In this document: positions 1 through 42,735 of the stretch, in pieces
Layout: each line of letters starts with the position of its first letter
Position numbering within the stretch: position 1 is the first letter of the stretch
IMG/VR virus record: IMGVR_UViG_3300030451_004121
Span: 18,625-61,359 of that record
DNA length: 42,735 nucleotides
DNA from: a virus
Direction: 5' to 3' (one strand)
Program-made: the position numbers and the translations under genes
Notes under the pieces: generated by a model
What the model saw: the letters and a program-made list of their open reading frames with translations, nothing else
Told to the model about the DNA's origin: nothing
Database searches by the model: none

Positions 1-168
1 AGCGCTGATAGATTAAAAAATGCCGCAGCTACTAAAAAACTAGCAATATTTGACGCATTTGAAATACTTAACAGAATACAAGAAGAAGAGAACCTGCTTG
101 AGGGCAAAACACCTAAAGAGGCAGAGAAAAAAGTCTTTAAAGGATTCGCAGAAGGTAGATCTAAGTAA
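1..168 (+). CDS. 3' end of an unknown gene upstream of terminase (partial)
   Basis: An open frame enters at base 1 and ends at a TAA at 166-168, leaving a 55-residue tail. The tail is helical and charged, with the stretches KKLAIFDAFEIL and RIQEEE, and ends in AEGRSK. Its stop overlaps the terminase start (TAATG), so the two genes are translationally coupled. By position just before the large terminase it could be the small terminase subunit, but the tail carries no diagnostic motif and the 5' part is outside the window. This is a positional guess only. Confidence 0.7.
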   Translation, partial: SADRLKNAAATKKLAIFDAFEILNRIQEEENLLEGKTPKEAEKKVFKGFAEGRSK

Positions 169-2384
169 TGTACAAGCAAAGTTTAGTTAAGGTTGTAGAG
201 CCTGTAAAGAGAACAACAATCACACGTTTGAATCGTGGTAAAAAATGGAAATATGGATACAATAAAGAACATGATATTGTCGTTATATCAAAAACTGGTA
301 AAATTGGTGAAATACTTGAAATCCAAAACTTGCGCATTGCTTTACCACCTGTGCCCGTGCAAGTACATGGACTGCAAGAAAACAAGTGGAAAAAAATAGA
401 TTATCCTCAAGAACTACAAAGAATTAAAAACATATTCGACTGGAGAGCTTACCCTGAAGAAAGTAAAGATCAATGGTTCGATTATATAGACGAGGAGTTT
501 AAAAGAAGAGAAGAAGGTTTTTGGTTTATGAATAATGGTAAACCAACCTGGATAACAGGTGCACACTATATGTATTTACAATGGAGTAAGATTGATGTAG
601 GCGCGCCTGACTTTAGGGAAGCAAATAGATTATTCTATATATTCTGGGAAGCTTGTAAGGCAGACAAAAGATGTTACGGAATGTGTTACTTAAAAAACAG
701 ACGTAGTGGATTTTCTTTTATGTCAAGCGCAGAAACAGTTAATTTAGCTACAATATCGAGTGATAGTAGATATGGTATACTATCAAAATCAGGTGCAGAT
801 GCTAAGAAAATGTTTACAGATAAAGTTGTTCCTATATCGATTAACTATCCTTTCTTTTTCAAACCGATACAAGACGGTATGGATAGACCTAAATCTGAAT
901 TAGCGTATAGAGTACCGGCTAGTAAGTTTACAAGAAAAAAGATCACAGCAAACGAGCAGCTTGAAGATATTAAAGGATTAGACACAACTATAGACTGGAA
1001 AAACACAGGTGATAATAGTTATGATGGGGAGAAGCTAGCATTATTAGTACATGACGAAAGTGGAAAGTGGGAAAGACCTGATAATATATTAAACAATTGG
1101 AGAGTTACAAAAACATGTTTAAGACTAGGTGCTAAAATAGTTGGTAAATGTATGATGGGTTCAACTAGTAATGCATTAGATAAAGGTGGTGATAACTTTA
1201 AAAAACTTTACAATGATTCTGACGTTACCAAGCGAAACAGAAATGGACAGACAAAGTCTGGTTTATATTCTCTTTTTATTCCAATGGAATGGAATTATGA
1301 AGGATTCATTGATGAGCACGGAAGTCCAGTATTTAATAACCCAGACGATGATGTACTCGGACCAGATGGTGAATTAATAGATATAGGCATAATAGAGCAT
1401 TGGGAAAACGAAGCAGAGGGTTTAAAAGGAGATCCAGATGCTTTAAATGAGTTTTACAGACAGTTTCCAAGAACTGAAGAACACGCGTTTAGAGACGAGA
1501 CGAAGAATAGTATTTTTAATCTTGTTAAAATATACGAGCAGGTAGATTACAACGAAGGTATTGGTGCGCAAGGAAATATTAATAAAGGTAATTTCCAATG
1601 GGTAAACGGTATAAAAGATACTCAAGTAATATTTTATCCAGATCCAAAAGGTAGGTTTAAAGTTAGTTGGTTCCCACCTCAGCACATGCAAAACAAAATT
1701 GTAATGAAAAACGGTATAAAGTATCCGGCAAATGAACACATGGGTGCTTTTGGGTGTGATAGTTACGATATATCAGGAACGGTTGACGGTAAGGGTTCTA
1801 ACGGAGCTTTACACGGATTAACAAAGTTTTCAATGGAAGATTGTCCTCCTAATCATATGTTTTTAGAATATATATCAAGACCACCAACCGCTGAAATATT
1901 TTTTGAAGATGTTTTAATGGCATTAGTGTTTTACGGTATGCCGTTACTTTGTGAGAACAACAAACCAAGACTGCTGTACCATTTAAGAAGAAGAGGTTAT
2001 AGAGGATACTCAATGAACAGGCCGGACAAGTTGTGGAATAAATTATCAGTAACAGAAAAAGAAATAGGTGGTATACCTAACTCAAGTGAAGATATAAAAC
2101 AAGCCCACGCAGCCGCTATTGAAATGTATATACAAAATCATGTTGGTCACTTAGGCGATGGTAACTATGGTAATATATACTTTAATGAAACATTGAACGA
2201 TTGGGCAAGATTTGATATAACAAAAAGAACAAAATTTGACGCGACTATAAGTTCTGGATTAGCCATAATGGCTTGTAATAGACATTTGTATAGACCGAAC
2301 GCAAAAATTGAAAAACCAAAATTAAATATAAGTATCGCCAAATATTCTAATAAAGGTAGTACTTCAAAGATAATAAAGAATTAA
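168..2384 (+). CDS. terL: Terminase large subunit (TerL)
   Basis: This 738-residue protein is the DNA-packaging motor: an N-terminal ATPase drives DNA into the prohead and a C-terminal RNase H-like nuclease cuts it. The ATPase has a degenerate Walker A (NRRSGFS, residues 177-183) and a hydrophobic Walker B strand ending in D296-E297 (LLVHDE). The nuclease half shows FGCDSYD around D531, a second acidic residue E596 in LLCENNK, and a candidate third acidic residue D691. The length suits the large TerL seen in crAss-like and marine Bacteroidetes phages. The start overlaps the previous stop (TAATG). The next gene, portal, follows one base after the stop. The Walker A departs from the usual GxxGxGKS, which is common in phage terminases. 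The family call is firm; the subfamily is inference. Confidence 0.9.
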   Translation: MYKQSLVKVVEPVKRTTITRLNRGKKWKYGYNKEHDIVVISKTGKIGEILEIQNLRIALPPVPVQVHGLQENKWKKIDYPQELQRIKNIFDWRAYPEESKDQWFDYIDEEFKRREEGFWFMNNGKPTWITGAHYMYLQWSKIDVGAPDFREANRLFYIFWEACKADKRCYGMCYLKNRRSGFSFMSSAETVNLATISSDSRYGILSKSGADAKKMFTDKVVPISINYPFFFKPIQDGMDRPKSELAYRVPASKFTRKKITANEQLEDIKGLDTTIDWKNTGDNSYDGEKLALLVHDESGKWERPDNILNNWRVTKTCLRLGAKIVGKCMMGSTSNALDKGGDNFKKLYNDSDVTKRNRNGQTKSGLYSLFIPMEWNYEGFIDEHGSPVFNNPDDDVLGPDGELIDIGIIEHWENEAEGLKGDPDALNEFYRQFPRTEEHAFRDETKNSIFNLVKIYEQVDYNEGIGAQGNINKGNFQWVNGIKDTQVIFYPDPKGRFKVSWFPPQHMQNKIVMKNGIKYPANEHMGAFGCDSYDISGTVDGKGSNGALHGLTKFSMEDCPPNHMFLEYISRPPTAEIFFEDVLMALVFYGMPLLCENNKPRLLYHLRRRGYRGYSMNRPDKLWNKLSVTEKEIGGIPNSSEDIKQAHAAAIEMYIQNHVGHLGDGNYGNIYFNETLNDWARFDITKRTKFDATISSGLAIMACNRHLYRPNAKIEKPKLNISIAKYSNKGSTSKIIKN

Positions 2385-2385
2385 T

Positions 2386-4752
2386 ATGAGACAATTTCCA
2401 AGTCAGGTAGTTAGCGATGCAGAAAAAATAAGCTATGAGTATGGACTCAAAGTAGCTCAAGCTATAGAGGGAGAATGGTTTGATAAAGATAATTATTCTA
2501 ATAGGTATATTCATAATAGAAACAATTTTCATAATTTAAGATTGTATGCTAGAGGAGAGCAAGGTATACAGAAATATAAAGATGAATTATCTATAAACGG
2601 TGACTTAAGCTACTTAAACTTGGATTGGAAACCTGTTCCTATCATATCTAAGTTTGTAGATATTGTAGTTAATGGTATTGCAGAAAGATTTTTTGATATA
2701 AAATGCTACTCGCAAGATCCGTTCGGAGTTAGTAAAAGAACTAAGTATATGGACGATCTTATGGAGGACATGAGAAGTAAGGAGCTAAAAGAATATGTTA
2801 AAGAAACTTTTGGCATGGATCTTTTTTACGGTGATCCTGAGTTACTACCTGATTCACAAGAAGAGCTTGATTTACACATGCAGTTAAATTATAAACAAGC
2901 AGTAGAACTAGCAGAAGAGCAAGCGCTAAGAACTTTGTTAGAAGGAAATAGATACGATCTTATAAAGAAAAGATTTTATTACGATTTAACTGTTTTAGGT
3001 ATAGGTGCTGTTAAAACATCTTTTAACACTTCAGAGGGTGTTACAATAAACTATGTTGATCCAGCTAATTTAGTTTATTCTTATACAGAGTCTCCTTATT
3101 TTGAAGACATATATTATGTAGGTGAAGTTAAAACAATACCTGTAAACGAGCTTATTAAAGAGTTTCCGCATTTAACACAAGAAGATTTAAAAGAAATAAC
3201 AGACTATAATAATCAGAACTCTGGTAAATACGAGGTTAACCGTGCGAGAGAAGGTGATAATGATAGAAATAAAGTTAGAGTACTTTATTTTAATTACAAA
3301 ACTTATATGTCTGAAGTTTACAAGGTTAAACAGACTGCTACTGGTGCTGATAAAGCAATAGAAAAAGATGATAGCTTTAATCCAGAAGAATCTCAAAACT
3401 TTAGTAGAGAAGCAAGAAAAATAGAGTGTTTGTACGATGGTGCTTTAGTTTTAGGTACTAAAAAGTTACTTAGATGGGAAATGGCTAAAAACATGATGAG
3501 GCCAAAAAGTGATTACACTAAAGTTAAAATGAACTACGCTATATGTGCGCCTAGAATGTATGAAGGACGTATAGAGTCATTAGTAAGTAGAATAACTGGT
3601 TTTGCTGATATGATACAGTTAACCCATTTAAAACTACAACAAGTAATGTCACGTATGGTACCAGACGGTGTTTATCTTGACGCTGATGGTTTAGCTGAAA
3701 TAGATTTAGGTAATGGCACGAGCTATAATCCTCAAGAAGCCTTAAATATGTTCTTCCAAACGGGTAGTGTTATAGGTAGAAGTTATACTTCTGAAGGTGA
3801 TATGAACGCTGGAAAAATACCAATACAAGAAATAACGTCTAGTGGAGGAGGTAATAAATTACAGTCTCTTATAGGTAATTATAACTATTACTTACAAATG
3901 ATTAGAGACGTGACTGGTCTTAACGAAGCTAGAGATGGTAGTACACCTGATGAAAGATCTTTGGTTGGCGTTCAAAAAATGGCTGCTGCAAATTCAAACA
4001 CAGCAACTAGACATATATTAAAAGGAGGGTTATTTTTAACACAAGAAGTTTGTGAGTGTTTATCACTTAGAATATCTGATATTATAGAATACTCGCCAAC
4101 AAGAGATGCGTTCATGCAGCAAATTGGTGGGCACAACGTTGCTACATTAGCTGAAATATCACAAATACATTTATATGATTTTGGTATATTTTTAGAGTTA
4201 CAACCAGATGAAGAAGAAAGAGCTATTCTTGAAAGTAACATACAAGTAGCTTTAGGTCAACAAACAATAGACTTAGAAGATGTTATAGATCTTAGAGAAA
4301 TTAAAAATATAAAGTTAGCCAACCAACTTCTTAAGATTAGAAGAAAGAAAAAGCTTTCAAGAGACCAAAGCATACAACAAGAAAATATGCAGGCTCAAGC
4401 TGACGCAAATATTAAACAACAAGAAGCATCTGCTCAATTTGAACAACAAAAACAACAAACTGTTGCTAACACAGCTATATCTATTGAATCAGCTAAAGCT
4501 GAGTTTGAAACACAAAAGATGTTAGCTGAAGCAGAGATTAAAAAACAGTTAATGCAACTAGAGTTTGATTACAATATGAAACTTAAGAGTCTTGAAAATA
4601 ACCAAAGAGCAAGATTAGAAAAGCAAAAAATGAAAAGCTCTGAAAAACAAACAGAGATGCAAGTTGCGGCAAAATCAGAAAAACCTTTTGAATCTAAAGG
4701 AAACGACGTGTTAAATAAAAGTATAGACATGTCAAGATTTGGTCCTAGATAA
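2386..4752 (+). CDS. Portal protein
   Basis: This 788-residue protein is probably the portal, the dodecameric ring at the unique capsid vertex through which DNA enters and leaves. The evidence is position (directly after TerL, upstream of the capsid gene), size, and a typical mixed helical core with conserved-looking segments such as KFVDIVVNGIAERFF near residue 90 and the mid-protein stretch around MRPKSDYTKVKMNYAICAPRM. The last ~150 residues (about 640-755) are a long Q/K/E-rich coiled coil with repeats such as QQKQQT, as found in podovirus portals, where the helical barrel extends into the capsid. It starts one base after the TerL stop, so the two are surely co-transcribed. I infer function from synteny and architecture rather than from a diagnostic motif. 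Confidence 0.82.
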   Translation: MRQFPSQVVSDAEKISYEYGLKVAQAIEGEWFDKDNYSNRYIHNRNNFHNLRLYARGEQGIQKYKDELSINGDLSYLNLDWKPVPIISKFVDIVVNGIAERFFDIKCYSQDPFGVSKRTKYMDDLMEDMRSKELKEYVKETFGMDLFYGDPELLPDSQEELDLHMQLNYKQAVELAEEQALRTLLEGNRYDLIKKRFYYDLTVLGIGAVKTSFNTSEGVTINYVDPANLVYSYTESPYFEDIYYVGEVKTIPVNELIKEFPHLTQEDLKEITDYNNQNSGKYEVNRAREGDNDRNKVRVLYFNYKTYMSEVYKVKQTATGADKAIEKDDSFNPEESQNFSREARKIECLYDGALVLGTKKLLRWEMAKNMMRPKSDYTKVKMNYAICAPRMYEGRIESLVSRITGFADMIQLTHLKLQQVMSRMVPDGVYLDADGLAEIDLGNGTSYNPQEALNMFFQTGSVIGRSYTSEGDMNAGKIPIQEITSSGGGNKLQSLIGNYNYYLQMIRDVTGLNEARDGSTPDERSLVGVQKMAAANSNTATRHILKGGLFLTQEVCECLSLRISDIIEYSPTRDAFMQQIGGHNVATLAEISQIHLYDFGIFLELQPDEEERAILESNIQVALGQQTIDLEDVIDLREIKNIKLANQLLKIRRKKKLSRDQSIQQENMQAQADANIKQQEASAQFEQQKQQTVANTAISIESAKAEFETQKMLAEAEIKKQLMQLEFDYNMKLKSLENNQRARLEKQKMKSSEKQTEMQVAAKSEKPFESKGNDVLNKSIDMSRFGPR

Positions 4753-4754
4753 AA

Positions 4755-4781
4755 AATTATTAATTATTATTATATTATATT
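4755..4781 (+). promoter_or_regulatory. A/T-only leader before the acidic assembly gene
   Basis: The 27 bases before the ATG are nearly all A and T, end in TATTATATTATATT, and contain no Shine-Dalgarno sequence. A nearly identical leader sits at 7501-7525 before another gene. Bacteroidetes commonly initiate translation without Shine-Dalgarno pairing and favour A-rich upstream sites, so this may be a translation enhancer. It could also hold a promoter -10-like element. Function is inference. Confidence 0.35.
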
Positions 4782-5954
4782 ATGGCAGAAAACAAAGAAG
4801 AGCCTAAAGTAGATAACGAAGTAGGCTCGTTAAAAGTAAAAGAAAAAAAAGAAACACAACCTACTGGTAACGAAACAAAAGGTAATGTTACCAAGGTTAA
4901 AGAAAAAATGAAAGAACCTTCAGAGGTTGTAGAACAAACTATTACTAAGGTTGATTTAAGCCAACCTCCTACTGAAGAAAAAATAGAAAAAGTTGAAGAA
5001 CCACCTGTCGAAGAACCTGCGGTTGTAGAAACTCCAGCGTTAGAAGAAGTAACAAACGAACAGAAAGTTGAAGAGCTACAAACAGAAGTTGCAGACGTTA
5101 TTGTTGAAGCAGAAGAATTAGGCGTAGAAATTCCAGAAAACATTCAAAAGTTAATGAACTTTATGGATGAAACCGGTGGTGATCTAAATGATTATGTAGC
5201 TCTTAATAGAGATTACTCAGAACTAGATAATCATACTTTATTAAAAGAATATTACAAGTCCACTAAACCACACTTGTCAGAAGAAGAAGTTGATTTCGTT
5301 ATGGAAGATACATTTGCTTATGATGAAGAAATGGACGAAGAGAAAGAAGTAAAAAGAAAAAAATTAGCCATGAAGGAGCAGGTTGCTTCAGCAAGGCAAC
5401 ACTTGGAAAGTGTAAAATCCAAATATTATGAAGATATTAAAAGCGGAAGCAAACTCACTGAAGAGCAGCAAAAAGCTATTAATTTTTTCAACAGGTACAA
5501 CAAGGAATCAGAACAAAGTCGTAAAATAGGCGAAAAACAATCTGAAGTCTTTAGAAGTAAATCTGATCAAGTTTTCAATGAAAATTTCAAAGGTTTTGAA
5601 TATAACGTTGGAGATAAAAAATTTAGAGTTAATATTAAAGACACACAGAAAGTTAGAGAAACACAAGGCGATATTAATAACTTTATCAAGCAGTTTTTAA
5701 CTGAAGATAATATGATAGATGATGCCGCGGGTTATCACAAAGGTTTATATACGGCCATGAACCCAGACCAAATTGCTAATCATTTTTATGAGCAAGGCAA
5801 AGCTGACGCTTTAAAAGACAGTATTGCTAAATCTAAAAATGTAAATATGGATCCTAGGCAGTCTCATGTTGAGAATATAAACACTAGTGGTTTCAAAGCT
5901 AGAGTATTAAACGACGATGGACCTGATTTTAAGTTTAAAATTAAAAGAAAATAA
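4782..5954 (+). CDS. Acidic head-assembly protein, probable scaffold
   Basis: This 390-residue protein lies between portal and MCP, the usual place of a scaffolding protein, which nucleates capsid assembly and then leaves or is digested. Residues 1-125 are low-complexity and rich in E, K, P and V (for example EEPPVEEPAVVE). Residues about 180-240 are helical and highly charged (EEMDEEKEVKRKKLAMKEQ), consistent with an elongated scaffold. The C-terminus is short and basic (FKFKIKRK), like the capsid-binding tail of known scaffolds. I saw no enzymatic motif. The ATG follows an A/T-only leader. An alternative is a head decoration or internal protein. The call rests on position and composition. 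Confidence 0.65.
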   Translation: MAENKEEPKVDNEVGSLKVKEKKETQPTGNETKGNVTKVKEKMKEPSEVVEQTITKVDLSQPPTEEKIEKVEEPPVEEPAVVETPALEEVTNEQKVEELQTEVADVIVEAEELGVEIPENIQKLMNFMDETGGDLNDYVALNRDYSELDNHTLLKEYYKSTKPHLSEEEVDFVMEDTFAYDEEMDEEKEVKRKKLAMKEQVASARQHLESVKSKYYEDIKSGSKLTEEQQKAINFFNRYNKESEQSRKIGEKQSEVFRSKSDQVFNENFKGFEYNVGDKKFRVNIKDTQKVRETQGDINNFIKQFLTEDNMIDDAAGYHKGLYTAMNPDQIANHFYEQGKADALKDSIAKSKNVNMDPRQSHVENINTSGFKARVLNDDGPDFKFKIKRK

Positions 5955-5978
5955 TAACTAAATTAAAAATTAAAAAAA

Positions 5979-7454
5979 ATGGCATTAACACCAGGACCTA
6001 ATTTGAATAGCGTTCCAGCTGCTCAACAGCAAGCGTTATCTTCAAATTATCTAGATTTTACGTCCGGCGCAAACGACTGGGCACAACAATACTTACCAGA
6101 TCTAATGGAGAAAGAAGCTGAGGTTTTCGGACCAAGAACTATTTCAGGTTTCTTATCACAAGTTGGAGCTGAAGAGGCTATGCAAGCTGATCAAGTTGTA
6201 TGGTCTGAGCAGGGTAGATTACACCTTTCTTACAAGGGTAAAATGACTAACTCTACTACATTCTTAGTTCAAGCTGATATTGACGGAGCTGATTCTGATA
6301 ACGCAGGTATTTCTAATACTCACTCTGAAATAAGACACGGTATTAGAGTTAATGATACTGTTATCTTAGCTGACGCTAACGGAGTTAGTAAGTGTCTTGT
6401 TACAGCTGTATCTACTGATACTATTACTGTAGCTACTTATGACAACTCTACTATCACTGCTTTAAACACTGATCAAACTACTACTATATTAGTTTATGGT
6501 TCTGAGTTTGGTAAAGGTACTAATTATCATAATGCTTCTGCGGCTGATACTGATGACAGAGGTGCTAACGAACCAAGATTCAAATCATTTACTAACAAAC
6601 CGATTATAATTAAAGACTACTACTCAGTTTCAGGTTCTGACACAGCTAGAATTGGTTGGGTTGAAACTACTTCTGAGTCAGGTGGATCAGGTTACTTATG
6701 GTACTTAAAAGCTGAGGCTGATACAAGAGCTAGATTTACTGATTACTTAGAAATGGCTATGTTAGAAGGTGAGCTTGGTAACGTAGCTGGTTCTGCTGAC
6801 ACTTTAATTAACGGCGCTGGTAACTCATTTGGTACTGAAGGTTTATTTGCTGCTATTGCTGACAGAGGTAATACTACTTCAGGCGTAACAGGAGTTAACG
6901 CTGCTACTGACTTAGCTGAGTTTGATGCAATACTTGCTGAGTTTGACAAGCAAGGAGCTATTGAAGAAAACATGATGTTCGTAAACAGATCTACATCTTT
7001 AGCAATGGACGACATGTTAGCTTCTATGAATTCTTATGGAGCTGGTGGTACTTCTTACGGAGTATTTAACAACTCTGAAGACATGGCGCTAAACTTAGGT
7101 TTCTCTGGATTCAGAAGAGGTTCTTACGACTTCTACAAGTCTGACTTCAGATACTTAAACGATCTAGCAACTAGAGGTGGTATTAACGACGCTAATTCTT
7201 CTGAAGCAATTAGAGGTGTTATTATTCCAGCTGGTACTTCAACTGTTTATGACCAAATGTTAGGTAAAAACCTTAAGAGACCTTTCTTACACGTTAGATA
7301 TAGAGCTTCACAAACTGACAATAGAAGAATGAAAACTTGGGTTACTGGTTCTGTTGGAGCTGCTACATCTGCTTTAGATGCAATGCAAATCCACATGTTA
7401 TCAGAAAGATGTTTAGTTACTCAAGGTGCTAACAACTTTATGTTAATGAAGTAA
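5979..7454 (+). CDS. Major capsid protein
   Basis: This 491-residue protein is the probable HK97-fold major capsid protein, the shell subunit. Its position after portal and scaffold, its size and its beta-rich composition fit. It is followed by a strong terminator, as is common for the most highly expressed late gene. Codon use stands out: runs of C-ending TTC, TAC, AAC and GAC and of GCT, GGT and TCT appear where neighbours use TTT, TAT, AAT and GAT, which suggests selection for high expression. The middle (about residues 105-180) is a Thr/Asp-rich beta region (for example VSTDTITVATYDN) that could be an insertion domain exposed on the capsid. The ATG follows an A-rich leader (taaaaaaaATGGC). 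There is no direct motif proof; the call combines synteny, size and expression signature. Confidence 0.85.
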   Translation: MALTPGPNLNSVPAAQQQALSSNYLDFTSGANDWAQQYLPDLMEKEAEVFGPRTISGFLSQVGAEEAMQADQVVWSEQGRLHLSYKGKMTNSTTFLVQADIDGADSDNAGISNTHSEIRHGIRVNDTVILADANGVSKCLVTAVSTDTITVATYDNSTITALNTDQTTTILVYGSEFGKGTNYHNASAADTDDRGANEPRFKSFTNKPIIIKDYYSVSGSDTARIGWVETTSESGGSGYLWYLKAEADTRARFTDYLEMAMLEGELGNVAGSADTLINGAGNSFGTEGLFAAIADRGNTTSGVTGVNAATDLAEFDAILAEFDKQGAIEENMMFVNRSTSLAMDDMLASMNSYGAGGTSYGVFNNSEDMALNLGFSGFRRGSYDFYKSDFRYLNDLATRGGINDANSSEAIRGVIIPAGTSTVYDQMLGKNLKRPFLHVRYRASQTDNRRMKTWVTGSVGAATSALDAMQIHMLSERCLVTQGANNFMLMK

Positions 7455-7466
7455 ACACTTTATATT

Positions 7467-7500
7467 AAAAGACCGGGGCTTCGGCCTCGGCCTTTTATTT
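7467..7500 (+). terminator. Rho-independent terminator after the capsid gene
   Basis: A 7-bp stem CCGGGGC (7473-7479) pairs with GCCTCGG (7484-7490), with one G-T wobble, around a TTCG loop. UUCG is an exceptionally stable tetraloop. The stem is preceded by AAAAG and followed by CCTTTTATTTT, giving the U-tract. It sits 18 bases behind the capsid stop and should give attenuated or stopped readthrough into the next gene. Confidence 0.9.
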
Positions 7501-7525
7501 TATTAATTTTATTATATATTATATT
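7501..7525 (+). promoter_or_regulatory. A/T-only leader before the 276-residue gene
   Basis: These 25 bases between the capsid terminator and the next ATG contain only A and T and end in ATATTATATT. They repeat the leader at 4755-4781 almost exactly, including TATTAATT upstream and TTATATT plus ATGGC downstream. Because a terminator lies just upstream, a promoter may be needed here. A non-Shine-Dalgarno translation signal is the other option. Confidence 0.4.
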
Positions 7526-8356
7526 ATGGCAAAAAAGAAAAAAGTAGAGGTTGAAGAACCTCAAATTGAAGAGGCAGTTGTAGAAACTGCTTCGGTTGTA
7601 GAACAACCAAGAGAAAGAAAAAAACCAGAAGATGAGTGGGAAATAAAAGATAGGGTTTACTATTTAAAAAGTGGTAAAAGACCAGTTTCTTACTCTATGA
7701 GATCATCAAATATTTATTGGTTTGATGAAACGAAAGGTTATGAAAGAGAACTTAAATATTGTGCTAATCAAAAAACACCTTTTGTAGATGAAATGCAAGG
7801 TGATCAAAGATTAGAGCATATAATTTTTAGAGACGGTAGTTTGTTTGTTCCTAGAGAAAAAACAGTACTACAAAAATTATTGTCGCTATACCACCCTCAT
7901 AAAGATAAATTATTTTACGAGTACAAGCCGGCTGCTTTAGCCGCAGAAGAAATAGATGTTTTAGAAATGCAGGTAGACGCATTAACAGCTGCTAAAAATA
8001 TAGATATTGATATGGCTGAAGCTATTATGCGTGTAGAGGTTGGTTCTAACGTATCAAACTTAAGTTCTAAGGAACTTAGAAGAGATTTACTAGTGTTTGC
8101 TAGAAATAATCCTAAACTGTTCTTAGAACTTGCAGATGATGAAAATGTAATGCTAAGAAACTTTGGTATTAGAGCCGTAGAGATGGGTGTATTAAGATTA
8201 TCATCTGACCAAAGAAACTTCTTATGGGGAAGTAATGGTAGAAAAATAATGACAATACCATTTGACGAGCATCCATACACTGCTTTAGCGCATTGGTTTA
8301 AAACCGATGAAGGTATGGAAATATATGCAAATATACAAAAAAGATTAAACAACTAA
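7526..8356 (+). CDS. Conserved virion-associated protein of unknown function
   Basis: This 276-residue protein has a charged, disordered N-terminus (KKKKVEVEEPQIEE, then PRERKKPEDEW) followed from about residue 40 by a compact mixed domain. The segment around residues 225-260 (LSSDQRNFLWGSNGRKIMTIP) looks like a folded, conserved C-terminal core. I recognise no enzyme signature. Its place between the capsid and the connector genes suggests a head-completion, head-tail joining or capsid accessory role. The N-terminal composition resembles the acidic/basic N-terminus of the scaffold candidate, and both genes share the same leader. Hairpins bracket the gene on both sides, so its expression may be set separately from the capsid gene. 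Confidence 0.85.
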   Translation: MAKKKKVEVEEPQIEEAVVETASVVEQPRERKKPEDEWEIKDRVYYLKSGKRPVSYSMRSSNIYWFDETKGYERELKYCANQKTPFVDEMQGDQRLEHIIFRDGSLFVPREKTVLQKLLSLYHPHKDKLFYEYKPAALAAEEIDVLEMQVDALTAAKNIDIDMAEAIMRVEVGSNVSNLSSKELRRDLLVFARNNPKLFLELADDENVMLRNFGIRAVEMGVLRLSSDQRNFLWGSNGRKIMTIPFDEHPYTALAHWFKTDEGMEIYANIQKRLNN

Positions 8357-8362
8357 TCAAAC

Positions 8363-8399
8363 TGTAGAGCGGTCGCCCTACGGGGCGATCGTAACTACA
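8363..8399 (+). promoter_or_regulatory. Long stem-loop with UACG loop, no U-tract
   Basis: A 9-bp stem CGGTCGCCC (8370-8378) pairs with GGGCGATCG (8383-8391), one G-T wobble, around a TACG (UNCG-class) loop. An outer 5-bp stem TGTAG/CTACA (8363-8367 with 8395-8399) is separated by a small internal loop. The sequence after it is CAATAAAAAAA, not U-rich, so it is a poor intrinsic terminator on this strand. It lies just before the next ATG. It may be an RNA processing or stability element, or a translational control element. Confidence 0.7.
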
Positions 8400-8412
8400 A
8401 TAAAAAAATATT

Positions 8413-9114
8413 ATGATAAACGTAGATAGAATATATCAAAGAGTTTTAACTCTTGCAAACAAAGAGCAAAGAGGATATATAACACCTCAAGAATTTAACA
8501 CACTCGCTAACCAGGCACAAATGGATATATTTGAGCAATACTTCTACGATTTAAATCAATTCTTAAAAATGCCTGGAAACAACACTGTACATGCTGACAT
8601 GGTAGACGTATTAGAAGAAAAGATAAGTGTTTTTGAACAAACTGTTCCTGCTAATCCTGCTGTAGTCGATAATACTATATCGTTAGCTGCCCTTCCGAAT
8701 TTTTATAGATTAACGAGTATTGCTTTTCAAAATATAATTTATGAGCCTGTAAGTAAAAAAGAATTTAGATTATTTCAACTTAGCCCTTTAACAACACCAT
8801 CAGCTGAAAGACCTGTGTATATGTTAGATAGGTTTGATCATGTAGTTACTTTTCTTGGTAGACAAGATCCAGTTGTTGATGTAGACTATATAAGATCGCC
8901 ACAACCAGTTAATTGGACTTATGTAGTTGTACAGGGTAAGGCACTTTATAACGCCAACGCTACGGATGCTCAAGATTTTGAACTACATCCATCAGAAGAA
9001 ACTGAACTAGTTTTAAAAATATTAACACTAGCAGGGTTTACATTAAAAGATCCAAACCTTTACCAAGCGGCAGCTGGTGAAGACTTAAAAAACACTCAAC
9101 AACAAAAACAATAA
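8413..9114 (+). CDS. Probable head-tail connector / neck protein
   Basis: This 233-residue protein begins MINVDRIYQRVLTLANKEQRG and continues with helical segments including YITPQEFNTLANQAQ, the type of helical opening seen in small podovirus neck and adaptor proteins. A beta-containing middle (about residues 80-170) and a helical C-terminus ending in a Q-rich tail (NTQQQKQ) follow. It precedes another connector-type protein and the giant tail protein. No catalytic motif is present. The role as an adaptor between portal and tail is inferred from position and architecture. The gene follows the UACG stem-loop. Confidence 0.75.
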   Translation: MINVDRIYQRVLTLANKEQRGYITPQEFNTLANQAQMDIFEQYFYDLNQFLKMPGNNTVHADMVDVLEEKISVFEQTVPANPAVVDNTISLAALPNFYRLTSIAFQNIIYEPVSKKEFRLFQLSPLTTPSAERPVYMLDRFDHVVTFLGRQDPVVDVDYIRSPQPVNWTYVVVQGKALYNANATDAQDFELHPSEETELVLKILTLAGFTLKDPNLYQAAAGEDLKNTQQQKQ

Positions 9115-9119
9115 AATAA

Positions 9120-10610
9120 ATGGCATTATTAGATCAAACACAGCAAGATTATTATGACGGTAACGATTTTGGTGGTTATCAGTTCATATCACTAAGTGAT
9201 ATTATAACTAATTTTACAATAGCTTATGTTGGTGAAAACAAAATAATACCAAAAATAAAAAGAACTGATATAGCTTTTCATGCTCAACGAGCGATACAAG
9301 AGTTGTCATTTGATACTTTTAAATCTATTAAGTCTCAAGAAATTACATTGCCACCCTCTTTAACAATGGTGCTTCCGCAAGACTACGTTAATTACACTAA
9401 AATATGCTGGGTAGACAGCAATGGTATAGAACGCCCTTTATATCCAACTAAACACACTTCAAATCCTACTCCTATACAACAAGACGCGAATGGTAATTAT
9501 AAACTAACAGCTGTAGGTACTTTGACTAACGGAAGTAATTTGGTTGTTTTAGACAAAATATACAAAAACATTTTAGTAGGAATGCAGGTTAATGCTCCTA
9601 ATTTTTTAAATACTGGTAGCACTCAAGCTGCTCCTAGTTTTCCTCATGGAACTGTTGTTGGTAGTGTTGTCCACGACTCCCCTTCGTATCCTGGTGTGAC
9701 AGTTATAGGTTTGGTAGATTATCTTAGTGGAGGTTTTCCTTCTGGTCTTAATCCTAATGATATTCCTGATGGTAGTTCGGTTAATTCTAATTTTACCGGT
9801 GATGAAACCCTAACATTTAATATGTTTCGAGAACCTTTCCCTGGTAGTGCTGGGAATTTACTTGCAGATGTTACAAACGAAAGCCTTGTAATAGAAACAG
9901 GAGGTGGTGTTGTGCTAAATAATCTTACTTACACTACTAATGACGATAAAATAACAGCCGCTTCTGCCGCTGACGCTGCTCAAGTTTCTGTAGGTATGTA
10001 TGTCTCGCATACTCATATGACACCTGGTTCTAAAGTAGTAGATGTAAATGGATCTGTAATAACAGTTAATAATCCGCTTCTTGCAGACGATGGAGATAAT
10101 CCTACATGGGGTTCTACTAATCAAATGACTTTTATTACAATACCAGCAGAGTCTGAAACTTGGCAAAGCTTTAAAACAGTAAATGATTTAGATTTAGATG
10201 ATTCTTTAGCTTATAATCATGACACCGATATATACGACTTAAATATAGGGCAAAGATATGGTTTGGAGCCAGAGCACTCGCAAACTAACGGAACGTATTA
10301 TATAGATGAATTAAAAGGAAAAATACATTTTTCATCTAATGTTTCACAAAAAACTGTAATATTAAAATATATAAGCGATGGGCTTGGGACTGATGCTGAA
10401 ATGGTTGTGCATAAATTTGCAGAAGAAGCGATGTACAAGTGTATAGCATACGCCGTATTATCTACTAGTGTTACTGGACAAAGTTTAGTACCTAGATTCA
10501 AACGAGAAAAATTTGCAGCCGTAAGAACAGCTAAACTAAGACTATCAAATATTAAAATACACGAACTTGTTCAAACTATGAGAAACAAGTCTGCTTGGAT
10601 AAAAAGATAA
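9120..10610 (+). CDS. Tail/neck stabilisation-type protein with two inserted beta domains
   Basis: In this 496-residue protein residues 1-115 (with IAFHAQRAIQELSFD and LPPSLTMVLPQDYVNYTK) and residues about 345-496 look like two halves of one core, as in podovirus gp4-type or tail-tube connector proteins. Residues about 130-335 appear inserted. They contain two related beta modules, each with a VGM-x-V motif (near residues 153 and 291), later a PGS or HGT turn, and an ending in (L/M)TF. A third copy of this module occurs in the gene at 17545. The insertions probably lie on the virion surface. Function is inferred from synteny with connector genes and the downstream tail protein. Confidence 0.72.
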   Translation: MALLDQTQQDYYDGNDFGGYQFISLSDIITNFTIAYVGENKIIPKIKRTDIAFHAQRAIQELSFDTFKSIKSQEITLPPSLTMVLPQDYVNYTKICWVDSNGIERPLYPTKHTSNPTPIQQDANGNYKLTAVGTLTNGSNLVVLDKIYKNILVGMQVNAPNFLNTGSTQAAPSFPHGTVVGSVVHDSPSYPGVTVIGLVDYLSGGFPSGLNPNDIPDGSSVNSNFTGDETLTFNMFREPFPGSAGNLLADVTNESLVIETGGGVVLNNLTYTTNDDKITAASAADAAQVSVGMYVSHTHMTPGSKVVDVNGSVITVNNPLLADDGDNPTWGSTNQMTFITIPAESETWQSFKTVNDLDLDDSLAYNHDTDIYDLNIGQRYGLEPEHSQTNGTYYIDELKGKIHFSSNVSQKTVILKYISDGLGTDAEMVVHKFAEEAMYKCIAYAVLSTSVTGQSLVPRFKREKFAAVRTAKLRLSNIKIHELVQTMRNKSAWIKR

Positions 10611-10613
10611 AAT

Positions 10614-13600
10614 ATGCCTGAAATTAAAAATGTTTTTCGTTCTGGTATCATGAATAAAGATGATGACGAACGAATAATACCTAATGGACAATATAGAGAT
10701 GCAATGAATATTGAAGTTTCTACATCTGAAGATTCTGATGTTGGAACTGTACAAAACATATTAGGTAATACTAGGACTGATGATCTAAGTATTTTAGACG
10801 GTGATCAAATGAAAGCGATCGGTAGTATCGCGGATGAAAAAAATGATAAGTTTTATTGGTTTGTAACAGGGTTTGACTCTAATGGCGCTCATATAGATGC
10901 TATTATAGAACATTCTAATAATGGTGTTATTACTCCTGTTTTTGTAGATAGAACACAAAATGTTTTAAAGTTCAATAAAAACAGTGTAATCACAGGTATA
11001 AATATAATAGATAATTTACTTTTTTGGACAGATAATATAAACGAGCCAAGAAAAATAAATATTGACAACTGTAAAGCTGGTACAAGTGATTATACCACAA
11101 CTACTAAACTTATAGTAAACGGCGTAGATAAAGGTTTTATTGCTGAAGAACATATCACTGTTATAAAAAGACAGCCTTATGTTGCTCCAAAAGTTATTCC
11201 TGGTGAAACAATAATACAAACTGAATTTACCTTTGAGTCAAAAGACATTACTGTAAGTGGTGGTTTGCCTATACCCGGAACAGACGATATTACACTTACA
11301 ATTTTAACTACTTCAAATATACACAACCCTTTTGAGTTTAGTGTAGGTGATGTTGTAATAGGTAGTAGGCCTAATACGCTTGGAACACTTCCAATTAATT
11401 TTGAAATAAAATTAAAGGTTTTAAGTATAGGAGTAGATACTTTTGACGCCTCTACCGGAGAAGGTGAATTTACTGCTACTTACGAAATATTAGAACTTAG
11501 CGATGATATATCTGAAGAAGATGCTGCTGATATAATATTCAATGTAAGAAAATTAAGAGAAGAAAAACCTATATTTGAAAAAGAATTTGTTAGGTTTGCC
11601 ACAAGATATAAATACGTAGACGGTGAATACTCTGCGTTCTCTCCTTTTACACAACCAGTATTTCTAGCTGGTTCATTTGGTTTTCATCCAATAAAAGATT
11701 CGCACAATGTTGGTATGACTAACAAGCTGTTGACTATAAAATTACAAGACTTAGTTCCAGATCACACTCCAGATGATGTTATTCAAATAGATATTTTATT
11801 TAAGAAAGATGATTCAACAACTATTTACACTGTTGACAGTATAAGACCTGATGACGGTACTGATTACTGGGAAGACAATAGTTATAATCAATATTCTATT
11901 ATAAGCGATAGTTACCCATTGGCAGGTAGTTCAGACTCTCAATATATAGAAACTGCTAACTTTGGATATAAAGGTCAGTACGAAATAAGTACAGAAAACA
12001 TATACGCAGCCCTACCCGCTAATCAAATACTAAGACCTTATGACAACGTACCTAGAAAAGCGTTAGCACAAGAAATAACTGGTAATAGATTAGTTTACGG
12101 TAACTATTTACAAAACTATAATTTAAAAACATTTCAAGACGAACAAGTTTATATTGACTTAGATTTAGATTTTGAAAGTAGAAATGCTGGTTATGGTGCT
12201 GTAGATTTTAGTACTGGTAAACGTTCCGTTAAAACTGATAGAACTTATTATTTAGGTATTGTTTACGGTGATAAATACGGTAGAGAAACACCTGTGTTTA
12301 CCGGTAAAAATAGTTCTATAGAAATACCTTTTGATGCTGATGGTACTGATCTATTTGATGGTAATGCTAGCAAGTCGTTACAGCTTTGTGGTAATTTAGC
12401 TGGAAAACAACCTTCTTGGGCTCATTATTACAAATATTTTATAAAACAAACTACTGGTGGTTATCACAATTTAACTTTAGACAGAGTTTATAAATCTATA
12501 AGGGATCAAAGTATGTGGCTTTCTTTTCCTTCTTCAGATAGAAACAAATTACAAGAAGGCGATTATGTTATAATGAAGAAAGAGATAGACACTAATAATC
12601 AAGTGCCTGTTGATAATAGAATAAAAATAATAGATATAAGTAATGAGGCTCCAGAGTCTATAAAGTTTAACTTAACAACATTAGGAACTGGCGGAGGTAG
12701 TGAAGAAAATTTAGCTGATTTATTCCCAGACGCAAATGGTAAACCAGCTGAGGATGCCGTGCGTATAGCTATAGACAAAGAGGTTTGGGTTAATACGGAG
12801 TTTGGCTCTAACCTAGATAATTTTACATCGTCTGATAGATTTGCCATACAGTTTTCTATAAGAAGTGGTAACGTTAGAACTTTTTCAGACATATACTTTG
12901 TAGCCTCTGCATACCAAGAAGACGATGGTACTATCGGTAGATATGTATTTATACTAAGAAGAAAAATAACTGCTGCTGATCAGTGGGTAGAAAGCTCTGC
13001 TGGTGTTTTAGACACTAGTTTAACAATGGAGTTGTTTTTATTAGAAAACAAAGATACCGTAGAGTTTGAAGGTAGATTTTTTGCTAAAGTAGCATCTTCA
13101 CCTTTAACGCAGAGATTTTTATTGCCAAGTCAAAACGACACAGATGATTTTGCTTTGGTAGCTAGGGCTTACGCTTTTTGGTTAGCTGACATACCTACGG
13201 CTGACTCTAGGCAAGATGGTGGTGTAGGAATTTTAAATTCTTCTTCAGGTGCTATGCTAGGGTGGACCGCTAATACTAATGCTATAACAAGTAGTGCCTC
13301 TAGTAATACACAAGAAGAGTGGGGGTTGATAACTAAATTCAATACAGACGCAGAGTCTACTTCAGGTTGGTTTATAGATAACACTCATTTTGCGTCGTCA
13401 CAAGAACCTTTTGATTTTCACAATCAATGGGATGCTTGGTACTCTGGTAGAATGACAAAAGGTAATCCTATACAGATCAGTCAAGCTGGTGGTTCATCGC
13501 AAGAAGTAAACGGCTTAGAAGGTATAGTTGAAGTAAACAACGCTAATATTGCCGGCTATCCATATCGTGTTGACTCTGGTGATCCAAAGGGAGCTAAACA

Positions 13601-16600
13601 CTGGTTAAAGTTTGCTAAGAGATATAATCAAGGCTTAGAAGATCCTAGCGCAACACCTCCAACCTCTGCTTTAGATGGTTTTATAGATGGTAGTACATTT
13701 GATCAAGAAGTTTTAAATACTTACATAGCAAAAGGTCCTTACGAGACTGCTAATAGTAAAAAGGGTATATTTATGCATTTATCCTTTGCTTGTCCTGGCG
13801 TAGATTTACATGATGGTTATTTTCCTGATGATTACGCTCCAGATCCTTTTGACGATTTTAACAATGGTGCTAATAACCATTTTATAGAAAATTTACAATG
13901 GATAGTTTCTGGTGGTATACATCTTCAAGGAGACGTTAAGTCTTCGGCTGGTAGAAACTATGGTTATTTCAACCAAAATGTTACTGCTGTTGGGCTAGAA
14001 GCGCATGACAATCAGTTTAATCCTGGTTATTTAGATCCTGGTGCCGGCGCGGTTGCTAATCAATTAGCTACTGGTAATCAATTTAAGTTTGAAGGAGACG
14101 ATGTTACTGTTTATACCATTGTTAGCGTTGACGTTAAATTTTTATACAATCACACGTCTTGGAACCCAATGGTAGCTACAGATAACACTGGAGATGACAA
14201 GTATGAAAACAATTTACTAAACTTTTCAGATACTAACGCCCACGCTAGTGTATCCAACGCTTTTGATAAATATCTCGCAAGTAACAATGATCCAAATGCA
14301 TTATTAAGACTAAAAAACACTATAGTAAACTTTGGTAAAGCAAATAATAGAAGAGTTTGTTTTATAGTGCAATTAGACAAAGATCCTAGAACTATTTATG
14401 ATCCAAGAGGTAGTGGTAAGGCAACGCCTACTACTTTTAACGCTATAAACTTTATCGACACATATATAGAGCCTGGTAAAAATACTTTACCTATAACACC
14501 AGCTATATTTGAAACAGAGGCAAAAGAAGAGCCAGATTTAAATATATATTTTGAGGCTAGCAATGCTTATCCTAGAATATTAGATTTTACAGACGGTACT
14601 GGTAGCACTGGGTTAAGCTCTAATTTAATAAACGCTGCCAGCAATGTTATACAAGATGCTATAATAAATCCAAATTCAACTAAAGGATCTATGTTAGCAC
14701 CTATAGGTAGTAGAGTAGAATTAAAAAACTTTCCAGCTGGTATGCCTAATTTAAGTGTTATACAAGCGGCAAATCCAGAAGAAAATTTTTATGTTAGAGT
14801 AGCTGGTTGGGATGGTAATATACTTAGTTTAGCAAGCCCTGGTCTTTTAGTTAACGATAGTAATAATAACGCCATAAACTATACTACTAGAGTATTAAAA
14901 TTCTACAGACAAGATGGTAGTTATACTCAAGCTGCTATTCATAGCGTTAGAGAAACAGTTGGAGACTATGTTACTAAAGTAGAGATGTTGCCATTAGTAC
15001 ACAATAGAAAAACAGCGTTACCTTACTATAACTGCATATCATTTGGTAATGGTGTTGAAAGTATTAGAATAAGAGACGACTTTAATGGCATGCAAATAGC
15101 CAAAGGTGTCAAAGCATCAGCCACAATAGAACAGGCCTACGAAGAAGAAAGAAGAAAATATGGTTTAATACACTCTGGTTTATACAACTCTACTAGCGGT
15201 GTTAATAACTTAAACCAATTTATACAAGCAGAAAAAATAACTAAAGATATTAACCCTGTTTATGGTAGTATACAAAAGCTTTACGCTAGAAACAAAGATT
15301 TAGTAACGTTATGTGAGGATAAAATATTACAAATATTTGTTGATAGAGATATGTTGTTTAATGCTGATGGTAATGCACAGTTACTAACCAGTAATAGATT
15401 TTTAGGTGCAACACAACCTTTTAGAGGCAACTATGGTATATCTAAAAATCCAGAGTCTTTTGCCGCTGAGTCATTTAGAGCTTACTTTACAGATAAACAA
15501 AGAGGTGCTGTAATGAGACTTTCAATGGACGGTTTAACGCCTATATCCTCGGCTGGTATGCACGACTTTTTTAGAGATAATTTAAGAGATGGTGGTAGAT
15601 TATATGGTAGTTACGACGCTTATAAACAAGATTATAACTTATCTATTTATTATGCAACTGATACAAATGAAGTTTTAAATCCAGAGTTTAACGAAGCGTT
15701 GATTACAGAAGAAAATATTGGCAGTGACATGCTTTTAAACGGTGATTTTAGTTCTTTTACCAATAGCTTTACACCTAATCTTTTATCCCCACCTGACAGC
15801 GCAATCATGGCGGGTACTAACTGGATACCTGTTAATGTTTTTGATATTGCTCCTGATCCAAATTTTGGACAGCCAGAAAAAAGTATTTTAGCTTTCAACA
15901 GTTCGTCATTCTCTCCAAAATACAACAAAAAAATCTCACTTGACATTAGTAGCTTAAACATTAATAATATTGATGTTTTAAAAATTGGTTTTGAAACTGA
16001 TACTAATAGTTCCGAGGCAGAAGATCATATTTACGGTGCGCTAGGAGGAACAGTTGGTAGCGCTACACAAACTTTAGATACTTTAAAAGTTACTTTGTAT
16101 AACGATCAAGGTAATGCAGGTATTGTTGTAAGTTCAGCAGACGTTCAGGATGCTCACGCGGGTAATGGTTATCAAGATAAGACTTATGAGTTTGAGAAAA
16201 CTATGAGTATTTTTAACTCTAACCCATCACTTGCTAACAAACTTACAATTCATCAAACCTTGTTTCCAAAAAAGCACCTTTACATAGATAATATAGTTTT
16301 GAAAAAACAAATAACCACTACGGCCGACTGGACTTTAAGTGGTGGCGCTGTTAGTGTTAACGACAAAATATTGATGCCTGACGGTAGTAGTATATCTCAA
16401 ACTCAAAACTCTAATATTATTGAAGCTGGTAAAAAATATAGAATAAGTTATGATAATTTTTACGTTTCTGGAGATCCAAAAATAACTTTAACATCTGCAA
16501 GCGATTCAATATCTTTGCTTTCTGCTTCTGGTACTGATCATGTTTTTACTGTTGACTCTAACACTGTAACGCTTTCTATGAATGGTGGCTCCGCGGAAAT

Positions 16601-17543
16601 GATTTATCTTCAAATAAACGAAGTAACTCCTGTTGGTGGAACTGTTGGTTCTTGGGATTTAAATGGTGCTCAAACTCAAATATTTACTTCTGAGGGTTCG
16701 GATGGTAGTGTAGTTTTTAATTCCGCTGTTCAAGATACATATTTACACCAAAACTTAATACCTACAAATAGTATTTTAGATTACAACCCTGGAGTTAAAT
16801 GCAATATTAGTTTCAACATATCTGGCTACTCAGGATCTGGAGAGTTAAGTTTTAGATTGTACAATAACGATGGAGAAGGCTTTGAGCACACTATAAGTGC
16901 CGATGGACAATATAATTTTTCAGGCACCATAGGCAACGAAGATACTACTGATGCTACTTTGCACAATAAGTTTGGTTTTTACGTTTCTTCATCCAATACT
17001 TTTAGTGGTACTATAGATAGTGTATACTTAAATATTGATGGTGAAGGTACTGGTAAAACTATTACTTATAACGAAAAGTCAAAAGGCTGGGTTAGTTTTA
17101 AGAGCTTTGTTCCAGAACTTGGTGTTAGCAGTGTAAATCAATATTACACTTTTAACAACGGTCAGTTATGGAAACACCATACAAATCAAAAAAGAAACGT
17201 ATTTTATGGCATACATACAGATTCATCAGTAACGCCAGTATTAAACTCAATGCCAGAGTTGGTAAAACATTTTAACACGCTAAATTACGAAGGCACTCAA
17301 GCTAAAATAGATTTATTTACAACCGACGCCACTACGGGGCTTACAGACGGCGAATACTACAACTTAGAAGAAAAGAAAGGTTGGTACGTTGAAGATATAC
17401 ATACAAATAAACAAGAAGGTATGTTGAATGAATTTATAGAAAAAGAAGGTAAATGGTTTAACTATATAAAAGGAACAGAGTTACACGTTGATACAGCAGC
17501 GTTTAACTTTCAAGGATTAGGCACGGTTTTAAACGCACAATAA
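10614..17543 (+). CDS. Giant tail protein (tail stabilisation / tube-like) with carbohydrate-binding-like inserts
   Basis: This is a 2309-residue virion protein. Its N-terminus (KNVFRSGIMNKDDDERIIPN, then QYRDAMNIEVSTSE) is of the type found in tail stabilisation or tubular proteins of Bacteroidetes podoviruses, by my recollection and not searched. A core segment around residues 1490-1660 (SGLYNSTSGVNN, FRGNYGISKNPESFA, DKQRGAVMRLS) and the last ~160 residues (SKGWVSFKSFVPELG, YYTFNNGQLWKHH) look like one platform interrupted by about 480 residues. The inserted part (about 1690-2150) holds three jelly-roll-like blocks, each opening with a segment such as NGDFSSF, ADWTLSGG or SWDLNGA, as in CBM4/9-type sugar-binding modules. 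I infer host-glycan recognition. The protein could be the muzzle or nozzle of the tail. It starts three bases after the previous stop. Confidence 0.78.
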   Translation: MPEIKNVFRSGIMNKDDDERIIPNGQYRDAMNIEVSTSEDSDVGTVQNILGNTRTDDLSILDGDQMKAIGSIADEKNDKFYWFVTGFDSNGAHIDAIIEHSNNGVITPVFVDRTQNVLKFNKNSVITGINIIDNLLFWTDNINEPRKINIDNCKAGTSDYTTTTKLIVNGVDKGFIAEEHITVIKRQPYVAPKVIPGETIIQTEFTFESKDITVSGGLPIPGTDDITLTILTTSNIHNPFEFSVGDVVIGSRPNTLGTLPINFEIKLKVLSIGVDTFDASTGEGEFTATYEILELSDDISEEDAADIIFNVRKLREEKPIFEKEFVRFATRYKYVDGEYSAFSPFTQPVFLAGSFGFHPIKDSHNVGMTNKLLTIKLQDLVPDHTPDDVIQIDILFKKDDSTTIYTVDSIRPDDGTDYWEDNSYNQYSIISDSYPLAGSSDSQYIETANFGYKGQYEISTENIYAALPANQILRPYDNVPRKALAQEITGNRLVYGNYLQNYNLKTFQDEQVYIDLDLDFESRNAGYGAVDFSTGKRSVKTDRTYYLGIVYGDKYGRETPVFTGKNSSIEIPFDADGTDLFDGNASKSLQLCGNLAGKQPSWAHYYKYFIKQTTGGYHNLTLDRVYKSIRDQSMWLSFPSSDRNKLQEGDYVIMKKEIDTNNQVPVDNRIKIIDISNEAPESIKFNLTTLGTGGGSEENLADLFPDANGKPAEDAVRIAIDKEVWVNTEFGSNLDNFTSSDRFAIQFSIRSGNVRTFSDIYFVASAYQEDDGTIGRYVFILRRKITAADQWVESSAGVLDTSLTMELFLLENKDTVEFEGRFFAKVASSPLTQRFLLPSQNDTDDFALVARAYAFWLADIPTADSRQDGGVGILNSSSGAMLGWTANTNAITSSASSNTQEEWGLITKFNTDAESTSGWFIDNTHFASSQEPFDFHNQWDAWYSGRMTKGNPIQISQAGGSSQEVNGLEGIVEVNNANIAGYPYRVDSGDPKGAKHWLKFAKRYNQGLEDPSATPPTSALDGFIDGSTFDQEVLNTYIAKGPYETANSKKGIFMHLSFACPGVDLHDGYFPDDYAPDPFDDFNNGANNHFIENLQWIVSGGIHLQGDVKSSAGRNYGYFNQNVTAVGLEAHDNQFNPGYLDPGAGAVANQLATGNQFKFEGDDVTVYTIVSVDVKFLYNHTSWNPMVATDNTGDDKYENNLLNFSDTNAHASVSNAFDKYLASNNDPNALLRLKNTIVNFGKANNRRVCFIVQLDKDPRTIYDPRGSGKATPTTFNAINFIDTYIEPGKNTLPITPAIFETEAKEEPDLNIYFEASNAYPRILDFTDGTGSTGLSSNLINAASNVIQDAIINPNSTKGSMLAPIGSRVELKNFPAGMPNLSVIQAANPEENFYVRVAGWDGNILSLASPGLLVNDSNNNAINYTTRVLKFYRQDGSYTQAAIHSVRETVGDYVTKVEMLPLVHNRKTALPYYNCISFGNGVESIRIRDDFNGMQIAKGVKASATIEQAYEEERRKYGLIHSGLYNSTSGVNNLNQFIQAEKITKDINPVYGSIQKLYARNKDLVTLCEDKILQIFVDRDMLFNADGNAQLLTSNRFLGATQPFRGNYGISKNPESFAAESFRAYFTDKQRGAVMRLSMDGLTPISSAGMHDFFRDNLRDGGRLYGSYDAYKQDYNLSIYYATDTNEVLNPEFNEALITEENIGSDMLLNGDFSSFTNSFTPNLLSPPDSAIMAGTNWIPVNVFDIAPDPNFGQPEKSILAFNSSSFSPKYNKKISLDISSLNINNIDVLKIGFETDTNSSEAEDHIYGALGGTVGSATQTLDTLKVTLYNDQGNAGIVVSSADVQDAHAGNGYQDKTYEFEKTMSIFNSNPSLANKLTIHQTLFPKKHLYIDNIVLKKQITTTADWTLSGGAVSVNDKILMPDGSSISQTQNSNIIEAGKKYRISYDNFYVSGDPKITLTSASDSISLLSASGTDHVFTVDSNTVTLSMNGGSAEMIYLQINEVTPVGGTVGSWDLNGAQTQIFTSEGSDGSVVFNSAVQDTYLHQNLIPTNSILDYNPGVKCNISFNISGYSGSGELSFRLYNNDGEGFEHTISADGQYNFSGTIGNEDTTDATLHNKFGFYVSSSNTFSGTIDSVYLNIDGEGTGKTITYNEKSKGWVSFKSFVPELGVSSVNQYYTFNNGQLWKHHTNQKRNVFYGIHTDSSVTPVLNSMPELVKHFNTLNYEGTQAKIDLFTTDATTGLTDGEYYNLEEKKGWYVEDIHTNKQEGMLNEFIEKEGKWFNYIKGTELHVDTAAFNFQGLGTVLNAQ

Positions 17544-17544
17544 T

Positions 17545-18801
17545 ATGGAGATAATTAAAAACATAAACATAGACACGTCTAGCTTAAAGGCAGAGGCTGT
17601 AGGTAGAGTTTTAAATATAGACGCTACTAGTAACGCTAGATACGTAGTTAGAGTAAGTAGATCTTCAGATACAAATTTATATAATTTTGATACAGATGCT
17701 TTTGCAACAGAGTCTTCTAACTCAAATTTTAATGGGGTTGGATCACAACAAATAGCAATATCTTTTCCAGCTGCCTCAAGCGGTGATACATATACTATAA
17801 ATATATTTTCTACTAACGGCGCGGAAATTTTAGGTAGTTCTAATAAACTTTTTAAATCTATAACTTTACAACAAGTTGGTAACGCTACTATAACTTTTAC
17901 AGCTACTGGAACTGGTTTTACAAACACAGATGTAGGTGACTCTACGGGTTCTACAGTTGACAGTTTTGCTGCTAGCTCTACACCTACAGTGGTTATGAAT
18001 CAAAAACAAATAACCGTACCATCAGTTTTTGCAGATTATGGTTTTTTTATAACTAGTACTACTTCAGATTTAAATAATGGTGAGTGGGATAGTGGTGCTT
18101 TTTATTGGCAAACAACAGAGGCTATAGTTACTAATCCAGCCGGTGATGGTGTTAGTAGTAACACAGTAACTGTAGCTGATTTAACAGGTCTGGTAGTAGG
18201 TATGACTTTAGTGTATCACAAAGGTACAACAGCGCCCGGATCAGCAACTACTATAAGTGATATAGATCTTGATACTAAAACCATAACTTTTTCGACTAGC
18301 ACCGCGTTTGAAGAAAGTGAAACTATGACTTTTAGAGCTTTTGGTCCTAATTTAATAAAACAAGCTATTGGCATTGGTTTTACAATAACAAATCCTACTG
18401 TTAGATTAGGACAGACTACAACTAGTATAGACGACGAACTAACATCTAATGTTGCAGCTGGAGCAGATATAAATGTGAATGGCACCACAGGTATAGGTGT
18501 AGGAGCTACTATACGTATGAGAGGGTTAAGCAAAGATTCTAGCGCTAGCGCTTGCACGGTGTCACTTGTAGATTCTACTTCTAATGGTGGGGGTGTAAAT
18601 GGTGGCGCTATACGATTAGCAAACGGACAGTTAGAGGCTAGTAGCGATAGACCTATTAGAACTCAAACAAAAATATACGTAGATGGCAGTAGTAACAAGG
18701 TGTTTTTGAACGGAACTATAAACATAATTAGATACCCAGCAGCAAACCAAAGTATATACATAGACATGAGTAAAATAACGACACAAGGAACAGCAACATG
18801 A
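17545..18801 (+). CDS. Beta-rich virion protein, possible tail fibre or appendage
   Basis: This 418-residue protein is rich in Thr, Ser, Gly and Asn and poor in Cys, typical of phage beta-structured appendages. Residues about 205-265 carry a module with VGMTLVYHKG, APGS and an ending MTFRAF, matching the two modules inserted in the protein at 9120. The C-terminal ~110 residues (GTTGIGVGATIRMRG, then GAIRLANGQLEASSD) look like a small beta domain. No enzymatic motif was seen. It begins one base after the giant tail gene and overlaps the next gene by four bases (ATGA), so the cluster is one transcriptional and translational unit. A role as a tail accessory or fibre protein is inference. Confidence 0.75.
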   Translation: MEIIKNINIDTSSLKAEAVGRVLNIDATSNARYVVRVSRSSDTNLYNFDTDAFATESSNSNFNGVGSQQIAISFPAASSGDTYTINIFSTNGAEILGSSNKLFKSITLQQVGNATITFTATGTGFTNTDVGDSTGSTVDSFAASSTPTVVMNQKQITVPSVFADYGFFITSTTSDLNNGEWDSGAFYWQTTEAIVTNPAGDGVSSNTVTVADLTGLVVGMTLVYHKGTTAPGSATTISDIDLDTKTITFSTSTAFEESETMTFRAFGPNLIKQAIGIGFTITNPTVRLGQTTTSIDDELTSNVAAGADINVNGTTGIGVGATIRMRGLSKDSSASACTVSLVDSTSNGGGVNGGAIRLANGQLEASSDRPIRTQTKIYVDGSSNKVFLNGTINIIRYPAANQSIYIDMSKITTQGTAT

Positions 18802-19256
18802 TAGATATAAATTTTGTAGGAAACATAAATAACGACTCTTTACAAATAGGCGATTTAGCTTATTATGTAAGTACGTCATCAACGGGTGGGTTTAACAACT
18901 CGACAACAGCCCCTATATTAATAGGTGTTATTACAGCTTTTTCAAACACCGCGGAACAAGTAGCGGGTTTTTGTTCTATAAACCCAGGAACTAACACTAC
19001 ACAACAGTTGTGTGATGATGCTGGTGGAGTTTTTACGCCTCCTGTAATAGGTCCACAAATGACTATAGATAACTCGGGTACAAGTGTAATGGCTAGTGAT
19101 ATAAGCCCTAATGATTTTATAATGTTTGCTAAAGACAGTAGAGTTAACATTTCAGGCTTAATTGGTTATTACGCAGAGGCAACATTTAAAAACAACTCTA
19201 CAGAAAAAGCTGAGTTATACTCTGTGGCGTCTGAAATAACACCTAGTAGTAAATAA
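18798..19256 (+). CDS. Small virion-type protein, unknown
   Basis: This 152-residue protein overlaps the preceding stop by four bases (ATGA). The sequence is beta-rich, with DLAYYVSTSSTGGFNN and NDFIMFAKDSRVN, and has two Cys residues in the middle (GFCSINPG, QLCDDAGG) that could pair. An N-terminal motif (NINNDSLQIGDLAYYV) resembles small structural proteins common in marine phage tail clusters. I cannot name a family. Its tight coupling to the tail gene suggests a virion accessory role. Confidence 0.75.
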   Translation: MIDINFVGNINNDSLQIGDLAYYVSTSSTGGFNNSTTAPILIGVITAFSNTAEQVAGFCSINPGTNTTQQLCDDAGGVFTPPVIGPQMTIDNSGTSVMASDISPNDFIMFAKDSRVNISGLIGYYAEATFKNNSTEKAELYSVASEITPSSK

Positions 19257-19295
19257 CACGTAAAAAGTGTAATAATAAATAAAAATAATATAATT

Positions 19296-20150
19296 ATGGC
19301 ATATAAAAAATCATCACCAACAAAGTTTGTAAATGCTTTATTTGGCGGAGCTCAAAGAAGAAGAGAGCAATACGCTGCAAATGAAGATATGGGACAGAAA
19401 ATGGAAGACTGGGAAAATAGAAAAATGAAAAACCCATACGCTGGTGTAAAAAATCCATACGAAAACTTAGAAAATGTTTATGAAGACGCTCAAGTAAATT
19501 TAAAGCAAGCTGAGTTTGAAAAAGAACAATCACAACAATCAATGGCTAATATAATGCAAAGCATGCAAGGAGCTGCAGGTGGAAGTGGTATAGCTGGTTT
19601 AGCACAAGTTTTAGCTAACCAAGGTGTTAAACAAGCGCAACAGGCGTCAGTTAGTATAGCCTCTCAAGAACAGCAAAACCAACAAAGAGCTATTGCTGAA
19701 TCAGGTAGGCTAGCAGAGGCAAAAGCTATGGGTGAGCAAAAAAGAGATTTAATGGTTAGAGAAGGTGAAAGAATGGTTGAGGCATACGACATGAAGAAAG
19801 AAGAGCAGATGTTAGATTTTGCAATGCAAAGAAAAAATGCAGCTGACCAAGCTATAGCGGACGCGCAAGCTACTGTTGATGCTTTTGTTTCAGGGGCTGT
19901 AACTAGTGGTATTAACACAGCTATAAAAGCTTCTGACATTAGACTAAAAGAAAATATAACTAAAACAGGTGTTTCTAAATCTGGAATACCAAAATACACG
20001 TTTAACTACAAAGGAGAAGACACATTATGGTCAGGAGCTATGGCTCAAGATTTAATAAGCATGGGTAGGTCAGATGCTGTTACTATTATGGACAACGGGT
20101 ACTATGGTGTTAACTATGATATGATTGACATTGATATGATTAAAAACTAA
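19296..20150 (+). CDS. Helical internal-virion-type protein with C-terminal S74-like chaperone domain
   Basis: This 284-residue protein has residues 1-195 nearly all helical and Q/A/K/E-rich (EKEQSQQSMANIMQ, QEQQNQQRAIAESG), with a Gly-rich break near 92-100, as in internal virion or ejection proteins. Residues about 213-284 match the intramolecular chaperone domain called peptidase S74: SDIRLKENI, then a GIPKYTFNYKG strand, GAMAQDL, SMGRSDAV, and NGYYGVNYD. In known S74 proteins the Ser of SD-x-R-L-K and the following Lys take part in self-cleavage after trimer folding; both are present here. S74 domains usually sit on tail spikes, so its fusion to a helical protein is unusual. An SSPTK motif lies at the N-terminus. 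Confidence 0.82.
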   Translation: MAYKKSSPTKFVNALFGGAQRRREQYAANEDMGQKMEDWENRKMKNPYAGVKNPYENLENVYEDAQVNLKQAEFEKEQSQQSMANIMQSMQGAAGGSGIAGLAQVLANQGVKQAQQASVSIASQEQQNQQRAIAESGRLAEAKAMGEQKRDLMVREGERMVEAYDMKKEEQMLDFAMQRKNAADQAIADAQATVDAFVSGAVTSGINTAIKASDIRLKENITKTGVSKSGIPKYTFNYKGEDTLWSGAMAQDLISMGRSDAVTIMDNGYYGVNYDMIDIDMIKN

Positions 20151-20154
20151 TAAT

Positions 20155-21036
20155 ATGTCAGAAGATAAAAGTATAAAAAAGTATTTTGAAAACATGCCGT
20201 ATGGAGATGATGCTAAGTCATCTGAAATACACGGCAAACACAACCAAGTAATTATAAATGATTTCATATCTAATCTTGTAAAGCAATATGACACGTTGCA
20301 CGCTATAGGAGACAAAGAGGGGTCTAATGAAATTGCTAATTTAATTAAAAGTATAGCTAGACAACTAGATAATTTAAAAGCTATTAAAGAAGAATTTGCA
20401 ATAGCTTACGGTGGTGGAGTAGGTGGTAAAAATCTTTTTTCAAACTACACGGACTTAAGTTGGGATAGAATGTTTTTTGGAGAAAAAGGTAGGATAGCTT
20501 TTGGACCAGGTTTTAAAATACTTTGTATAGTGGTAGGTCCTGACGGAAAAGACATAATAAAAGGAATAGAAGATATAACTGAAAACTGGGTTATTAAAGG
20601 TACTGAAGAAGCTGACTATATGAAATACCACCAAGATCTAGTAAAACAAGGGCAAACGGCAGCTAAACATCCAGACTTTAATATAGACTGGGTTGTAGAC
20701 AACTTGTTAGTAACCAATGATGCTTGGAAGATATTTGTTTCTGATAAAATAGGTGGTGTTTATTTTTTACAAGAGTATTTAAAAGAAAACGAAGAAGCTG
20801 TGATCAATGGCCAAATACCAGATGAGATGTTACATCCAGATTCTTTTAATCCAGCCATAGACATGCGTTTACATAAGCATTATTCTACTAGGCTTAAAAC
20901 TGCTTTTGATCCAAACTACAAAACAATAAAAGATGGTAACGCTTCTAGCTCTACAGTAGCTGGTAGAACAAAGATGTCTACACAGGAAATAAACGAAGCT
21001 AAAAAACTAATGTCTAGAATAAAACCTAAACAATAA
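20155..21036 (+). CDS. Unknown protein upstream of the giant virion protein
   Basis: This 293-residue protein follows the S74 gene by four bases and precedes the 4044-residue gene by eight. Residues 1-85 are helical and charged (IANLIKSIARQLDNLKAIKEE). The middle has a hydrophobic beta segment (GPGFKILCIVVGPDGKD, about residues 118-135), and residues 185-250 form a mixed domain. The C-terminus is basic (KKLMSRIKPKQ). I do not recognise a family. Gene order between two likely internal virion proteins suggests it is also a virion or ejection component. Confidence 0.75.
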   Translation: MSEDKSIKKYFENMPYGDDAKSSEIHGKHNQVIINDFISNLVKQYDTLHAIGDKEGSNEIANLIKSIARQLDNLKAIKEEFAIAYGGGVGGKNLFSNYTDLSWDRMFFGEKGRIAFGPGFKILCIVVGPDGKDIIKGIEDITENWVIKGTEEADYMKYHQDLVKQGQTAAKHPDFNIDWVVDNLLVTNDAWKIFVSDKIGGVYFLQEYLKENEEAVINGQIPDEMLHPDSFNPAIDMRLHKHYSTRLKTAFDPNYKTIKDGNASSSTVAGRTKMSTQEINEAKKLMSRIKPKQ

Positions 21037-21044
21037 AATTTAAT

Positions 21045-24000
21045 ATGAGTAAAATAAAATCGCCGTTAAAACAAAATGAAGACGTAGAGTTAGTTAAGCT
21101 TTCGGACGCTGATGCTCAAAGCTTATTTAACGAAACTTTTGATTTTGATGAAAGTATTTTAGAAAACGAAGTTGAGGAAGAAGAGGAAGAAGAAAAAAAA
21201 CTTACAGAAAAAGAACAAAAACAAGTAGACGAGTATGGTTACGTACTTCCAGATATTACCGAGGTAGTAAAGTCAGATGATGATTTAGAGGTAAAAACTA
21301 AAGACGATAAAAAAATTGTTTATAACACAAACGAAGAAAAGAAAAGACTTAAAGAAATAGGTGGAATTGTTGCAGAACAAATGCAGCCTTATATTGATTC
21401 TGGAGAATATTCTGAAGAAGAATTAAACACTATTCGTAAGTACTTAAACAGATTAGAAACTGATCTTTACGATAAAAAACAACCTTTAGATTTTCTTCCT
21501 TTGGTTGTAACACCAAGAGAGGCGATGGAAGATGCACTCGACGAAATGTACTATAAGTTTGGTGAAATGAATGTCATAAAAATTTCAGAACAATTAAACT
21601 TGTCACCTGAATTTTTAGATATTTTTAAAAGCGAAAATACTGATATATACAGAGTAGAAGACACAAGAGGAGAACTACAACCAAAACTTATTAGAATAAA
21701 AGAAAATGGAGAGGTTGAGTTTATAACATCTAAAGAATTAAAAGATGTTGATCCTAACTTTTATTTAAAACTAAATGACGATCTTGAGGACAGGTATTAT
21801 GAAGACTTAGATAATTTAGGAAACAACATAGTTGATCTTTTTGATAAGATGGTTGAAGAAACAGGTACAGCGGGAGTAGTCTCTGGACTTGATGAAGACC
21901 AAATGTTGGATTTGCTTAGAAGAGAACTTAAAAAGTATAATATTGACGTTAGACAACCTGCGATTCTTGGTGATTATGTAACGTTAGTAAGTGGAAAAGA
22001 TCCTAGTAAAGAGTTAAGAATAAATCTTAATACAAATTACTTAGAGTCTAGTTTTTTTGGAACTGCTCCGGGACCATTAAATGTTCGAGGTGTTAGGAAC
22101 TCAGGCGAAAAAATATTTAACTCAATAGAAAACTTCGTTAAAGAACATGGCAAGCAACCAGAAGTTATTGACCACGAAGAAAATATTATTGAAAAAAATA
22201 TTAAAGCAGCCAACAAACTAAAAGAAGAGCGTGATAACTCTTTAGCCGTTGAATACAACACTATAAAAGAGATTGATAAAAAAATTAAAAACGCAGAAAC
22301 ACAGCTTGAGTTTTACAACAGAGAGCAATCAGAAGAATCTAAAGAACAATGGTTAGAAAATCACGGTCAACCTACTGATTTAATAAACGTTAAAGATTAT
22401 GCTGATAGAAATAATATTAGCGGAGATTTTAACGAAAATGAGTTTATAACACAATTAGAACTTCAAACAAGAAAAGATTTACGTTACGGTCTAAATGAAG
22501 ATGAGTGGCGAGTTTATAGTGGCAGAAACCGTACTCAAGAACAGAAAGATTTATTTGTAAAAATAGACAATGCAATTGAGCGTTTAAAGAAAGATGAAAA
22601 GAATTTTTCTTTTTGGCAGAATCTTGGTGGACTTGAAGACGTTGAATACGATGAAGATAAAGATTTAGTATTACAGGGAGATTTAGCTGTAGCTTTATTT
22701 GATCTATTAGAAGATAAACCACAAGATGAAATAGAAAAAATACTTTTATCTTTTACAAAAAAAGAAGCTCTTTTAAGAGAAGCAAAGGCGATTGTTTTAG
22801 ATAATTACTACACTGAAAAACAAGTAGAGATCGATATAAACAATAAAAATAAAAATGATTTTGAAGTAAGAAAAATTGAACTTGAAAATGATATAGAAGA
22901 TTTTAACCAATCAGTATCCACCTTTGAAGAAAAAATAGCTCCTATAACACAAAGTATAAATAACAGTATAAAAAAAGTAAATGATATAGATGCGAAAATA
23001 GAGACCTTGATCGAAGACGCTGAGGATATTAAAGAAAAAGCTAAGACAGATTCGGATTATAGAGATGTTTATACGGATCTTTATAAAGATTACCAAGAAT
23101 TGTTAGCAAAAAGACAAAAGCTTGTAAATCAATATGAAATAGATAATAAAGAATATAACAACTTAATAAATTCTGAAGAATATAAAGAAATTGCTAATTC
23201 TAATATTGATCTTAACAATAGACAGATTAGCTTAGGAGAACAAATAGAAGTTTTAAATAAAGCTGGCAATAAATTAAGTGAAGAATTTAAAACACTTTAC
23301 GATGAGATAGGATTTAACGCCGCTGATGGTGTTTTTGAAGACTCTTACGAATCTGTTACGCAGTACAAAAAATGGAAAAATGCATTTGCAGACAATCCTA
23401 CTATGGATGCTATTGGGGCTTTTAATGAGCAGTTTACAGATCAAGTGTTAAAAGTGTTTGCAATAATACCAGAGGCTGCTGTTTGGCAAGCTAATAGAAT
23501 ATATGGAAACGATCCTAATGAATACAGTCAATGGGATGCAATGAGTGATATTGTAGCAAATTATATAGAAGAAGATAAGTTTAGTGCTTATACAGATCGA
23601 GATGGGCGTATAGCAGAAGCTGGGTGGACTTACAGAAACATAACAAGAACAATGGCTGATATGCTTCCATTTACTCTTGGTATTATCCATGCTGGTAGAA
23701 AAGGAGACGCTAGAGGTATTAAAAATGCTTATAAAAAGTTTACTGGTGGTACATTAGATGACATGGCTATGAAGTGGAATATAACCAAAAGAACTTATAG
23801 CCTTACTATTTATGACAATTATCAAGAAGCTAAAAAACTTGGTTTAAATGATATGCAAGCGTTAGAGTACGCTACGTTTATGTCTAGCGCAACCGCAATG
23901 TCTCAGCTTATAATGCCTGATAATCTTTTCTTAAAAGGTGGTGCAGGTACTAATCCTTTTAAATCTAGTTTTGCAAAAAGTTTAAGTGGTACTACAAATA

Positions 24001-27000
24001 TGGTTGCCGCAAGAGAAATATCAAAAAATACATTTAAAAACTTAGTTAAAGAACTTGGAGAAGAAGAAATAGAGTTATTATTTGATGATCTTAATAAAAT
24101 GAGTTTTCTAGCTAATCACGAGTCTATGTTTTTAGATGCAGAGGCGCACGCTGATTTAGCTATGGGTACAATCATATTGTCTGGTGGTATACAGCAGATT
24201 GGTAATAGACAAACGTACAAGGCTGTTAAGGAACGAGTTCGTGCTGAGTTTAAATATAGAGGATTAGAAACTTTACATATTTTACAAAAAGAAAAAAATG
24301 GTCTTAATTCAAAAATAGCTAGACTTGAAAAACTAGAAAATCCTAATTTAGATAAAATTGAAGAATTAAAAAAGAGGGTAGAAGAAATTGATGCAGCTAT
24401 AGTTTATGGACAAGCAGAGTTAGAAGCTATTAACAATGCCCCTAGCTACGCTAGTAGTGAGCACATAGATTTAATTAGAAGAAAAAACGAGCTTATAAAG
24501 AAAAAATCAAGTGCTAAAGGTGAAGAGCTTAATGAAATTAATAAGGAGATAAAAGATATATCTGCTGAATTAGAATCTACTAACGCTTATGAAAATTTTC
24601 AAAACAAACAAGAAAAAGACGTTGAAAGGTCAGAAGAAATAGCTAAAGAAGAGTTTGGAGAAGATCTCGAGGTTTACGAAACAGACAGTAGACAGGAATC
24701 TTCTGATGTGGTAAAGTCAAAAATGCAAGAACAGTCTAAGCGTTTAGAAGAAGAAATTAACGATATAAAACAAGATGAAAACGGTAACGCTGTAAACTTG
24801 CAAGAACAACCAGCATTGTCCAAACTTAAAAATGAAAAATCTAGAGTAGACAATGAATTAGCTAATATGGCTAGTACAGAAGAAAGACAAAAGCAGGAAA
24901 GAGAACTTATTCTTATTCAAGATAAATTGAATAAAATAGATCCATCTAAGAAATTAACACGAAGAGCAGAGTTACAACAACAATTAAAACGACTAGATAA
25001 ACTACGTAGAGATGGTCAGATAAGTGGTTTAGATTTTTTAGCAGAGACTAAAAAGATTAAAGACGCTATAAAAGAGTTAAGTTCTGAAATAAAATCTGAC
25101 AAAAGTGTAACTAGTGCTAACGAAAGCGTAGTTGACGACTTAGTAGAAAAATATTTAGGTTTAGCTAATGAAATAGATAAAGATCAAGCATACTCAGGTT
25201 ACAAGGAAAACGCTTTTATTACACCTCCTGATGCAAGTGGTAGAAGAAGTATAATTATAAATAAAAAAGGTGTATTGCAATCCGGATATATAAACGCTGG
25301 GCAGCATGAAATTTTACACGCTATACTTAAAGAAACTTTAAAAAGCGATCCTGAATTACAAAGAGCTCTTGCTGATGCTATGATGGAGTTTGCTAATGAT
25401 AATCCAGGTAAAATAAAAATTGGACCAGAGTTTGACCTACGTATGAGAGCGTATAACGAATCAGATCAAAAATACGAAGAATACCTAACAGTAATGGCAG
25501 AGGCTTTAGTTAGAGGAGATGTAAAGTTTTCTAATAACTTCAAAGGAAAGGTTAGTGATATGATGAGAAGGTTTAACCAAAAATATCGTAGACCTGACAT
25601 AGAGTTTGAAACAGGTGAAGACGTAATAAACTTTTTAAGAGATTATAATAGGTTTTTTAAGAAAAGAAAGAAAAACCCTGCTTTCAGCAAAATGATAAAA
25701 CAAGGTGCTAAAGGTAAGTTACTAGAAAGAAAAGAAAAAAGAGAAAAAGAAGTTAGGTATGGACCTGGTTTTTCTAAGTCTTTAAGATTTCAATTTTCTA
25801 AAAATCCAGATTTAAAAGACGACTTTGATAATTTAACTCAAAATCCAGATGGTACTAAAAGATGGAACAGTAAAGTAGAGTTTCAAAACAGTTCTGAATA
25901 CTGGGAAGGATTAACACAAATACTAACTAATCCTCAGTTAGAGTCTTTAATAAAAGAAGGTATAGGAGGAGAAACTGGTATACAGTATGCTGAGTTAGAT
26001 GATTTCGTAGAAAAAGTAAAAGTAAAACTACAAAGAAGATACGAAGGGCAAACAAGAGTAATAAAAGACGCTGACGGTAATCCAATTGTAGACGAAAGAG
26101 GTATAGAACGAAGAGAGAGAGTTCTTGATGAAAATGGTAATCCAAAAGGAGGTTTTGATCCGTCTATGGCTAATGGTAGTTTATTTGGTTGGTTAATAGG
26201 TGGTAGTGGTAGTTATACAAATTCAAATTTATATCGTGCTAGAGGAGATGTGATGAACGAGTATAAAGAGGAAATTGAAACTATATCTGCTGATACAGAA
26301 GGAACTGCTAGAAAGCTATCTCAAATACCAAGTGATAACGATGTTAAGCAAGAAACTAAAAATGAGGTAGAAAGAAATAAAATAGATTTACTTAAACTAC
26401 CTGTAATAGAAAGAGTTTCTGATAAAATAAAATCTAAGGTTAAACCAGCAAAAGGAGATGGGCATAAAGAAATAATATCTAAGCACGCTGGTGAAGTTGG
26501 TCAGCTTATATTTGATATTCCTGGAGATAAAATTGTAAAAGGTGGCGCTAATTTAACTGCTGTTACTAAGTACGAGGAAGGCATGCCTATTCCTGGTGAG
26601 GCTCAAAATATACAAAGAGTTTTTAACGCTCCTCAATTTGCTGAAAAATTTATTAAAACACTACCTTTATACAACGTTGTTGAAAGAACTGGTGATATAA
26701 ATTTAAAAGGAGAAAATTTAGATGTGTCACGAAATGTTTTTGGTGTAGCTATAGGTTTAAAAGGCTTGCCAATGGATTATTTTTATGAAGATTATATTGA
26801 CCCAAGATCTCTTAGTAAAGACCCATTAATTAAAGCTGAATCTATTACCTCTCCAAAAGGTAGAAGTAAAGGTTTAACAACTCAGACACAAGTAAAAAAA
26901 TTGAAACAAGAGTTTATAAACCCTACGCCGGAAACTATAGAAAAGTTTAAAAGAGATATAGGTATAACGCCTAAGCTTGAAGCAAACGAATACAGTAGAG

Positions 27001-30000
27001 ATATTGGTCAGTTACAGAAAGGAGTTGCTAAGGTAATTTCTATGAACGTATCGTTGTCTGCTGCTCAAAGAAATCTGCAAGATCAACTTAACAAAGCTAT
27101 TAAAGAAGGTAAGTCTCCAAAAGTAACACAAGAAATAAAACAACAAACAGCCAATATTACAGGCGCTCAAAGTAAAATTGCTTTTAGTAAAGGTGTAGCG
27201 GACCAAAAGAACAGGTTGCAGTTTAGTGAATCTATACCTGTTGAACAGCTTTCAAACGCAGAGATATTAGCACAAAATAAAGATTACAAACTGATAGTCA
27301 AAAGAGGTAAACAAATCCCTATAAATATGAATACCCCAAAAGGTAGATTAATATTTAAAGAGTGGGTAATAAAAGATTTATCTAAACGTTTGCCAAAAGC
27401 ATTTTTCTACACTTCTGGAACTTTTGATGGTACTAGCAAGGGTCTATTTACCGAGGGGGACTATGTTGGAGCATTTAGAGGGCCAAAAGCAAATTTACTA
27501 AATGTTTCTGTAGAAGAAACTATAGCTATGTTTGCTCCTGACCACGTATTTGGACCTGATGACGCAGACATAAGCATGGCCTTAACTAGAGTAACTCAAA
27601 ATAAAAAGAATTTAGAAGACACTAATGCTAAGCTACAAAGAGCTATAGGTTTTAAAAAGATATTAAACGTTCTCAACCAAATGATACAAGAAGACAAAGC
27701 TAATATACCTTATGTAGCAGCTTTATTATCTTCTACTAGTTCTAACATGAATCACTTTATGAGAAAAGGATCTATATATGAGTTTAGAAACACATTAAAC
27801 GAAGCTAATGTAGAAGAGCATACTCAAGCAGCTAGTGATTTTGCTAAGTTTGTATTAAATAGAATGGTCGATGGGACTTTCGATAAATATATCGACGTGG
27901 CTATGCAGGCTTATTTCCAAGGATCATTACCGTTAAAATTTGAGATTTTACTTGTAGACCCGGCCGGTGAGTTTAATTATAAAAATAACGCTGGTATTTA
28001 TACCAAACTAATATTAGTAGACGGTAAACCAGTGTGGATTAGATATTTTAATCCTGATGTTAATAATAATCAGGGTGGTATTAATCCAAATGTTTTAATA
28101 TTAGCTGGTGGAAACACAATAGCGCAAGAATATGGAGTTGGCGTAGATGAGTCTTTATACAATCACGATGAAGTAGTATCAAAACAACAAGAATTGTTGT
28201 TTAAAATTTTTAATGGTGATATAACTCAAGAAGTAGCTAGCAAAACAATAAATGAATACGCTATGAAGTTTTCTAAAGTTTCACCATCTTCAGAGGTTAA
28301 AAAAGCAATTAAATTTAGCAAGGCTATAGAAAACGCTCGTTTAATAAACCACAACACTCCATCGAGAGGTATGAGTGCTTGGGATTTTGATGACACATTA
28401 GCAACTACCAAGTCTGGAGTTAGAGCTACTGTACCTAATCCTGATGGCACACCACAACCAAATAGAAAAGTTATATTCTTGGCAGGTGGAGCTGGTAGTG
28501 GTAAATCTAATGTTGTTAAAAAATTAGGTTTAGAAGAACAAGGATTTAAAATAGTAAACTCTGATATATCACTAGAGTGGTTAAAGAAAAACTCTGGATT
28601 ACCAGAGAACATGAACGATCTTACTAGAGAGCAATTAAGTGAATTAGGTAGATTACAGGCTCAGGCTAGAAAAATATCTAAAGGTAAAATGATGAAGTAC
28701 CAAGGCAACGCTGACGGTGTTGTAGTTGATGGTACTGGTGGGTCTATAAAAGCTATGCAGAAGCTTGTTAACGAGTTTAAAGAAAAGGGCTATGATGTAA
28801 GTATGGTTTTTGTAGAAACTTCCTTAGAAACAGCCTTAGATCGTAATAGAAAAAGAAAAGAAAGATCTTTATTAGATAAGATAGTTATTAGAAACCACGA
28901 GGCCGTTCAAGGCAATAAAGAAGGGTTTAAAGAAATGTTTGGTGAAAGATTTATGGAGGTTAAAACAGATAATCTTACACAGGCAGATCCTATGCCAGCA
29001 GATCTTATGCAACAAATGAATGACTTTGTTAGTAGTTATAAAAAACTAAGATTAGATGCAGAGCAGTTTGCTACACAAGGAGCAGATATACTAGAGCAAG
29101 GTGGTGTGTTTGATTTTTCTGAGTTTAACGTTGTTACAGAAGGTGCTCAAGGCCCTATGTTTAAAACAGCGTTTGATAGAGCTCAGAAATATGGGACTAA
29201 AGATACTTATGTGCTAACCGCTAGACCAGCTGAATCTGCCGGACCAATACAACAGTTTTTAGCTTCTCAAGGATTAAATATACCTTTAGAAAATATAACT
29301 GGATTAGGTAATAGTACTGGTGAGGCAAAAGCAGAGTGGATTTTAGAAAAGTTTTCAGAAGGATATAACGATATATACTTTGCTGATGATGCGATGCAAA
29401 ATGTTGAGGCTGTTAAAGATGTGTTAGACCAGTTAGATATTAAATCTGAAGTTGTACAGGCTAAAATACAATTTAGTAGAGGTATAGACAACAAGGTCGA
29501 CAAAATGTTTACTAACCCTGCTCTTGTCAAAATAAAAGAAAATATAAGTATTAACAACGTAAGTAATGTTAGTAGTTTAACAAGAGACGGTGTTTATAGT
29601 AACATACAATTTTCAAAGAAACATAGGGGCGAATATGAAAACTTAATATCTAAAAATAGACCAGACTTAGTAAAAGAAGGTTTAGTATCACAGACTGTTG
29701 ACCAAATGTTTGATCTTGTCAACAATTTAAGTATACCGCCTGATAAAAGAAGAAAGTACGAAAAAATAATGACTAAATGGTTAGCTACTAGTACTATGAA
29801 GCTACCAGAAGATAATTATAAGCTACAAGATGCTGTAGAGTTAGCTGAGAAAAATAAATTGGACGTGTTTTCTTATAGAAATCCTAATGAGATTATAGAA
29901 AAATTTGCTGGTAAATCTAAAGCAAAACCTATAAATCCAGATACAGTAGAGCTATTTGTAAAAGACGAAAGCAAAACTAATAAAAAATATGGTATAACAG

Positions 30001-33000
30001 AGTATGTGGTTGAAGAAACTAAAGAAAGTCAAGCTATTGTTAGAAAAGTAGTAGATACTCATTGGGGGCCAAAATCTAATCCTTGGTGTATATGCGCTAG
30101 AGATAAAAATGGATCAATGGACGCTGCTTGGGACAATTGGAAAAAGTATTCTGACGGTCCAAAAAGAATTGTGTTTCAAAACGGAAAGTTGTTAGCTTTT
30201 TATGCTAATGATTTGTATTGGGATAGAATGGACAATGATACAGACGCTCCTGTTATAAATATTAAAGAAGGTAGAGTTACTAAAAAAGTAGAGCTAGTTC
30301 CTATAGGTAAAAATAAGGTTGATGAGTTTGTGATAGAGGTTCGTACTGTTAGTGAAGATGGCAATACCGTTACAACAGAAATTGTTGGAGAAACAGGATC
30401 GAACTACGAAGTTGGAACTAAAATCGTAGAAAATAGAGTTAACGGTGTAACCGTTAAAAAGACTAGGTCGACTTCTGATAGAATGAGTATTGAGTGGGGA
30501 TTTGAACCTGGTAGGGTTCAAGAAGTGCAGAACTACAACGAAAAAGGTGAATTAACTAGTAGTATTTTCTACCAAGAAGCTGGTGTTATAGGTACTATTA
30601 ACCATGCTGAAGAGTTTGGAGGTATAACGGAATCTGAGATAGTCGAGAAAAAAGGAGATATAATAAGTAACGAAGGTGGTGGAGAATACTTTGCTCAAAT
30701 TAATCTTGCAAAACAAGGTATAAAAAACGCGGACCCTACTGTTATTACAGAAATAGGTTGGGAAATGGATGGAAAACTAGAAGATGTTATTACTACGTCT
30801 TCTAATGGTGAGACAAGAGTAGACCTTAAAAAAATTCTTAAAATAGATTCTAAAGCTCAAGGATTGCCACCTGGTATACAATTTAGTAAAGATATAAGCA
30901 AAGAGTTTAACGAGCTTTTAGAAAGAACAACTGGCGTTGAAGCTAGAAAGAGATTTTCAGAGGCACAAGCTAAAATTAGAGGTAAAAAAGGTAGGTACAA
31001 GGGTATAATACCGGCTTCTGCTCAAGATTTCTTAGGACTACTATATAACTTTATGGGTAAAGGTAAACAAGGAGATGCTGATATGGCTTTCTTCAAAAAA
31101 GCCTTGATAGATCCTTTTGCTAGAGGTATAGACGAGTTAAATGCTTCTAGACAAGCCGCTTCTAATGATTACAAAAATTTAACAAAAGAGTTTCCTAAAG
31201 TTAAAAAGAGATTAAATAAAAAAGCAGGAGATACAGGTTTTACAAACGATCAAGCAGTTAGAGTTTATTTATGGATTAAGGCTGGTTTTGAAGTGCCTGG
31301 TTTATCAAATAGAGATTTAGCTGCATTAAACGCACATGTAAAAAACGACCCTGAATTACAAGCCTTCGCAGATGCTCTTGGTATAATATCTAAAAAAGCA
31401 GAAGGTTATGCAAAACCAGGAGAGTATTGGTTGGTAGAAAATATTATTTCTGATTTAACAAGTGATGGTGCTATTGGAGAGGTTAGAGCAGAGTTTTTAG
31501 CAGAGTGGCAACAAAACGTTGATCAAATATTTTCTAAGGAAAATCTAAATAAAATAGAAGCTATATACGGTTCTAAATTTAGAGAAGCATTAGAAGATAT
31601 ATTATATCGTATGCAAACTGGTAGAAATAGATCTCAAGGTGGAGGTAGATTAATGAATAATTATATGAACTGGGTTAATAATTCTGTTGGTGCTATCATG
31701 TTCTTTAATATTCGTTCTGCTGTACTACAGACTATATCTGCTACTAACTATATTAATTGGTCTGATAACAACCCGTTAAAAGCTGCTATGGCATTTGCTA
31801 ATCAAAAACAGTTTTGGTCAGACTTTGTAATGTTGTTTAATTCAGATTACTTAAAACAAAGAAGAGCTGGTAATAGAAGAGGTGTTAATGAAGCTGAACT
31901 AACATCGGCAGTAATGGGTGTTGGGCCTGCTGAACAAGCGAAAGCTGCTTTAAGATATTTATTAAAAATAGGATTTTTACCAACGCAAATTGCGGATAGT
32001 TTTGCAATTGCTTCTGGTGGTGCAAGTTTTTATAGAAACAGAGTTAATTCATATTTAAAACAAGGTATGTCTAAAGCAGAAGCAGAGCAAAAAGCGTTTT
32101 TAGACTTTCAAGAAACTACAGAGGTGTCACAGCAGTCTGCTAGACCTGATATGATTTCACAGCAACAAGCTAATCCATTAGGAAGATTAATACTATCTTT
32201 TCAAAACACACCAATGCAGTATGCTAGAATTATGAACAAAGCCGCTAGAGATATTGCGAACGGTAGAGGTGATTTTAAAACTCACGTATCTAAAATAATA
32301 TACTACGGAGCTATTCAGTCTATAATATTTAGTGCTTTACAATCAGCTATATTTGCTTCCTTAGGAGATGATGAAGAAGAAGATTTTGATACAAAGAAGC
32401 AAAGAATTTTAAACCAGATGATAGACTCTGTTCTTTCTGGTATTGGTTATGGTGGAAAAGCTATATCTACTGTTAAAAACGCTACGATGGAGTATTTGAA
32501 ACAAAGAGATAAAGGCTTTAGAGCTGACCATGCTTATACGATATTACAACTTTTAGGTTTTTCTCCACCTATTGGATCTAAACTTAGAAAAATATATAGC
32601 GCTATACAGACCGAGAAATTTAATAAAGATGTATTTAAAAGAAGAGGTTTAACGTTAGACAATCCTATTTGGCAAGCTATTGGATATACTATAGAAGGAT
32701 TTTTTAACGTGCCTTTAGGTAGATTATCTCAGAAAATGCAAAACTTAGATAATGCTCTTGATAGTAACAACGAGTGGTGGGAAAGAATTGCTTTAATTAT
32801 GGGATGGAACACTTGGGACCTTGGTATTAAAGACGCGGACATTGAAGGCATAAAAGAGGAGATTAAAGAAGAAAAGAAAGAAAAAGATAAAGAAAGAAGA
32901 GAACAAAAGAAAAAAGAAAAAGAAGAAGAAAAAAAGAAAGAACAAGAAGAGTTAATTAAACAAAACCAAGAGAAAAGTAAAGAAGATGGTATTTGCTCTG

Positions 33001-33179
33001 CTATAAGTAGAAGTGGTAATAGGTGTAAAAACAAGGCAGAGTCAGGTGGTTTATGCACAATACACGCTAAAGTAGAGCAAGGAACTAAGGAGGTTCAATG
33101 TAGTAAAATTAAATCTAACGGTGAGAGATGTAAAATGAAAACCAAGGCAAAAAGCGGTTTATGCTACTATCATGATTAA
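21045..33179 (+). CDS. Giant polyvalent virion protein (metallopeptidase, split HAD phosphatase with nested P-loop kinase, Cys/His ribbons)
   Basis: This 4044-residue protein is one uninterrupted frame of 12.1 kb. The N-terminus is acidic, and coiled coils fill about 380-760 and 1090-1390. Residues about 785-1075 are hydrophobic and helical. A zincin motif H1421-E-I-L-H1425 has a possible third ligand in YEEYL (1477-1481). A HAD domain starts at D2447-F-D-D-T-L, is interrupted by a P-loop kinase (Walker A GGAGSGKS, 2481-2488; NSD; VVVDGTGGS), and resumes with VLTARP (T2725) and FADDA (D2781/D2782). A WCICA segment lies at 3014-3018. Residues 3280-3940 are hydrophobic and helical, then KE-rich, with two Cys/His ribbons at 3984-4043. 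The plan fits phage polyvalent proteins packaged and ejected with DNA. It may be a polyprotein cut at recurring F-S-K/R sites. Each domain is seen; the packaging role is inference. Confidence 0.85.
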   Translation: MSKIKSPLKQNEDVELVKLSDADAQSLFNETFDFDESILENEVEEEEEEEKKLTEKEQKQVDEYGYVLPDITEVVKSDDDLEVKTKDDKKIVYNTNEEKKRLKEIGGIVAEQMQPYIDSGEYSEEELNTIRKYLNRLETDLYDKKQPLDFLPLVVTPREAMEDALDEMYYKFGEMNVIKISEQLNLSPEFLDIFKSENTDIYRVEDTRGELQPKLIRIKENGEVEFITSKELKDVDPNFYLKLNDDLEDRYYEDLDNLGNNIVDLFDKMVEETGTAGVVSGLDEDQMLDLLRRELKKYNIDVRQPAILGDYVTLVSGKDPSKELRINLNTNYLESSFFGTAPGPLNVRGVRNSGEKIFNSIENFVKEHGKQPEVIDHEENIIEKNIKAANKLKEERDNSLAVEYNTIKEIDKKIKNAETQLEFYNREQSEESKEQWLENHGQPTDLINVKDYADRNNISGDFNENEFITQLELQTRKDLRYGLNEDEWRVYSGRNRTQEQKDLFVKIDNAIERLKKDEKNFSFWQNLGGLEDVEYDEDKDLVLQGDLAVALFDLLEDKPQDEIEKILLSFTKKEALLREAKAIVLDNYYTEKQVEIDINNKNKNDFEVRKIELENDIEDFNQSVSTFEEKIAPITQSINNSIKKVNDIDAKIETLIEDAEDIKEKAKTDSDYRDVYTDLYKDYQELLAKRQKLVNQYEIDNKEYNNLINSEEYKEIANSNIDLNNRQISLGEQIEVLNKAGNKLSEEFKTLYDEIGFNAADGVFEDSYESVTQYKKWKNAFADNPTMDAIGAFNEQFTDQVLKVFAIIPEAAVWQANRIYGNDPNEYSQWDAMSDIVANYIEEDKFSAYTDRDGRIAEAGWTYRNITRTMADMLPFTLGIIHAGRKGDARGIKNAYKKFTGGTLDDMAMKWNITKRTYSLTIYDNYQEAKKLGLNDMQALEYATFMSSATAMSQLIMPDNLFLKGGAGTNPFKSSFAKSLSGTTNMVAAREISKNTFKNLVKELGEEEIELLFDDLNKMSFLANHESMFLDAEAHADLAMGTIILSGGIQQIGNRQTYKAVKERVRAEFKYRGLETLHILQKEKNGLNSKIARLEKLENPNLDKIEELKKRVEEIDAAIVYGQAELEAINNAPSYASSEHIDLIRRKNELIKKKSSAKGEELNEINKEIKDISAELESTNAYENFQNKQEKDVERSEEIAKEEFGEDLEVYETDSRQESSDVVKSKMQEQSKRLEEEINDIKQDENGNAVNLQEQPALSKLKNEKSRVDNELANMASTEERQKQERELILIQDKLNKIDPSKKLTRRAELQQQLKRLDKLRRDGQISGLDFLAETKKIKDAIKELSSEIKSDKSVTSANESVVDDLVEKYLGLANEIDKDQAYSGYKENAFITPPDASGRRSIIINKKGVLQSGYINAGQHEILHAILKETLKSDPELQRALADAMMEFANDNPGKIKIGPEFDLRMRAYNESDQKYEEYLTVMAEALVRGDVKFSNNFKGKVSDMMRRFNQKYRRPDIEFETGEDVINFLRDYNRFFKKRKKNPAFSKMIKQGAKGKLLERKEKREKEVRYGPGFSKSLRFQFSKNPDLKDDFDNLTQNPDGTKRWNSKVEFQNSSEYWEGLTQILTNPQLESLIKEGIGGETGIQYAELDDFVEKVKVKLQRRYEGQTRVIKDADGNPIVDERGIERRERVLDENGNPKGGFDPSMANGSLFGWLIGGSGSYTNSNLYRARGDVMNEYKEEIETISADTEGTARKLSQIPSDNDVKQETKNEVERNKIDLLKLPVIERVSDKIKSKVKPAKGDGHKEIISKHAGEVGQLIFDIPGDKIVKGGANLTAVTKYEEGMPIPGEAQNIQRVFNAPQFAEKFIKTLPLYNVVERTGDINLKGENLDVSRNVFGVAIGLKGLPMDYFYEDYIDPRSLSKDPLIKAESITSPKGRSKGLTTQTQVKKLKQEFINPTPETIEKFKRDIGITPKLEANEYSRDIGQLQKGVAKVISMNVSLSAAQRNLQDQLNKAIKEGKSPKVTQEIKQQTANITGAQSKIAFSKGVADQKNRLQFSESIPVEQLSNAEILAQNKDYKLIVKRGKQIPINMNTPKGRLIFKEWVIKDLSKRLPKAFFYTSGTFDGTSKGLFTEGDYVGAFRGPKANLLNVSVEETIAMFAPDHVFGPDDADISMALTRVTQNKKNLEDTNAKLQRAIGFKKILNVLNQMIQEDKANIPYVAALLSSTSSNMNHFMRKGSIYEFRNTLNEANVEEHTQAASDFAKFVLNRMVDGTFDKYIDVAMQAYFQGSLPLKFEILLVDPAGEFNYKNNAGIYTKLILVDGKPVWIRYFNPDVNNNQGGINPNVLILAGGNTIAQEYGVGVDESLYNHDEVVSKQQELLFKIFNGDITQEVASKTINEYAMKFSKVSPSSEVKKAIKFSKAIENARLINHNTPSRGMSAWDFDDTLATTKSGVRATVPNPDGTPQPNRKVIFLAGGAGSGKSNVVKKLGLEEQGFKIVNSDISLEWLKKNSGLPENMNDLTREQLSELGRLQAQARKISKGKMMKYQGNADGVVVDGTGGSIKAMQKLVNEFKEKGYDVSMVFVETSLETALDRNRKRKERSLLDKIVIRNHEAVQGNKEGFKEMFGERFMEVKTDNLTQADPMPADLMQQMNDFVSSYKKLRLDAEQFATQGADILEQGGVFDFSEFNVVTEGAQGPMFKTAFDRAQKYGTKDTYVLTARPAESAGPIQQFLASQGLNIPLENITGLGNSTGEAKAEWILEKFSEGYNDIYFADDAMQNVEAVKDVLDQLDIKSEVVQAKIQFSRGIDNKVDKMFTNPALVKIKENISINNVSNVSSLTRDGVYSNIQFSKKHRGEYENLISKNRPDLVKEGLVSQTVDQMFDLVNNLSIPPDKRRKYEKIMTKWLATSTMKLPEDNYKLQDAVELAEKNKLDVFSYRNPNEIIEKFAGKSKAKPINPDTVELFVKDESKTNKKYGITEYVVEETKESQAIVRKVVDTHWGPKSNPWCICARDKNGSMDAAWDNWKKYSDGPKRIVFQNGKLLAFYANDLYWDRMDNDTDAPVINIKEGRVTKKVELVPIGKNKVDEFVIEVRTVSEDGNTVTTEIVGETGSNYEVGTKIVENRVNGVTVKKTRSTSDRMSIEWGFEPGRVQEVQNYNEKGELTSSIFYQEAGVIGTINHAEEFGGITESEIVEKKGDIISNEGGGEYFAQINLAKQGIKNADPTVITEIGWEMDGKLEDVITTSSNGETRVDLKKILKIDSKAQGLPPGIQFSKDISKEFNELLERTTGVEARKRFSEAQAKIRGKKGRYKGIIPASAQDFLGLLYNFMGKGKQGDADMAFFKKALIDPFARGIDELNASRQAASNDYKNLTKEFPKVKKRLNKKAGDTGFTNDQAVRVYLWIKAGFEVPGLSNRDLAALNAHVKNDPELQAFADALGIISKKAEGYAKPGEYWLVENIISDLTSDGAIGEVRAEFLAEWQQNVDQIFSKENLNKIEAIYGSKFREALEDILYRMQTGRNRSQGGGRLMNNYMNWVNNSVGAIMFFNIRSAVLQTISATNYINWSDNNPLKAAMAFANQKQFWSDFVMLFNSDYLKQRRAGNRRGVNEAELTSAVMGVGPAEQAKAALRYLLKIGFLPTQIADSFAIASGGASFYRNRVNSYLKQGMSKAEAEQKAFLDFQETTEVSQQSARPDMISQQQANPLGRLILSFQNTPMQYARIMNKAARDIANGRGDFKTHVSKIIYYGAIQSIIFSALQSAIFASLGDDEEEDFDTKKQRILNQMIDSVLSGIGYGGKAISTVKNATMEYLKQRDKGFRADHAYTILQLLGFSPPIGSKLRKIYSAIQTEKFNKDVFKRRGLTLDNPIWQAIGYTIEGFFNVPLGRLSQKMQNLDNALDSNNEWWERIALIMGWNTWDLGIKDADIEGIKEEIKEEKKEKDKERREQKKKEKEEEKKKEQEELIKQNQEKSKEDGICSAISRSGNRCKNKAESGGLCTIHAKVEQGTKEVQCSKIKSNGERCKMKTKAKSGLCYYHD

Positions 33180-33226
33180 ATAATTTGAAAAACAAGTAAT
33201 TCTATAATAATAAAGTACACTTAAAA

Positions 33227-33505
33227 ATGGCAAAAGAATTAAATGAAGATACTGGCTTTGTATTAAGCATAAAAACATTAATAGGAATAGGTTTTGCAAT
33301 AGCAACAATAGCTGGTATGTGGTTTACATTACAAGCTGATATTGCAGAGGCAAAAGAGCTACCAGCTCCACCAGACCCTGAAGTTACACGCTTAGAGTTT
33401 GATATGAAAGATCAAATGATAAGACAAACTATTATGACTACACAAGAAGACGTTAAAGAAATTAAAAAGTCTATTGAAAAAATAGAAGAAAAACTTTACG
33501 AATAA
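33227..33505 (+). CDS. Small membrane-anchored coiled-coil protein (holin- or spanin-like candidate)
   Basis: This 92-residue protein has one hydrophobic segment at residues 15-31 (LIGIGFAIATIAGMWF), a short loop with a Pro-rich turn (ELPAPPDPEV), then a charged helix to the end (VKEIKKSIEKIEEKLYE) that reads as a coiled coil. There is no cleavable signal, so it is probably a bitopic inner-membrane protein. Its stop overlaps the next start (TAATG). Size and topology suit a holin-like or spanin-like lysis protein, but an M15-type endolysin lies 6 kb downstream rather than next door. Another possibility is an inner-membrane channel component for DNA entry. I cannot decide between these. Confidence 0.75.
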   Translation: MAKELNEDTGFVLSIKTLIGIGFAIATIAGMWFTLQADIAEAKELPAPPDPEVTRLEFDMKDQMIRQTIMTTQEDVKEIKKSIEKIEEKLYE

Positions 33506-33876
33506 TGGAAGAAACTAAAACACCTTGGAGCGTATACGCTATTTATATGTTAGTATTAATATTTATGATGATAGCAGGTACAGTTAAGGGCCAAAACATT
33601 TGCAAGACAGATGTATGTGTAGTTGAGTTTAATGCTAGTTGGAACAAAGCTAACAGTGTAGACTGGTTAGATAAGCTAAATGATTGTGGTGTTCAAAGAA
33701 TAAATATAGACGAGGGTGATTGGCAAAAGAAATATAATATAGTTGTAGTGCCTACAATTATAGTTTTTAACGGAGAAGAAGTAAAACGTTATCAAGCAGA
33801 TCTTAGTTTTACTATGGCCGTAACAAGAAAAGAAGTACAAGAAGAAGTTGATGAAATAATAATGAGTGACTTTTAA
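33505..33876 (+). CDS. Exported thioredoxin-fold protein lacking the CxxC active site
   Basis: In this 123-residue protein residues 1-8 are polar, and residues 10-28 are a hydrophobic signal or anchor (AIYMLVLIFMMIAGTVKG) with a possible cut before QNIC. The rest reads as a thioredoxin fold: strand VVEFNASW, helix, strand, then IVVVPTIIVFNGEEV, where VPT is the conserved cis-proline loop. At the place of the usual WCxxC the sequence is SWNKAN, so the redox pair is absent. Two other cysteines (CKTDVC) lie just after the signal. It may act as a redox-dead binding or chaperone module in the periplasm. Start and stop overlap neighbours (TAATG at its start), so it is translated with the membrane coiled-coil protein. 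Confidence 0.78.
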   Translation: MEETKTPWSVYAIYMLVLIFMMIAGTVKGQNICKTDVCVVEFNASWNKANSVDWLDKLNDCGVQRINIDEGDWQKKYNIVVVPTIIVFNGEEVKRYQADLSFTMAVTRKEVQEEVDEIIMSDF

Positions 33877-33877
33877 A

Positions 33878-36094
33878 ATGAAAAAAATATTAATATTACT
33901 TTTATTACCTATATTAACTTTTGCACAGAAAGAAGTTGTTGTACATATAAAAACAGATGCGTATCCTAGTGAAACAAAATGGATATTATATGACTCTGCT
34001 TATGGAGGAGATACGTTAGATTATGTTGACTATGGTTACTACACGCAACAAAACTTTGTTCACCTTGACACGTTGTATATACCAGATAGCGTTACAAATA
34101 TATCTTGGGTTATATACGATAGTTATGGTGATGGTATTATAAACGGTGAATACTATTTAATAGTATGTGGAGACACTATAGTTAGTTACCCGTCTTCTAC
34201 ATTTACAACCGGTTTAATTCATAATAGAGTTGTACCACAATGTATGCCACAACCACCGCCGCCTGGTCAATGTGTGCCAGCAATGGTAAATATAAACTTA
34301 GATCAATTTACTAGTGAAACTAGTTGGGAAATAAAAGATACAATGGGTAATTTGATAGCAGCAGGAGGCCCATACCCAAACGCTCCTGATTATCAACCAC
34401 AACATATTCCAGTTTGCCTACCTACAGGTGTTTTAAGGTTCACGATATTTGATACGTACGGAGACGGTTTAGCTGGAAGCCAGTGGGGTGGAAACGATGG
34501 ATCATATTATTTGATGCAATGTGGAGATACCTTGGTGTTTGGTACCACACCTAATTTTGGGACAGATTCCACGCATGTATTTGTGTCAGACACATGTACT
34601 CCACCACCACCAGTGCCGGGCTGTATGGACAACAATTATATTGAATTTAATCCATCAGCCACAGTAAGCGATAGTAGCTGTGCTACTTTAAAAATATATG
34701 GTTGTACTGATAGTACAATGTTTAACTACGACTCAACTGCAAACACTATGGACTACATAGACAGTTGCGATTACACTCTTGTACTGCATGATCTTGCAGG
34801 TAATGGTTGGGTTGGTAGTAGATTAGAAATTTATCAAGATGACACGTCACAGTTTGTAATGACATCTGGTTTTGATCAAACCTATACTTTACAATTAAAA
34901 GCGCCTAAACTAGTAAGAGCTAAGTTCTTTATTAGTCAACAAGCTTCTGGTACAGCTCTTGAATGCGGGTTTACTTTAATAAATCCTATGGGTGATACCG
35001 TTATAAGTATTAGACCGCCGTTTATACAACCGTTTTTTGTGTATGGTGGTATAACTTATTGTGGTAACGAGTGTATTGAAATAGTTGAAGGATGTATGGA
35101 TAACATGGCATTTAACTATGATAGCACGGCAAACACACCGCTACCTTGTTATTATGTACCTGGTTGTATGTCTCCTGCGTATTTAGAGTATCATATCGAT
35201 ACATCTAACGGGGTTTATACAGATATTAATATACAAGACAGTTGTAATATATTAGCTGTGTTTGGATGTACAGACACGGCTTCGTTTAATTACGACTCTA
35301 CTGCTAATGTAGACAATGGTGGTTGTATACCTGTTATAACTGGATGTATGGAAAGTCTAGCGTTAAATTATAATCCGCTCGCAAATACGCCTGACACGTG
35401 TATAGCATACGTTTATGGGTGTACTGACCCGACAATGTTTAACTATGATAGTTTAGCAAACACTGATGATGGAAGTTGTGAACCTTTTGTTTATGGATGT
35501 ATGGATAGTACTATGTTTAATTTTAACCCACTTGCAAATGCTCAAGATAATATTACTCCTTGTATTCCTTTTATATATGGTTGTACTGATCCGAGTATGT
35601 TCAACTACCAAGCTGAAGCTAACACAGAAGATTTCAGTTGCATACCATTTATTTATGGGTGTACTGATAGCACCGCTATTAATTACGATTCACTTGCTAA
35701 CACTGATAACAATTCGTGTATACCGGTGGTTGTGGGATGTATGGACCAAGACGCTTGGAACTATGAAGAACTAGCAAACGTACCTGATACTTGTTTGTTT
35801 GCAGCTGAGTGTATAACAGGGCCAGGCGAGCCTTATTGGTTAAACGACCCTTGTTACGCTTGGGTTATAGACGTTGATGAGTACTGTTGTACAAATGACT
35901 GGGATAGTATATGCCAGTTAACTTACAACTACTGTGAAGGCACTTGGGTTGGACCAATACCAAAGCGTTTTGCTAATTTAATAATGATAACAGATATACT
36001 GGGCAGACCAGCAAAAATAAATACTAATCAACTATTGTTTTTCATATATGATGATGGAACAGTAGAGAAAAAAATGATAAAAAATGGAAAGTAA
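33878..36094 (+). CDS. Secreted repeat protein with T9SS-like C-terminal tail
   Basis: This is a 738-residue protein from the ATG at 33878. The longer reading from a GTG at 33866 would place four residues before a perfect signal peptide, so I reject it. The signal is MKKILILLLLPILTFAQ. Two related beta domains follow (each with a YPSETKW- or FTSETSW-type opening and a DxYGDG turn), then eleven repeats of about 20-25 residues beginning GC[M/T] and ending in Cys, interrupted by a third domain (LAGNGWVG). A Cys-rich segment (EYCCTNDWDSICQ) precedes the last ~35 residues, which resemble T9SS cargo tails (ITDILGRP, then FIYDDGTVEKKMI). These features are typical of surface proteins of marine Bacteroidetes. 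A phage copy suggests decoration or adhesion of the infected cell, or a virion-borne adhesin. Function is inference. Confidence 0.88.
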   Translation: MKKILILLLLPILTFAQKEVVVHIKTDAYPSETKWILYDSAYGGDTLDYVDYGYYTQQNFVHLDTLYIPDSVTNISWVIYDSYGDGIINGEYYLIVCGDTIVSYPSSTFTTGLIHNRVVPQCMPQPPPPGQCVPAMVNINLDQFTSETSWEIKDTMGNLIAAGGPYPNAPDYQPQHIPVCLPTGVLRFTIFDTYGDGLAGSQWGGNDGSYYLMQCGDTLVFGTTPNFGTDSTHVFVSDTCTPPPPVPGCMDNNYIEFNPSATVSDSSCATLKIYGCTDSTMFNYDSTANTMDYIDSCDYTLVLHDLAGNGWVGSRLEIYQDDTSQFVMTSGFDQTYTLQLKAPKLVRAKFFISQQASGTALECGFTLINPMGDTVISIRPPFIQPFFVYGGITYCGNECIEIVEGCMDNMAFNYDSTANTPLPCYYVPGCMSPAYLEYHIDTSNGVYTDINIQDSCNILAVFGCTDTASFNYDSTANVDNGGCIPVITGCMESLALNYNPLANTPDTCIAYVYGCTDPTMFNYDSLANTDDGSCEPFVYGCMDSTMFNFNPLANAQDNITPCIPFIYGCTDPSMFNYQAEANTEDFSCIPFIYGCTDSTAINYDSLANTDNNSCIPVVVGCMDQDAWNYEELANVPDTCLFAAECITGPGEPYWLNDPCYAWVIDVDEYCCTNDWDSICQLTYNYCEGTWVGPIPKRFANLIMITDILGRPAKINTNQLLFFIYDDGTVEKKMIKNGK
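34619..35794 (+). repeat. Eleven tandem GC[M/T]D...C protein repeats
   Basis: Within the secreted protein, eleven units begin GCM or GCT and end in Cys. The core is GC-x-D-x-x-x-x-NYDS-x-ANT-x-x-x-SC. Units 2 and 3 are separated by a ~90-residue beta domain and unit 4 is degenerate. GCM and GCT forms are intermixed. The invariant Cys pair per unit suggests one disulfide each, and the Asp/Asn positions suggest calcium binding. Codons differ between units (synonymous divergence), so the array is not a recent duplication. Confidence 0.9.
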
Positions 36095-36554
36095 ACCTTT
36101 TAAAATGAAAAATCCTTCTTTAGCTAAAGCTATGAGAGAAGGTACACCTATGCAACTTAATTATGGATCTCCTATGAAAGACACTGGAACACCTGGAGAT
36201 GCGGGTCCAAAGAAAAGACCTAGACGTAACACTATGAAAGAAGACGAGCTTATAGAGAAACAAGAGCAAAGAAAAAAAGCTGACGAAGTTTCTTACGATA
36301 AAAAAGCTATGAATAAAAAAGGTAAAACAAGGATTCCAGGAACAAACATATACGAAGATAAAGAAAACAAAGAATTACAACAAATAAACAAAGATTCTGA
36401 AGAAAGATCTAAATTAAGAGCTGAAAAAGATAGAGAAAGAGAAGCTAGAAGAGAAAGAATCAGAAAGTACGAAGAAAGAAATCCAAAGAGATCTAGTAAA
36501 AAAGCGTCAAAGGGAGTTATGAAAGGCTTCGATCCGCTAAATAAAAAGAAATAA
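36084..36554 (+). CDS. Small basic charged protein with FKMK and SPMK motifs
   Basis: This 156-residue protein overlaps the end of the secreted repeat gene by 11 bases in another frame. It is low-complexity and strongly charged: residues 1-35 hold KPFKMKNPSLAKAMREG and YGSPMKD, residues 40-50 hold KKRPRRN, and residues 95-140 form a long K/E/R helix (REREARRERIRKYEER). The C-terminus is basic with KGVMKGFDPLNKKK. The composition suggests nucleic-acid or capsid-interior binding. The FKMK/SPxK signature recurs in other small proteins of this window. No known family recognised. Confidence 0.72.
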   Translation: MESKPFKMKNPSLAKAMREGTPMQLNYGSPMKDTGTPGDAGPKKRPRRNTMKEDELIEKQEQRKKADEVSYDKKAMNKKGKTRIPGTNIYEDKENKELQQINKDSEERSKLRAEKDREREARRERIRKYEERNPKRSSKKASKGVMKGFDPLNKKK

Positions 36555-37583
36555 ATGAAAAAACTATTAGTACTATTATTAGTACCTATATTTAGTTATT
36601 CACAAAGTAATGTAAAAGATATATTTAAGTTCTCTACATTTTACGCGGCTGTAAACGGTGGTACTTCTATATCAGATGTGGAAACTTATAGCGTTACAGA
36701 TGGTTTAGGTATTGAAACAATACAAACACCTTATGATTATAACTTAACTTTAGGTATACGTAAAATAGCTAGGTTTGGTTATGAAAACAGGGCTAATACA
36801 TTTTATGATGGTACTGAGTCTAATTATAGTGATGCTGCTACAGTAGGTAAAAGAAATGGTACAGAGTTTTTATTTCAAGTAGATTACAAGAGACAAGAAG
36901 GTGTAGAGTATTTAGATCAACACCACTTTATAAGATACGTAGCTAACGACTGGATAGCTAAAGCAGAGTACTTAGTAGATGGTTTTGCAGATATAGAATA
37001 CTTTGAAACATCACAAAGATATAGATATAATCTTGGTAAAGTAAGTTTTAATATTGGAGCCGTACAAAGATTATCTGAACCTTATGGTTATGATCCGCTT
37101 GCTAGCTGGAAGTTAGACAATGGTAATATACATTATACTTACTTAGCTTTACAAGAAGGATATAATGTAGATGTATATCATGACATGTACTATAATCCAG
37201 ATGGCGATATAGTAGCTTATTCATCAGATGTATGGGAACAAATTGTAATACCAGAGGTATTAGCTAACTACGTCGAAAGAAAACGTAATGAGTTAGATGA
37301 TAAACTACAACACTCGTTAGTCGTAGGTTTAGATTATTATTACTACAACAAAAGTGTTTGGGTGCATACATGGGCTAACTTGATGCCATACCACTACAAC
37401 GATAAAGATGAGTTTAGTTATCACAACTACATCGATGGTCAATGGTTAGATTACTCAGGCGGTTTAATATTTGGACAAAAGATAAATAAAAGATTAGGCG
37501 TGTTTGCGGAAGGTAAATACAATAAGTACTGGAACAGAGAGTGGTACGATTTTAAAATGGGTATCAACTACATAATAAGATAA
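36555..37583 (+). CDS. Predicted outer-membrane beta-barrel protein
   Basis: This 342-residue protein starts with a signal peptide MKKLLVLLLVPIFSYSQ (cut likely before or at Q17). The mature part has alternating hydrophobic/aromatic strands rich in Tyr and Trp, for example HSLVVGLDYYYYNKSVWVHTW and GLIFGQKINKRLGVFAEG, and ends FKMGINYIIR, a terminal strand of the kind recognised by the BAM machinery. There are no Cys residues and no internal hydrophobic helix. It is therefore likely inserted in the host outer membrane during infection. A role in blocking superinfection or altering permeability is possible. It sits right after the T9SS-like secreted protein cluster. The start ATG follows the previous stop directly. 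Confidence 0.8.
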   Translation: MKKLLVLLLVPIFSYSQSNVKDIFKFSTFYAAVNGGTSISDVETYSVTDGLGIETIQTPYDYNLTLGIRKIARFGYENRANTFYDGTESNYSDAATVGKRNGTEFLFQVDYKRQEGVEYLDQHHFIRYVANDWIAKAEYLVDGFADIEYFETSQRYRYNLGKVSFNIGAVQRLSEPYGYDPLASWKLDNGNIHYTYLALQEGYNVDVYHDMYYNPDGDIVAYSSDVWEQIVIPEVLANYVERKRNELDDKLQHSLVVGLDYYYYNKSVWVHTWANLMPYHYNDKDEFSYHNYIDGQWLDYSGGLIFGQKINKRLGVFAEGKYNKYWNREWYDFKMGINYIIR

Positions 37584-37999
37584 TGGCATATATACAAAAA
37601 AATAATCCTTTTCCTATAACTAGTTGTGGTAGACGTAGATCGTTTATGAACAATAACGTACGTAGACAAGTTAATTCTCCTGGTAAAGATCGTACAGAAG
37701 AAAGTCCTTTTCCAAAAGCAGATCCACGTAGAACTATAGGACCAGGTAAAAACTTTAACAAAGTTGCTAAAGACAAAAGCGCTACAGGTGGAGCAGCTGG
37801 AGGTGGTATGACTCAAAAAGGTGTTGATGAGTACAAAAGAAATAACCCAGGTAGCAAGTTAAAAACAGCTGTCACCACTGATCCTTCTAAATTAAAAAAG
37901 GGTAGCAAGGCAGCTAAACGTAGAAAATCATTTTGCGCTAGATCTAAAGGTTGGACTGGCGAAAGAGGTAGAGCAGCTAGAAGAAGATGGAACTGTTAA
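37583..37999 (+). CDS. Small basic Cys-bearing protein ending RRRWNC
   Basis: This 138-residue protein is strongly basic. Its last part reads KAAKRRKSFCARSKGW and ends RRRWNC, a C-terminal signature I have seen in small uncharacterised phage proteins (a DUF6321-like type; name not verified). Near the N-terminus is TSCGRRRSFMNNNVRRQ. It has three Cys residues, one at the very C-terminus. The start overlaps the previous stop by one base (TAATG). A role in binding DNA or packaged nucleoprotein is plausible from charge, but unproven. Confidence 0.75.
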   Translation: MAYIQKNNPFPITSCGRRRSFMNNNVRRQVNSPGKDRTEESPFPKADPRRTIGPGKNFNKVAKDKSATGGAAGGGMTQKGVDEYKRNNPGSKLKTAVTTDPSKLKKGSKAAKRRKSFCARSKGWTGERGRAARRRWNC

Positions 38000-38514
38000 A
38001 GGAGTTTAAAATACAAAAATACTTAGATAAAAAACCACCAAGTGATAACTCTAATACTACCAAAGGTGAGATTACTGAGTTAACTAAAATACCTATTAGA
38101 GAGAAGTTTGTAAAAGAGAAAGATGATATTAAAAAGTCTTTTGAAAAAGTTGTAGGCAAAGATGATAATATACAAAAGTTAATCAACGAGTCTGCGCCTA
38201 TAATAATGAAAATTAAAAAACATCATAATAGACCTAGACCAAAAGTTATAGCCAAAAAAATAAAAACTAAAATGGAAGATATAGAGATGGCGTCGATGAA
38301 AACACCTTCGTATCCATCTGGTCACTCAGTGCAGGGTTATTTAATAGGAATGTTTTTAAGTGACAAGTACCCACAAAAAAGAGACAAGTTAATGAAAACT
38401 GCTAGAGATATATCACACAGCAGAAGAGTAGCAAGAGCGCACTACAAATCAGACTCTTTGTTTGGAGAACAAATAGGAAAAGATATGTATAACTATATAA
38501 AAGACAAGATATGA
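37987..38514 (+). CDS. Soluble PAP2-type acid phosphatase
   Basis: This 175-residue protein carries the complete active-site signature of the PAP2 / class A acid phosphatase / vanadium haloperoxidase family: K-x6-R-P in KIKKHHNRPRP, PSGH in PSYPSGHSVQG, and S-R-x5-H-x3-D in SRRVARAHYKSD. The His of the last motif would be the nucleophile and the His of PSGH the acid/base. No signal peptide and no transmembrane helix are visible, unlike most bacterial PAP2 lipid phosphatases, so it likely acts in the cytoplasm or in lysates. The N-terminal ~70 residues are charged and unassigned. It overlaps the previous gene by 13 bases and the next by four (ATGA). Possible substrates are phosphomonoesters or undecaprenyl-type lipids; the substrate is unknown. 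Confidence 0.85.
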   Translation: MELLKEFKIQKYLDKKPPSDNSNTTKGEITELTKIPIREKFVKEKDDIKKSFEKVVGKDDNIQKLINESAPIIMKIKKHHNRPRPKVIAKKIKTKMEDIEMASMKTPSYPSGHSVQGYLIGMFLSDKYPQKRDKLMKTARDISHSRRVARAHYKSDSLFGEQIGKDMYNYIKDKI

Positions 38515-38741
38515 GAAATACACCATTAAGAGCTTTTGCTGGTAAAGAAAAGCTTAAAGAAGTTTCACAAGAATTAAAAAAAGCTAGTAATATGCACGCT
38601 GCACAAGCTAAAAAAATTGACAGTGCTATAAGCCCATTAAAAGGTAAATTAAAACCTTGTCAAAAGGCTGCTGCTAGAAAAAAGTTTGATGTTTATCCTA
38701 GTGCTTACGCAAATATGTGGGCTTCAAATCACAAATGCTAA
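38511..38741 (+). CDS. Small basic protein ending ASNHKC
   Basis: This 76-residue protein is coupled to the phosphatase gene by a four-base overlap (ATGA). The N-terminal half is helical and charged. The second half reads ISPLKGKLKPCQKAAARKK, then FDVYPSAYANMW, ending in HKC. The YPSAYAN block recurs, by memory, in small marine virus proteins. It has two Cys, one at the terminus, and an SPLK motif. Its stop overlaps the next start (TAATG). Likely a virion-associated or DNA-binding small protein; function unknown. Confidence 0.75.
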   Translation: MRNTPLRAFAGKEKLKEVSQELKKASNMHAAQAKKIDSAISPLKGKLKPCQKAAARKKFDVYPSAYANMWASNHKC

Positions 38742-39199
38742 TGGCTTACGATATTAAAGCTAAGTTTATAAAGAACAGTCCTCTACCTTGTTGGAGAGGT
38801 TACGAGCGTGTACCTGGAACAGTTAAAGGAGCTAAAGGTAGTTGTCGTAAATCTTCGCCAACAAAAGACTATGTTTCAGATGAACAAAGAAAAGCTGTTT
38901 GGGCAAGTAAAGCTGATGGTGGTAAAGGTAATCCTAATAAAATGTTATCACCAGTTAAAGCAAAACAAAAAGGTGGTGGTACTAAAAAAGTTTGTCTACC
39001 TAAAGCTAAAATAGCTAGCATGAGTAGCGCTGAAAAAAACAAAGTGATAGCAGCAAAACAAGCGGCTGGTAGAGCTGGTAAATATAAAAGATCTAGTTCT
39101 AGTAATGTTACTGGTACAAAAAGTGATGGTTTAAGAGATTGGGTTAAACAAGACTGGAGACAAGTTGGTGACCCTAGTAAAAAATGTGGAGAAAAATAA
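38741..39199 (+). CDS. Small basic Cys-bearing protein with CWRGYERV and VCLPKAKI blocks
   Basis: From the ATG at 38741 this is a 152-residue protein; a longer reading from 38717 would overlap the previous gene by 25 bases, and the TAATG junction favours 38741. Blocks visible are PLPCWRGYERVPGT, KSSPTKDYVSDEQRKA, VCLPKAKIASMSS, and near the end GLRDWVKQDWRQVG followed by KKCGEK. These blocks look like those in families of small proteins in marine phages and algal viruses (a DUF5872-like end; not verified). Four Cys residues could bind metal or form disulfides. It follows two other small basic Cys proteins. Confidence 0.75.
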   Translation: MAYDIKAKFIKNSPLPCWRGYERVPGTVKGAKGSCRKSSPTKDYVSDEQRKAVWASKADGGKGNPNKMLSPVKAKQKGGGTKKVCLPKAKIASMSSAEKNKVIAAKQAAGRAGKYKRSSSSNVTGTKSDGLRDWVKQDWRQVGDPSKKCGEK

Positions 39200-39209
39200 A
39201 TATATAAAT

Positions 39210-39305
39210 ATGAAAAGTAAATTTTGTAAATGGCTTCAAGCCATAACGTTTGGATTAGTATGTTTAGGTTGGTGTAAAATGTGTTGTGATAACTGTGACT
39301 GCTGA
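39210..39305 (+). CDS. 31-residue Cys-rich membrane peptide
   Basis: A short frame starts with ATG at 39210 and ends TGA at 39303-39305, overlapping the next ATG (TGATG). The peptide is MKSKFCKWLQ, then a hydrophobic stretch AITFGLVCLGW, ending CKMCCDNCDC: seven Cys in 31 residues. The basic start, a short hydrophobic helix and a Cys cluster suggest a small membrane or exported peptide that binds metal or forms disulfides. It fills exactly the gap between two genes and is coupled to the next by overlap, which supports it being real. It could instead be a chance frame. Confidence 0.55.
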   Translation: MKSKFCKWLQAITFGLVCLGWCKMCCDNCDC

Positions 39306-39622
39306 TGTCGTTTAAAATGAAAGGGTGGAGCCCGTTTACTAAAAAACAAAAACCAAAAGATAGAGATGGGGAGGTTTATGTTGGTGATAAAAAGTTTTCA
39401 GATAAACCAATGTACGAAGGACAAAAGCCATCTACACATTTAATGGCTTATGGTGAGTCTGACGGTAAGTACGTGGCTTATCCTACTTTGTTTCAAGATG
39501 ATGATGGTACGTGGCAACAACCAGACGATCCGTTTAGAGAAGCTATAAAAAAGAAAGAAATATACCAATTTGATACAGAGCAAGAGGCGAAAGACTTTGC
39601 TGATGGTAGTTGGAAAAAATAA
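39305..39622 (+). CDS. Small protein with FKMK/WSPF start and a conserved EAKDFA domain
   Basis: This 105-residue protein starts at the TGATG overlap. Residues 3-14 read FKMKGWSPFTKK, the basic signature seen in other small proteins here. Residues about 40-105 form a compact domain: STHLMAYGESDGKYVAYPTLF, WQQPDDPFREAIKKKEIY, and a last helix QEAKDFADGSWKK. A similar domain occurs widely in phage small proteins near lysis genes, by recollection. It lies just before the M15 peptidase gene. A virion or lysis-related role is inferred from position only. Confidence 0.72.
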   Translation: MSFKMKGWSPFTKKQKPKDRDGEVYVGDKKFSDKPMYEGQKPSTHLMAYGESDGKYVAYPTLFQDDDGTWQQPDDPFREAIKKKEIYQFDTEQEAKDFADGSWKK

Positions 39623-39627
39623 ATAAT

Positions 39628-40122
39628 ATGGAAAGAATAAGTAAACACATAAGTTGGAAAGAAGGAACTTATAGTAGAACTGGTGAAAGATTAAATTTAG
39701 ATAACACTCCTAATGAAGAGCAAATTAAATGCATGAAAGAGGTTGCTGAAAATTTATTTGAACCATTGAGAGAATGGGTTGGTGGACCAATAAAAATAAA
39801 TAGCTTTTTTAGAGGCGAGCCTGTAAACACTGCTATCGGTGGTGAAAAACGTTCACAACACATGAAGGGTCAAGCCATAGATATGGACGATACTTTTGGA
39901 CACAAGACAAACGCAGAGATGTATCATTACATAAAAGATAATTTAGACTTCGACCAAATGGTATGGGAGTTTGGAACTGAATATCCTGATGGTAATCCTA
40001 ACTGGGTTCATATTAGCTGGGTATCACATAGACCTAATAGAAAACAAGAAGTTATTGCTATTAAAAAAAATGGCAGAACTAGATATATAAAAGATATTGA
40101 AGAATATTTAAAGAATAAATAA
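39628..40122 (+). CDS. M15-type peptidoglycan peptidase (endolysin candidate)
   Basis: From the ATG at 39628 this is a 164-residue protein; an upstream TTG frame at 39610 overlaps the preceding gene and is unlikely. The sequence has the M15/VanY zinc peptidase pattern: INSFFRGEPVN, GGEKRSQHMKGQAIDMD (zinc His and Asp), and NPNWVHISW (third zinc His), with a Glu in VWEFG before it. Such enzymes cut peptide cross-links (L-Ala-D-Glu or D-Ala-D-Ala) in the cell wall. No signal peptide is seen, so release would depend on a holin or on virion packaging. It is the only wall-lytic enzyme I see in the window, so I infer it is the endolysin. Confidence 0.88.
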   Translation: MERISKHISWKEGTYSRTGERLNLDNTPNEEQIKCMKEVAENLFEPLREWVGGPIKINSFFRGEPVNTAIGGEKRSQHMKGQAIDMDDTFGHKTNAEMYHYIKDNLDFDQMVWEFGTEYPDGNPNWVHISWVSHRPNRKQEVIAIKKNGRTRYIKDIEEYLKNK

Positions 40123-40161
40123 CTATATAGTAAAAACAATTAATTAATTAAAAAAAAGAAA

Positions 40162-40563
40162 ATGGCGACAACAACAGCAACAATAACATTGAGTAGTTCA
40201 GACCTAACAAACAATAGTTTGTCTTTGTCTACTACAGCAACATTAACTAAAGCAGGTACTGATACTGGTTTAGATCAAACTAGTGGTCTTGGTAGAAAAA
40301 AATTAGTATCAGGACACGCAGAGTATACTTTATTTGACGGAGACGCTTATGCAAATGGCTCTCATAAAGTTTACTTAAAAAATACTTCAACTAATAACGC
40401 AGAGTATTTTATTGTAACAATAAACTCTGAGCAAATGGGTAAACTATATGCTGGTGACTGGGCGTTTTTTCCTTGGGAAGCAAACGCAGACACTAATGAT
40501 ATAAAAATAGATCCTAGCGCAGATGGTATGACATTAGAATACATGCTTTTAATAGAAGAGTAA
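40162..40563 (+). CDS. Small beta-rich virion-type protein, probable decoration protein
   Basis: This 133-residue protein starts after an A/T-rich leader. It is Thr/Ser-rich at the N-terminus (TTTATITLSSSDL) and beta-rich, ending GMTLEYMLLIEE. The composition and segments such as HKVYLKNTSTNNAEYFIV and GDWAFFPWE match small phage structural proteins of the kind found on heads or tails. No enzyme motif. It and the following gene appear to be a pair with similar composition and adjacent placement at the end of the late operon. Specific role unknown. Confidence 0.72.
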   Translation: MATTTATITLSSSDLTNNSLSLSTTATLTKAGTDTGLDQTSGLGRKKLVSGHAEYTLFDGDAYANGSHKVYLKNTSTNNAEYFIVTINSEQMGKLYAGDWAFFPWEANADTNDIKIDPSADGMTLEYMLLIEE

Positions 40564-40571
40564 GATACTAA

Positions 40572-40901
40572 ATGGCACTGATACCTTATCACAACATAGT
40601 AGGTAGTACAACTAGAGAAAATGAATTAATAGGAGTTGGAGATATTAGAAGCAATTTGAGAAGTATACATCTCAACAATGTTAATAATTCTTCAGCTGCT
40701 ACTATAGATTTATACTTATACAAACCCTCTACAGATACTTCCGCAGAAGAATCTTACTTTATATTAAAAAGTTATAGTTTAACTGCTGCGAGATATTTGA
40801 CTATAGATGATTTAGGTTTATTAAGTTTTGATAACTCTACTTACGCACTGTTTATATCTGTGGGTGGATCAGACACTGTAGATGTGTTTTTAAATAGATA
40901 A
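40572..40901 (+). CDS. Small beta-rich virion-type protein
   Basis: This 109-residue protein lies eight bases after the previous gene. It begins MALIPYHNIVGSTTRENELI and contains SYFILKSYSLTAARYL and TYALFISVGGSD, a pattern of alternating beta strands. It is the last plus-strand gene; a bidirectional terminator follows within a few bases. It is similar in size and composition to the previous protein, and both may be external virion proteins. No family name assigned. Confidence 0.72.
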   Translation: MALIPYHNIVGSTTRENELIGVGDIRSNLRSIHLNNVNNSSAATIDLYLYKPSTDTSAEESYFILKSYSLTAARYLTIDDLGLLSFDNSTYALFISVGGSDTVDVFLNR

Positions 40902-40926
40902 AAAAAAAGGGGCTCACGCCCCTTTT
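40900..40926 (+). terminator. Bidirectional terminator between convergent arms
   Basis: A run of A (40900-40908) is followed by GGGGC (40909-40913), loop TCAC, GCCCC (40918-40922) and TTTT. The A run pairs partly with the T run, so the stem works in both directions, with a U-tract on each strand. It lies between the last plus-strand gene and the convergent minus-strand gene and would stop transcription from both arms. Confidence 0.88.
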
Positions 40927-40927
40927 A

Positions 40928-41128
40928 TTATATAGTAACAGAATTTTTTTGGTTCTGAACTTCGACCCTGACTTCTTGAGCTAAGTTTTTAACTATTTGC
41001 ATTGTTTTTCTAACTCTTGTTCCAGCTGAGTTATTACCTTCTACAAACTTTTCAGCGTCAGTTTCTATATCACTAAGTTCTTCACCCATTTTTTGTATTA
41101 ATTTTATTACCTTGTTTTCTCCGTACAT
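40928..41128 (-). CDS. Histone H1-like (Hc1-type) small protein
   Basis: This 66-residue protein carries, in its second half, EGNNSAGTRVRKTMQIVKNL, matching the Bacteroidetes histone H1-like family pattern in which a GN-x-AAGTRARK block is followed by a helix with K, L and E. The N-terminal half is a helix (YGENKVIKLIQKMGEELSD). In bacteria these small proteins bind DNA. Here the C-terminus is not Lys-rich, so DNA binding could be weaker or altered. It lies 15 bases downstream of the ribonucleotide reductase gene on the same strand, so it is probably in the same transcript. It may organise phage DNA or host nucleoid. Family call from the motif; function inferred. Confidence 0.78.
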   Translation of the reverse strand: MYGENKVIKLIQKMGEELSDIETDAEKFVEGNNSAGTRVRKTMQIVKNLAQEVRVEVQNQKNSVTI

Positions 41129-41143
41129 TTAATTTAATTTAAG

Positions 41144-42735
41144 TTATAGGCTTGTTACTTCACAAGATCCACCGGCACAAGCCAATTCACCTGATAGATC
41201 TGTATTATCATTTAACTCTACTACTTTAGTTAAGTCTATATCCTGAAGTAGTTTTGTCATTTCATCATATTTAGCTTTAGTTATATCCTCAAATGGAGCT
41301 TGAGTATACGTACCACCATCGTAAGGCAAAACAGACAAACCATTGTAGTTGTTTCTGTTTTCCCACATCCACTCACCAGCCTTTTCCCACTCTTTATCTT
41401 TCAAACTAATCGTAGCTGAAACGTTGTGTGTATTACTACCAGACTTATGCCCTGTTGCAACCCACTCTGTAGCTACTTTTTTAACACGTTCTAATAAATC
41501 AAAAGCAGACTCTGTTCTTACGATAGAACCTTTAGGCGCTGCTTGTGGTATCTCTATAACAGCGGTGTCATGAGGTCTAAAGTATTCGTCTTGTATTAAC
41601 TGCGGATGGTGTATAGCAAGATAGTTGTATATAGCTTCATTTTTACCCACACGCATTCTACGGATATAATACTTGTTATGCCATGCATGAATACCCGAAG
41701 ACGTACCGAGTACCAGAGATGTCGTCCCTGCAGGTTTAACGCACGTTGTACGAGCCGCGGGATTAATACCAATAGTCTTAGATACTATTCTATTCATTAA
41801 TTTAACTTGATCTGCAGCTTGGTTTAAATCAAGATTTAAAACTTTACCGCTACCAATACCTGTCATTGACACACCGATCAATGCATCTCTTTCAGTTGTT
41901 TCTTGCCAAACTTCTCTAAGATAATGAAACTCTGTATAACCAGCCTGTAACGTACCTATAAAAGCAGCCGCGGCAACTCTATCGTTTAATTCCTCTTGTG
42001 TATCTACGTCAGATACGTTTACTTCACATAAGTTACAAAACTGAAAAGGTCTCAATGCTATTTCACAACATGGATTAGTACCCCAGTCTTTATCGTTATT
42101 AAAATATATACCAGGTTCACCAGAACCAGATAACTCTATACGTTTCCATAGGTCCATAAAAAAGTCTTTAGTAATTTTATGTCTCATAAGCACCGCTGAG
42201 TTATTAGCTCTACCTCTTTGTGGATCTGTCTCCCACCATTGTCCTGATTTACAGGAAATCATTTCCTCATCATACGCTGAAAATAGCGATATAAGAGCTG
42301 CTCTACGTATACCGCCAGCGAGTACGGCATCAGCGATATGGCAAACAATATCATGAACTTCAATACTCTTAAGTTTTTCTCCGTCTTGTTTTGCATCTAA
42401 TATACCTTTAATTTTTACTAAGCACTCTCTTAATGGTTGAGGCCCTGGTGCTTTACCACCTGATGTTACCAACCTGGCACCTTTAGGTCTTATGTCTGAG
42501 TAATCAAACTTTATTTTAGATGATCTTTTACCACCCATATAAGACTTAATTAATACTTTAATAGCATCAGACCAGCCTTCAATACTATCACCAATAACGA
42601 ACCTACGCTTTCTAACTACGTGGGGTTTTATTATCTCTGGTAGTTTTTTAATGTTATGTAATTGTACTGAATAACCTACACCACAACCTGATAACAATAA
42701 AAACATAATCTCACTAAAAGCGTCAATATGATCAA
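41144..42735 (-). CDS. nrdJ: Class II (B12-dependent) ribonucleotide reductase, 3' part
   Basis: The frame runs off the right edge: codons before the first internal Met (42706) remain open and read DAFSEIMFLLLSGCGVGYSVQ without a stop, so the true start lies beyond the window. Visible motifs fit the monomeric ribonucleoside-triphosphate reductase branch: GCGVGYS (first redox Cys), NPCCEIALRPFQFCNLCEVN (thiyl-radical Cys, catalytic Glu and second redox Cys), VKPAGTTS, GTSSGIHAW, SVLPYDGGTYTQAPFED, and the C-terminal CAGGSC pair that re-reduces the active site. It converts ribonucleotides to deoxyribonucleotides for phage DNA synthesis and needs adenosylcobalamin rather than oxygen. About 530 residues are present of the ~740 usual. 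It is convergent to the structural arm and probably marks the start of the replication arm. Confidence 0.9.
   Translation of the reverse strand, partial: DHIDAFSEIMFLLLSGCGVGYSVQLHNIKKLPEIIKPHVVRKRRFVIGDSIEGWSDAIKVLIKSYMGGKRSSKIKFDYSDIRPKGARLVTSGGKAPGPQPLRECLVKIKGILDAKQDGEKLKSIEVHDIVCHIADAVLAGGIRRAALISLFSAYDEEMISCKSGQWWETDPQRGRANNSAVLMRHKITKDFFMDLWKRIELSGSGEPGIYFNNDKDWGTNPCCEIALRPFQFCNLCEVNVSDVDTQEELNDRVAAAAFIGTLQAGYTEFHYLREVWQETTERDALIGVSMTGIGSGKVLNLDLNQAADQVKLMNRIVSKTIGINPAARTTCVKPAGTTSLVLGTSSGIHAWHNKYYIRRMRVGKNEAIYNYLAIHHPQLIQDEYFRPHDTAVIEIPQAAPKGSIVRTESAFDLLERVKKVATEWVATGHKSGSNTHNVSATISLKDKEWEKAGEWMWENRNNYNGLSVLPYDGGTYTQAPFEDITKAKYDEMTKLLQDIDLTKVVELNDNTDLSGELACAGGSCEVTSL

Follow-up and report, generated by a model that had tools for sequence, protein, structure and literature searches.

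A cysteine-rich virus protein encoded within the window (the whole analyzed stretch of 42,735 nucleotides, part of a 64-kb virus record) is very probably a substrate of the type IX secretion system (T9SS) of the host and would be exported by it, judging from the sequences of the protein and its relatives. This reading is supported because sister proteins swap the short C-terminal tail of this cargo with canonical T9SS domains and one family of Flavobacteriales uses the same tail as a tag, and also because the tail, predicted to form three strands, is similar to the short signals that have recently been described for T9SS cargo in Prevotella intermedia (PMC11969387). That the virus encodes a cargo for the host T9SS had been proposed in the first-pass annotation, and the tail exchange and the family-wide use of the tag now give that proposal good support. 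The cargo gene and the parts of its product are as follows.

33878 to 36094, plus strand: cargo gene, 738-aa Cys-rich protein, ATG at 33878 and stop at 36094 (alignment of relatives)
33878 to 33925, plus strand: signal peptide, predicted cut before Gln by the Q-rule (sequence; same type in relatives)
33926 to 35062, plus strand: three predicted beta domains, residues 17-120, 132-240, and 296-395 (AlphaFold model)
34619 to 35797, plus strand: 11 Cys repeats of the GC[M/T] type, spread over residues 248-640 with the third beta domain among them (sequence; abundant in host genomes)
35804 to 35947, plus strand: WDxxC module, residues 643-690, preceding both kinds of tail (tail alignments, AlphaFold model)
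35966 to 36091, plus strand: putative short C-terminal sorting tail, residues 697-738 (alignments, host scans, body tree)

A GTG codon is also in frame 12 bases upstream, and the ATG at 33878 was taken as the start because the homologues favor it. The protein begins with MKKILILLLLPILTFA, ending TFA, followed by the Gln of the predicted cut, in agreement with the Bacteroidetes Q-rule for signal peptides (PMC5837995). This type is kept in nearly all complete relatives, and the N-terminal Sec signal peptide of a T9SS cargo is thus recognized both by its pattern and by its conservation, confirming the AQ-ending signal peptide that had been annotated. The beta domains with the motif DxYGDG and the CCTNDWDSIC segment are likewise present: the motif occurs at residues 81 and 192, with a DLAGNG at 305, the segment corresponds to residues 670-679, and in the AlphaFold model the first GC[M/T] repeats (residues 248-297) sit between the second and the third beta domain. 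On the other hand, the eleven repeats annotated as GC[M/T]D...C hold as GC[M/T] starts (from residue 248 to 620), but the Asp is found in nine only, the other two being GCMS and GCME. In total, the cargo has 37 Cys residues, and its features would not be due to chance because most of the positions concerned are conserved in a 37-member alignment. The protein has no family match above cut-off in Pfam, NCBIfam, or PHROGs, a comparison with 50,697 annotated phage records gave a match at the level of the repeats only, in one unannotated single-cell virus record, and PDB sequence searches with the protein and with the tail profile gave none. A literature search on the repeat sequence returned unrelated papers only. 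Foldseek matches of the full model, which contains a low-confidence repeat region, were generic beta-sandwiches with TM-scores below 0.2 and were left unused.

Relatives of the cargo are encoded on 69 viral contigs. Among 63 complete phage homologues, the short tail is present in 30, and the remaining 33 have a different tail at the corresponding point, the same WDxxCQ module standing before both kinds. All 27 canonical-tail relatives tested match TIGR04183 and PF18962, the models of the type A T9SS C-terminal domain (CTD), which therefore takes the place of the short tail in these sister proteins; moreover, the profile of the canonical tails matches solved T9SS C-terminal domains. In a tree of the protein bodies, the tail type switches eight times, with at least five of the switches forced by well-supported branches, in a tree that was built by a quick method with the tails left out and that includes the repeat region, where recombination within the body is possible. 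This repeated swap at one site is the strongest sign that the short and the canonical tails do the same job.

Also, the short tail is found in bacteria. When 84,980 species genomes were scanned, 409 matches were confirmed; the top 80 all come from Bacteroidetes and are nearly all labeled Flavobacteriales or families within this order. In the host proteins the tail is placed at the very C-terminus, on 26 body families, and a recognizable Q-rule signal peptide is present in 54 of 64. Each of ten Flavobacteriales genomes (10/10) contains 22-51 short-tail proteins, and the same ten have PorV (10/10) and 31-64 type A cargo proteins each; SprA was found in seven, and the three genomes without it may be incomplete. 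The short tail is, then, a C-terminal tag common to many unrelated proteins of T9SS-bearing genomes, as is typical of T9SS cargo. In the marine Flavobacteriales family of genome G001, the tail is present in 41 of 41 genomes with 2-46 copies (E <= 1e-8), and in a class-wide sample of other Bacteroidia it is present in 4 of 148 genomes, with one copy each. This distribution points to the G001 family as the host of the short-tail phages. The GC[M/T] repeats are common in these host genomes as well (6-37 matches each), and some of the ORFs that carry them end in T9SS tails.

The tail reads TDILGRP...LLFFIYDDGTVEKK (its end also given as FFIYDDGTVEKK) and has 42 residues. Two checks had been suggested for it, a search with sorting-domain models and a prediction of a beta-sandwich fold, and neither came out as expected. 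In NCBIfam scans, the cargo protein and 23 short tails gave no match to TIGR04183 (type A) or to TIGR04131/NF033708 (type B or C), no Pfam sorting domain such as PF18962 (type A) was matched, and TIGR04183 is absent across the whole 64-kb virus record. With respect to the fold, the AlphaFold model predicts a three-strand element (701-705, 719-724, and 729-733; block pLDDT about 62-80) instead of a full beta-sandwich. When the profiles of the short and canonical tails are compared alone, the match probability is 14%, a marginal value yet above all 100 shuffles, and common descent of both tails is not claimed because of this marginal similarity. A tail-to-tail profile match of 98.5% was rejected as evidence, its score being driven by the shared WDxxCQ linker. 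Compared with the type A CTD, the short tail is alike in its C-terminal position, in the Sec signal peptides of its proteins, in a motif of Gly plus a basic residue, and in its basic Lys/Arg end; however, the type A domain covers about 70-75 model positions, with a YPNP start and GxY, whereas the short tail has about 40 residues and neither of these motifs.

In P. intermedia, short T9SS signals of 43-55 residues with a single predicted three-stranded sheet have been described, which were modeled to bind PorV like the long ones and support cleavage and glycosylation (Ye et al. 2025, PMC11969387). According to the same paper, signals of both lengths have been reported in no other species. With 42 residues against about 43-55 and three predicted strands, the short tail resembles these signals in size and strand number, and also in its Gly-basic motif and basic end. 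In the region of motif B, which in P. intermedia comprises a Tyr, an invariant Gly, and a basic residue as a preference, it has D-x-LGR with invariant Gly and Arg, and at the position of motif E, a conserved basic residue near the end, EKK/EKR is nearly invariant. Nonetheless, the motif B Tyr is absent, the short tails have LFYIY or LFFIY in place of motif D (GxY or GxN, with an invariant Gly), and the lineage is a different one (PMC11969387). In the case of HBP35, the terminal 22 residues of the CTD are reported to be enough for the export of GFP (review PMC10202324). From these comparisons we infer that the tail acts as a short T9SS signal, although strict membership of the P. intermedia class is not claimed.

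The absence of a model match, the marginal similarity of the tail profiles, the missing GxY, and the three of ten genomes with SprA undetected were counted against export by T9SS. The first two points, along with the confinement of the short tail to one family, would also suit a sorting or anchoring tag that belongs to a different route, to the outer membrane or for surface attachment, and merely substitutes for the T9SS domain in these phage proteins. Such a route is nevertheless improbable, given that close homologues have either this tail or a T9SS domain at one and the same site, that the tail-bearing genomes have T9SS parts and canonical cargo, and that the tail agrees with short T9SS signals in its predicted number of strands and in its basic end (PMC11969387).

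With regard to the phage itself, the virus record encodes terminase, portal, and structural proteins. A related terminase occurs in 87 annotated phage records, of which 86 are from phages of Flavobacterium, Cellulophaga, Tenacibaculum, or Maribacter, and the remaining one is a spring-water record without a host. A Shine-Dalgarno-like motif is found at only 1 of 24 genes, and a near-absence of such motifs is expected in Bacteroidota. These two observations and the linkage of the gene cluster were counted in favor of the T9SS reading. Downstream of the structural genes, a single ORF of 4044 aa (21045-33179) contains a P-loop-like GGAGSGKS and ends in Cys-rich CxxI...C..H motifs. Further along the window, a PAP2-type phosphatase gene (37987-38514) and an M15 peptidase gene (39610-40122) possibly form a lysis region, and a 520-aa ORF on the minus strand (41144-42706) is similar to the C-terminal part of a B12-dependent ribonucleotide reductase (TIGR02505, E 2e-68, below cut-off).

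The position of the cargo gene, also downstream of the structural genes, would be compatible with a virion component, either a fiber or a decoration, whose signal peptide and tail have no T9SS role. The large proteins without signal peptide that carry a few of the same repeats in the phages of some relatives point the same way; however, the conserved Q-rule signal peptide and host-type sorting tail of the cargo, the repeated exchange with T9SS domains, and the linkage to a signal-bearing barrel make a virion role very improbable. Among the window ORFs examined, no virion protein with the cargo repeats was found. The large proteins of related phages (1425-1928 aa, encoded upstream of the barrel) contain a few motifs of the GC[M/T] type, including clear GC[M/T]D repeats like those of the cargo (L235:844, L285:2557, L287:3608, L299:3304, L302:2157, and L254:17), and they are possibly tail proteins.

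The cargo gene belongs to a cassette of four genes, which the first-pass annotation had overlooked together with the predicted outer-membrane barrel in it. The other three genes are the following.

33227 to 33505, plus strand: 92-aa protein with a transmembrane segment and a coiled coil (sequence; at 56 of 69 cargo loci and 71 of 78 barrel loci)
33505 to 33876, plus strand: 123-aa protein with a thioredoxin fold but no CxxC, membrane-anchored or exported (weak thioredoxin matches; at 55 of 69 cargo loci)
36555 to 37583, plus strand: 342-aa protein with a signal peptide, predicted outer-membrane beta-barrel (model, Foldseek, locus linkage)

A homologue of the 342-aa protein is near the cargo gene in 58 of 69 loci, and the order of the cassette genes varies among them. 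A scan started from the 342-aa protein, and hence independent of the cargo, gave at least 578 relatives; among the best 80, which stand closest to the barrel of the window and whose contigs overlap in part the first, cargo-derived set, the cargo is present at 43 of 43 newly fetched loci with enough flank and ends in short or canonical tails. The abundance of the same repeats and tail in host genomes could suggest that the cargo gene is host DNA or an assembly artefact in a viral contig, but this origin is extremely improbable in view of about 70 viral contigs with relatives in a conserved cluster, of the constant presence of the cargo at those barrel loci, and of the barrel having no match in ten host genomes (in a search without a positive control). 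None of the three partner genes has a match in the 50,697 annotated phage records. The terminase is present in several cassette records of 25-68 kb and was not found in the six searched of 110-120 kb, so the cassette probably crosses phage lineages, though incompleteness of the contigs is possible.

The barrel is a prediction, with a model of pLDDT 70.8 and pTM 0.65; Foldseek gives a probability of 1.00 to porins and autotransporter barrels, but with TM-scores of 0.2-0.5. It gave no match to the PorP/SprF or PorV family models, no NCBIfam family being matched up to E = 5, and its similarity is to barrels in general. Some of its relatives (e.g., L003, L014, and L035) have lipoprotein-like N-termini, SCAxPKKCCGQ, and not a plain signal peptide. 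In the thioredoxin-fold family, comprising about 40 phages, a conserved WNxxN is located at the active-site position and the aligned members shown have no CxxC; a catalytic disulfide role was thus rejected, and the family is probably not an oxidoreductase because WNxxN replaces CxxC.

In the mechanism that we favor, the cargo would leave the cytoplasm through Sec by means of its Q-rule signal peptide, would fold in the periplasm with many disulfides, and would be recognized through its short tail, the same tag that the marine Flavobacteriales family has on its own proteins. The shuttle PorV probably recognizes this tail, a role for which the prospects are somewhat better than even. The cargo would then cross the outer membrane, to be either displayed on the surface of the infected cell or released from it. 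The barrel, the CxxC-less thioredoxin-fold protein, and the membrane coiled coil would constitute one module with the cargo, in which the barrel would most likely anchor or position it, anchoring being a tentative assignment with slightly less than an even chance. The module would most likely remodel the surface of the infected cell, for example, by blocking competing phages or by altering adhesion, each of these two purposes being rather doubtful when taken singly.

Phage T9SS cargo is a kind already known, since it has been reported before (PMC7468147, PMC6949934). The available part of the report on Cryophage describes phage genes whose products carry type A sorting domains of the T9SS and are suggested to exploit the exporter of the host; that cargo consists of an endoglucanase, a GH39 protein, and a PA14 protein, with neither a short tail nor a four-gene cassette described in that part (PMC7468147). 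The crAss-BACON ORF likewise combines repeats of surface domains with a T9SS sorting domain in a phage protein, but its repeats are BACON domains, its phages are from the gut, and its sorting domain is canonical (PMC6949934). Type B T9SS adhesins are clustered with genes of PorP/SprF-like outer-membrane barrels (PMC12618676), an arrangement alike to ours in that respect only, because the 342-aa barrel has no NCBIfam match and the cargo does not end in a type B tail. Finally, Q-rule proteins of Porphyromonas gingivalis phages share Bacteroidetes-type signal peptides and a proposed modification of the host surface, although a T9SS tail is unmentioned (PMC10367356). What appears to be new is the short tail with its use as a tag throughout one family, the swapping of tails, and the four-gene cassette; none of these was found in the literature searched, outside which most subscription journals lie.

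Altogether, we consider it reasonably probable that an uncatalogued class of short T9SS signals is used family-wide in small-genome marine Flavobacteriales and by their phages, which would carry a dedicated display module of four genes with a cargo that has repeatedly changed between the short and the canonical tail, perhaps to match the host. If true, many marine phages, and not one oddity, would build their own cell-surface proteins via the host T9SS and would use a conserved accessory gene set with this cargo, and a second lineage with short T9SS signals would help to define what the exporter recognizes. Moreover, because it is nearly confined to one family and is found on dozens of proteins in each host genome, the short tail could serve as a host marker and may help to predict the hosts of uncultured phages. 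In the present case, a virus of Flavobacteriales-type bacteria probably uses the type IX exporter of its host to change the surface of the infected cell.
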